From: Escallonia rubra
Lineage: Eukaryota; Streptophyta; Magnoliopsida; Escalloniales; Escalloniaceae
Length of the DNA stretch: 64,000 bases
Assembly (NCBI GenBank): GCA_033065855.1
Contig: JAVXUO010000733.1
Span: 248,001-312,000 of the forward strand
Direction of reading: 5' to 3'
A model generated the notes under the pieces. That model searched no databases. It was given only the letters and a program-made list of their open reading frames with translations, and was not told the DNA's origin. The position numbers and the translations under genes were made by a program. Positions 1 through 64,000 of this stretch are shown here, piece after piece (positions within the stretch are counted from its first letter, which is position 1; every line of letters starts with the position of its first letter).

Positions 1-619
1 TTTTTTTTTTTATGCAATCGCATGACTGTCAAGCGATTGGGTGGGAAAATTTTTTTTTCCCACCGGTGGGTGTGTATCGAACCCCATATATATATATATA
101 TATATATATATAAGATCTCTTTATGCAGCCGCCCAAAAACGGCTTCTCTTCCTCTTCTGATAGAGATATATGGTAGAAATAGAGAGGGAGATAAAGAGAG
201 AAAGAGAGAGAGAGCTCGAATAAGAATTTTTCGCCGATCGAATAGACTTTTCGGTAAGTTTTTTTAGGTTTTTCTCTCTGATACATTTAATAGATTTCAG
301 TCTTTAGAGGGGCATGAGAGAACCCATGAGATTTTTATGGGTTTAGGGCTGTGACCGTGTGCTCATGGAAGATTTAAAGTACTATGGTTGTGAGCTGAGG
401 GTACTGCCGTAAGGAAATTTGAGTGTCTTGTTTGTGGCCGTGGCAGCCATGGATGACGAGAGGAAGAGAGCGACCATGGCTGTCGTGATCTCAGTGCAGA
501 GTGTAAATGGTATGTGTGTTAGCTTAGGAGTATTGCATGAAAAAAGAAAAAAGGGGTTTGCGGCAGCAGGAGAACACCACTGCCGTGAGGCAGTGGGTTC
601 AATAAGTAACATGTCGTAA
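1..619. other. Gene-free stretch with a TA microsatellite
   Basis: I see no gene here. The stretch has a TA dinucleotide run at about 86-112, a GA-rich run near 195-215, and unremarkable sequence up to the start of the GT-rich block. Short open frames on both strands overlap these simple repeats and have no recognisable protein features. Confidence 0.6.
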
Positions 620-1250
620 GGCTATTTGTGCGTGTGTGTGTGTGTGTGAGTTGCGTGCTTGTGAGTGTGTACTGTATGTTTTGGTGTGTGTGTGTGTGTG
701 TGTAGTGTTGTTTGGTGTGTGAGTGAGTATATATATATATATGTGTGTGTGTGCGTGTGTGTGTGTGTGTGGGTGGGTGTGGGCTTGTGCATATCAGTGT
801 GTTTGAGGGTATTTAAATATGCGTGTGGCTAGTTGATGAGTGCATAAGTGGGTTGAAAAAAAAAAAGAGAGATGGGAGACCCACTGGCATGAGAGGTGCA
901 AATGGGTTGGCCATTGTGTGTATACTTGTGAATGTGTGAAGTGAGTAGAAGATGGGTGCGTGTGTGCTGTGGGCGTGCGTTGTGTGTGATGTGTGCATGG
1001 TGATGCTGCCAAGAGGCGGCTGAGTGCATGTGTGAGTTATGTGCTCAGGTGTGTGTTGTGTGTATTGCGTGCAGTAGTCTGTGTGTTTCTGTGTCCATGT
1101 GTGTGTGTGTGTGTAGCTGCCAAGAGGCAGCTATGTGCGTGTGTTTCTAGGTGTATACAAGTGTATGTGAGTGTGTTTCATGGCAGTCACAGGATGTGTG
1201 TGTGGGTGTGTTTATGTATGTGTGTGTGTGTGTGTGTGTTTAGAGAATGA
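620..1250. repeat. GT-rich simple-repeat block
   Basis: About 630 bp is dominated by TG dinucleotides broken by short variants. A GCTGCCAAGAGGC motif occurs twice, near 1005 and 1118, so part of the block may be a degenerate tandem repeat of about 112 bp. Open frames here on either strand reflect the low-complexity sequence and are not called as genes. Confidence 0.8.
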
Positions 1251-1454
1251 GTGAAACTGGTGTGAGTGAGGCTTGCGTTTATGTGGGTCTGGGAGTGTAG
1301 AGAGTAAGAAGAGGGTGAAGTGGGTTTCAAGGCACAGCAGTTTGAGGGGTACCCTGTGCTTGCACAGGTGTACCACCGACTAGCGTTAGGTTCGGCACGT
1401 GTGTTGGAAAGCGGATGATGATTGTTAGCATGTCAAATTCCACAGTGGGATACT

Positions 1455-3050
1455 GGCTAAGCTAAAATTTCTGGAAAAAAAAATTCTAATTTTATGAGAT
1501 CACATGTATTTTTAATATTTTACTGTAAGTTTAGGGATATAAAATTCTTTTGGGGTCTTTAAAGTTCACTTTAAATTTTGGAAAAATTAGAATAATGTTT
1601 TAATAGTATAAGTATGTCTCAGTATAAGTTTGGTGATTTTTGGAGTTGAACTGTCATCATTTCCGTATCGCATTGGATTTAGCACAACGAAAATTTTAAA
1701 AATAGTTTTAATGCCTTTTAAATTCCAATTTAATTTCTGTAATTTTTATACATATTTTAACAAAAATTATGAGTCTTTATTTCCAGCTAGAAACAATTAT
1801 GACAATATATGGGCTTTTAGTGCATTTAAAGGAATTATTTATAATTCAAAAATATTCAAAAAATTCAAAATTTATATTTCTATTTCATATGTTGTATTAA
1901 GCCATAAAGAATGTTTAATGAGAATTAAAATCATTTCTGGGTTATTTCTGAGCCTCGAGGAGTATGACGAGTCTTCTAGTTTGGTTGATCATGTGTAGGG
2001 TCCGCGTTGAGTTGCATCGTTCCGGGTTGAAGAATGAGTACACTGTGCGTAGTTTATATTAGGTTTATAATAAATCAGTGTAGAATGTGTTCTGATAAGT
2101 GATTTGTCAACCTAGGTTAATTCAAAGGATTTTGATCGAGGACGTTTTAGCTTCCTTCCGCTTGGATCGAGTTAAGGGATTTCTATCTGAAACCCAATTT
2201 CATCTATTTGTCCTCGTAAATATTTTTTATGAATTGTTATCAAATTTTCTTTGGACACTGTTATAATTGTTATGAGTATGCATCATTTGCCTTTAATACC
2301 CTGTTTTGAGTCTTACATGTTTATTGGAAATCCTGATCGAATTATTACTCGTTGAGCATCGATTTATTCATTGTATTATCGATTATTGCATTCTGCATAT
2401 AGACATGTATTAGTGTATTGAGGAGTTGTAAGGATGGTCTATATTGGGATTGATATAAGGATTGTCTGTTATTGCAGGAGACGCTATTGTTAGTGAGGAC
2501 TGCTTGTGTGGCTTTGCTAAGTGTTTTGTTGCACTGCCTATGTGGCTTTGCATTTCACTCATGTTCAATATCATCTGCATCATTTTCAGTGTAATTGAAA
2601 TTGTTTCAATCTATATCTGGTTTAAAGGATTGAGTTGAATCTCTTCCCTATCGTTTTTAAAGTGAATTTGTAAATCATTGTATTCCTGCTTCTGGATTTT
2701 TTAGCGACGTTACTGAGCTCCTGAAAGCTCACCTCTTTTTATGTTCCCTTCTGCTTGTTATAATCCTCAGCATAATTCTGGAATTAGTTTGAGCCTTATC
2801 ATGGAGTTAGTTTAGCATTTTCATTAGTTGTTTATTTAAGCCCATGCGAGGGAATTAGTGTGTAACTTAATAAATCAAGTACTTTAATTTCGTCTTTGTG
2901 TTTAAGAATGATTAGATGAGAATTTGAGTTATATTGCAGAAGCTCTGATATGGATATTATTGCGGTTTTCTTAGTGGAATTGAGATAATTGAATAATTAA
3001 TAACTGATCGAATAATTGGTTAATGCTCTAAAACTTCTGGGGTGTTACAG
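1455..3050 (+). repeat. 5' LTR of gypsy element 1
   Basis: Positions 2236-3050 are repeated at 9030-9894, which defines this part as LTR. The 1880-2240 portion matches, in reverse, the lone LTR near 22.86-23.09 kb, so the LTR reaches at least that far left. The start near 1455 is a guess from similarity to LTR beginnings of the same type. The LTR ends in TTACA just before the primer-binding site. Compared with the other two copies it lacks about 50 bp near 2485. Confidence 0.75.
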
Positions 3051-3051
3051 T

Positions 3052-3063
3052 TGGTATCAAAGC
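3052..3063 (+). other. Primer-binding site, tRNA-Met type
   Basis: TGGTATCAAAGC lies one base after the 5' LTR. It matches the complement of the 3' end of plant initiator tRNA-Met (TGGTATCAGAGC) with one difference. Confidence 0.85.
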
Positions 3064-3238
3064 TTAGACTTTTGATTATGTAGACTTAAAATCTTATACT
3101 GGGAAACTTGCTTGAGTAATTAGAGTATTAGGAAGGAAAGCTGATGATCTTAGTTAGACGATAGGGTAGTTCATTTATATATAGATCTGTATGGACGACA
3201 TAATATTGACAACACTTGTATCTTCGTTACTGTAGGAT

Positions 3239-3720
3239 ATGGCTGGGGTACCTAACGTTGCACAGCTTGGTATTGTAGGATGGATAGAAGGAGGTGAATT
3301 CAACGAGGAACCCTTCGAGGAGGATCCAGAGGAAAATCCAGAAGAAGACCCTGAGGAGGAAAGGCAGGAAGAAGAAAACCCTACTGTGATTGAACTGGAA
3401 AGGCCTGTCGAGGATGACTTTGAGGTCGAACATGACAACTCCGTACCTTGTAAATGGGAACGGAAGTACTCCCAAATGGCTGGTGAGAGGGACGATCTGA
3501 TCTGTCAAATGGCGTCATTAAAGGTGGATGCCAGCCAAGTAAGGGAGGAAAGAGATTTACTGAAAGTGTAATTGGAGAGTTTGAGGAGAAGCTATGATTT
3601 CTCTTGGGTGCAAAGGAAGTATGACTATAACTACTACTTCTGAAAGAAGATCATGGAGTTAGAGAATCTACTGCGTGATGTTCTCGCAGACTCAAATAGA
3701 GCAATGGATTTGGGAATGTG
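3239..3720 (+). pseudogene. Extra ORF upstream of gag, acidic and coiled-coil-like
   Basis: An ATG at 3239 opens a frame of 110 codons, and the same frame continues with protein-like sequence through in-frame stops to about 3720. The first part is very rich in Glu, Asp and Pro (about residues 20-65). It is followed by a charged heptad-like stretch (KYSQMAGERDDLICQMASL) suggesting a coiled coil. It lies between the primer-binding site and gag, where most gypsy elements have only leader sequence. I do not recognise a family and do not assign a function. It could be a lineage-specific accessory frame or the displaced start of gag. Confidence 0.55.
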
Positions 3721-3966
3721 ACAACTACATTGAAGAGGAAAACAATTAAGGCAGAGAAAGCAAGAGAGAGTAGAAAATCAATAATAATAATAAAATAAAT
3801 ATCGTGGTATCAATAGAGAATAGGCTTATGTTTTTTTTATAATCGATAAAAGTGTATAGCTTTCCTTAACGATTTGATTAATGTTATTTATTATCAATAG
3901 ATTTTAATTTGCATTGTTTCTAATAAAATATAATTGAGCGATTCTTATAGTTGTTTATTTTATAGC

Positions 3967-5340
3967 ATGGCACGCATTCGTAGAGGTAGCACCAAGGGCC
4001 GAGGAGGCCGAAGAGGCCGTACCGGGGGACGTACTAGAGACCATGAGGTCCCAGATGAGGAAATACCCTAGGAGGTTCCAGTTGGGGAGGCACCTGCTAC
4101 AGAGCAGCAACAACCAAATCAGGAACCTGTGGCTGCCGCTCTAAACACTATGAACCAACTTCTGGCATTCATGGCCCAGAATTTGGTCAATCAGCAACAG
4201 GGTATACAAAACCCTATTCAACCGCAGCCATAAGCACAGGAAGGGAGTACTCTGAGCAAATTCAACAAACAGAATACGGAAAATTTCAACGGGTCAGTGG
4301 ACCCTACAAAAGCAGAATCTTGGATTGCAGAGTTGAAGAAGATATTTCGAGTTATTAAGTGTACAGATAAGCAAAAGGTTGAATTTATGGTACACAAGCT
4401 GAGAGGCGAGGCTGACCAATGGTTAAGGATGGTGGAGGCTAGCAAGACTGCTCAGCAACGGGCTGAGGTGACTTGGGAACAGTTCAAGGAGTTGTTCAAT
4501 AGGCGGTACTTCTCTGCAAGTCACCGCGAACAGATGCTGAGAAAGTCGCCAATATAACTCAGGCGGACAGGGAAACGGTAGATACAAGATGAGGTTTTCA
4601 TGACAAGCCAGATATACAAATAGTATGCTACCGACCGAGGTCGACAGGTGTCAAAAATTTGAGTGGGGACTTAGGCCTGGTATGAGGGATAGAGTAATCT
4701 ATGCTCAGTTGTCGAGCTACTTGGAGTGCGTGGATCTAGCAAGAACATTGGAAAAGTCCAGATCCGACAACAAGAAGAGTTTTGAGCAGCGACAAGGTGG
4801 CTCGAAGAGGGACAGACGGGAAGGTAGGTCCGCAGAGGCCGACAAGTGTCAGTAGCTTTCTATTGCACCATATTGAGGTGCTCATAGTCAGAGGATGGGG
4901 GAGAATCAGGGGTTCAGACCCACTTCATATCAGGGGTCTAGACCTTGACAGAATTATGGGGTCGACCAGTGCAAAATATGGGTTATAGAGTTGCGTAGGG
5001 TGAGGGAGTTAGATCAGCACAGAGTGTTGGGTCTAGACCACCACGGGGCTCAGGGCAGTGATTTACTCAGAGTGCGGCTCAGAGTATCAGATCATTTTCT
5101 CAAGCCGCTCCTTGTACTACATGCAAAAGAACCATGGCGATTGACCATGTTATAAACTCACTTAGGGTGTTACAAGTGTGGCAGTACAGAAAACCAGGCT
5201 TGAGACTGCCCATCGGCTAGAGAGAATCAGTCAGCCTTTCATCCGGCTTCTATAGCTAGTGCGGCAGCAAGTAGTATTCCTTGTCAAGGAGGAGGACAGA
5301 GTCAGCAGGGCCAAACTTAACAATCTCAATAAGGGCAGAG
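3967..5340 (+). pseudogene. gag of gypsy element 1, broken
   Basis: The frame starts with a basic Arg/Gly-rich N-terminus (MARIRRGSTKGRGGRRGR) and then shows the gag core: a segment with DPTKAESWIAELKKIF followed by QWLRM and a TWEQFKELFNRRYF motif, typical of the plant retrotransposon gag domain. Stops interrupt it at about 4069 and 4231, and the frame shifts near 4550. After 5100 a zinc-knuckle remnant (CYKCG-like, then a displaced second half) is visible in pieces. Gag would form the particle that packages element RNA; this copy cannot make a full-length product. Confidence 0.85.
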
Positions 5341-5368
5341 GCCCAGGACATCAGCCCGTCCATTCTCT

Positions 5369-5700
5369 ATGTTTGTTCAGGATGATGTAGCATCCAATGA
5401 TGTGGTGTCAGGTACACTTCCAGTTAACTCACTAAATGCTCGCGTATTGTTTGATTCTGGAGCATTATATTCTTTTATATCACCTACTTTTGCACGGTGA
5501 TTGAGGGTGAAAACTCATCCTTTAGAGACTGGCCTCAGATAGGCACTCTGGTAGGAGAGTCCTTGATAGTATCGACGGTTCTTTTTGTGATTGTATTGTA
5601 CACGTTGGGGATAGAGATCTTCTCGTGGACCTCTTCCCATTAGCTATTCATGATTTTGACATCATATTGGGCATGATTGTTTATCTGCCAATCATGCATC
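5369..5700 (+). pseudogene. Aspartic protease region, gypsy element 1
   Basis: The sequence encodes LPVNSLNARVLFDSGALYSF, close to the plant gypsy protease motif with the catalytic Asp in DSGA. A stop follows about 20 codons later and the rest is frameshifted (pieces read as PLAIHDFDIILGM near 5640). In an active element it would cleave the Gag-Pol precursor. Confidence 0.75.
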
Positions 5701-7163
5701 TGTGGATTGTCATGGAAAAGTAGTTCAATTTGATATTCCAGGTCAGCCCAAGTTCGTTTATCGTAGGTCTAAATTGAGTGGGCTGGTTAGTACTATTTCG
5801 GCCATCAGAGCACAACGGTTACAGGGATATATGGTGCATGTCATAAATATGAGCCAAAATGGTCCCGAGTTGCCATTTATCCCTATGGTAGAATAGTATT
5901 CAGATGTGTTTTCTGAGATTTCCAGGAGAGCCTATTGACCATGAGATAGAGTTGGTGATCAACCTCCTTCTGGGTTCGGAGTCTATATCTAAAGCTTCGT
6001 ATCGTATGGCTCCAGCTTAGATGAAAGAGTTGAAGGAGCAATTGCAGGAGTTACTGGATCGAGGATTCATACGTCCTAGTGTATCCATACGGGGTGCCCC
6101 AGTCCTTTCTGTGAAAAAGAAGCACGGCACACTGAGACTCTGTATCGATTATAGAGAGTTAAATAAGATTACAAACCGTAACAAGTACCCAATTTCTCGT
6201 ATCGAAGACTTGTTTGATCAACTCCAGGGTGCTTGTTACTTTTTAAAAATCGATTTGAGGTCTGGATATCATCAGTTGAAGGTAAGAGAGGAGGATATAC
6301 CGAAGACAGCGTTCCGGACACACTATGGGGATTACGAGTTTGTTGTCATGCCTTTTATTTAACGAATGCCCCAGTAGCGTTTATGGATCTGATGAATAGG
6401 GTGTTTAGAGACTATTTAGATTAGTTTGCTATCGTGTTCATCGATGATATTCTTGTATACTCAAGGTCTGAGGAGGAGCATAGGGAACATTTGAGACTAG
6501 TGTTGCAACAGCTGAGGGACCAAAAGTTGTACGTGAATTTCTCGAAGTGCGAGCTTTGGCTTCAGCGGGTTGGTTTTCTTAGACACGTGGTATCTAAGGA
6601 TGGTATTTCTATAGATCCGAAAAAGATTAAGACAGTGACTAAATGGCAGCGACCTAGCACGGTAAAGGAGGTGCGCAGTTTTCTGGGCCTAGCAGGTTAC
6701 TACAGGCGATTCATGGAGGCTTCTCCAAGATTGCAAGACCGTCGACTCGGTTAACACACAAGAACGTACAGTTTGTTTGGACTGATGAGTGTGTGTGTCC
6801 AGCTTCCAGGAGCTGAAGCAGAGACTAGTAACAGCACCAGTTTTGGCATTGCCGTCAGATTCAGGAGGGTTTGTAATTTACAATGATGCCTCTAGTAGAG
6901 GGCTTGGTGTTTTGATGTAGCGTGGAAAGGTCATTACCTATGCATCGGTGATCTATCCGACCCATAATCTAGTGTTGGCACCGGTAATCTTCGCTTTGTA
7001 GCTGTGGAGACATTACTTATATGGGGAGACTTGTGAAATCTATATAGACCACAAGAGCCTCAAATATATAGTCACTCAGAGGGAGCAAAATATGAGACAA
7101 CGCAGATGGTTAGAGCTTCTGAAGGATTATGACTACTGAAATCATTACCGTGTGGGTAAAGCC
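5701..7163 (+). pseudogene. Reverse transcriptase and start of RNase H, gypsy element 1
   Basis: From 6021 the frame shows the gypsy RT blocks in order: a [20 protein letters not shown] block, then [16 protein letters not shown] (first catalytic Asp), and FIDDILVYS at 6434 (equivalent of the YxDD catalytic box), followed by [14 protein letters not shown]. The RNase H part follows from about 6760 (DASSRGLGVLM, then WLELLKDYD) and is cut by the DNA transposon at 7164. Stops occur at about 6018, 6361, 6422 and 6918 and the frame shifts near 6720, so the gene is dead. RT copies element RNA to DNA, and RNase H removes the RNA strand. Confidence 0.9.
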
Positions 7164-7890
7164 ATAGTTATTAAAGGTGCAGGCGTACCTAAGGTGCAAA
7201 GGGTTCCTGGAGCCTAGGCGCAAAGTGCAAGACGTAGGAATGCGCCTTTTCGAAGTGAGGCACAAAATAAAAATAAATAGATATTAGTGCATTAAAAAAA
7301 TAAAATCACATAAAAAATCATAACATGGAAATTTAACAAACTTTGAACACTAGAAAAAGTTTCAGATCTAATGAGAAGTAGTTGATCCTAATTAAATATG
7401 ACAACGTCATCCTTATCATTATTGAATGCTAAAGCAACAATGTTTTCCTCAAAGGGGAATCATACCCTCCAAATGATTCCTCCTCAATTTCATTTTATGT
7501 GTCTATAAGGTGAAGTGAAGGAGTATATTTATTTAAAAAAGAGTAAGAATTAGAGGCGGGACGCTAACACAATGAACAACAATACGACAATCAAGTGATT
7601 AGGGATTTGAGGTTTTAGGTTTTTTTGTGGTTTAGATATTGATTTGTTATGTTATGAAATAAAGACAAAAATAATGAACGGTTGAGATGATGCCATGATG
7701 CAAAAATTAAAATTTAGGATTTTTGGGCTTTTCTTTGTGACTCCACCGCTCCCTTGCGCCTGGGCTACTAGGCATGCGCCTGGGCACCTAGGCATGCACC
7801 TTTTCTAAGGGTTTACGCCTAGCCTTAGGCGAGGCGCAGAGAGTGCGCTTTGTGAGCCTAGGCGCGCCTTTGATAACACTGGGTAAGGCC
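7154..7890. mobile_element. Non-autonomous MULE-type element inside RNase H
   Basis: The element occupies 7164-7880 (717 bp) and is flanked by GGGTAAAGCC (7154-7163) and GGGTAAGGCC (7881-7890), a 10-bp target duplication with one change. Its ends are inverted repeats: left ATAGTTATTAAAGGTGC, right read inward AGTGTTATCAAAGGCGC, with GC-rich GGCGC/CCTAGGC repeats behind them. It has no coding capacity; the middle is AT-rich. A 9-10 bp duplication and long imperfect inverted repeats fit Mutator-like elements, though no transposase is present to prove it. Removing it with one duplication rejoins the RNase H motif into ANVVADALSRK, so it landed after the retrotransposon. Confidence 0.85.
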
Positions 7891-9027
7891 AATGTAGTGG
7901 CCGATGCTCTTAGCAGGAAGAGTACCGAGAACCAAGCAGCACTTATTACGAGACAGCCTCAGTTATTGGAAGAGATGAGGCAATTGAACCTTAAGGTCAG
8001 ATGTCTGGGCTATGGTGCAGTGTTGGCATCTATGCATGTTCAGCCCACATTGATTAGCAAGATTAAAGATGACATGCGAGCGACCTTGAGCTTTCCAAGA
8101 TCATTGGAGGAAATGGAAGGGGAAAACAGACAGAGTTTGAGGTTGATTCTGAGGAAGTGTTATGATTGGCCGTCGGTTGTGTGTCCCTAATGATGAGGAG
8201 CTTTGTTATTGTCTGAGGCGCATAGTTCACATTTTTCGATGCACCCCGGAAGTACCAAGATGTATCATGATTTTTTAGAGCACTTCCGGTGGTTAGGAAT
8301 GAAGAGGGACATAATAGAGTTTGTATCTCGATGTTTGGTCTGTCAAAAGATAAAGGCCGAACACCAAAAGCCAGCAGGAACTGTACAATCATTGGAGATT
8401 CCTTAGTGGAAGTGGGAACCTATTACTACAGATTTTGTGGGCGATTAACCCAAGACGATTCAGGGTTATGATATGATTTGGGTAGTGGTGGATAGGCTCA
8501 CTAAATGGGCACACATTTTTCCTATTCGAACCAATTTTACTATGCAACAATTGGCTCAATTGTACTATTGTGAGACTCCATGGAGTACATGTTTCGTTAT
8601 GTAGGATAGGGATTCGCATTTTACTTCGAGGTTCTGGGAGAGTTTCCAGAAGGCCATGGAGACTAACTTGAGGTTTAGTACGGCTTTCCATCCACGGACA
8701 GATGGCGAGTCAGAGAGGACCATCCAGACTTTGGAGGACATGCTGAGAGCTTGTGTTATAGATTTCCAGGGTAGTTTGGATACTCATTTGCCATTAGTCA
8801 CATTTATATATAACAGCAGTTATCTGGCTAGTATTCAGATGGCGTTTTTTGAGGCCTTGTATGGTCGAAAGTGTAGAACTGTGCTGGGAAGAAGTTGGAG
8901 AGCGTCGACTCATCGGCCCAAAGCTAGTTCAGGTAACCTGTGACAAGGTTGATTTGATCCGGTCGCGCATGAGAGCAGCACAGGATAGACAACATATGTA
9001 TGCTTCAAAGCGTACACGGTCGTGTAT
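7881..9027 (+). pseudogene. End of RNase H and integrase, gypsy element 1
   Basis: ANVVADALSRK closes RNase H. The integrase zinc finger follows at about 8215-8385: two His in HSSHFSMHPG and two Cys in RCLVCQKIKAEHQK, an HHCC pattern. The catalytic core is visible from 8460 to 8920 in broken frames: IWVVVDRLTKWAHI, then DSHFTSRFW, then TAFHPRTDGESERTIQTLED, which carries the last catalytic Glu. The sequence stops at DRQHMYASKRTR near 9020 and runs directly into LTR, so the C-terminal domain, any chromodomain and the polypurine tract are missing. Stops at about 8190, 8404 and 8602 confirm it is dead. Confidence 0.88.
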
Positions 9028-9894
9028 GTTATCGAATTTTCTTTGGACACTGTTATAATTGTTATGAGTATGCATCGTTTGTCTTTAATACCCTGTTTTA
9101 AGCCTTACAAGTTTATTGGAAATCCTGATTGATGCTCGGTATTTATTACTCGTTGAGCATCAATTTATTCATTGTATTAATTATTATTGCATTCAGCATA
9201 TTGACATGAGTTAGTGTATTGAGGGGTTATAAGGATGGACTATATTGGGGACGATATAAGGATGGTCTGTTATTGCGTGAGACGCTAGTACCTTAATGGT
9301 CTAGCTAATATTCATATGCATATGTAACCACATTGTTAGTGAGGACTGCATGTGTGGCTTTGCTAAGTGTTTCCCTGCACTGCCTGTGTGGTTTTGCATT
9401 TCACTCATGTTTAACATCATCTGCATCCTTCTCAGTGTAATTGGAATTGTTTCTATCTATATCTGATTTAAGGGATTGAGTTGAATCTCTTCCTTATCAT
9501 TTTAAAGTGAATTTGAAAATCATTGTATTCCCTTTTCTAGATTTTTTAGCGACCTTACTGAGCTCTTGAAAGCTCACCCCTTTTGTTGTTCCCTTTTGCA
9601 GGTAATAATCGTCAATAGAATTCCGGGCTTAGTTTGAGCCTGATCAACGAGTTAGTTTAGCATTTTCATTATTTTTTTATTTAAGCCTCTGCGAGGGAAT
9701 TAAAGTGTAACGTAATAAATTATGTATTCTGATTTTTTCTTTGTGTTTAAGAATGATTAGCTGAAAATTTGAGTTATATTGTAGAAGCTCTGATATGGAT
9801 ATTATTGACGTTTTCTTAGGGGAATTGAAATGATTGAATAATTAAGAATTCATCGATTGATTGGCTAACGCTCCAGAAATTTTAGGGTATTACA
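9028..9894 (+). repeat. 3' LTR of gypsy element 1, lacking its 5' part
   Basis: This matches 2236-3050 of the 5' LTR. It begins mid-LTR at the deletion joint with integrase and ends in TATTACA at 9894. It keeps about 50 bp near 9290-9345 (ACCTTAATGGTCTAGCTAAT region) that the 5' LTR lost, and which the minus-strand lone LTR also has. Confidence 0.88.
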
Positions 9895-12340
9895 GTTGTG
9901 AATCCTTACATCAATGTAATCATAATCACAATTGTGATCGTAATCGTCTGTGAAACGAGCGTAATATGTTGACTACCTACCCAACATTACTGATTAACTT
10001 ATTTGTATATTAGTAATTATCCTTCTTCTATTTAAAAATTAATTCTAAACTGTGTAAAAAGTCTACCTGCCTAATATACTAACATATTAAGACTTAAATT
10101 TGACTATTATATGACTGAAAAGCGTTGCCAACTATGATAATATATGCCCAAGATCTGAAAAACATGAATAGCTTGTAAGATAAAATAAAAAAAATGATAT
10201 AACAACTGAATTATGTATAGATTTTATTTTTAATATATGTCTACATTTACCAATGTAAAGAATTATCAATGTATTATTTTGATTTTTACAATCCTTTTGG
10301 TAAGATAAAAAAGTAGACCATATTTTTCGATGGGAGCGCACGACCAACAGTTGACTAAATATTTATAATTTGTTAAATTCGCAATCAGAAAATTTACTAG
10401 ATAAAAAGGATTTAAAGCATTATGAATTAGTAATCAAATATTTTATCGTCTCTAAAGGTACAAATATCATCTTAGATGAGGTTCTTGTTTACAAATATGC
10501 TTAGTTAATCATGAGGTATATGAGGGTCATATTAGTAAGTTGTGTATAATGTGAGAACTAATTCGAGACTCTAGCTGAGCAATATACTAATGTATTAGGA
10601 CTTAATTTTACCATTGTATCCTTTAAACCAATTCTTTTATATGAAGATAAAAACTCATACATCATGAAAAAATAATAACATATGAGATAAACAAGAAGAA
10701 AAATGATGTTACCGTTAACTTAAATTTATTATACTTTAATATATGTATACATGTACACACACGCAAGATAACTATTGTCTAAAAGTTTTTTGTATGTAAC
10801 GTATATTTGAATGAATTACAGACCAATTGTTTTGCTTTCATAGAACGTCACAACCAACAAAGTGGTTGTATCCGTATATGACATTTATAAAGCAACTGCA
10901 TAGGATATTTAGAAACAAATGGCACAATTAATTCAAATAATTGATAGTATATAACCTTCAAAATGCAATAATGTACTCATGTAATTTTATAGAACTTATG
11001 ATAAACCAGTTTATTTTTTATAGAGCCCTACCGACCAATAAAAAGATTTTTTTTTCATTTATGCTTAATTGTGATTACAATGGAATCAATTGAGTGGTGA
11101 TTGGTGTGTGGATTCAATAAAAATTGTGTAATTAACCCTTACCTTCAATTGTGTAATTAACCCTTACCTTATAAAATTTATGGCAAATGAACATAGCACC
11201 AACAATTTATTTTTTATAGGGCCGTAACGACTAATGAAAGGTCTATGTTTAAATACTTAATTACATTACATGAAAATACTGATTAGTAAATTTTCGACCA
11301 ATTATAAGCTTTAAAACTTAATATTTACTACAGTAAAACGAATTATATCTCTGAGTAGTGATTATTACAAGAATTGAATAACAGTCGTGAATCGATATTT
11401 GATAAGCTGTAAAAGCTCAATAGTTGTAGTATTAGTTAACAAACCTTGGCATATAGAATCATATTATGTCGCAATAAAAAAAAAAGTATCCATGAGAAAA
11501 TACTATTAAATGCATTTAGTGGATGTACTATAGCTTGAAAACAAAAAAAATTGTCATAGAAGACGTGGAAAACAAATTCAACACTCTGAAACAATGACAC
11601 ATCATCTTTACCGATTGAACATTCTCAGGACTTGCATCATACAAGAATTAAAGAAAGATATGTAAATGAGAATATTCGATATGATGTGGTTGTTCTGTTA
11701 AGATTATTTGGCAAAATGCAAAGCTTAAGTAATAAGGTGTATATTTATAATCCTACAAAATTTGAAATGCATTACTATTTTTAGATTTCTACTTAAATGC
11801 TACAGCAAACTCGTGACTTATGTAGCACCTTAAAAAATCCTAAGAAGCTAAAGAATGCAATATATAAGCATTTACAATTCAAAAGGGATATGCTATATTG
11901 CCACCCTTTTCTTATCGCAACTGAAACTATATTTCCTATTTAGCTCTACGTGTTACAACCAACATGACTATTCTACTATTCTAAGCTCATATATTCATGT
12001 GAAATGCTACTTGACAATGTATAATAAAAGCTTATAAAAGGCAAATATTTGGCAAATTTATCGTATCATAATCTATTCATTATCCTTAAACTTACCAATA
12101 TAAAAATGGGCTAAAACCAAATCTGCACCCCAAAGCATATACCAAATCCATCTCGAGTATCCAATGTTTCAGTTGTACCAAATCAATACCTAGCTTTATT
12201 TTCCTAACCAATTAAGTATGTGGTCTAATTAAGGCTAACAACCGTCAGAAAATCTAGGGGCAAGACTGTTAACAAAAGAGCAAATATAGATAATGACAAG
12301 GCAGTGGCACATTAGCTTACCGTGTCATCATCCCAACCGC
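9895..12340. repeat. AT-rich intergenic DNA with degenerate dispersed repeats
   Basis: I find no gene. A loose motif, roughly ATAGAGCCCTACCGACCAATAA, recurs in degraded form near 10325, 10835, 11020, 11210 and 11945, suggesting an old tandem or nested repeat. A clean 25-bp tandem duplication (AATTGTGTAATTAACCCTTA core) occupies 11122-11170. Short open frames here look random. Confidence 0.45.
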
Positions 12341-13201
12341 ACCCTTTAAATTTTTAATCCTTTGATTCTGGAATTTATATAAGTCTTCATCTTCAATGGG
12401 GCGGGGAATTTAAAATCTCTCATGGGGCTACCTTCCCCAAGCTTTCTGGGTGTAAATGTTCTCCACTTCAAGATAGCACCGCACCACCCAAGTAACATAA
12501 CCCGCCACTCAACCACCTCCACCATCCGCTCAACCACTCATCCTAACTCTATCGTCACTCCAATCTATTGCCATTGAAACCAATGATACAACCACCCAGC
12601 CTAACTCGACCACGGCCACCTAAACCCCATCAACACCTCTGCTCCAGTCGGAACCCCTGACCCAACCACTCATCCTAACCCCGTTGCCACTGCCATCCAA
12701 ACCGCATCAATACCGTAACAGTCACCAATAAACAGATCTAGCTATGTCGTGTTTTGTGTGTGTGGGAGGGGGTGTGTGGGGGGTGTGGGGTTGTTTTGTG
12801 TGTGTTTCTTCATTTTTTGGATTGTGTTGCAAATCTAATTGGTGCAGTGGGTAGTCGTACGCGCGCTCGCGCATGTGTTTGTGTTTCTTCAAAAAAATTT
12901 ACGTTTGTCTCTTTAATTTTTTTGGTGGTGGTGGAAAGGTTAAGCACCCATTTTTTGGGGATGTGGATGTGGGGTAGAGGGATAAAGTTGGATGTGGGTA
13001 GGGGATGAGGTTGTGGGAGCGATGGTGGTGGAAGGGTTATAGGGGGGCTATTTTGGGGTATGTAGGCTGTGGGGTAGGAGGTGGTAGAGGACGAGGTTGA
13101 AAGAGCGGTGGTGATAGGAAGGTTACATGGGGGCTGTATTATGGGATGTTGGCAGTGGGGCGGAGGCGGAGGTCAGGGTGGTAGGAGATGCGCCAGGGGG
13201 G
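12341..13201. repeat. Low-complexity spacer: CA/CC-rich then GT/G-rich
   Basis: From 12480 to 12720 the plus strand is rich in CCACC/CAACC words, and from 12750 to 13200 it is rich in GT and G runs (GGGAGGGGG, GGGGGG near 12766-12785). I see no gene; long frames come from biased composition. The G runs could fold as G-quadruplexes. Confidence 0.5.
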
Positions 13202-13868
13202 GTTGATTCTAGTGGTGAGTACCAAACCGTTTAAATCGATCTGAAACCGATTTGAACCGGTCAAACCGAACTAATCCAATCCGAACTGTTCAAAGATCTT
13301 AACGGTTCGGTGTTCGGTTTCACATTTCTCAAACCGGCCTTAGTTCGGTTCGGTTCACAGTTCACATTTTTTAAACCAATTTCAAACCGAACCGAACCGA
13401 CCTAAGATATGTTAATCTACTTTTAATAACATTTATTGATAATTTCACATATATGATACTAAGAAAATTCATATAAACAAATCTTGAAAGTTAAAAGAAA
13501 AGAAAATAAAGAGAACATTTATAACACAAAAATTTTGTGACTGATATCTATTCTATATTTAATCATTATTTCTCATGCATCAATGAGCACTTATATATCA
13601 ATTGTAACAAAATTATATGCAATTTAGAAAAATATATATATAACGTCATTTTTTAATTATTATTAGATCCAACAGTAGTATGCAAAGGAACATCTTTAAG
13701 TGAGCGCAAACCGTTTAAACCGACCAAACCGAACCGTCTAAACCGATCAAACTGATGGTGTTTGATTTGCTTCGGTTCATAACTTTTCAAACCGAGGGGT
13801 AACGGTTCGGTTTGCTATTTGACCCCCAAACCAAACCAAACAGAACCATGCTCATCCCTAGTTGATTC
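13202..13868. mobile_element. Non-autonomous hAT-type transposon
   Basis: The element spans 13210-13860 (651 bp) between two exact copies of GTTGATTC (13202-13209 and 13861-13868). An 8-bp duplication is the hAT hallmark. Its ends are inverted repeats, TAGTGGTGAGTACC on the left and, read inward, TAGGGATGAGCATGG on the right. Both subterminal zones are packed with AACCGAACCG/CGGTTCGG words, and the centre is AT-rich. There is no transposase frame. Confidence 0.88.
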
Positions 13869-14153
13869 TACAAATTGGGAATTTTAGGTTTGGGGGTATC
13901 CGGAAAAAATGTTAGTAATTAGTAGATATCTTTTTAAATGTCGGGTTTGTCCGCAGAATTTTAGACAACTGTGAACAAGGCTTCGTGTAATGTCGGCAAA
14001 TATGGGTTGGCAAAATAGTTGAAGGTACCGATTTGGTACAATTACAAAATTTTAACTCGAGCCCTGTTTATGAGTAAGGGCCTTAACGGGTTGCTGCCTT
14101 TTGTGTTATATTGTTTTGTTTTCACTCTTTGTTTTCTAGTTAATGTTGTATGG
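13869..14153. other. Short spacer between two transposons
   Basis: Nothing recognisable; AT-rich unique sequence that separates the hAT-type and MULE-type insertions. Confidence 0.5.
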
Positions 14154-15277
14154 ATTATCCTTGGGCAAATTACACCTATGTCCCTGAGGTTAGGGTATAA
14201 TTACAGTCAAGGACATTAAGTTTTAAAATATAACATACCGTGACCAAACACTTTTAAATGTCTCAGTCGTGTCCATCCGTTAGGGTTCTATCCAAAAATT
14301 GTACTTTTTGTATGATGTCATCAATATGTATTTTTAAAATGACGATACTACCCCTTGCACTGTATATACTGAATATTTTTAAAAATTTTAAATTAAAATT
14401 TCAAGCCTTAATTTAAAGTCATAATTAGGATTTTATTGAAACCCTAATTTGCAAATTAGGATATTGTTGGAACCCTAATTTGCAAATTAGGGTTTTCTTG
14501 AAAACCTAATTTGCAAATTTTGATCTGTTCTATGTCCTATTGCCGGCGACCAATCTCCTGCCGGCGACCAATCTCCTGTCGGCGTCGCCTCCATCGCCGG
14601 CGACGTCACCTCCATCTCCGGCGATGTCACCCTTCCCCTTCCATCTGTTCTCTCTCCCATTTGCGAGCAAGCAATATCCTGCAGGCGTCGCCTCCATCGC
14701 CAGCGACGTCACCCTTCCCCTTCCATCTGTTCTCTCTCCCTGCACCTCACCTTCCCCGCTGCAGCCCCTTCCCTCAGCCCACACCGACAACGCCTTCCCT
14801 CGCCCCACGACGCCAGCTCGCGCCTTCCCTTGCCCCACGACGCCAGCCCCTTCCCTCGCCCCACGACCGCAGCACCTTCCCTCGGCCGACCTAGATCTAA
14901 AATAAAGAGACAACCTTGATCTGAACATGGACATGGTCGCCGCCATGGTCGGTCACCGAGCACCTCCGCCATGGTTAGATCAAGAACATGGATATGGTCA
15001 CCGTCACCGAGCACCTCCGCCGCTGCTGCACCATCTTCGCCGCCCACTGTGAAATGAAGAGACGGGAGATGGAGAAAGAGAGGAAAGAGAGAAAAAAGAT
15101 GAAGAAAATGGAAATTTTATTTTATTCAGGGGCAATTCAGTCTTTTCGTCAAAATCGTTACGTATTTTTGCATTCCGTTTGGTCAACGGACATAAGTGTA
15201 ATTTGTCCAAACTATTGTCCTTACCTTTAATTATACCATAACCTCAAGAACATAGATGTAATTTGCCCATTATCCTT
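14154..15277. mobile_element. Non-autonomous MULE with a GC-rich core
   Basis: The element covers 14163-15268 (1,106 bp) between exact 9-bp duplications ATTATCCTT (14154-14162 and 15269-15277). Inverted terminal repeats extend for at least 50 bp and start GGGCAAATTACACCTATGTC on the left and GGGCAAATTACATCTATGTT (read inward) on the right. The size of the duplication and the long repeats mark a Mutator-like element. No transposase is present. The core (14530-15060) is strikingly GC-rich with CGCCGGCGAC and CTTCCCTCGCCCCACGACGC repeats, unlike its surroundings. This raises the possibility of captured gene sequence, but I recognise no protein in it. Confidence 0.88.
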
Positions 15278-16128
15278 CTTGTTCTTTTGGAGGAAAGGAA
15301 GGTACAAATAAGCTTTCACACTGGTGTTTCTTTATCTGCGGGACGAATGTGACCTTTTTGTTTTCAAGGGTAAACCAAGCCAAAGCGACATGAACAATGG
15401 CCTGTCAATTAGTATCTAGATGAAGGCTTGTTTCATCAATGATTGGTCCAGTTCCATCTATTTCCTTATAGCACCTAGCTAAACTTGGACGCCAGCCGTC
15501 TTGATTGGACTTCTCATTTTCATACATTTGAATGGATCATAGAGATGATATCACTCTGATAAGGCTCCATTGATTAGGGGTCAAACGAGACTTGACAGAA
15601 CAATCATATTGTAGCTTATTAAACTAACTCCATTTCAAACTTGGGACTGATTGTATTAGACCAAACTCTTGACTATATAATAACCTTGAAAGGGACAGCC
15701 TTGTTTACACTCGTACATTGCTTATGAAACTTCATGTTCTACCAGTTTTAACGCATGACTCGTTTACAAGGTGCAATTATACAACTTGTGTCAACAGGGA
15801 GTGCAATAGAACTACCTACAACGCAAAAATTATCATGAATCTTCCTTCCTCATATGTCACCAGATGTAGAACATACAAGTGTTGTAACGATATACCACAT
15901 TGTCCTTTCAGTTAAACAAGTGGAGAAAATGAAGAATCCATGTACAGCCAATGCCATTCGGGAATGAAAAAGACCACTAAATTTTTTTGTTATTGCATGC
16001 TTATTTAAAAGGTTCCAGTTACATATGCCAAAAGACAAAACCTATGTATATGCTTAAGCTTTCCCGTCCCTTCTCTTTCTTTATTATTCACTTCTGTTGG
16101 TTTGCCTTTGCCGTCCCCATTGACTACA
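15278..16128. other. Upstream region of the carboxypeptidase gene
   Basis: No gene and no repeat that I can recognise. It presumably holds the upstream regulatory region of the gene starting at 16180. Confidence 0.45.
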
Positions 16129-16134
16129 TATATA
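16129..16134 (+). promoter_or_regulatory. Candidate TATA box for the carboxypeptidase gene
   Basis: TATATA within CATATATAG lies about 50 bp before the ATG at 16180. This is a normal TATA position if the 5' leader is short, but it is not supported by any transcript data here. Confidence 0.35.
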
Positions 16135-16167
16135 GCCTCTTCTTAAGAGACTAACATGCAACGATAA

Positions 16168-21357
<5,190 letters not shown>

Positions 21358-21658
21358 GCCGCATTCATTGGAAGGCAGAATTTTCTCATGTTTTCTCAAT
21401 TGACTCCTAGCTGTTTCAGTTTTATTTTTCCGCGACGATCCATCGTGGAAAATCGTGTTTACTTGTTTGAAACGAAGTAATTATTCTGCTGTTTAGATTA
21501 TGAAGTCGTAATTCTTGAAATTTTGTGACGATCTGCCCAGAAGAATTAAGAAATATACGATAGCAACTATGCTACAATGCCCAAATAAGAACATTTTGCA
21601 CATGGAAAGATTGGCATGTTAGCAGATACTTATTCTCTGTTGCAAGGTGATGAACAAC
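21358..21658. other. 3' flank of the carboxypeptidase gene
   Basis: Presumed 3' untranslated region and spacer up to the lone LTR. No further gene or repeat seen. Confidence 0.4.
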
Positions 21659-23092
21659 TGTAACACTCTGGAAATCCGGAGTTTTAACACCATGAATTCC
21701 CGAAACGTTAAAACAATCTCAAAGACATATAAACCTCGATTCAAATAACTAACTTTACCACTTAGATCAAAGCTTCTAATCATTACAATTTCTCAAATCA
21801 ATTTAAATCTAACCAACAAGCTAATATTAGACACTCGCTCGATCAGTTCACTAAGACAATAATATCTCAAACTTAACCCAATAATAATACCACCAATAGT
21901 CAGAGCAACTAAATTATCAATCACACTCTTAGCAAATTGTCATATATCAATATAAGTCTAAAAGAATTTTTAAATACTAACATTCACCCACACAGGGGTT
22001 CTAAAAATCAAAAAAAAATTTAAATCCCTTCCTTTCACTCGCTCGGCTCTAATCCATACTCAGGTAACATAGTGTTGGTTATCACCTGCGAAAGGAAGTC
22101 AAAGGAGAGTGAGCTTTTGAAAGCCCAGTAAGGTCGATCAGTGATTTAAAAACAACAAAACGATTCGGATAATTTTTCATATAGAGTCAAATGATAATTT
22201 TAAAAGGATTGTCAAATAAAACACAGCATTTCGATATAGACAAACGATTCGACGACTTTACATTCAAGTCAAATAACATCTTTTCAAAGAATTCTTAAAT
22301 GAAACCACAGTTATTTCGATATAAACATAGGGACGAGTATCAACTCAATCCCTCAATTTATAGTCATTCAAAACACTTCAGGTATAATAAAACATAAATA
22401 GATAACATTGAACATGAGCTGTACACTATAGCAAAGCCACCCCGACAGTGCTCGATACATTTTACATATGCATAAATACACTGACTAGTCCATTTAGGTA
22501 CTAATTCAACTCATCCGACAGACCATCCTTATAACGCCAACAATACACACCATCCTTATAACTCCCAGGTTTACTAACTCATGTCAATATTCAAGGAATT
22601 AAACACAATTCAAAATATTTTACGATAATTTAATTAAATAAAACATATGAGAATAAAGAATTCCAACGATCTCTATAAGGCTCAAACTAGGGTTTCACGG
22701 GCATTTGAAATTTTTTTATGACAATAAAATATCAGAGTTCAATAAAATCCGATAGCAACTTAGAATAAGATACATGATATCAATCTGATGAAATGGTTTT
22801 AGATAGAATTCCTTACCTCGATCCAAACTAAGCGATTCTAATCAACCTCGATCAAAATTCTCTGAACCAACTTAGATTGACAGTCCATTTGTTAGAACAC
22901 AATCTATGCTACTATACTATAAATATAATATCAACTACCACCAAGTGCTCACTTCTAACCCCCGAAATCACGCAACTTAAAGCTAGTCCCACACACGGCC
23001 AACCTAGTTTGAAAACCCGACACACTACCTGGGACTCAACAATAACCCAAAATGGATATTAATTCCCATAAAACATTTTTATGGTTAAAAAA
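21659..23092 (-). repeat. Lone gypsy LTR (minus strand), related to element 1
   Basis: TGTAACACTCTGGAAATCC at 21659 is the reverse of an LTR end. Reverse-complement similarity to the LTRs of the element at 1.45-9.9 kb continues through shared landmarks: the ACCTTACTGGGCTTTCAAA-type segment near 22100, the GTACCTAAATGGACTAG segment near 22490, and the GATCGAGG segments near 22820-22850. It reaches at least 23090 without any internal gypsy sequence, so it is a solo or truncated LTR. Its far end abuts the copia LTR. Confidence 0.82.
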
Positions 23093-23267
23093 TGAAACAA
23101 TTCAGAAAGCAAATACACTTTTCTGTATCTCATTGAGCTGAATAGAAGGTCATTTATACATGTCACAGGATGTATACTAGGAAATATACAAGAATCCTTA
23201 GAAAGTAGTTGCCTACAAATTAGCATTCTCTATAAGGTAAGTCAACTATACAGCTTGTATATTAACA
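23093..23267 (-). repeat. 3' LTR of copia element (short, 175 bp)
   Basis: On the minus strand the sequence after the RNase H end has a polypurine tract (GTTGGAGGGGGAG) and then TGTTAATATACAAGC, running to a terminal CA at 23093. TG...CA ends and the tract position support an LTR of about 175 bp. Confidence 0.7.
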
Positions 23268-23966
23268 CTCCCCCTCCAACTAGAGCATAGATATTGATCA
23301 TGCCCAGCTTCTTACGAAGATACTCAACCCGAGTCCCATTTAAAGACTTTGTGAAAATATCCCACAATTGCTCGCCTATCTTCACATAACTGGTTGAGAT
23401 TAAATTCTCCTGAATCTTCTCTCGAATGAAGTGACAATCTACCTCAATATGTTTAGTCCTTTCATGGTAAACAGGATTTGAGGCGATGTAACGAGCAGAT
23501 TGGTTATCACACCAAAGTTTTGCTGGTAAGGGAGGCTTCAAACTGATTCCTTCTAATAGGTGACAAATCCACATAACCTCACAAGTGGATTAAGCCATAG
23601 CTCTATACTCTGATTCTACACTGGACTGCGAGACGACACTTTGTTTCTTACTTTTCCAAGAGGCTAGATTCCCACGAACAAAAACACAGTAGCCTGTAGT
23701 GGACTTTTTATCAAGTTTCGATCTAGCCCAATCAGCATCTGAAAAGCACTCAATGCAAGAGTGTCTATGGTTGCTATATAGCAAGCCCAAGCCTGGAGCT
23801 CCCTCCAAGTAGCACAGAATATGTTTCAAAGCTGCCCAATGTTTAACTGTGGGCTCAGATATAAACTGACTAACAATGCTAACTACATAGGCAATGTCTG
23901 GACAAGTCACTGTGAGATAATTCAACTTCCCAACCAATCTTCTATACTTCTCTGGATCATCAAGGC
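23268..23966 (-). pseudogene. Copia RNase H and end of pol
   Basis: Read on the minus strand from 23966: DDPEKYRRLVGKLNYLTVT, then CFSDADWARSKLDKKSTTGY and WKSKKQSVVSQSSVESEYRA (RNase H), then LWCDNQSARYIASNPVYHER and HIEVDCHFIREK near the end of the polyprotein. These are the characteristic blocks of plant Ty1/copia pol. One stop interrupts it at about 23590. The frame runs to the polypurine tract. The upstream part of pol is separated by the CACTA fragment at 23969. Confidence 0.92.
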
Positions 23967-24479
23967 GACACTACAAGAAAACAGGCTTTTAGCGACGGGC
24001 CCAAAATCCGTCGCTAAAAGAATTAGCGACGGATTCACCGTCGCTAAAAACCCCTCGTATAAAAGCCCGTCACTAATAGTTTAGCGACGGAATTTTTAAC
24101 TCCGTCGCTAAATATGTCATTTTTACCAACGGATTTATTTTTCATTAGCGACGGATATTCCGTCGCTAATTATATTTTTAGAATTTTAATTTATTTTCTT
24201 TTTTGTCCAATTAGCGACGGATTAAATATTTTAGCGACGGAATATTTTAGCGATGGATTATATTTTCTTTTTGATAACATATGCAAGAATCTTTCCAAAA
24301 TATCAAAACTGCAGAAAGATCGTTACATATGTTACCAATTCCACATTAAATAGAATTCGTTGGCAACGAATTGAACTATCTCGTTGCCAATGGACTTCTC
24401 AGAACAACAACTAATATAAAGAAGGCAGGGTTTGTAAACAACGAGTAATTGAACCTTCTCTGGGCAATATGGAGTAATT

Positions 24480-25150
24480 ATGGGAAGGACAAGGGCTAAT
24501 TAGGGCTAACTATGTTATTAGGGTTAATTACGAGTATTAATTATAGCTAATTAAGGTTGATTAGAACTAATTAGGGTTATTTAGTCCTAATTAGGGTTTA
24601 ACTGTGCCGAGTAGTGCTAATTAGTCCTAATTAGGCTTAATTGTGTTATGTTAGGGCTAATTCATGTTAATGAGGGCTAGTTTGGCCTAATTATAGCTAA
24701 TTAGGGTTGATTAGGGCTAATTAGGGTTATTTAGTCCTAATTAGGGTTTAATTGTGCCGAGTAGTGCTGATTAGTCCTAATTAGGGCTAATTAGACTTAA
24801 TTGGGTTATGTTAGGGCTAATTAATATTAATGAGGGCTAGTTTCGGATAATTATAGCTAATTAGGGTTGATTAGGACTAATTACGGTTATTTAGTCCTAA
24901 TTAGGGTTTAATTGTGCCGAGTAGTGTTGATTAGTCCTAATTAGCGCTAATTAGGCTTAATTGGGTTATGTTAGTGTAAATTACGACTAATTAGGCTAAC
25001 TATAATCAATATGCGCGTAATTAGGTTCATTTTGGCTAATTTGGGGTAATTACAGCTACTTTGATTTTCATTAAGTTCTTAGGGTTAATTAAAACTAATT
25101 AGGCTCGTTAGAGCTAATTAATTAGGGTTAATTGATTTATTAAAATATTT
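24480..25150. repeat. TTAGGG-rich minisatellite, about 155-bp higher-order period
   Basis: Units of about 12 bp related to CTAATTAGGGTT are arranged in a longer repeat marked by GTGCCGAGTAGTG at 24604, 24754 and 24914 (spacing 150 and 160 bp). A similar array lies inside the large CACTA at 46.64-47.37 kb. Confidence 0.85.
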
Positions 25151-25369
25151 ATTTTTTAAATGTCGGACACCGTCGATCAGACGTGGTGTCCGTGTCTGCG
25201 CTAACTAACAGGTATCTCAATCCAATTGGGTCCCATCCTCCGTCAACAATCTCAATTCTCAAATGCCGCCCAATGCAATAAAAATTAACAAAAATCACAC
25301 ATTCAATCCAATTGGGTCTCATCCTCCGTCAATAATCTCAATATCTCAAATGCTCAATGCACAATTAAC

Positions 25370-25545
25370 AATCTAAAATCATCAATTAACAACCTAAAAT
25401 CATCAATTAATAATCGCAATTACTTCAAATGCACAGCTAATAACCTAAAATCATCAATTAACAACCTAAAATCATCAATTAACAACCTAAAATCACAGAT
25501 CAATAATCACAATTTTCAAATACACAATTAACAACCTAAAATTAT
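25370..25545. repeat. 21-bp tandem repeat
   Basis: AACCTAAAATCATCAATTAAC recurs head to tail with small changes about seven times. It lies inside the truncated CACTA fragment. Confidence 0.8.
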
Positions 25546-25609
25546 CAAACAAATTATCAATGTTCAAATAGGAAAAAATGTTCAAAATGCACATATCTGA
25601 TGCGCTTGA

Positions 25610-25931
25610 ATTATTTCAATTTAGGGTTCGATTATATTAGGGCATTCAATTTAGGGTTCAATTAGTTTAATTTAGGGTTCGGTTCGATCACGGGCATTCA
25701 ATTTAGGGTTTAATTAGGGTTCAATTACATCAATTTAGGGTTCAATTAGGGGGTTCTATTGAATCAATTTAGGGTTCGGTTGATTTGGGGCATTCAATAT
25801 AGGGTTCAATTTAGGTTTCAGTTGGATTAGGGCATTCCATTTAGGGTTCAATTAGGGGTTAATTTAGGGTTCGATTCGATTAGGGCATTCAATTTTGGGG
25901 TTTAATTAGGGTTCAATTATTTTAATTTAGG
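25610..25931. repeat. Telomere-like TTTAGGG-containing minisatellite
   Basis: Units of about 20 bp (CAATTTAGGGTTCAATTAGG) recur through this stretch. Each holds TTTAGGG, the plant telomere heptamer, but separated by other bases, so it is not true telomeric DNA. Confidence 0.8.
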
Positions 25932-26995
25932 GTTCAAGATCACCTCTTCCATATACACCTCTTCCACAAGATCACCATGCAGAAAGGCATTCTTGATATC
26001 TAGCTGATGTAAAGGCCAATTCTGGGAAGCCACTAAAGAGATGAACAAGCGAACAGAGGTGAGTTTGGCCATTGGAGAGAAAGTGTCCGAGTAGTCAACT
26101 CCATAAGTCTGAGCAAACCCTTTGGCCACCAATCTAGCTTTAAGTCGAGCCACTGAGCCATCTGCATTAAATTTAACAGCATAAACCCACTTGCACCCCA
26201 CTGCCTTCTTACCTTCAGGTAAATTGACAAGATCACATGTATCTCCTCAAGCATAGCATTGTGCCATCCCGGATGGGATAGAGCTTCTTTAACTGTCTTT
26301 GGTATTGAAATAGAGTCTAGAGAGACAATTAAAGAGCTAGAAGACGAAGATAAGTGATCATAGGAAATGAAATTAGCAATGGGATATTTAGGAAGGGTGC
26401 ACTGGCGTTTACCTTTACAAAGACCAATGGGTAAATCAAGAGCATTTGGTGGAGGATAAGATGATGAAGGAGCTGGTGCAAGGCATGTATCATTGTGTTC
26501 AGGCCTCCATGAATAGACTTGAACAATAGGTGGCTTCACAGGAGCTGAAGGAACAATAGCCTGATCACCCAAACAATCTGCATCCTCTGATTGCTCAACA
26601 TCAGAACTAGCACCATCTATAGCATTAGATGGTTCAATTGGCCTCCATGAATAGACTTGAACAATAGGTGGCTTCACAGGAGCTGAAGGAACAATAGCCT
26701 GCTCACCCAAACAATCTGCATCTTCTAATTGCTCAACATCAGAACTAGCACCATCTGTAGCATTAGAAGGTTCGATTGGAATAGAAACAGGGGCAGACTG
26801 GCCATCCTCAAGGGTTCTATCCTAAGAAATTGATGGCTCAATCGGTACTGAAGAGAAGATCTCATACATCAACCAGTCATCATCCTCCCCCTTACTGCTA
26901 GAATCAGATTTTGAGGAAAAAATGGACTGTGTTCATAAAAGATAACATATGTTCATAACAAATAATTGTGGAGGTCAAGAGAGTAGCACCGGTAT
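25932..26995 (-). pseudogene. Copia pol: integrase end and first half of reverse transcriptase
   Basis: Read on the minus strand from 26995, a YEHMLSFMNTVHFF-type integrase tail is followed by the linker, then [56 protein letters not shown] and [20 protein letters not shown], which are canonical copia RT blocks. The RT then breaks off; the part carrying the YVDDI catalytic box is absent. A stop lies near 26822 and the frame shifts near 26225. The 5' end of the element, with gag, protease and most of integrase, is missing because another retrotransposon LTR starts at 26996. Confidence 0.9.
26502..26777. repeat. 138-bp tandem duplication in the copia linker
   Basis: Two copies, starting at 26502 and 26640, differ at a few positions. 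The period of 138 bp keeps frame and duplicates 46 residues ending VKPPIVQVYSWRP on the minus strand. Confidence 0.9.
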
Positions 26996-29161
26996 TGTAA
27001 CATCCCAAAAATTTTCTTTTTCTTATGAGAAATTATTATTTTTGAATAAATAATTTGTGGTCTTTTGTTAAAATTAAGAAAATGAATTGGGATTATTTTT
27101 GAAATTTTCGGTCGAATGAAAGTGGTTTCGTTCGAATCAAAACGAAGGGAAATGGTGTTTTGGAGTTTCTGAAGTTTTCAGCCGACTAACAAGTTTTCGG
27201 CCGACAAAAAAGTGTTTTCGGTCGAATGAAAGGTGTTTTGATCGAATGAAAACAGTTTGGCTTCGAATGAAAATGGGTTTCGCTTCGAATGAAAATATTT
27301 TTGTGTGTAAAATGAGCTACGAAAGTTTTCGGTCGAATTAAAAGTTTTAATTCGACTGAAGACTAGTTTTCGATCAAATGCAAACAAAAAAAAAAATTGA
27401 ACCATTTTCACCTCTGTTGGATTCGGTCGACTGAAAACTATTTTTGGTCGACCGAAAACTATTTCGGTCGAATAGAAACTTAAAAATTTATGTCCCATAT
27501 AAATAGTGTTTTATTTCATTTCTAGCTTTTTTGGGTTCTCTGTTTCTTTTCTTCTCCTTTGCGCGAGAGAGAGAGAGATAGAGAAAAAGGCTTGGAAAGT
27601 TTGGAAACTCTAAGCAGGAGCTTAAGAAATTGTGGCTCTCAAAAGGCTTGATTAAGGTAAGGGTTTAATTTTCAAAGTTCAAATCAGCGATGGACCAATC
27701 GCTCATGTAAGTCTTTAGATTCTTTTGAAATCTGAACTTCTTCAAATTGAGATAAGTGATTCTTCCTCTCCTTTTTGTTTTGAACTTTGTTAAGAATGAC
27801 TTGTTGTCAATTCTATGATTTGTGAAAATCAAATTCCGTCGAATTTGTTTGACCTCAGAATTTGACATATTGATATCGCTCGTTTCAGTGATTTATGATT
27901 GTCATTATTTCGTAAACTCTACTTATTGTTTGACAAGTCCGTAATTTGATAATGTTATTTTGAAACTTTTGAATATGGTTTGAAATGTCCAATGTTTGAT
28001 AACGCTTATTTTGAGATTTTGTTTCGATGACTTTATGAGTCATGTCACGATGTATATGACTTATTTCCGACTTACCCACGTGGATTGAAACGTGGACTAG
28101 CTCAGGGGAGTTGAGCTAGAGATCGCGGTCTTACTTTCTGAACCAGCCTCATATGTCAGGAATGACATATATTATCACTTTTTGAATGGCTCTCTAGTGT
28201 CTATTTCCGTACTCAGATATATTTTGGCATTTGATATTTGGTCTGACATCTCTACTGTCTGTCTCCGTACTCAGATATATTTTGGCATTTGATATTTGGT
28301 CTGACCTCTCTACTGTCTGTCTCCGTACTCAGATATATTTTGGCATTTGATATTTGGTCTGACATCTCTAGTGTCTATTTTCGTACTCAGATATATTTTG
28401 GCATTTGATATTTGATCAGACATCTCTACTGTCTATCTCCGTACTCAGATATATTTTGGCATTTGATATTTGGTCTGATCTCTGTTCAGTTGAAACTGGT
28501 GTGCCTTTGAAATTTTGTTATTCAGATATGTTTTGACATTCAAAATCTGGTTTGATTATCAGTTCTGTTGAAAAATTTTGTGTCTGTCTTTGTATTTAGA
28601 TATACTTTGATATTTAAAATCTAGTTTGATTATCCGTTCCGTTAAAACATTTTGTGCTTCTGAAATTTCGTTTCTCAGATATTTTTGCTTTGTTTGATTG
28701 GTCCTTTGAGTGACCTTACTGGGCATTTGACTCATTCCCTTATAATTTTTTTCCTTTCAGGGGATTAGTAGGTGGGATTTCGGATTCGAAGGGCTAGCTG
28801 TGTGACCAAGAGTTAGCTGCCTTATTTCAGAGTTATTATTGAAATTTAAGTGTAGCAAATAAGACAAGTTAGTGTTACTTAGGTTTCGTATTGAAACTCT
28901 GTGTTGGAGAAATTTTGGATTGTATAAAACCTTTGGACCCCTACGTCAGATATTTATGTATTTTGGGAATTATTAGTATATGCTCTGATCGACCGTTCGG
29001 GAGATTTGTGATAAAAATTAAAGGTTTTCTGACTCTGTTTTTTTCTGATATTTTAAGGTTTTCTGATTTACCATTTTGAAGTCTTCTGATAATTATAGGA
29101 TTTTATCTGATTTCTGGGTATTCGGCATTAGCGCTCCGTAAATAAATTTTGGGGCATTACA
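26996..29161 (+). repeat. 5' LTR of gypsy-type element 2
   Basis: TG...CA ends, 2,166 bp. It contains a zone at 27100-27480 with repeated TTCGGTCGAATGAAA words and five or so copies of a 58-bp tandem repeat at 28195-28490. Its last 980 bp are repeated at 31869-32789, which confirms it as LTR. Confidence 0.85.
28195..28490 (+). repeat. 58-bp tandem repeat in LTR of element 2
   Basis: The unit contains CCGTACTCAGATATATTTTG followed by GCATTTGATATTTGGTCTGA and recurs about five times. The same array, with about four units, is in the partial LTR at 31880-32113. Confidence 0.92.
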
Positions 29162-29164
29162 GAA

Positions 29165-29176
29165 TGGTATCAGAGC
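29165..29176 (+). other. Primer-binding site, tRNA-Met type
   Basis: TGGTATCAGAGC, three bases after the LTR end, is an exact match to the complement of the plant initiator tRNA-Met 3' end. Confidence 0.92.
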
Positions 29177-31106
29177 TTAGGTTTGAGATTCTGCAGACCT
29201 GACTAGCTTGGGACAAAGGCCTAAGTTATATGTGATTGGGATTAAACCTTGAAAAGGTAGAATAAGTTTGGGAAATTTGTTTCCTATTAGATTATAAGAT
29301 TGAGATTTGGTTATAAACCTTGGATTTGGGCTGAGTACGCAATCGTAGAACGAATGTTAGTTGTCTTTGGAATTCAGATATTGTCCGTATTTATCAAAGA
29401 GAATAATTGAAGGATGGGACTATGATCTTTGGATGTCTATGAGTAGCTCTATCAGATAGTGTATGGAAAAAGGTTGTGATCTCATAAAATAATTGATATG
29501 GTGACTGAGACTTTGTACGGAATTTGAAAGGAAGATTTGGCATTACTAGATCATAATGCCCCTTTATTTCAGTTGTTTCGATATCCTTTGTGGGTACCTA
29601 AGTATTGAACTTAGAAATTTGAAACATGTCTATATGTAGATACCTTTATGAAATTATGTGGTGACCCTTATGGTTTATAATTCCTGCCTCATCAGTATTG
29701 ATTACAGATATTTAAGAATTGACATAATTTTTTGGATATGAAACACATTGAGGTTATTTTGGGAGTATGGATTGGACTGATTGTCTTCCAATAATACCAA
29801 GATGGACTGCTTTAGAAAAAATGATGATTATGATCGTCTGGCGAGTAACTCTAAGAACTAGAAGTTATCTGTAAAGGCTGTGACTGGGAGATATAAATGA
29901 TGTGGTAGTTTAAAGGTTTAAATTTTGGTGGATGCGCGATATATGTGAAATTAAGAATAATATGTTTTTCTCTATGATAAATTTGATAATAGATTGAGTT
30001 GGTTTGCTTTGAGGTATCAGGGTGCGCAGCGAAAGCGAGGTGGCCTTTGGTATGACGAGTAAGTGCTTATTGTTATTGGTTATTCATATTGGCTAAGTCG
30101 ATGGAGGATGCTTCAAATGTTATCTGATGGTTTCGATTTTGATGTCAGAATAAAATTAGATGGAGAAAAATATTGATCATTAAGTAATCTCATGTTTGGT
30201 TAGTGAATCGCATAGACATTATGTCGTTGCAATTTAGTTAAGCCTTAGATTTTGAATTTGCTGTCTTTTGTGATTGACAAATATGGGCAAGAAGTTGAGC
30301 TCGATGTTGTCTTAAGAAATTATGTGTTTGAAGTAATAAAATGTTTTTGAGTATGGAATCTTTGAATATTCAATATTGGTGATTTGATTATGGGTAATCA
30401 TATTGGAAAGTCTAACAGTGTGGTAAAGCATTTGGGCGGAAGGCGTACCAATAAATTAGTAACTTTAGTTATAAGTTACACTCAGTTGTCAGTGAAATGT
30501 TATTAAGAGTGTATTGATATGGCTCCATTGTGATTTTGTACGGGCGTAAATTTTGATTTGAAGATTTTGGAGTATAAATCCTTGTGATTAGCATGAAGAT
30601 TGATTATTACTTTTGGGGTACGATTGAAGATAACCATGACAATGTTAGGCTTTGTACCAAGGCTATGGTTTAATGTGTTAGCATAATGGCATAGCGTGAG
30701 TCTGTCGGTATTGAATTGGTTTCAGATGATTTGAATTTTGATTGGAGTAACTTGATTCAGCGTCTTTCATTTGTTAGCCAAGTATAAATACTTTGAGGAG
30801 CAATCTGAATATATTTTGGAGTGGTGATGACAATGGAGGTTCAAAACCTAAGTTTGAATTTCGTAAAACACGTCAGATGGGATGAGAAATTGTTTAGTAC
30901 TTGGTACACCTCAGGCTTAAAGTTAAGCGTGTCATCCAGATTTTGTAAAGTATATGGTTTAGTATATTATCAGAGTAGCGCATTGGAAGCGTTATGTATT
31001 GGAGATTGATTTCAATTGTTGAAATTTCGAATGTCGTAATTTTAGCTCAGTCCATTTCGTAGGCTAGTTAAGCCACGTATATTTCGAAGTCAGAATTTCA
31101 ATTAAT
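29177..31106 (+). other. Internal region of element 2, no coding sequence recognised
   Basis: About 1.9 kb without a frame longer than roughly 60 codons and without any gag, RT, RNase H or integrase motif that I can detect. It may be a non-coding spacer or a very degraded polyprotein gene. Confidence 0.5.
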
Positions 31107-31868
31107 AGTATGTGAAACCAAAAAGATAACCCTAGAGGGGGGTGAATAGAGTTTTAAGACTACTTTAAAAAATAACAAATAATTACTTCAAACTTTAGAG
31201 AAGCTATGAATAACACAAGAAAAGCTTCAAACAACAAACCTCATACACAATATCTCAAATAAGCAAACTAACCAATCTCAACACAAGTATAAAATAATAA
31301 TGTAAAGAGAGAAGGGTTTAGAGATACTTGACGCTTGAGATTTGGATGGTTCGGCTTGAAATACCCTCAAGCATATTTCCATCCCTTCAAGGCAGTCCCT
31401 TGAAAGGCCCTAGAATCCACTAGTATGATCTTTCTTACGGGTCAAGATCGAACCTCTTACAATTCCTTGATGATATGCCCACATCAAGAACAAGCTTTGA
31501 CAATCCCAAAGCTCCAAAGCTTGACAACCCCAAGCTTTGATACAAGAAACTTTAGATGAAGAATTGTGTACAAAGATTCACTCTCAAGAAGTAGATGTGT
31601 ACAAGTTTAAGCTTTAGAACAAGAGAGATGAGTGTATGATGACTTATGGAAGTGTATATCTCTCAAATGTAAGCCCATAATAAATGTTCTCTTGAAATGG
31701 ATGAGAAAATAATGAAAACCAAGAGAAATTAAACAATTGCTTTGATCTTTGAGAATATGAAAGATAAGAGAGCTTTGAATGCAATTGATAAATCAAAACT
31801 ATACCCAAGATGAGTATTTATAGAGTTGGGAATTAATATGACCGTTTGGAGTTAGGTGGAGCATTAAA
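31107..31868. repeat. Inserted repeat related to 56.08-56.62 kb
   Basis: A 760-bp stretch beginning TATGTGAAACC and AACCCTAGAGGGGGGTGAAT, a sequence start common in plant LTRs, interrupts element 2. It shares blocks such as AAGCTTTGACAA(T/C)CCCAAAG and CAACCCCAAGCTTTG with 56.4 kb. It is probably an LTR or LTR fragment of another retrotransposon. No coding part is visible. Confidence 0.55.
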
Positions 31869-32789
31869 TTCTGGATGGCTCTCTAGTTTCTATTTCCGTA
31901 CTCAGATATATTTTGGCATTTGATTTTTGGTCTGACATCTCTACTGTCTGTCTTCGTACTCAGATATATTTTGGCATTTGATATTTGGTCTAACCTCTCT
32001 ACTGTCTATCTCTGTACTCAAATATATTTTGGTATTTGATATTTGGTCTGACATCTCTACTGTTTGTCTCCGTACTCAGATATATTTTGGCATTTGATAT
32101 TTGGTCTGATCTCTGTTCAGTTGAAACTGGTGTGCCTTTGAAATTTTTTTATTCATATATGTTTTGACATTCGAAATCTGGTTTGATTATTAGTTCCATT
32201 GAAAACTTTTGGGTCTGTCTTTGTATTCAGATATAGTTTGACATTTGAAATCTAGTTTGATTAATGTTCTGTTGAAACATTTTGTGCTTTTGAAATTTCA
32301 TTTCTCAGATATTATTGTTTTGTTTGATTGGTCCTTTGAGCGACCTTACTGGGCATTTGGCTCATTTCCTTATGGTTTTTCCTTTCAGGTGATTAGTAGG
32401 TGGGATTTCGGATTCGAAGGGCTAGCTGTGTGACCAAGAGTTAGCTGCCTTATTTCAGAGTTAGTATTGAAATTTAAGTGTAGCAAATAAGACAAGTTAG
32501 TGTTACTTAGGTTTCGTATTGAAACTTTGTGTTGGAGAAATTTTGGATTGTATAAAACCTTTGGACCCCTACGTCAGATATTTATGTATTTTAGGAATTA
32601 TTAGTATATGTTCTGATCGACCGTTCGGGAGATTTGTGATAAAAATTAAAGGTTTTCTGACTCCGTTTTTTTCTAATATTTTAAGGTTTTCTGATTTACC
32701 ATTTTGAAGTCTTCTGATAATTATAGGAATTTATCTGATTTCTGGGTATTTGGCATTAACGCTCCGTAAATAAATTTTGGGGCGTTACA
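31869..32789 (+). repeat. 3' LTR of element 2, 5' part missing
   Basis: This matches 28183-29161 closely, including the 58-bp repeats and a 62-codon chance frame (28891 and 32519) that differs at only about three residues. It ends GGGGCGTTACA at 32789. Everything corresponding to 26996-28182 is missing at the joint with the inserted repeat. Confidence 0.88.
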
Positions 32790-32799
32790 TGTATCCCTT

Positions 32800-32990
32800 C
32801 TGAAGCTCACTGAGTCCTAGAGTTAATAAGCGAGTTGTGTTTGCTTTTGAGTTGGTCCATTCTGATGTTTGGGGACCGTGTCCTGTTCTGTTTAAAACTG
32901 GGCCAAACAATGTTATCATGATTTAATACTCCCCCTCACGTGCAAGCCCTTGATTGCACGTGGAGAGACAGAAATAAACAGAAGGACATA
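32800..32990. pseudogene. Copia fragments
   Basis: On the plus strand, 32820-32890 reads SRVNKRVVFAFELVHSDVWG, the start of a copia integrase core. On the minus strand, 32990-32900 contains a run ending AGGGGGAGTATTAA, which looks like a copia polypurine tract and LTR start. The two scraps face opposite ways, so they come from two elements or from a rearranged one. Confidence 0.5.
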
Positions 32991-33011
32991 TATATATATA
33001 TATATATATAT

Positions 33012-33050
<39 letters not shown>

Positions 33051-33263
33051 GAGCTGATCCGTTGATAGCGCTAGCAAGTTGCTAGCGGTGTTTGGCCGTC
33101 CGCTACATAATGTAGCGGACGATAATTTACCGTCCGTAATGTAGCGGACGGTGAAAAAAATTGTTGTTATGGCGCGCGATCTGGCCGTCCATTCTCGGCC
33201 CGTGAACGGCCAGATCGCGCTAGCAACTTGGGTTAAGTTGCTAGCGCTATCAATGGATCAGCT

Positions 33264-33310
<47 letters not shown>
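32988..33310. mobile_element. Hairpin-rich element A, flanked by TA microsatellites
   Basis: A 216-bp body (33050-33265) sits between TA runs at 32988-33046 and 33266-33308. Its ends are inverted repeats starting GGAGCTGATCCGTTGATAGC (right end read inward GGAGCTGATCCATTGATAGC). Inside are a near-perfect palindrome at 33098-33120 (arms GTCCGCTACAT and ATGTAGCGGAC), a shorter one at 33130-33151, and a 15-bp-stem hairpin at 33174-33220 (arms GCGCGATCTGGCCGT and ACGGCCAGATCGCGC). No coding sequence. The layout resembles Micron elements reported from rice, which lie within TA microsatellites; whether it is related is unknown. Confidence 0.75.
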
Positions 33311-33311
<1 letters not shown>

Positions 33312-33960
33312 TACGATAATTGTCACTAAATAACCCGATCAATATCACTCATTGTAAAATTATAACTTATGATTTCTAAAATTTGTCGTTAAGGATAGCC
33401 GATAAAAGTTCGGTCACGCTAATCACTAATTTTTTTTAAATTAACCCGTTAGATTATATCGGGGTTTTACAACAACATTTTGTTCTTCTATTCCAACTTC
33501 AATCATGGATTAATAAAGGGTTGAAACTTGTAACGCACGCTTCTATTTAACTTGCAAAGAAAGCATGTGGATATAGTTTATTTTAATGAAAAAGTATTTA
33601 TACTCGTGCCAATTGAAATATGTAAGTTGTGAGTATGTTCATGCTTTGTACAATTTGACAGCTTGTAGAAGATAAACAAGTTAGAAATTATCTGCTAAGA
33701 TATACTTTCATCTATGTGTTGTAAGGTGGTAATTCATGCATCTGCTCAATTAGTGACAAAAGTGTCTGGATTAAGACTATCCCGATGAATATGTATGTGA
33801 ATATTTACCCATGCCAATAGGTAATGGTATGTTGTAAGTACTTCATAACCCAAAAGACTTTTGAGATGGAGTTGAATATGAGAAAATAATTCAACCCGAG
33901 TCGAATGGAGTTTCTTGGAAGCTATCAAGCAAAAGATGGGGTTTTATTATATCGATAATG
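33311..33960. other. Gene-free AT-rich stretch
   Basis: No gene or repeat recognised. Continuation of the downstream LINE fragment may begin near its right edge. Confidence 0.4.
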
Positions 33961-34472
33961 AGTTTTGTTACCAAAGTCTACTGTTTTTTCAGTGCCACCC
34001 CAACCCCAGATAAGAACAAGATTGTGTAATGCGATAAACAAACATCTCTCACAAATGGAGCAAAATTTGTTGATAGCCCCTGTGGATGAACATGAAATTA
34101 AGGAAGCATTTTTCTCCCTTAAACGAAACAAGGCACCAGGGCCTGATGGATACAATTATGAGTTCTTTCAACAAAATTGGGAAGTGGTGAGGCACCAAGT
34201 GACAGCTGCAGTAAAAGAAATGCTGAACAAAAACAAAGGTATCAAACTGTTTAGTAGCAGAAGTCTGACTCTAGTACCTAAGGTTCCTTGCCCTAGCAAT
34301 ATGAAAGAATTCAGACCAATTACCTGCTGCAATGTGGTATACAAGAGAGTCTCAAACATCCTATGTGCAAGGATCAAGAAAGTTCTCCCAAGGCTAATAA
34401 GTATGAGACAATCTTCCTTTGCAGCAAAAAGAAGTATAGCAGACAATATACTATTGATGCAAGAACTTGTTA
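33960..34472 (+). pseudogene. LINE (L1-type) reverse transcriptase fragment
   Basis: The frame reads EIKEAFFSLKRNKAPGPDGY followed by FFQQNWEVVRHQV, LTLVPKVPCPSNMKEFRPIT and RQSSFAAKRSIADNILLMQE. These are the first blocks of plant non-LTR retrotransposon RT (the APGPDG and PITCCN motifs). The catalytic FADD part and everything after it are missing; the sequence stops where a hairpin starts at 34473. A 5'- and 3'-truncated dead copy. Confidence 0.92.
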
Positions 34473-35545
34473 GAAACTATGGTGTATTGCTCATATCGAG
34501 CACCATAGTTTCTTATGTTCAATGTTATTTATTTAGCACATTTTCCTAAAAATGTTCTTCGCGGCTCTCAAGACAGGCATATCATGCCTAACTGCTACTA
34601 AGAGTTGCGGTAACCGCTATTCTTAGTAGCAGTTAGACGGCACTTCCTTGTGTCTTCCCTTTCCATCTCACTCTTATTTCTAATGCAACAGCATCGTACG
34701 ACCGTCCACCAAACAACCCACCCATCTCACAGCTCCCAATCGTACCCAACCACCAACACCACCATTGAACATCAGACTGACAAAGCTACAATAATAAAAT
34801 CAATTTAACGGCTGGTGTGTGAATAAGAAGAATTAAATCTTTGAGAAAAGTGTTTTAATTAACTTGGGTTTTACAATCTTTCTTGGTTTAATGGATGATG
34901 AATGATGCGATAGCAGTGTCGGCGTGGTGTGATTGCAACGTCACAGTTGGGCGATGGTCACATCGTCGTGGTGTGAGGGCGGCGTCGGCGACAACGTTGA
35001 GTTGCTGGTGTTTGTGATGCTGGTGGCTGTTGAGAGATTTTGGAAAGGGAGAAAATAGGTAAGTTGTTCATATGGAAAAGAAAGTGAGGAAGGGGAAGGG
35101 TAAGATGGTGTCGATTGGCAGTGGGTGGGTGAGGCGATGGATGGCAGTAGGGAGTGGTGGTGGTAGGGGGTGATGGTTGTGGTGATGGTGGAGGTTGTGC
35201 TTGTGGTAGGCAACGGTGGAGCAGGGAGACTATAGAGGCAGCTTGACCCATTTGCAAAAAAAAAAAGGAGAATAGGCAGTGGGTATGACAAAGCGAGGGT
35301 GTGAAAGGGAAAGGGAAGAAACAGGTAAGTGTTATCTTAACTGCTACACTTTGTAGCAGTTATGCAGTATATGTTTGTCTTGGAAGGCATGCGAGGGAGT
35401 GAAGGACATTTTGGGCACAATTCCTAACCGCTACAAAGAGTAGCAGTTAAGCTAGTTAGAATACAATTCCTAACGTGGACGGCCGGATGATTGGTAGAGA
35501 AATAATTGTTTCTCCGCTGGTAGATGTGGATCGGCTCTCATGTAC
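34473..35545. mobile_element. Hairpin-rich element D
   Basis: Each side carries two hairpins. Left: 34473-34512 (arms GAAACTATGGTG and CACCATAGTTTC) and 34589-34635 (15-bp arms TAACTGCTACTAAGA and TCTTAGTAGCAGTTA). Right: 35338-35362 (arms TAACTGCTACA and TGTAGCAGTTA) and 35425-35449 (one mismatch). Sequence next to the inner hairpins is itself inverted between sides (near 34548-34590 and 35363-35420). The right edge (GTGGACGGCCGGAT...GGATCGGCTC, 35474-35538) resembles the right end of element A, and an AC run follows at 35543. Its middle is low-complexity and non-coding. The left boundary is uncertain. Confidence 0.55.
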
Positions 35546-35760
35546 ACACACACACATCGGGGGGGGGGGGGGGGGGGCGATTCACATCTATCAGTGAAAA
35601 AATAATTATTTCTCCAATTGTGATATGGTTGTCCTCTAGTGGTTGTGGACGCTCAGGTTTGATAATTTTTTACATTATAAGAGTAGCGGTTAGGGGCCAA
35701 CAAACTGACAGACAGCTCAAACCGACTGGATTCGCAGGAAAATAGAGGGGTAAGCCTAAC
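35546..35760. repeat. AC run, G tract and inverted-repeat flanks
   Basis: CACACACACAC is followed by about 18 G at 35561-35578. Sequence on both sides is inverted: GTAGAGAAATAATTGTTTCT at 35491 and AGAAATAATTATTTTTTCAC read inward from about 35615. No gene. Confidence 0.5.
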
Positions 35761-36256
35761 TGTAAGCCAAAACTTTATGCTTGTGTATCAGCGAGAAGAC
35801 ATGATCAGGCTTTTGGTATGGTGCATCAAGCGGCCGAGGCAAGCTATTAGCATGGTAGTTTTCGGCATGAGTCGGTACGAATGGAATGTGCTTCACCATG
35901 CTTTTATAAGACGTACGTAGTTGTCATTTTACTTTACTTGTGTTTATGTAAAAATTGAATTGACTCAGTATCAGATCTTATATACAGATTTCTTAACCTT
36001 CTTAAAAATAAAAACTAAAAAACAAAAACGTCCTTGTTACATAAAGAAAGAAGTCACCTTGTGTCAAGAAAACCTCAAAATTTCATCTACCCACTTGTCC
36101 AAGTTAAAGCAACATAAACCTTAATATAATCCCCTCACTCTGAAAACCCACCATCTTCATTCCAATTTCCAACACTCTGACGCTCCACTGCTTCCCTCTT
36201 TTCATCCTCCCAATAAATCCAGAAGCTGAGCTAACTAAGAAAACCCATCACTAAAA
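35761..36256. other. Upstream region of the geranylgeranyl reductase gene
   Basis: No repeat or gene recognised. It presumably holds the promoter and 5' leader of the gene starting at 36257. No convincing TATA element was found. Confidence 0.4.
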
Positions 36257-37648
36257 ATGGCCGCCCAATCCCAACCCCACCCTCTCCACTCCCTCACACG
36301 CACCCTTAAAGCCTCTCCAGCCTCGCTAGAGCTGCTCAGAAAACCGAGCAGGCTCATAGTCGCCGCCAAATCAAACCCCCGTCCAAATCTAGGAGGCCGG
36401 AAGCTGCGCGTTGCTGTCGTCGGCGGGGGGCCCGCCGGATCTTCTGCCGCCGAGTCCCTCGCGAGGGGCGGCGTGGAGACCTTCCTCTTCGAGCGCAGCC
36501 CCTCCGCCGCCAAGCCCTGCGGCGGCGCCATCCCTCTCTGCATGCTCGACGAGTTCGACATCCCCTCGCACCTCGTCGACCGTAAGGTTACCCACATGAA
36601 GATCATCTCTCCGTCTAACCTCACCGTCGATTTCGGTAAGACCCTCAAGCCCCACGAGTTCATCTCCATGCTCCGTCGCGAAGTGCTCGATTCCTACCTC
36701 CGCTCCCGGGCCGAGTCAAACGGCGCCGTCTCCATCAAGGCCCTCGTCACCAGTCTCGAGGTCCCTTCCTCCCCCCACGCGCCATACCTCGTGCACTACA
36801 CGGTCGACAACTCCACACAGAAACCCCTGGCCGTCGATTGCGTCGTCGGCGCAGATGGCGCCAACAGTAAAGTCGCCAAGTCCATCCACGCGGGTAATTA
36901 CGCCTGTGCCATTGCCTTCCAAGAGAGAATCAGATTGCCGGACCACAAAATGGAGTATTACAACAATCTCGCCGAGATGTATGTCGGTAACGACGTTTCA
37001 CCCGATTTCTACGCCTGGGTCTTCCCCAAATGCGACCATGTGGCGGTCGGAACCGGGACCCTTCGCTCGAAAAAAGATATCAAGCTGCTCCAGTCAGGCA
37101 TCAGAGCGAGAGTCCTGCCCAAGATAGAAGGCGGAAAAGTCATCAAGGTTGAGGCTCACCCAATACCTGAACACCCACGCCCGACCAGGGTCCGGGGTCG
37201 GGTGGCGTTGGTCGGGGACGCGGCGGGGTACGTGACGAAATGCTCCGGCGAAGGGATCTACTTCGCGGCCAAGAGCGGTCGGATGTGCGGGGAGGCGATC
37301 GTGAGGGCGTCGGAGGGCGGAGACAGGATGATCAGCGAGGAGGATCTGAAGAGGGAGTACTTAAAGGAGTGGGATGCCAAGTACATCAACACCTTCAGGT
37401 TCTTGGACCTGTTGCAGAAGGTGTTCTACGGCAACAATGCGGCGAGGGAGGCACTGGTGGAACTGTGCGGGGATGAATATGTGCAGAGGATGACCTTCGA
37501 GAGCTACTTGTACAAGAAATTGGCAACTGGGAATCCGTGGGGGGATTTGAAGATGCTTTCTGGTACAATTGGGAGCTTGGTCAGGTGCAATCTTGTCGGC
37601 AGAGAGATGGAGGTCTTCAATCAAAGTGTTCTTGCCAAGGTGGTCTAA
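36257..37648 (+). CDS. CHLP: Geranylgeranyl diphosphate/chlorophyll reductase, chloroplast
   Basis: An uninterrupted 463-codon frame. The enzyme uses NADPH to reduce the geranylgeranyl chain to phytyl for chlorophyll, tocopherol and phylloquinone. Residues 1-45 are Ser/Pro/Arg-rich, as in a chloroplast transit peptide. A Rossmann FAD-binding motif follows (VAVVGGGPAGSSAAESLARG, about 53-72), then CKPCGGAIPLCM-like sequence near 86-96, AFQERIRLPD, DFYAWVFPKCDHVAVGTGT, and the second flavin motif VGDAAGYVTKCSGEGIYFAA (319-338). The length fits the family (about 460-470). The body matches plant CHLP closely, but the last 50 residues (KKLATGNPWGDLKMLSGTIG) differ from the usual ending as I remember it, so it may be a paralog. 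It is intronless and much more GC-rich than its surroundings, especially at third positions. Confidence 0.93.
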   Translation: MAAQSQPHPLHSLTRTLKASPASLELLRKPSRLIVAAKSNPRPNLGGRKLRVAVVGGGPAGSSAAESLARGGVETFLFERSPSAAKPCGGAIPLCMLDEFDIPSHLVDRKVTHMKIISPSNLTVDFGKTLKPHEFISMLRREVLDSYLRSRAESNGAVSIKALVTSLEVPSSPHAPYLVHYTVDNSTQKPLAVDCVVGADGANSKVAKSIHAGNYACAIAFQERIRLPDHKMEYYNNLAEMYVGNDVSPDFYAWVFPKCDHVAVGTGTLRSKKDIKLLQSGIRARVLPKIEGGKVIKVEAHPIPEHPRPTRVRGRVALVGDAAGYVTKCSGEGIYFAAKSGRMCGEAIVRASEGGDRMISEEDLKREYLKEWDAKYINTFRFLDLLQKVFYGNNAAREALVELCGDEYVQRMTFESYLYKKLATGNPWGDLKMLSGTIGSLVRCNLVGREMEVFNQSVLAKVV

Positions 37649-39040
37649 CTCGGGGGGTCGATCCAACGGCTCGCCACTTCCTATAGTGAAGTTGCGGCGG
37701 TCATGAACCCAGAAATTAGAAGGGGGAAAGAGAGATTAAAAAGAGTGCAAGTATCCTTCATTATGTATTGCATAACTAGCCCAGTAACACGTATCAAGTA
37801 TGAAACCATCTTAATACTTGTCTTTTACCTTAGAACTGTATGTAAACTTCATTATGTATTTCATAAATAAAAAATACTAGTGTTTTTTTCGAATTAGTGA
37901 ATTTCATTTGAACATAATAGATTAATTAGAAGATTATTTAGTGCACAAAAATGGATACAAAAGTAAACCCCGCTCATATATGTATGCGAAAAATATATTG
38001 AGACTTATTTGTTATTGCATGAGATTTTTTTATTGTTCTTGTGTAAGTATCTTTTGAAAGTAATTTACACATTTTAATGGCATGGTAGTTTAATTTTGAC
38101 AGAGAAAATATTGGTTTATATGCATAAAAGTTTACCACACGATTAATTATATATCGATCAGTTAGGGCATTTAGGCGGAAGCGTATACCAACAACAGTAA
38201 AGAGAGAGAATAATAACATCAATATGTTATAGTATGAGGCAGTTACATACTATTGTTTAAAATGTTTAACTAATAAAGAGGATAGCTCAAAACCTCATAA
38301 TAATCAAAATGTTTAACACAACTTAACCAATATTTAACAAGATATTTAATAAATATGCTTATTAAGTTAGACTTTTCTTATTTATAAGAAGATTTTCAAC
38401 CTAAATTGGAGACTAACTTAATTACAATATAAAAATATCTTTTTAAATTTTTTTATATGTAATGTTTTTCTACACATCTAATTTTATTTTTTTTATATAT
38501 TTATAAGATAGCTAGGGTCTTTAGGACTATCAAAGTAAAATGATGTCATAATATATTGGTACATTGTTAGGTAAAATTTAGAATGCTTAAGAATTTAAAT
38601 GCTCACAATAACAAAAGATTTGTTTAAAATTATTTTCAACATAAAATTAGTTGAATTTGGCTCATTGCTTTATCCACTATATTATACAAATACCTTTACT
38701 TATGTCAAATTTGGCTCACATCTTTGTCCACCTTATGTCGTGGCTAAAAGATAAAGTGACGGAATATGGTGTAAAAATAAACTTTGTCTACATTTATTGT
38801 CAAATATCGTAAGATTTTAATTCTACTTAATTTTTTATATACCTCACATAAAATTTGCACACAATGAGTTTCTACATTTAACCAACGCGACTTAATACGA
38901 TAGCGTAAAACCGTAGAGTAAGCAAATCATTGACCAAAATTTAACGAAAATTTTTACCAATATGTTTAGATATATCTTTGAATATACCAAGATCATAAAT
39001 CGAGTTGCAATCTGGCTTAACCATAATATAACTAACTTAT
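37649..39040. other. 3' flank and AT-rich intergenic DNA
   Basis: AATAAA near 37865 is a possible poly(A) signal for the upstream gene. The rest is AT-rich with no recognisable gene. A segment near 38162 (GGGCATTTAGGCGGAAGCGT) resembles 30430 inside gypsy element 2, which hints at another old LTR fragment. Confidence 0.4.
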
Positions 39041-39049
39041 CTTCTTTTA

Positions 39050-39051
39050 GT

Positions 39052-39106
<55 letters not shown>

Positions 39107-39395
39107 CTAATCCCTTGCCTCTGCAATAAACTTCAGTTAAGTTACCAACGGCATCTGGCCATTCATCTATCCATCAAAGATGGACATACAATATCTAACT
39201 TTTTTTTTTAAATTCCTCATCTGCTACATAATGTAGCAGACGGTCCATTTGACCAAATGTTGTTCCAGCCCCTATCAAGTTAGTGGAACAGTGCCCGTCT
39301 GCCACATAATTTAACAGATGATGGGGCATTGTTCAAAATTTTAAATCGTCCTCGTCCGCTACATTATGTGACGAACTACTGGATATTTTATCCCC
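39050..39395. mobile_element. Hairpin-rich element B (partial)
   Basis: A TA run and a GA run (39050-39106) precede GAGCTAATCCCTTG, then AGTTAAGTTACCAACGGCAT and CTGGCCATTC, which follow the same order as the left end of element C at 50360. Palindromes occur at 39220-39240 (arms TCTGCTACAT and ATGTAGCAGA around one base) and 39354-39376 (degraded). The right end is not recognisable. Non-coding. Confidence 0.6.
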
Positions 39396-40299
39396 AAGTC
39401 GTAATCTTATTGCCTCTCCATTGAGGTCCACTTGCTTCCATATTCAGGTCCACTTCCCTTCAAGTTTCAAGCTCGAGCTAGCCCTTGACGCTCCAAGCTT
39501 CAAGCTTCACTCAAGCAACGTAAATTTATAATTTCAATGGCTTATTGGTGTTTATGTCTCAATTAGGAAAGTTCACTTCAAGAAAAAAAGACTTTTAGCG
39601 ACAGACATTTATGTCACTAAAAGCCCTATATCTGTCACCAAGGACTTTTAGCGACGGACACCCCATCGCTAAAAGTCTGTTGCTTGTAACCCCGTCGCTA
39701 AAAGTTTTGCGACGGATTTTTGAAATCCATCGCCTAAAGTCGACTTTAAGCGACGGACGTACTAATACAATTAGCGACGAAATTTTCATCGCTAAATATA
39801 TTTTTCGTATTTTAATTTATTTATTTTTTTAAAAAAAATAATTTATTACGTAAAATATTTAGCGACAGAACAATTCGTCATCAAAACTTTTAACGACAGA
39901 CATTTATCGACGGATTATCCGTCGCTAAAAATTATTCAAAATTTGATGACTTTTAGCGAGGGAATATCCGTCGCTAAAAGTTTGTCGCTTAAAACTAAAA
40001 GTCATTTATTCACATAATAAGTAAGACTTTTAGCGACGGAATAAAATCCGTCGCTAAAGTCAAACTAATTTTAAAAATATTTTTTTTAATACACAAACCT
40101 GTAATTACAAATTATCAGCAATCATTCTCAATCCAGCAAATATTTCTCGATGCACATTAGGGTTAAATAATTTTTGATCCATCAGCAATTATTTAACCCT
40201 AAAATGTATACAAACAAAGTTCAGGTGGGCACGAGAGCGGGGTACAATAGAGTAGGGGAGGGGAGTACAAGTCGGGGGGGGCACAGGATCGGGATACAA

Positions 40300-41760
40300 A
40301 CAGCTAGGAGGGGAAGGGCTGATCAGGGGTCAGCGATTCCCAGATCCGGATCCTGCTGATCGTCCTTGTACACGGGGACACTGTGATCTGGATCCGGCTC
40401 GGCATGTCCAGTAGCAGTGCCCTGCATGTAAAGGCACAGACGCATTAATCTCGATAGTAATCGTATGTAGTGTTTACTAAACATATATAGTGGTTGTACC
40501 TGATTATTCGTCGTGATCATCATATTCACGTCCGCAACAATGCGACGGATCTCGTCCTCTTGTAACGACAGTCACTCCGCGGTCGGTGTCTGCATCTGTG
40601 GAGGGGCGGCGGGAGGTGGGGACGCTCCTATCAGGGCACGTGTAGTCGTACCGGGGAGGCTGCGTACGTGGCCATTCGGCCTATTGACGACCCCGGTGTA
40701 TCCAGCCATCGCTTCAATCCTCCAGTACTCGTGCCCGTACTTGTGGATGCTGATGGATGTCTGAACTGCTACCCAGACCCCCTGATCTGTTTATACGAGG
40801 CCTGCAAAATTGTGATTTGACATTCAAAATATTAAGGCGACAAATATCGAATACAAAGGCACAAATTTAACAAACTAAACAAATTAATTCGTAACTTACA
40901 TCGATCTGTCAAGAAATATCTCAAACAAAGTCCCCGGCCCAGTGTGCATCATCCTTATCCTTCTTCCTCAAGTGCGTTTGACTGTACGTCAGAGCTACAA
41001 CCTCATCCGTCGCCAGGTTTGGGTGCTCAACCGCATTCTTGTGTCGGAGGACGTCGTGAGCCACTAACCCCTCCGTGTGCGTGGGATCTTTCTCGTGTCT
41101 ATTCTCGCTCTCACTCCTACTCTTGGCCTCTCAGGGTGGATCAGTCCTCTACTTATCAACCATTTGTCCCCATACAGATGGAAGTATCCAATAAGGGGGA
41201 AATCCCTTCCACTCCTCCATCGGGGTAACCTCGGACGTCATCTTCCTCGCCCGCTCCCACGCATCTTGCAGCCATCGTCGATAATTTTTGCCGATGTAGG
41301 CAAAAAAAGCCCATCGCCCCAACGTTTATGGCTCAGGCGACTCAAACTTAAACCCCTCTTGCAAGGCATCCAATTACACAATCAATACGATTAATTTAAA
41401 ATTACGTTCTAATTAAACAAATAATGACTGACAAAAAGGAAAACCATACCAGCCACTCCTCCAATAAGGACTCCCTCATCGCGGCATCTCAGTCCTTCTA
41501 GTATAGTCGTGGCTCAAAGAATCGGCCCTTTATAATGACGCCGATCTTTGTCTTTGCCGGAGTCTCCAAGATCCTGATAAAGAAACAAACATCGAATATA
41601 TTAAATAAGTGGACCGTAATAAATATCAGAATTGAAGATTGTAAGTACTGCATTACGTAATTTTTTAACTTACTGGCCCTCCTGGGTGAGATTCACTCTC
41701 TGTTTACGCTGGGAGTCGATGCACACCCCATGTGTCTGTCCACGACCTCGTTGAGATTCT
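40300..41760 (-). pseudogene. Second CACTA gene, Ptta/Transposase_24-like, broken
   Basis: On the minus strand, 41120-40900 reads THTEGLVAHDVLRHKNAVEH then VVALTYSQTHLRKKDKDDAH, compatible with the conserved region of plant Ptta/En/Spm accessory proteins (usually HKKKDGTFVDERSR-type). Stops and intron-like gaps interrupt it, and neighbouring pieces at 41876-41670 and 40529-40323 cannot be joined with confidence. The family assignment is tentative. It lies downstream of the TnpD-like gene, in the same orientation. Confidence 0.45.
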
Positions 41761-42223
41761 GTAAAACACCAATAACAATATAAAATCAAATATAATTTAA
41801 ATATAAGTCTAGCATTATGACCAAACTCCATTATCAAATATACATGAGGTAGAACCCACAGAAGAAGGAGAACCACTGGGTGTGTGGGAGGAATCAGCTT
41901 GGGGCTGGGCCCGGGCAGCGGCTGGGGCTGGGCCCCCGCCTGCTAGATGTGAGCACTATGTGCCTCATCATCAGTGGGCAATGACGAGGTGGGAGCCACA
42001 GGGGTGGACGTAGCTTGGTGTCCACCGCTACCACAAATGGCCCATAATCTATCCATTTCTGACTTCGTGTACAACAAGTCCAAAAGAAATCAACACATTA
42101 AAAACAATGTATAGTCTACAACATGTTACAACACTATATAAATGAATCGAGTATATATATGAACCGAGTAAAAAACACTAGATGAACTGAATACTAAAAG
42201 AATGCGTGTTACAATAGTACAAG

Positions 42224-45200
42224 TCAATCATCTTCATTTTGCGAATCATGACCATCATCATCGTCAGACTCATTATCCTCTTCTTCCTAGGACTCATCGT
42301 CCTCTTCTTCCTAGGACTCATCGTCCTCTTCGTCAAGTAATTCTTTCTCTTTGTCAGTAGACTCAGTCTCATCATCTTCAACACTTTCTACGTCTTCCGC
42401 GTCATCATTTACGATTTCTTCTCCTACATCAGTGTTGGTTGAAGAGGAAGATCTTCCTCCTCGGTGTTCACCTCAACAGGTACCAAGATAGGTACTTGGT
42501 CGGCCTGAAAGGTATCTACATCACTGTCATATGCCACATGCAATTTCTTGGACTTGATAATTGTATACCAATGTTAATTGGGATTTGCAATGTTTTCCGT
42601 GTAAAAGACTTGTGAAGCTTGACTAGCAAACACAAACGGCTCGTCTGATGCAAGTCTTGACTTAACATTGACATCTACAATCCCTTGCGAGCTAACACGG
42701 ATTCCTCTACTGCATGTGACATCAAACCATGTACACTTGAACATTACCAGGCGATTTCGGGAACCCAGATATGCTAGCTCAACTATCCCATCCAGCTCTC
42801 CATCAAAGTCCATGCAATTCTCGTCATAGCTGTCGACGTTGACCAAGACTCCACTGTTTTGAGTTTGTTTTGTCCGATCATCATCTTTTACGTTAAACCT
42901 AAACACATTGATGATATAGCCTCCATGATGGGCTGCTTGTTTACTAGGGCCTTGAGTTAGTAATTTCAACAAGGAGGCTACCGGAGCATCGACCGTCTGA
43001 ACCTATTATAGAAGACGGTGAAAGTCAATAAACCACATAGTTGTATATAACACATAGTATATTTTGGTTAAAGACTTACACGTCTTCTGAACCACTCTAC
43101 AAATTGCAATTTTCGATGAGATTCAAGTCCAGCGAGATCAGTGATTAAAGATTCTGCATCAAACTCACTACAAATCGAGAGAGTTAACCCACTGATCACA
43201 CATTTTCAATTATGTACAGTAATTATCTGAAGTCAGAAACTTACTCAACGAATGCTAAAACTTCATTACAATTTAGAAGGGCATATATTGTTACAGCACT
43301 ATACTCTGCATCCGTTAGCCACCGAGTATAGGTTCATCCGAACGGACCACCTAACTGCTTGAATATTGACAATTGCCCTTCAAAATGTGTGCTGGCTACT
43401 GGCTCATTTCGCCCTAGTTGATTTAACCTTCTATCAACATTAGGCCCAAAATATTGGCTACAAAAGTTTACAAACTCTTTCATTACGTAAGTCTCAGCAA
43501 TTGAGCCATCAACACGAGCTTTATTACGAACATTCTTCTTCAAATGGAACATGAACCTACAAAAGTTAATTTAACCTTGTATCAACATTAGGCCCAAAAT
43601 ATTGCATTACGTGTAAACGAACAACATAGAGTTAAAACAATACCTCTCGAATGGATACATCCACCGATATTGTACAGGCCCACTCATCTTAGCCTCATAT
43701 GCCAAGTGAATGGGCAAATGCTCCATTGAAACAAAGAATGACGTTGGGAAGATTTTCTCGAGCTTGCAAATTGTCAACACAGTGTTCTTTTCAAGTACCT
43801 CCATGTTACTCACCCGAATTGTAGAAGAACGTATATCTCGAAAGAAATGAGATAATGCAGTTAAAGTCTCGCATACAACCCTTGGCAACAGTCTCCAAAA
43901 GGCAATAGGAATGAATCTTTTCATAAATACATGACATTCGTGACTCTTCATCCATTGGAACTTGTGTTCCGATACATTACAGCAACGAGATATGTTGGAC
44001 GCATACCCATCCGTAAGCTTCAAATTCTTAACCCACTATTAGACCTTCTCCACATGTTTTTTCTCTAGATAGTAAGGTGCTTTCAGAAGTAGCGTCCTCC
44101 CACTAACTGTCCGAGGATGCAGTTCACGGCGTACACCCAACTGTTGTAGATCCTTTCTCGCTTTAAGGTGATCTTTCGATTTCCCCTTGACATTATCATT
44201 ATGTTGAACACATTATCAAAAACATTCTTCTCAATGTGCATCATATCCATGTTGTTTCGGATAATGAGTGTCCTCTCTAGTAGTCTAACTTCCAAAAAAT
44301 ACATTGTTTCCTCCAGTCGTGCTCTTTCCCGTATCCTGGAATCTTCTTATCCGACACACCCTTGTCGTATAGTATGTCAGTATCAAGTGCCTCCAGGTGC
44401 GAGAGCACTTCTTCACCAGATGGGTAGTCCATTGTGACAACCTCACGCTCAATTGTCCCGTCGAATTTATCCTTCTGCCTACGGAACTGATGGTCTTGTG
44501 GCAAAAGCTTTCGGTGACATTCGAACCACGAGGGCTTCCCACCATGCTTTAACGTATGCATAGGATTCATACCCATACAAGCAGGGCATGCTAACTTTCC
44601 ATGTGTGCTCCACCCCCACATCACTCCCAATGTGGGGAAATCGTGTATAGTCCACATCAAAGCAGCCATCATCTGAAAGTTATGTTTAAGGGATACATCA
44701 TAAGTTTTGACTCCATGATCCCATAGATGTTTGAGCTCATCAATCAATGGCCTTAATTACACATATAAGTCATTACCGGGATTCTTCAGCCACGGAATAA
44801 GCAACGACAAAAATATGTATGGCTTCTTCATGCACATGCCGGGATGAAGGTTGTACAAGACAATAATAACAGGCCATGTGGAGTAAGGTGTGCTAGACTG
44901 CCCAAAAAGGTTGAACCCATCGGTTGCCAAACCAAGTCTAACATTCTAAACTTCCTGATCAAAGCTTGGATGCATGTGGTCAAACTCTTTCCACGCATCT
45001 CCATCAGCTGGGTGTGTCAACACATCGGCATCGTTACTACGAGTCTCACAGTGAGCCCTCATATGTTCAGCCATATTAGAGGAGTAGTACATCCTTTGAA
45101 GCCTTGGGGTAACGGAAAAATATCGCAATACCTTCCATGCAATGTTTTTCTTCTTCCCTTTATCCGGTTTATACCTAGAATGATCACATACTGGACACCG

Positions 45201-45890
45201 TGTCAAGTCCTTATTCTCTTTCTAGAGCAATACACAGTCGTTATTGCACGTATCTATCCGCTCATAGATCAATCCAAGTTTTCTCATCATCGTCTTCGCA
45301 TCATAGTACGACAGGGGCAGCTTTTCACTCGTCGGTAAAATTTCTTTGATAAAACTAACAAACTCATTAAATCCTTTCTCATTTAGCTCGTGGTTCGATT
45401 TTAACTGTAGTAACCTACTAACCGTAGACAACCATGTGTGTTTCCGAATTCCATCCCACAATGACTCATTCGCGTCTCTTAACAAATCATAAAACTGATT
45501 AGCCCTATCGCTCGGCTGCGGGGGACTGTCATCGCCCTGGTAGTCACCTCATTCAACATTAGCATGCCCAACATCTATAATCATATCTCAGTAATCATAT
45601 TGTGCCTCCTCTCTAACTTCAGCTTGACTAGCCGGGTTGGATGACAATACTATCGATTTCCCGTGCTGCATCCACCTTGTGTATCCACCCATAAAACCGT
45701 ACCGGAGAAGATGCCATTTTACCACCATTCTTCTTCTCCAATGCAACAACTCACATTTACTGCACTGACACCTTATCATCTCAAAGTCAACATATGCAGG
45801 ATGCGCGTAAGCAAACTCGAGAAATTCATCGACGCGATCCTCGAAATCATCATCATTCTTCTTTTTCATCCAACTTCGATCGACCGACAT
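42224..45890 (-). pseudogene. CACTA transposase, TnpD-like, degenerate
   Basis: Domains follow the usual order on the minus strand. The transposase-associated domain begins at 45890 (MSVDRSWMKKKNDD, with CQCSKC near 45775). The Transposase_21 core covers about 45200-44280 (CPVCDHSRYKPDKGKKKNIA, then FPTLGVMWGWSTHGKLACPA and the GKPSWFECHRKLL segment). MDMMHIEKNVFDNVFNIMI is at 44250. A DUF4218-type segment is at 44023-43607 (WRLLPRVVCETLTALSHFFR) and a DUF4216-type segment at 42972-42574. A short acidic tail with stops ends at 42224. Frameshifts and stops (for example near 45490, 44760, 44040) make it non-functional. It would cut and join the element's ends. Confidence 0.92.
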
Positions 45891-46639
45891 GACAACTGAG
45901 ATTACTATATACCTCCTTCAATTAAAATCGAATTTTAGGCAGAGTCAATGTGAAAATAAATGCATGCATGTGACAACATGTCTATACCCCCTCCATTCTC
46001 TAGTAAGTAGTGTTCTTATTTCATTCAGAAAAGCATATGTTTATAAAACAGTTACCAACTCATGCTTAGTCATATGTTTGTGAAAAATTCGGCAGCATCT
46101 CCCCGTATTTCTCCAAGTACACGACATCGATTAGGTGTTCTAACATCCGTCTAATCTTACTCTTGCAAGAATTAACGGATGTTAGAACACCAGATCTGTA
46201 TGCACCCGGAGAAACACTGGAGAACGTGTAGCAAATATCCACGACATATAACACAGAGCATGAGTCGATACACTATTTTATAAGCACTTAGCTTTTCCAA
46301 ATTGTCCAAACTGGACATCTAAAGGCTCATTACAAAGCATTACTTTGGAATAAGTACCTTTGAACGGGAACTAAGGATTTTTATGCATGCATGCATTTGA
46401 AAATTGATAACATATGCAACCATCTTTCTAAAATTTCAAATTTTCAGAAAGATGAAATCATTAGGTTAATTTGCAAGAACATGTCATAACCAAAATCATT
46501 CACTTTCAAATTCATTGACAACGAGTTGTAACTAAGTCGTTGTCAATGGACACCACAAAATAACAATGAATATTCCTAATGTGGGCGGCTCACATTTTTC
46601 GATGGAATATGGAGTTCATTCGCGGAGTTGATATCGTGT

Positions 46640-47370
46640 CACCTATGATTGTGATGGGGTTTAGGTTTAGTTAGGGTTAGAATTGTATTTAGGCTTATCA
46701 AGGTTAATTAGGGATGTATGAGGGTTTAATTAGGATAATTAGGGTAATTAGGGTTTAAATAGATTAATTAAGGTTTATCAAGGCTAAGAAGTAGGACTAT
46801 TTAGGATTTAATTAGGGTAATTAGGTTAATTAGGGTTTATCGAGGCTAATTAGGGTTAATTTGGATAATTAGGGTTTTATTATGTTAATTAGGGTTAATC
46901 GGGGCTAATTAGGGTTAATCGGGTTCTATTAGGGTTAATTAGTATTAATTAGGACTAATTAGTGTTAATTAGGGTTTAGTTAGGGTGTATCAGGGTTAAC
47001 CCTAATTAGGTTAACTAGGATTAATTAGGGTTTAGTTAGGGTTTATCGGGGTTAATTTGGATAATTAGGGTTTAATTAGATTATTAAGGTTTAATTAGGG
47101 TGACTTCAAGATGTGTTAGGCATTAATTAGGGTTAACTAGGGTTAATTAGAAGTTCCTTAGAGTTAATTAGGGTTACTTAGGGCTAACTAGGGTTAATCG
47201 GGTTCAATTGGGGTTAATTAGTATTAATTAGGGCTAATTAGGACTAATTAGGGTTTACTTAGATTAATTACGGCTAATTAATTAATTAAGATTAATTATG
47301 GTTAATCAGGTTCAGTTAGGGTTACTTAGTATTGATTAGGGCTTAATTCGGAGTTAATTAGGGTTAATTA
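46640..47370. repeat. TTAGGGTTAA minisatellite inside the CACTA element
   Basis: About 730 bp of degenerate repeats related to ATTAGGGTTAATTAGGG. A similar array occurs in the truncated CACTA fragment at 24.48-25.15 kb, which ties the two elements together. Confidence 0.88.
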
Positions 47371-48057
47371 AACTTCTAGTACAATTAAACATTATAACAA
47401 TTATAGCAATTATAACAAACCACATACAATTACACTATACATTATAACAAATTAAATTCAATTATACTTTCATGCATTAAACCACATGCATTAAAATAAA
47501 TTAAGGTAAAATGGAGAATACAAGAGGTGGTGCGGCGGCAGGGGCGGTGGTGGCGCGGCAGGGAGGAGGGGCACAGTGACGGGGGGACGTCGAAGTGAGG
47601 AAAACTTGTCGGTGAGAAACTGAGAGAGAAAAACGGGGAGAGCGAAAGAACGGAAGAGGGCTTTTTATGACAGGACTTTTAGCGACAGAAAATTCCGTTG
47701 CTAAAAGTCTGTCAATAAAAGTCATAATATTTACATTTTAAGCGACGGCTATTTTTAGCGACAGAAAACTTCACTACTGAAATACTTTTTTGCGATGGAA
47801 TATTTAGCGACGGGGCAATTTCGTAGCTAAACATATATTTAAAAAGGTGATCGAAAATTACAAAATTTACAAAAACTTTTAGCGACAAAAAAGCCGTCAC
47901 TAAAAATCCGTTGGTAAAAAGAACGCCAGTAAAGATTTTTACCGACGGGCTACTCCGTGGGTTACCGACGGATTTTTAGAGACGGGGTATTCCGTCGCTG
48001 AAAGTGAATTCTGTTGCTAAAAGTCCGACGCAAAAAACCATTTTTCTTGTAGTGGTT

Positions 48058-48422
48058 TATGAGATTATGTTTGTTGTATTTGCCATGTCTAAATTATTAA
48101 ACTTCTTTTTTTATTTTCATTTGTTATGTTTAATAAGATGTTATAATTTTCTAATTAATGTTACATTTTGAAACTAAAACATAGGTTTTTTTTTCTTCAT
48201 ATGTCTTGTTTTACAATATCCGATTTTGAAACAAGCTTGAACATACCACTACATGCTAGTGACCCTTATCTAGGGTGAACCGTTTCGACTATTAGAAGAA
48301 ACCGAAGAATGCTTTCGAGCGTATTCGTTGAGAGTTGGTTTTAGCATTAGAATCAAGACAACTAGAACAAGTTCCATAAACAAGGAAAGTAACATGTCGG
48401 TAATGATGATGGTGAAGATGAA
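48058..48422. other. Short gene-free stretch
   Basis: AT-rich; the right part may belong to the N-terminal region of the following FAR1/FRS-like pseudogene, but I cannot read a convincing frame. Confidence 0.35.
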
Positions 48423-50165
48423 GTGGGGCATGCGCCTAAAGGCGAGACTACTTTGCACGCACAGATGCAAGGTCAACATGTTCTAAGCTATAAAACCAAA
48501 CAAGATCGTTGGGTAATTACTAGCTTGGGATTGGCAAACAATTACCTGTTAGTGACGCCTTCAAAGATGAGTCAAATGCCTCAATACAAGAAAATGAGCA
48601 GTTTTGCAAGGACCTTGATTCATACAATTAGTGCAACATGGATGGGACCTACAAACATTGTTAATGTTCTTGCTGAACAGGCAGGAGGAATTCAAAATTC
48701 AAATTTCAATGCGACAAACATTCGAAACGTGATCCAAACCCAAAGACAAGGCTCGTTTGACATCAGTTATGCTTAAGCCACAATGAGCCTATTGAAGCGT
48801 ATGTAAATGGAGGACCCATGATTTACATACAGCTTTAGTCTTGACGATGAGCACCGAGTTACAACAATTTTTTGGGTTGACGAGCGTTCTAGACAGGAAA
48901 AAAATTGGCTGCTATCCAGGTTGGATGAATCTTTCTCCTACCCCTTACATAGCGACAATCAATCGTCTCTAAATATTTCTAGTGGCTTTATTTAGTGACG
49001 CTAAAAAAGTGTTGCTAATATTTGTCACTAAAAGTGTTAGAAGAAAAGCCACTAGAAACATTTAGCGATTATTAATTGTCACTACATATGGGATTGGAGG
49101 AAGATTCCTACAACCCGGGTAGGAGCAAAAGTTTATTCTTCTAGACATGCTTATCAATTTTTTGAGGATCTTATGTCTTTTGATACCATCTACCGTACTA
49201 ACAAGTATTCGATGCCTTTCGCTCCTTCCACCAGCGTTAATCATCATTATCACTCTATCTTGTTTGGGTTCACATTGTTAAGGGATGATAAAAAAAAAGT
49301 TATGTTTTATGGTTTTTTCATACGTGGCTGGAAGCAATGAACTACAAAGTATCCAAAGTTATCATCATTGATCAAGATTTGGCAATGAAGAATGCTATTG
49401 TTACCGTCTTCCCAAAGACTCGACACAACTTGTGCGCTTGAACGTCTGCATCACGTGTATGCAAATTATCCAGACTTTAAAAAAGATTTTGACAGGTGTG
49501 AACAAGTCATTAACAATTGAGGAATTTGAAGAGATGTGAGGATTACTCATTGCTAAACAACGATTGGCTCTAACCGCTATGTAAACTCAAAGAAAAATGG
49601 ATTGGCGTTTATACAAGAAGGTATTTTGTTGAGGGATGCAAACAACGAGCAGGAATAAATCTATGAATGCCATATTTGATCGCTATGTAGGTACAGCTAT
49701 GAATTTCAAGAGTTTTGTAATAAATGCCCAAAAAGCAATTGCAGACATTTGTAAAAAAAAAAAACTGCTGAAGCACATACAAACAAAGAAAAAATTTGCT
49801 TGAGATCCCGTTGGAGGTGAATGGTGCAAAAGTCTATACGAAGGAGATGTTCAAACAATACCAAATAGAGCTAAAAAATCAAGACGATACATTATACACA
49901 AGGTGGCTGCAGCGAGCGTGAATACAAAAGTATATTCCTTGGCAAACGATCTTGCCCCTGAGAAAGTGCTAGACTGTATAATGTCTACCATGACACAAAG
50001 ATGAATACGGTGACATGAAGTTTGAGTTTTCTGGTATGTTGTGTCGACATATTCTACGATGGACTAAAATTGTGAATAGGTGACACGATAATATTGCCTT
50101 TTCGGAGCATCTATATACTAATTTTGAAGAATTGAAGGCATTGCGTTATAATCATCTCATGACAA
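48423..50165 (+). pseudogene. FAR1/FRS-like (MULE-derived) gene, broken
   Basis: Pieces follow the FAR1/FRS order. There is a basic DNA-binding region with WMGPTNIVNVLAEQAGGIQN near 48640, then DEHRVTTIFWVDERSRQE at about 48848. After an inserted MITE come FEDLMSFDTIYRTNKYSMPF, VNHHYHSILFGF and IIDQDLAMKNAI (DDE transposase-like core), KSFVINAQKAIADI near 49715, and a SWIM zinc-finger remnant MKFEFSGMLCRHILRW at about 50018. FAR1/FRS proteins are transcription regulators domesticated from Mutator-like transposases; related transposases also exist. Many frame breaks show that it is dead. I cannot tell whether it was a host gene or a Jittery-type transposon. Confidence 0.85.
48913..49121. mobile_element. 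Palindromic MITE with TA duplication in the FRS pseudogene
   Basis: A 205-bp body (48915-49119) is one large imperfect inverted repeat: left TCCAGGTTGGATGAATCTT, right read inward CCCGGGTTGTAGGAATCTT. TA flanks both ends. The size, foldback structure and TA target suggest a Tc1/mariner-derived MITE. It separates two conserved blocks of the FRS coding region that are adjacent in related genes. Confidence 0.82.
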
Positions 50166-50304
50166 TGTTTATGCGTTTGTTGTAAAGGGTTCTTCTATAA
50201 TGGCCGGATATAAATTTCTCCGCGATCTAGCACTAGGTCGGGATCCCATCTTTGACAAGTTTGAAATACCTTCAGCTTGAAATGCAAAGCACTGTGGTAG
50301 CATT

Positions 50305-50307
<3 letters not shown>

Positions 50308-50346
<39 letters not shown>

Positions 50347-51520
50347 GTGTGTGTGTGGGGGAGCTGATTCGTTGACCAAGCGGGCAACTCCAGCTAAGTT
50401 ACCCACACGATCTGGCCGTCGGGCCAGATCTAACTTTTTTTGAACTTTTTCGTCGTCTACTACATAATGTAGCGGATAGTTTTTTTTACCATATTACCCC
50501 TCGTTCGCTACATAATGTAGCGGACAAGCCAAAGACGTTATCTGTGTTCATATATGTGTTGACTGTGTTCTTTGTTTATTCTGTGTTCATGCTTTGTGTT
50601 CTTTGTTGCTTTTAATCCAATAACCAAGGAATTCACAAACCAAAACAAATCCTTTATTGCTGATTCCACAAACATAAAATTGGCTTCTCAATTTCAATAT
50701 TCGATTTGTGATGGATTCAAGAATAAGAAACAAGATACAAAAGAAGAAGCATAGGAAACCACTCAGTTCATAACGGGTACAACTCCTGGTGGCACCATTA
50801 TTCCACCATTTTGCCCAGGCCACCACCAATGACCTCCTCCACCATCTCACACATCGATCCACCAAAAAAACCCACCACCACCGCCCCAACCATCATCATC
50901 CAAAGCTCTACGCAAAAGAAAATATTAAACATATCTGAATTAGAAGAAATCTCGAGGAAATACTAATTGAATTAGAAGAAACATATCTATAATGTTGCAA
51001 CCGCGGCGGCAGAGTGGTCGAGGAGGCCGCGACCGCGGCTTGCGGAGTCGCCCAGGAGGTCGCGACCACGGCGGCGGAGCCACGGAGGAGGCTGCGACCG
51101 CGGCTTGCGAATTGGCTGTGGAGGCATCGACCACGACGGCTGACTACTGAAGATGCCGCAACTGGGCGGCGGTACTATCAACCTTCTACCTAAACGTGCT
51201 AGTGACGATGGAGGTCGATTGTTGGAGAGGCAGAGGAGGTCGTAGTTTAGAGAGAGAGAGAGAGATGAAAGTGAAATGTGAATGTGAAATGTGAACGGGC
51301 GTGTCTGTCTTTCTATATTTCGTCCGCTACATTATGCAGTGGACATACGATTTTGCTACATAGTCAACCGCTTGAATGAGAGGTATTTTTTATAAAATTA
51401 CAGTCCGCGACATTATGTAGCGAACCGACGTAAAAAAAATGCAAAAATTAAATCCGAACCGTTCATAAATTGCAGATGAACGGGCAGATCACGCAGGCAA
51501 CTCTAGCACGGGCTACGACG
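50308..51520. mobile_element. Hairpin-rich element C next to a TA microsatellite
   Basis: A TA run (50308-50344) and GT run precede GGAGCTGATTCGTTGACC at 50360, the same start as element A. A hairpin GATCTGGCC-GTCG-GGCCAGATC lies at 50409-50430. Palindromes related to arms GTCCGCTACAT/ATGTAGCGGAC occur at 50452-50476, 50503-50524, 51322-51344 and 51403-51425, two near each end. The right end (GAACGGGCAGATCACGCAGG near 51478, up to about 51520) is an imperfect inverse of the left. No TA run follows on the right. The interior (50540-51300) has low-complexity frames only, including GCGACCGCGG-type repeats at 51000-51140. Confidence 0.65.
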
Positions 51521-51935
51521 TCAACTTAAAATGCAATATTAATCTGGCTAGCAATGCGGAAAATGGCTCGATTGGGTCTGGAAACTTTGAATAGGTTTTT
51601 CGTTGTTTTTGTCTAGACTAGATGTTAGTTACAAAAATGATAGTGGGTTCGGGTTTCAAGGTCTAAGAGCGGATCAAATTGACCCATGTTCACCCGGAGC
51701 GTCTCCTCTGAGACACCATCTCCTCTTCCTGGGAACACCTCGCTCAACAATCTGCTCACTCTAACTATTCCTCCTACCAGCTTCTGCTGCAAATCATTGA
51801 AACCACCAGGAGGAAGAAGAAGAAGAAGAATGAAAACGATGACGATGATGATGATGATGATGATGAATCCAATCCCCCCCTCCCTCTCTCCATCATAAAC
51901 CCAAGAAACCAATCTCCAATCACCCCATAAAAATC
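51521..51935. other. Upstream region of the PPR gene, with GAA/GAT repeats
   Basis: A GAAGAAGAA run followed by a GAT trinucleotide run (about 51807-51866) lies 70-130 bp before the PPR start codon, possibly in its 5' leader. No other gene. Confidence 0.5.
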
Positions 51936-54575
51936 ATGCTAAGACTCAGATGCATCAAGATAACTAGGCCCCTTCTCTCTGCCGTCCCCACCCCGATCTC
52001 CGTCACCACCATTCACCACCACCACCACCAGAACACCTTCTTCTTGCTCTTTTTTTCCAACAGCACCACCGCCTACTCGTCTCCGCCGTCAACGACTGCC
52101 GCCTCCGAATTGCTACACGCGAAGGACGTGGCCCTGTCCTTCCGCGAATGGTTCAAGTCCGCCAGTAAACCTCTGTTCGACCGAGTCTTCGAGATACTCT
52201 CCGCCGAGAACGACGACGAACAGCTTTCCATCGAATTGTCCCGTCTCAATCTCCGTTTAAATGAATCCCTAGTGCTCGACGTGTTGTCCTACCGCAAGGA
52301 CGTGCTGCCCTGCCTCAAGTTCTTCGACTGGGCGGGTCGGCAGCCGGGCTTTTACCACACCCGAGCCACATTCCATGCCATTTTCAAGATTCTGTCCAAG
52401 GCCAAGTTGATGTCCCTAATGGTTGAGTTTTTAGAAAATTACACGAAGCACAGAAGCGCGTACAGGGACGGATTTTACAACACCCTGGTGATGGGTTATG
52501 CCGTTTCGGGTAAGCTCGAGGTTGCACTCCAACTGTTCGGCAAAATGCGCTTTGGAGGAATTGATCTCGACGGCTTTGTTTATCACGTTTTGCTGAATGC
52601 GTTGGTGGAGGAGGGTTATTTCGACGTTGTTGACATGATTGCTAGGCAGATTAAGATGAGGGGGTTTGAATGCAAGGTCACACATTCCATATTGGTTAAG
52701 AACTTGTGCAAGCAAAGTGAGTTGGACAAAGCGGAAGCGTATGTACGCGGGTTGGTGGAGAATGGCGTGGTTTTAAGTGGGCATGTATTGGGTGTTTTGG
52801 TGGGCGCGTTTTGTAGGAATGGCCAGGCTGACAAGGCGGGTAAGCTGGTTGATGAGTTTGGGCAGTTGGGTGGGGTTCCAATGGAGCATGCTTATGGGGA
52901 GTGGATTAGGAACCTTGTTAAATTGGGCAAGGTAGGAGGGGCGTTGGAGTTTTTGCGGGGGAGGAAAGGGTACATTCCTGAGGTTTTCCGTTACAATACA
53001 TTGATCAATAGGCTTTTGAGGGAAAATCGGCTCGAGGAAGTTTGTGATTTGCTGATGGAGATGAAGGATCACAAGATATGTCCCGATGAGGTGACCATGA
53101 ATTCAGTTTTGTGCTTCTTTTGCAAGGTGGGGATGGTGGAGGTTGCACTCGAGTTGTACGATTCGAGGGTGGAGTTTGGGCTATCGCCAAGTGGCATGGC
53201 TTACAACTTTCTGATAAATACGCTCTGCGGGGACGGAAGTGTTGATGAAGCGTATCGGGTGTTTAGGAATTTGATTGAGCAGCGGTCTTTTCCTGGGAGA
53301 AGGACGCTTTCTATTCTTGTCGATGCGCTTTGCAGGGAGGGGAAGCTTGACAAGATGATGGAGTTGGTTCTTGTAGCTCTGGAGCGGAATTTTCTGCCTG
53401 AGGATTCTGTTTTTGACAAATTTATATCGGGTTTGTGTAGGACTGGGAGAGTGGAAGATGGTTATTTGATTCATGGGGAGCTCAACAGGTTAAATAAAGT
53501 TACCAGTAAAGGTGCTTACCTTAACTTGGTAGACGGGTTTAACAAGTCCGGTAGGGGAGATATCTCAGCAAGACTACTTATAGAAATGCAAGAAAAGGGC
53601 CACAGTGTGACTCGGAAAGTGTTCAGATCCGTCATTCAGTGTTTATGCGATATGGAAGACCCAGAGAAGCAATTTTTCAGGTTACTCGAGATGCATTGTT
53701 CCCGGCTTAGGCCTGGGTGTGAGATTTACAACTTCTTCATTGATGGAGCTGGACATGCCAAGAGACCTGAACTGGCTAGAGAAATATATGTAATGATGCA
53801 GAGACGTGGCATGGGGCCCAATTTGAGTTCTCACCTGCTAATGTTGCAAAGTTATCTAAAAAGTGACAGGATATTTGATGCTCTAAATTTCTTTGATGAT
53901 GTCTCGAGAAGAACGGTTGCAAGGAAATGGGTCAATGCCATGGTAATTGGTCTTTGTAGAGCAAATAAGCCAGACATTGCATTGGAGATCTTCCGGGACA
54001 TGAGGGAGAACCAAATACGAGCCAGTCTTCAATCTTATGAGGAAATTGTTAAGTCGTTCTGTGAGCAGAAGAGATTCGATCCGGTGGTAAATCTTATGGA
54101 TGACTTCATGAAAGAAGGCATTCCTACATCATCCTTCCTCGGTAACACACTTCTGTGGAACTCTTTAAAGAGTAGAGAACTTTACGATGCCTTGGTACGT
54201 TCAAGAGATCTGCATGATAAGGGTTCCCGCAGTTGGATGCTTGGCAGGCTAATTGGTGTATTTCCTGATTATCTAAGACGTGACCCAGAAATTGAAGAGT
54301 TGGAGGAAGTAATCGAACAGTGCTTTCCACTTGACTTGTATACTTACAACATGTTGTTGAGAAAAGTGAGCATAAGCGACGTGGATAAGGCTTGCAAGTT
54401 ATTCAATAGACTATGTCAAAAAGGGCATAAGCCGAATGCGTGGACTTACAACATTTTAGTGAATGGATTATACAAGCATGGCAGAACGGCAGAGGCAAGA
54501 AGATGCGCGGAAGAGATGGTACGAGAAGGGTTTGAACCTTTTTCAGAACGAATTATTCATCTAACTGCTTATTAA
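51936..54575 (+). CDS. P-class pentatricopeptide repeat protein, probably mitochondrial
   Basis: An intact, intronless 879-codon frame; most plant PPR genes lack introns. The N-terminus (MLRLRCIKITRPLLSAVPTP, then a His run and hydrophobic Ser/Thr-rich stretch to about residue 55) looks like a mitochondrial or plastid presequence. From about residue 180 to 870 degenerate 35-residue repeats follow, such as FYNTLVMGYAVSGKLEVALQ, YNTLINRLLRENRLEEVCDL, YNFLINTLCGDGSVDEAYRV and YNILVNGLYKHGRTAEARRC. There are no E or DYW domains at the C-terminus, so it is P class. These proteins bind organellar RNA and affect its stability, splicing or translation; the target cannot be told from sequence. Length and overall look recall Arabidopsis At1g71210, a resemblance from memory. 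The start is the first ATG of the frame. Confidence 0.95.
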   Translation: MLRLRCIKITRPLLSAVPTPISVTTIHHHHHQNTFFLLFFSNSTTAYSSPPSTTAASELLHAKDVALSFREWFKSASKPLFDRVFEILSAENDDEQLSIELSRLNLRLNESLVLDVLSYRKDVLPCLKFFDWAGRQPGFYHTRATFHAIFKILSKAKLMSLMVEFLENYTKHRSAYRDGFYNTLVMGYAVSGKLEVALQLFGKMRFGGIDLDGFVYHVLLNALVEEGYFDVVDMIARQIKMRGFECKVTHSILVKNLCKQSELDKAEAYVRGLVENGVVLSGHVLGVLVGAFCRNGQADKAGKLVDEFGQLGGVPMEHAYGEWIRNLVKLGKVGGALEFLRGRKGYIPEVFRYNTLINRLLRENRLEEVCDLLMEMKDHKICPDEVTMNSVLCFFCKVGMVEVALELYDSRVEFGLSPSGMAYNFLINTLCGDGSVDEAYRVFRNLIEQRSFPGRRTLSILVDALCREGKLDKMMELVLVALERNFLPEDSVFDKFISGLCRTGRVEDGYLIHGELNRLNKVTSKGAYLNLVDGFNKSGRGDISARLLIEMQEKGHSVTRKVFRSVIQCLCDMEDPEKQFFRLLEMHCSRLRPGCEIYNFFIDGAGHAKRPELAREIYVMMQRRGMGPNLSSHLLMLQSYLKSDRIFDALNFFDDVSRRTVARKWVNAMVIGLCRANKPDIALEIFRDMRENQIRASLQSYEEIVKSFCEQKRFDPVVNLMDDFMKEGIPTSSFLGNTLLWNSLKSRELYDALVRSRDLHDKGSRSWMLGRLIGVFPDYLRRDPEIEELEEVIEQCFPLDLYTYNMLLRKVSISDVDKACKLFNRLCQKGHKPNAWTYNILVNGLYKHGRTAEARRCAEEMVREGFEPFSERIIHLTAY

Positions 54576-55200
54576 ATCGCATGGGTATGGTCGCCGGTAC
54601 TATTGAGACTGAGCATTTTGGTGCCATCATCTATATATATTTTTTTGCGGCATTTTTGTGGCAACTGGGGAATAATCACGAATCACATTCTTTGACTGGT
54701 GTCTGCTACTCCTAATTTACTTCTTTCTTTCATCCATAGTTGTACAAGGAAACTCTCCATAGTTTTGGTTTATGGAAAGTGGTGTTGTATCATGGTTCTA
54801 CTTCATGCTTGGTAAATTCTAATAAGTATTCCGGTTTGTGCCCTGATTGTCTAAACTCTAGTGATACATATGCTGGTAATATGATCTAATCTGGATCCTT
54901 TGTTCTCTTTCTACATTATGGTAGACGATTGATTGTAATAGTTGTGACAGTTTGTATTGTCTTCAGCAACTAGCATAGCTTACTCAGTTACATGATTGAT
55001 TCTCTTCCACCTCCTCTTCCTCCTCCCCTCTCCTCTCAAGAAAACCACCACCCCAAAACGACTTGCCCAATAAAAGAGTTTCTCCGACATTTCCCGCTTT
55101 CTGCCTCTCTTTCCCTTACTTTTGTCTACTTGCTAGGAGGAATGATTACATGAAGAGAAACTGACAAAAGAAATAGGGATTCATGATCGCATTTCGTTTT
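54576..55200. other. 3' flank of the PPR gene
   Basis: Presumed 3' untranslated region and spacer. I see no gene or known repeat. Confidence 0.4.
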
Positions 55201-55216
55201 TTGGGGGGTAAAGATA

Positions 55217-55389
55217 ATGTTGAACCGTAATGCTCTTATTCAACTAGTAGGAGTACTGCGTCTCGGGGACTTACAATACTTGCCACCACATACACCTGGG
55301 CCCCCGATTCCCGCATCTATGTCAGAACCAAAGCGTACAGAGAAACCGCCTATGGAGTACATGCAGGGCGATGATGTAAGTTTGTTACC
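55217..55389 (+). other. Short orphan ORF, possible exon or TE gag scrap
   Basis: ATG at 55217 opens about 55 codons reading MLNRNALIQLVGVLRLGDLQ, then a Pro-rich PPHTPGPPIPASMSE stretch and KPPMEYMQGDD, followed by GTAAGT, which would serve as a splice donor. The amino-acid composition looks more protein-like than its surroundings. I recognise no family, and no matching downstream exon is evident. It may be a fragment of a transposon gene. Confidence 0.25.
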
Positions 55390-56079
55390 AACATAAGCGA
55401 CAAACAGGAGTCGAATCTAGGTGGGAAGCATGGATTGAGATCCTGGGGACCGCTGAATCAACTTATAGTTGGCGCTACACATTCTCATGCTTCGGACAAA
55501 GATGCAAGGAAAGGACAAGACAAAGTTCGTATAGGGCCAGACATGTCAATATCATACGTAGGATGACATCTCTATCAGATGTTTATGTTGTATGTTGCAA
55601 TGTCTAATGAGATGATTTATCTTGACATGGAAGTAGAGACTTCAAGCTAGGTACTAGTGTGTTAATGTAGTGCATTGAACGAAATCGTCGTGAATATATT
55701 TCATTGTGTTATCAAAAAATTACTATGTGAAGATCCGTAATTCTAAGACTACGATGAACTCTAATCTCATAATACGCATTCCTTTAATATTCCAATGGGT
55801 GCGATTACTCTATAAGGATCAACACCTCGAAACTGGTTGATGTATGTTAGTGATGTTGAAAACATCATTTATTGTCATTGTTAGGATCAAGCGTTTATCA
55901 CTGCACCAAGTGTTCTTGATGTTAGTAAAGGCTCAACTCTATATCCTCATACTCCTACATAGCAGCCAGGACACATGGTCGACATCACTAGGAAGTTGAT
56001 GGACACGACCAAACTCGGTCTGTTAGCAATCCCTTCCCCAGGAAACACCTAAAGGGACTTGAACTCTTGATGTGCTCTA
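55390..56079. other. Gene-free stretch, probable TE remains
   Basis: No coding sequence recognised. Its right end, with GTGCTCTAAGACCAATTG just before a repeat with LTR-like features, suggests retrotransposon debris. Confidence 0.3.
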
Positions 56080-56600
56080 AGACCAATTGTTGGGGGGAAG
56101 GCTAAACAGGGTTTCTGAGAACCAATGAGGATATTAGAACAAATCACAAGTATATATCTTTATCAAACGTAAAAAACAAGTTCAACTAACATGCTAAGCA
56201 CAAATGTTAAACTACGAAGAATAAGTAAAAGGGTCGAGTTTAGATATACTTAAACAAAGGGATTCAAATTGTTTGGCTTAAACTACCATCAAGACTTCAT
56301 CCACCTCTTCAAGAAAGTCTCTTACAAGAGCCCTAAAATCAATTATTATGCTCTACCTTTATGTCAAGACCTAAACACCATACAATACCTTTGGTGCTAT
56401 ACACACGCCGAGAACCAAGCTTTGACAACCCCAAAGTTCTAAAGCTTAACAACACCAAGCTTTGCCACAAGTTGATTAAATTGACTTATTGCACAATTGT
56501 AGCCCTCTTAAGGAATATGATGGGTACAATCAAAGCTCTAACAATGGAGAAATGAGAATTGATAAAATGTGATGCTATAAGATTAAGTTGTGCCAAGTCC
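56080..56600. repeat. Repeat related to the insertion at 31.1-31.9 kb
   Basis: It shares CAAGCTTTGACAACCCCAAAG-like segments and the same order of short blocks (TTCAAGAAAGTC, AGAGCCCTA/AAGGCCCTA, CAACACCAAGCTTTG) with 31340-31560. Likely a diverged copy of the same LTR family. Non-coding. Confidence 0.55.
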
Positions 56601-57880
56601 CTGATAAAAATTGTTGTTCAGAACTCTAATTGTCGGGCTCAGACAGTTTCACCCCAAATCAGGCAAACATTTCTTTTGTCAAATTTCGTGCGCCAAACAT
56701 GACTTTGGGGAATCGATGTTGTAAGACTTGATTAGGCTCGGTCCATAATAAATTTCATGTTCGGATCTCTAGTTTTGGGAACTCGAGCGGTTTTACCTCA
56801 GATCAGGCAAACACTTTTTCCATCAAATTTATTTCCAGCACAAATCGCAACTCTGATGACCTAAGAATGTAAGATTAGCTTAAGCCATGTCTCCGATGAA
56901 AATTGGCGTCCAAAACCCTAGTTTTAGGACTTGGATGGTGTTGCCCCTAGATGAGGCCAACATTTTTCCTGTCAAAGTTTAGGACCAAATCATGACTCTG
57001 AGAACCTGGTTATGCAAGGCCAGGTCCTTTGTGAAATTGTAGATCTGGAACCCTAGTTTTGGGAGTTGGACGATTGTGATCCCAGATCAGGCGATCATTA
57101 TATCTATGCTTCATATCAACAGCATAACTCAAGGGAACAATGTCGTAAGATTAGGTTGTGCCATGTCCTCATTGTAAATTGGCATCTGAATCCATAGTTT
57201 TGGGAGTCGTGCATTTTTGCCCAATATACGCGTAACATATTTGTTGTCAAGTTGTGGTCCCAAAATGCAACTTTGGGACCTGATCTTGTAAAATTAGGTT
57301 TTGCCAGGACTACTTAAAAATCTCCATCCAAAATTCTAGTTTTGGGACTCGGACAGTGTTGCCCCAAGAGAAGGCGAACATACTCAGGGGACCTGATAAT
57401 GTAAAATTAGTTGGTATCAGATTCTCAAAGAAAATAGGTATCCATAACCCTAGTTTTGGGACTCGAAACAGTTTGCCCCCAGATTGCGAGCATATGTATT
57501 GTCAAATTTGGTGCCACCAAAACGTAACTTTGGGGACCTGATACTGTTAGATTGTTATGCCATGTCCCAGATGAAAATTATCCGTCAGGAGCCATAGTTT
57601 CAAGAGCCTGACGGTTTTAGCACCTAGTCTAGCGAACAAGCACAAAAGACAACTCTAAGAACCAAATGCTGTAAGATTGGGTTTTGCCATGTCAATGATG
57701 AAAATTGGTGTCCAGAATCCCATTCTTGGACTTGGGCATTTTTGCCCCAAAATAAGGCTCACAACTTTCCTGTATTTTGGATCTAAAACACAACTTAAGG
57801 GACGTGATTATGTAAAATTAGGTTGTGTCAAGTCCCCATTGAATATTGGCGTCCAAAACCCTAGTTTTGAGACTTGGAGA
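56600..57880. repeat. Satellite-like array, about ten 142-bp units
   Basis: The anchor CCCTAGTTTTGGGACT (with variants) appears near 56627, 56770, 56918, 57051, 57193, 57333, 57449, 57591, 57716 and 57860, mostly 133-148 bp apart, with two shorter units of 116 and 125 bp. Other shared words in each unit are CAGATCAGGC, CTTTGGGGACCTGAT and GTAAGATTAGG. Units have diverged considerably. Small frames in it are by-products of the repeat. Confidence 0.85.
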
Positions 57881-59020
57881 ATCGAATGATGGTAGTAGTG
57901 GTGGGTGGCGGCAGCGACGACGGTGGTAGTAAAGGTGGTGTGTTGGTAACGCTAATGAAGACAATACTGGTGGGTTCATTAGCGTTGAGATTTAGACAAC
58001 TCTAAGAGAGGTAAATAAGTTTTTCTTAATTTATGTAAATCCATATCCTATGAAATCCAACTATTTCTCATCGGATTTTACACTAAAGAAAAAAATCTAA
58101 TCAATTCTTAAGGAATCCAATTCTAATTCCTTTTTAATGTTCCAAACAACAAAATTTGAGTATTTGAAATGAAATTGCATCAATTATGTAGTTCCAAACA
58201 GACTGAGTGTAAAAAGTGATGTTACCTTTTCATTGCAGTTAACCACTAATGGCAATAATGATATGGCATTTCCACCTTTTTAATTCCATACATTTACGGA
58301 ACTTAGAGCTCATTGCTTGTTGTTATTGTTACATGCATTAACCCTGCAAAATTATACTAGTACTTCCAATAGTAAACGGGCTAGATACCCATGATTTTAA
58401 TGTCACTAATAAGTCAATTAGCAACCCAAAAGTACCAACGCCATCACAATATTATCTTCATACTCCATGCACATTTTCCAAGTAAATCTTTATAGCCAAG
58501 ATAATGAGATGCATTGCTTAAGACCACAAAGCTCTACCTTGTCATGATGGTCATTAAAAGTATATGTTGAATGGTTAAAAATAAGTGAAGCCTACATTTA
58601 CGGGCGGTGTATTACATTTAACACAATGGCTATATAGAGGGTCATGAGACAAGCTCACACACAAACACCTCTATGTTCGTGGGATGCCTTTAACCGACCT
58701 CCGAGTTTAGCATTCTGCAGCTAGAATCCTATCAACAATCCCTAATTTTTTTTCTTTGGCCTTCATTCTCAATCGTAGTTTCTGATCTAGTTTCTAACAG
58801 CAATGACTCCTTCAAATTTGTTAGTCGTCCAAGTTTTTCTGCTTTGAATTTTTTGGAAAACAGTACCAAAACATATCCTCTCTATAATTATATTTATCAA
58901 TGACATGATTTCTCATGGAGTTAAATTCTTGTGTTCCAAAAGGCCAAAACTATAGTTACTATATTATATAATTTCAATAAAACCGAAATCATACTATATT
59001 ATCATCCAAAACCCTTGTGA
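57881..59020. other. Intergenic DNA left of the MULE
   Basis: GGT-rich low-complexity sequence at 57890-57950, then AT-rich unique sequence with no gene. Because the MULE was inserted between this stretch and the gene at 63054, part of it (for example a CTATATAGAGG at 58629) may once have been that gene's upstream region. Confidence 0.4.
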
Positions 59021-59029
59021 TAAGCTTTA

Positions 59030-59267
59030 TAGGCAACAACCCAGGTGGTCCGTGTATTATACGCGTTTTGCCAAATTAGTCCCTTAACAAAAAATTTATC
59101 CATTTTAATCCTTTAACATTGTGCCATTTGCCATATTAATCCTTTTCTCAACTTCCGTCCAAAAAATTCCGTTTTTGGACCCCACACGAGGGGCACAAAA
59201 GACCATTCCCCTATCCCCTACCCGTCTGTTTCCCTTCCCTCCAAAAACACACAACCTTCTCCCGCTC
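59030..59267. repeat. Left terminal inverted repeat of the MULE
   Basis: Matches 62668-62904 in inverse orientation with scattered differences, to AAAAACACACAACCTTCTCC at its inner edge. Confidence 0.92.
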
Positions 59268-59382
59268 AAATGAAATCCTGCCAAGAAAACATGTCCAGCC
59301 TTAACCTTTCACACTCCAATTAATGCATTCATGTATAAAACATCAAGACCCAACATATCTGTGTTGGCAAGGAAAAATATCC

Positions 59383-59837
59383 ATGGAGGTATACTGCTGC
59401 TGTGGGGTAAAGGCTGTACAACGAACATCGTGGACCAATCGCAATCCTAGAAGGAGGTTTTACACTTGTGAAGTCACTGGTGTAAGATTTGTGTTTTTCT
59501 TGTGTGGTAGCTTGTTCCCCCTTTCCCACCTCCTCTCCCTATGCGCTTTAATCTTTATTTGCAGAGTTTCAAATATAATAACTTTTTGCACACCAATGTT
59601 TGACAAAATGCTTTGTGTCGATTCTTTCAATGGTGTGACCCCCCAATGTGTGCTAGATCAATTCAATTGATCCCTGAACTATTGCGAAGGATTAGTGAAC
59701 TCAAAGCTAGCAAGGAGAGGGGACGAGCTAAAGAGAGGATATTATGGATGGCTATCATATGTACGGGTGCAGTTACTGCTATGGTTTGCTATATGGTGAC
59801 AACCACTCCTAAGGGACTGAAAGTATGGGTGTTGTAA
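59383..59837 (+). pseudogene. GRF-type zinc-finger protein with C-terminal membrane segment, carried in a MULE
   Basis: The first exon reads MEVYCCCGVKAVQRTSWTNR then NPRRRFYTCE, the conserved start of the plant GRF zinc finger (CxCG...TSxTxxNPxRRFxxC). A GT donor at about 59485 and an AG at 59564 define a short intron. The second exon gives ALCRFFQWCDPPMCARSIQL, then a helical ELLRRISELKASKERGRAKE segment and a hydrophobic stretch (LWMAIICTGAVTAMVCYMV) that looks like a membrane anchor. With this acceptor an in-frame TGA lies at 59601, so the gene is either broken or spliced differently. GRF fingers bind single-stranded nucleic acid in studied proteins; the role of plant GRF-membrane proteins is unknown to me. 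Confidence 0.75.
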
Positions 59838-60365
59838 AATATATGGCTAGGGTTTGAGAAGCACTGCGAACTTGATCCTTTTTTTGTTGATGTAACTCTA
59901 ACTCTTGTGTCAATGTAAGCAATAATTTAAGGCAAATGAATGAAATCTATCATTTTGTAATGTTTAGTGCCCAATGTGTCTTCATTTAATTCACTGCAAT
60001 TCTAATTGACAACTCACACCATGAGTGCAATGCAATTCCAGTTGACAAAAAATGTAACAAGAACAAGCTGCAATCACAAGCTGTAATCAATAACAAGCTA
60101 TAATCACAAGTCAAAAGCAAAGCTACCATTGATTACCAATTATCAAGCAACAAAAAGCTGGTCTCCAAATTTCAAAAGTTGCCCAGTTTTGATACAAGCC
60201 ATAATTACAAACATCCAAAATGTATGCCTTTAATGGTCCCAACTGTATCCAAGCAAAAGCCACAACATTACACAAAAAGGTCCACAAAAATCTAACAGCC
60301 ATAATCACAACCACTACTAGTACCCCAACAAACCATCAAAGACATACACCTCTTTTTCTTAGGTC

Positions 60366-62210
60366 TTAAATCCTTTTTAGCTCCAACATCAACAGATCTT
60401 TTGTACTGTCAATCTCTTTCTTCAGCTGCAACAACTCTTCTTGCATTGATTTTACAGGTTTCTTTGTTATGGCACTTTGATTTTTACTTGCATGTTTCCC
60501 TTGAGATTTGCTTGTACTTTCAGGCTGTGTTTGAAACTTGCTTGTACTGACAGCAGGCTTATCTTAAGCCTTTCTTTTATTTACAGGAGTTGCATGCTTC
60601 TCTTGAGCCTTTCATGTATTTGCAGGATTTGCATGCCTCTCATGAGCTCTTCTTGTAGTTGCAGACAACATTTGAGTCTTGCCTTCAGTCTTGTTTGTAT
60701 TTGCACCCTTCCTTGTTGTAGGCTTATTATGAGTTCAGGCTTCTCTTGCCTAGATGTTGTCCGCTTCCTTGCTGCCACAACCTTTCTTGGAGTTACAGGC
60801 TTTTCTTGACTAGGTGTTGTCTCTAGGCTTCCTTGCTGCCATAGCCTTGCTTGTTGTCACAGCCTTTCTTGGAGTTACAAGATTTTCTTGACTAGGTGTT
60901 GTCTCTGCAGGCATCTTTGCTGCCATAGCCTTCCTTGTTGTCACAGCCTTTCTTGGAGTTATAGGCTTCTCTTAAGTCTTGCTTGTGTCTGTAGACTTCA
61001 ATGGAGTTGCAGCCTTCTTTGTTCTTGTAGTCTTCCTTGGAGTTGCAGGATTCCTTGCAGCCTCTTCTCTAAATGCATCTTCTGGTAATGCAGCATCTAG
61101 TGGTGCAGCCTCTGCTGGTTCAGCCTCTGTTGGTGGTGCAGCCTCTGTTGGTGGTTCAGCCCTGTTGGTGTGAACTCTGTTGTTGTAGCTTCATCCATGG
61201 CATCTTCATTTGTGCATGCTCTCCTTAGAGATTCCCTCTTTTGTGCAAGGATAGTCCTCCTTGCACATACAGTGTCAGCTCCCATGAACCTGCCGACAGT
61301 ATCATCAGCAGCCCCTACACTTGACACTTGTTTAGCAGCCTTGCTCTTTGTAGTTTTCTCTGCAATCATGGCTTTCCTCCTTGACAACTGAGCCTTAGCA
61401 CTGTCTGTTATCCTTCTCCTAACCTGTTTGTACACAACCAACACCAAACCAATTAAAACAGTTAACATAACTTAGATAAGAAATGATAAATACATTATAC
61501 CATAGCTAAATGCACTTACAGGCAATTTTGGCCTCTGCTCAACTGCCTCAAGCAGCACACTTGCCTCTGCTTCTGGTGCCTTGCCCTGCCCTTTGCATGT
61601 CCTCATATTATGCCCATAGTTGCCACACTTAGCACATGTCATTTTCACTCTCTTTCTCCCTAGCTTGGTAAGACTCTTTGGCTCTTCTGCTTCTCTTCTT
61701 CTTACCTTCTTAGGCCTTCCTAGTTGAGCATGATATACTGGGGGTACTGGGGGTAGCAACTCAGGCTTGTCAACAGACTCCCATAGCAAAGGACCATTAA
61801 TTGGGTGGATAAGATTTGAATAAATCTTAATCTGTGTCTCTCTAGTGTAACATTCATCCACCCAATCTTCTGGCATCATCCCTCTATTGTTGCCATTTGC
61901 CTCATCAGAATAAATGGCAGAGATAGCATGAGCACATGGAATGCCACTCATGTCCCATCTACTACAAGTACAAGTCATCTTCCCTAAGTTCACAACATAT
62001 TGAACCCCATGTGGAAGATTAAGCTGGTACTCACTCATACCATTCCAACTACATATACAACTACTGCATCTGTTCTTATTCCTTTCCAAGATTTCTTGAA
62101 TGTGAGGGGTAAGCCTACCATGTTGTTTCTTCATATCATCTCTTTTTTAATACATTCTCTTTTTTATACATTCTCTTCATTAATAGTGCCCTTATCCCCT
62201 CAAACATGGT
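60366..62210 (-). pseudogene. MULE transposase C-terminal region (MuDR type), truncated
   Basis: Read on the minus strand from 62210: ITMFEGIRALLMKRMYKK, then after a frame slip KKQHGRLTPHIQEILERNKN, a SWIM zinc finger (CTCSRWDMSGIPCAH, near 61960), and a zinc knuckle CAKCGNYGHNMRTC near 61620. A 96-bp intron follows (61519-61424, GTAAGT...CAG). The tail is Ala/Pro/Glu-rich and then has imperfect repeats of TPRKAVTTRKAMAA (61060-60570) and a short coiled coil (MQEELLQLKKEIDS) ending at TAA, 60366. Stops and shifts are present. The MuDR N-terminal domain and the DDE catalytic core are missing. Confidence 0.88.
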
Positions 62211-62667
62211 AATAACTTCTTTGTTGTTTAATCAGCATTATTATATAATTGAGACAAAAGATCTGACAGATTCCATAGAACAACTAAGCAACTATATTAT
62301 TCACATGTGGATTACAAATGGTGGAAATTTGTAAGGAAAGTTTCAGATAAAGTAAACAGACATACCATAAAGCTTTGAGTTGTCCACCATCGCGTCATGT
62401 GGCCTCTTCTCCCAACTCATTGTCCTCGATTGCAGTCCTAATCTCAATTTTGATAGTAAACTAAACCCTAATCTCGATTTTGGTACAAATAAAAACCATA
62501 ATCGTCAATTAAAGTCGTAATAGAACCCGTAATCGCGATTATTCTACAGTAATCGCGATTACGTACACTGCTCTTTTGTAACCCTAGACTATCTGATTAT
62601 TCGTTGACTCTAAGATCCCGATTTCTCTCTCTTGGAATAAATACAAAACGTTTTTGTCCTTCAAAAG

Positions 62668-62904
62668 CTGGGAGAAGGTTGTGTGTTTTTGGAGGGAAGG
62701 GAAACAGAAGGGTAAGGGATAGGGGAATGGTCTTTTGTGCCCCTCGTGTGGGGTCCAGAAACGGAATTTTTTTTTACGGACGTTGAGAAAAGGATTAGTA
62801 TGGCAAACGGTGCAATGTTTAAGGACTAAAATGGATAAATTTTTTGTTGAAAGATTAATTTGGCAAAACGCGTATAGTACAGGGACCACCCGTTATGTTG
62901 CCTC
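62668..62904. repeat. Right terminal inverted repeat of the MULE
   Basis: Inverse copy of 59030-59267. It ends 149 bp before the ATG proposed for the next gene. Confidence 0.92.
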
Positions 62905-63053
62905 TAAGCTTTAAATGGATGCCACATACTATATTATCCCCCCTATGCTGGCTTATGGACACTTTATCCACTTTCAACGCCAACCGATTACAGCAGATGT
63001 TACAAAACTGCTTTGTTCAGACACGCACAAACGGAGTGATCAAATTCTATCAA

Positions 63054-64000
63054 ATGGATTTAACTATCCAATCCCTGTCTTATGCAATGCTTCCAAAGCC
63101 TGCAAGCTTCTATACCAAATTATGTCCAACTCTGTTTGATTGTAATGCTTCTCTGCTTGCTTCCGGCTGTGTCTGTTTTTCGAGCTCACCCAAGAAGCTA
63201 AAGTTCTGTGAAATAAAGCCGAAGCAACATTGGAACTTTGGAGCTGTACATGCTTCTGAGGTCGAAAGCATAACAACGGATGATGGAGAGAGATGGCTTC
63301 TTGAACCTGTAGGTGAGTGATTTCTCTTCTTTCTCTTGTTTTTATAGAAACCCTTTACTGCAGCGATCATATTTATGTATGAAGGAAATTGAAGAGATAG
63401 ATTGTTGGTACGTGGTTGTCGGTTGAGAATGCTTCTGATTGTTACTCTTGCATACCATACATCTTGTCTCTAGTCCATTTGAAGATTTTGCTGGCTAAAG
63501 AAGCCTTTTTCTCCTTTTTTTCATTCTTCTCTATTTCGGATTTGAACTATCATAGGGACTGTCAGACCTTAACTTTTCCAGCTATTCATGTGTCTCAATT
63601 GTATAACCAATTAGAGGGGCAAGGGAGAGGTCTCGATCAAGGGTACAAAGGGTAAGGCTTTGTAGATTGTTCCCTGCAAGACCCTGCTATAGCGCTAGCC
63701 TCATGCACCAGCTGCCCATTGTAGCTAAGCAATGAACAAATAAGGAGAAATTTATTGGGTATTTTGGTACTGTTATGAACTCCACCAAAGAATTCCTTCA
63801 CAGCTTTTCTGATACTGCTGGTATACACTTATCAGCTGGCTATAATTCATCCTTCTGAGTTGCCAATTGGACAGATTTGGTCATGAGAATAGTTGTATGC
63901 ATTGTTGGTGCGCAGGTGATGGTGATTCAAGACACATCGGTTATAAGGTTCCAATGCCAGGTCCATTTGAGATAGCTTCAGTAAGTCCCACTATTGCCTT
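63054..64000 (+). CDS. Probable chloroplast FHA-domain protein, 5' part (runs off the window)
   Basis: Exon 1 is 63054-63312 and exon 2 is 63916-63980; both have clean GTGAGT/CAG and GTAAGT junctions and stay in phase. The first residues (MDLTIQSLSYAMLPKPASFY, then Cys/Ser-rich sequence) resemble a plastid transit peptide. Around the first junction the protein reads WLLEPVG-DGDSRHIGYKVPMPGPFEIAS, which recalls the segment just before the FHA domain in plastid proteins such as Arabidopsis At2g21530; this is from memory. The FHA domain itself (phosphothreonine-peptide binding) would lie beyond the window. The ATG at 63054 is preferred over the in-frame one at 62895, because the latter lies inside a transposon end. 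Confidence 0.55.
63313..63915 (+). other. Intron 1 of the probable FHA gene
   Basis: Begins GTGAGT and ends GTGCGCAG. The 603 bp contain no recognisable repeat. Short open frames on both strands here are not protein-like. Confidence 0.6.

Follow-up and report, generated by a model that had tools for sequence, protein, structure and literature searches.

Probable Mutator-like MITEs with palindrome-bearing modular arms adjoining simple repeats

Identification of the elements

Four non-coding elements (E1 to E4) and a fifth fragment (E5), the latter absent from the original prediction, were identified in the window, the 64,000-nt stretch of DNA that was analysed and within which all copies were counted. 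They are copies, old and for the most part damaged, of a small plant transposon that resides in TA-type simple repeats and does not code for protein. Their modular arms are shared, the ends are inverted, a simple repeat lies at each recognisable end, E2 and E5 are joined by repeats, and no coding sequence was seen. There is a good probability that the family consists of non-autonomous, non-coding MITEs, most likely Mutator-like (MULE/Foldback), which insert in simple repeats, chiefly (TA)n, a reading which draws mainly on E1, E3 and E4 and on the ends. The transposase class, the targeting and the role of the palindromes are all three features which we infer.

The DNA of the window is plant nuclear in appearance. 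E1 (33050–33265, plus strand) is compact with both ends kept and, as predicted, lies between TA runs on both sides (32988–33047, with one G inside, and 33266–33308). Its left arm carries the terminal motif, hairpin 1 and palindromes 3 and 4, with hairpin 2 missing, and its right arm carries the terminal motif, hairpin 1, hairpin 2 and a T-rich tract. Palindrome 3 (33097–33121, plus strand) has a perfect 12-bp stem, while the left half of palindrome 4 (33127–33150, plus strand) is ~5 bases short as judged by eye. Hairpin 2 (GATCTGGCCGTT / ACGGCCAGATC) was located at 33177–33217 and the right hairpin 1, with a GCGCTAGCAACTT stem, at 33217–33247, both on the minus strand.

E2 (34569–35539, plus strand) is a longer copy of a second group, with its right end kept and its left outer arm missing. 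It has a left palindrome (34588–34635, plus strand) and right palindromes 4 (35338–35362) and 3 (35425–35449) on the minus strand. Its left edge, originally placed at 34473, was corrected to ~34569 because the inverted repeat of E2 starts there; positions 34473–34546 lie outside the element, as they are still part of an ORF (33962–34546) with a reverse-transcriptase Pfam match at residues 109–168. An AC run followed by a G run (35544–35577) links E2 to E5 (35574–~35736, plus strand), the left arm of a further second-group copy of which the remainder was not found in the window.

E3 (39103–39390, plus strand, right edge approximate) is preceded by a TA run and then a GA run (39052–39105). It retains its left arm, with palindrome 3 (39219–39241) and a decayed palindrome 4 (39297–39319), both on the plus strand, and its right arm only from the palindrome (39354–39376, minus strand) inward. 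E4 (50360–51533, plus strand), the longest copy, follows a TA run and then a TG run (50307–50357) and has both arms, the right one without its outermost bases. Its left arm holds hairpin 2 (50408–50431) and palindromes 3 (50455–50477) and 4 (50503–50525) on the plus strand, and its right arm palindromes 4 (51322–51344) and 3 (51403–51425) on the minus strand.

Structure and kinship of the arms

In the arms, a 16-base terminal motif is followed by a chain of as many as four hairpin modules. The order of modules is the terminal motif GGAGCTGATCCGTTGA, hairpin 1, the GATCTGGCCGTC hairpin 2, a T-rich tract and one to two GTCCGCTACATAATGTAGCGGAC-type palindromes. Seven arms can be aligned in this single order, with modules missing in several and a mean column identity of 47%. 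The ends of E1 form inverted repeats of ~30 bp and the two arms of E4 are identical at 122 of 158 aligned positions. Terminal inverted repeats are also present in the inner arms of E2, partially in E3, and as one arm only in E5.

Judging from the arm sequences, E1, E3 and E4 are clearly homologous. Leave-one-out arm profiles recovered them at best E-values of 5.3e-11 (E1), 1.6e-15 (E3) and 1.7e-11 (E4), although the right arm of E4 was matched at only 0.012 by a profile built without E4. E2 and E5 are alike (102 of 132 aligned positions identical between the E2 right and E5 left arms, z 8.7), while their tie to E1, E3 and E4 is weak by sequence and based mainly on architecture. When E2 and E5 were left out of the profile, an E2 arm was reached at an E-value of only 0.047 and E5 was not matched up to an E-value of 1; the profile match to E5 was obtained with E5 included. 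Arms of E2/E5 set against those of E1/E3/E4 in ten pairings gave z-scores of −0.5 to 3.9, and therefore E2 and E5 may be a separate family of similar plan. The interiors of E2 and E4 gave an end-to-end z of 7.8 against dinucleotide shuffles; however, local alignment gave a z of 1.7, lower than that of the reverse strand (3.4), and with shuffles that preserve local composition the z was 2.4, a score equalled in 2 of 200.

Ends, a motif pair and palindromes had been predicted as common to four elements. This sharing is real for E1, E3 and E4, but several motifs are missing or decayed and the link to E2 is weak. The right-end motif GGATCAGCTCC is exact in E1 only, E2 ending in GGATCGGCTCTC and E3 and E4 lacking a right end, and the hairpin 2 partner GGCCAGATC can be made out clearly only in E1 and in the E4 left arm. 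Flanks and palindrome letters had in part been assigned to the wrong places; the TAACTGCTACA form lies, like the AC run, at 34.5–35.5 kb, and the TA plus GT run at 50.36 kb.

The palindromes built on GCTACA...TGTAGC were confined to the four places. The palindrome GTCCGCTACATWATGTAGCGGAC was matched seven times at up to three mismatches, always in E1, E3 or E4, where 100 shuffles gave 0.00, and at up to six mismatches all matches, including those of the TAACTGCTACA form, fell inside the four places. GGAGCTGATYCRTTGA had three matches in the window (0.12 expected) and GATCTGGCCGTY four (0.21 expected), all of them in E1 and E4, with matches outside the elements too at looser settings. Hairpins numbered 6 in 2,862 bp inside the elements against 16 in 61,138 bp outside. 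That hairpins occur outside as well would suit a chance cluster of unrelated inverted repeats next to microsatellites. However, with zero palindrome matches expected, the density inside and the leave-one-out matches, such a cluster is extremely improbable; the palindrome, hairpin and profile counts refute it for E1, E3 and E4, and less fully for the E2/E5 link.

An exact search with the 21-base palindrome core gave no match in genome_contigs and one match in viral_contigs, collections which may omit records near the window. This match lies between two long ORFs of a contig (L001) that is T4-like-phage in appearance by eye, is accompanied by no further arm sequence, and was taken for a coincidence or a terminator hairpin.

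Simple repeats at the ends

As judged by eye, all six recognisable terminal ends adjoin a simple repeat (the end of E5 grading into its G run), in comparison with none of four lost ends. At all four places an end lies no more than 15 bases from a dinucleotide run of at least six units, and random placement reached three of four in 0 of 20,000 trials; this test is generous, as the ends were set after the runs were seen and the E2 run has only six units. The predicted microsatellite association of the family received good support, as did its comparison with Micron elements, and the elements account for several microsatellites of this region. A (TA)n run lies within 25 bp on both sides of E1 and to the left of E3 and E4, while E2 and E5 are flanked by AC or G without a TA run. 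No arm match was found beside other AT runs of at least 13 units in the window (86–112 and 17493–17527).

The presence of TA at both ends of E1, and the absence of any visible 9–10 bp duplication in the window, would also fit MITEs of the same kind moved by a Tc1/mariner (Stowaway-like) or other transposase, with TA as the target duplication from which the TA runs grew. This is unlikely, as AC, TG, GA and G runs are also met by the ends and the arms are long and modular. Mariner ends are short, and Stowaway ends presumably have no resemblance to the terminal motif of these elements.

The GA, TG and G runs need not be separate targets; they may have arisen later by expansion of letters at the end of the element itself, an argument which has been made for GA/TC runs in pineapple (PMC8449440). 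E2, the AC/G run and E5 represent one case of non-nested neighbours joined by repeats. This joining, and the variation in repeat type among copies, could instead mean that copies spread through circular intermediates, with junctions filled by repeats, which recombine homologously, and not by direct transposition into a repeat, a model given as speculative for SaTar by Valdes Franco et al. (PMC5907723). However, mixed runs are also explained by slippage after insertion (PMC8449440); the window data fit both, and spread by circular intermediates is considered improbable.

Coding content and mode of insertion

The elements, 216 bp to ~1.2 kb in size, are non-coding as predicted. No ORF of at least 130 aa (stop to stop) was detected in E1, E3 or E4, and the two ORFs of that length in E2 matched no Pfam family at 0.001. 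The window yielded no Mutator transposase carrying these ends. An ORF with a SWIM zinc finger is present at 61475–62146, and the arm profile detected no element-type end near it. A CACTA-like piece starting at ~39574 is separate from the elements. CACTA elements have ends beginning CACTA, and a CACTA identity was rejected for the present elements, as the ends begin GGAGC / GAGAGC.

For the favoured Mutator-like MITEs, a Mutator-type transposase encoded elsewhere would bind the arms, with the palindromes as candidate two-fold symmetric binding sites, and would excise the element and paste it into a TA run. The 9–10 bp duplication would be invisible inside such a run, and no copy was found outside repeats in the window, and none in unique DNA with a duplication of this length. 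The adjoining repeats would expand by slippage after insertion, and ends would be removed by later deletions.

Conservation of the palindromes

The single-stranded DNA of E1 is predicted to fold at −80.3 kcal/mol compared with −31.6 (sd 3.2) for 200 shuffles, none of which was as low. Over all 11 palindromes, 13 cells have two-sided changes (6.2 shuffled, 0/500), covariation is 0.334 (0.194 shuffled, 0/500), 85.1% of cells are paired (at most 47.1% when slid), and own arms form 96 of 121 pairs against 83.8 for swapped arms (137/20,000). These values would favour hairpins that are kept because they are used, either in RNA (as a small RNA precursor) or as a cruciform in DNA, with sequence secondary. 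However, pairs with a two-sided change (5 vs. 3.7 shuffled, 90/500) and further pair types (11 vs. 10.2 shuffled, 195/500) are unremarkable. Own arms of E1, E3 and E4 form 67 of 88 Watson-Crick pairs against 65.9 when swapped (8,270 of 20,000 swaps reach 67), and no match to Rfam was found at gathering scores. In the eight palindromes of these three elements, C>T/G>A changes make up 15 of 20, with 10 at CpG, and therefore some two-sided changes can be double deaminations. Maintenance for RNA hairpin or cruciform use is accordingly quite improbable.

According to the original prediction, the fold could be more important than the letters, and arms were to be compared for compensatory changes. 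The overall covariation and two-sided cells are in excess across the 11 palindromes, but E2 rows account for 11 of the 13 two-sided changes, and in E1, E3 and E4 own arms pair no better than swapped ones. The greater importance of the fold is therefore weakly supported. The arms of E1, E3 and E4 decay independently of each other, and the inner GCTACA half-site shows almost no variation in sequence. Hairpin 1 exceeded most shuffles in the E1 arms (0 and 2 of 500 as good), the E2 right arm (5/500) and the E4 left arm (20/500), but was no better than shuffled in the E3 left (274/500), E4 right (360/500) and E5 left (500/500) arms, and was dropped as a conserved fold. For hairpin 2, six arms agree with the E1 right arm at 8 to 13 of the 13 letters on the 5' side, while the partner side has decayed, a pattern which speaks against a kept fold.

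The flanks of the palindrome core read GTC...GAC in one group and AAC...GTT in the other, around the nearly fixed GCTACA. It is conceivable, though not likely, that the symmetry of the palindromes and not just their letters is kept while lineages diverge, as a symmetric docking module by which the transposition complex is linked to TA runs prone to cruciform formation. If true, this module would be a structural answer to how microsatellites are found. How Mutator-type elements reach TA microsatellites was called unclear in carrot (PMC8227079), and the guayule SaTar model was termed speculative by its authors (PMC5907723). Arms built as palindrome chains with a repeated two-fold core would offer a concrete candidate set of binding sites for microsatellite targeting; otherwise, the elements would be one additional case of an already described class.

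Comparison with known elements

The family had been thought possibly undescribed. The kind is described (Micron/rSaTar2, SaTar, MuTAnT, Ac-mMITE, MiM), while the sequence itself is possibly new, as a letter search of the open literature, outside Repbase, P-MITE and supplements, did not find it in print. Composite or palindromic arms are features of the MULE/Foldback relatives FARE1 (as cited in PMC4486113) and Tm1, which differs in having 9 bp duplications and in whose main text the word microsatellite is absent (PMC3169594). By description and not by letters, E1 to E5 resemble Micron/rSaTar2 of rice, small non-coding elements in (TA)n of a superfamily described as mainly from Poaceae and Rosaceae in a survey of 207 genomes (PMC12550479). 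On the same descriptive basis, they resemble MiM of carrot, MITEs in (TA)n with 3 of 15 families Mutator-related (PMC8227079), and Ac-mMITE of pineapple, Mutator-related MITEs in (TA)n whose GA runs are mostly 5' (PMC8449440), as at E3. Multi-palindrome arms are not mentioned for either (PMC8449440; PMC8227079), the string "palindrom" occurring 0 times in the latter paper.

SaTar elements of guayule, rice, sorghum and citrus are non-autonomous, range from 233 bp to 1.9 kb, and have mixed simple repeats at their ends and non-nested neighbours in repeat-joined arrays (PMC5907723). Again by description and not by letters, they are similar to the present elements in end repeats, size and non-autonomy, and E2–repeat–E5 resembles their arrays; however, 10 bp duplications are reported in 11 of 15 guayule families (PMC5907723) and none was seen in the window. 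MuTAnT of Medicago truncatula has modular foldback TIRs, a size of ~200 bp to >1.6 kb and (TA)n flanks, with one copy in four missing large parts of one or both TIRs and a variable count of terminal Gs (PMC4486113), traits which have counterparts in the present elements. They are not MuTAnT proper, as its TIR GGGGTTTGCTAGAACA, the sole TIR string of a relative compared by letters, had 0 matches in the window at up to three mismatches, and an autonomous MULE is known for MuTAnT while none was seen in the window. The closest kind is that of microsatellite-inserted Mutator-like MITEs (MiM/SaTar/MuTAnT/Micron), already known from rice, guayule, Medicago, pineapple and carrot.

Identification and structure of the elements

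Four hairpin-rich, non-coding elements were delimited, E1 (33050-33265), E2 (34569-35539), E3 (39103-~39390) and E4 (50360-51533), together with a further fragment, E5 (35574-~35736), which was missing from the original prediction. The 23-base palindrome was found to have seven matches in the window at up to 3 mismatches and none in shuffles, and when the search was loosened to 6 mismatches all matches still lay within the four places. The terminal motif had three matches (0.12 expected) and the GATCTGGCCGTY motif four (0.21 expected), both being confined to E1 and E4. The reported pattern is real, with two corrections: the letters A-D first assigned were out of step with the order of their own coordinates, and the left edge of E2 had included about 100 bp beyond the inverted repeat. 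Perfect hairpins (stem of at least 9 with at least 3 G/C, loop of at most 8) numbered six in 2,862 bp within elements and 16 in the 61,138 bp elsewhere.

Alignment of seven arms revealed one module order, with modules missing from several (mean column identity 47%). Inwards from the terminal GGAGCTGATCCGTTGA come a first hairpin, GATCTGGCCGTC with its partner arm, a T-rich tract and then palindromes 3 and 4, separated by a short spacer, beyond which the interior begins. E4 has two arms and an interior of about 0.8 kb, its outermost right bases being gone. E1 is a compact derivative, of which the left arm has no hairpin 2 and the right arm ends ahead of the palindromes. E3 is without its outer right arm and E2 without its outer left arm, while for E5 the left arm alone was found.

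Genomic context

The window resembles plant nuclear DNA. Annotation, in which 20 of 24 ORFs were scanned, identified a geranylgeranyl-reductase-like ORF (36239-37648), a pentatricopeptide-repeat ORF (51867-54575) and, at 33962-34546, an ORF that matches reverse transcriptase. A CACTA-type transposon extends from ~39574, about 180 bp from E3, to at least 44756; it starts, as judged by eye, with CACT and TTTAGCGACGGA repeats and contains minus-strand Transposase_21 (44280-44756), DUF4218 (43610-44035) and DUF4216 (42577-43002) pieces. Hairpins at 24005-24170 carry the TTAGCGACGGA letters found in the repeats of this transposon, and are perhaps a second such element. A near-identical 58-bp tandem unit occurs in two arrays (28191-28478 and 31880-32109), each followed by a 74-bp repeat, perhaps representing a duplicated segment. 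Long degenerate arrays with units like GGGTTAATTAG / TTAATTAGGGCTAA lie at 24604-25120 and 46702-47370.

Relationships among the copies

Leave-one-element-out profiles recovered E1, E3 and E4 with best E-values of 5.3e-11, 1.6e-15 and 1.7e-11, respectively, the right arm of E4 reaching only 0.012 with the profile built without E4. With a profile built without E2 and E5, the E2 arm was recovered only at E 0.047 and E5 gave no match up to E 1. The right arm of E2 resembles the left arm of E5, with 102 identities among 132 aligned bases (z 8.7). Arms of E1, E3 and E4 compared with one another gave z of 3.9 to 11.7, against -0.5 to 3.9 for E2/E5 arms with E1/E3/E4 arms (ten comparisons). These profiles and scores indicate that E1, E3 and E4 are one family and that E2 and E5 are a second group with the same plan and perhaps a common origin.

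Six strings (five palindrome, one arm) had no match in a library of open papers; the family may already be catalogued in Repbase, P-MITE or paper supplements. In another six-string search of this library, 58 papers matched one or more strings; among the matches listed, only GGAGCTGATCC occurs, in papers that seem unrelated by their titles and opening abstract lines. The 21-base core of the palindrome is present in a phage-like contig (L001:1530-1550), flanked by two long ORFs, where it is probably a coincidence or a terminator.

Fold versus sequence in the palindromes

The suggestion that the fold matters more than the exact sequence received weak support. The counts below exclude palindrome 4 of E1, which is damaged, the palindrome of E5, which has diverged, and the half of the E2 left palindrome at 34588-34611. 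Across 11 palindromes, 13 cells with two-sided changes were found compared with 6.2 in shuffles, and the covariation score was 0.334 compared with 0.194 (each 0/500). Own arms formed 96 of 121 Watson-Crick pairs versus 83.8 with swapped arms (reached in 137/20,000). Two other measures were unremarkable: the count of pairs showing two-sided change (5 versus 3.7; 90/500 shuffles) and that of further pair types (11 versus 10.2; 195/500). The three E2 rows hold 11 of the 13 two-sided cells; the remaining two are in E3 at pair 5, with both letters of the pair in CpG.

Within the eight palindromes of E1, E3 and E4, own arms paired no better than swapped ones (67/88 versus 65.9; 8,270/20,000), and of 20 substitutions relative to the E1 letters, 15 (10 at CpG) are C>T or G>A. 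Inserted copies thus decay arm by arm, as would be expected of dead methylated copies. The two groups differ symmetrically on either side of a GCTACA core that is itself nearly fixed, a pattern that may reflect a two-fold protein site or arm-to-arm copying.

Association with microsatellites

At each of the four places originally listed, a dinucleotide run of at least 6 units lies no more than 15 bases from an end, and random placement never put three of the four beside runs (0/20,000), in a test where element ends were chosen after the runs had been seen and the E2 run has just 6 units. More telling is the sorting of ends, made by eye: all six recognisable ends (both of E1, right of E2, left of E3, E4 and E5) meet a TA, AC, GA, TG or G run, versus 0/4 lost ends meeting a simple repeat. 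The softest of the six is that of E5, which merges gradually into its G run. E2 and E5 adjoin and are not nested; two runs, one of AC and one of G, join them.

Comparison with known elements

An ORF on the minus strand (61475-62146) carries a SWIM zinc finger followed by a zinc-knuckle-like CX2CX4HX4C stretch (identified by eye), with repeat-rich sequence beyond. It appears to be either the C-terminal portion of a Mutator-type transposase or a gene that descends from such a transposase; the arm profile found no arm sequence beside it.

Comparable elements are described in several reports. MuTAnT of Medicago has foldback-forming TIRs made of modules, TA runs and a variable number of terminal Gs; a quarter of copies are without much of one or both TIRs, and a putative autonomous Mutator-like element exists (PMC4486113). 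In guayule and rice, the SaTar elements, to which Micron belongs, show mixed simple repeats, absent duplications and repeat-joined arrays (PMC5907723). In pineapple Ac-mMITEs, GA runs occur chiefly at the 5' end and are attributed to post-insertion slippage, a pattern with which E3 agrees (PMC8449440). In carrot there are 15 families flanked by TA, and a putative autonomous Mutator is related to each of three of them (PMC8227079). On the traits held in common with these families, E1-E5 are taken to be microsatellite-inserted MITEs of Mutator origin, the published kind that they match, and by the same analogy their transposase class would be Mutator. The window holds a real family of an already known kind, probably Mutator-derived, in which the multi-palindrome arms are unusually clear.
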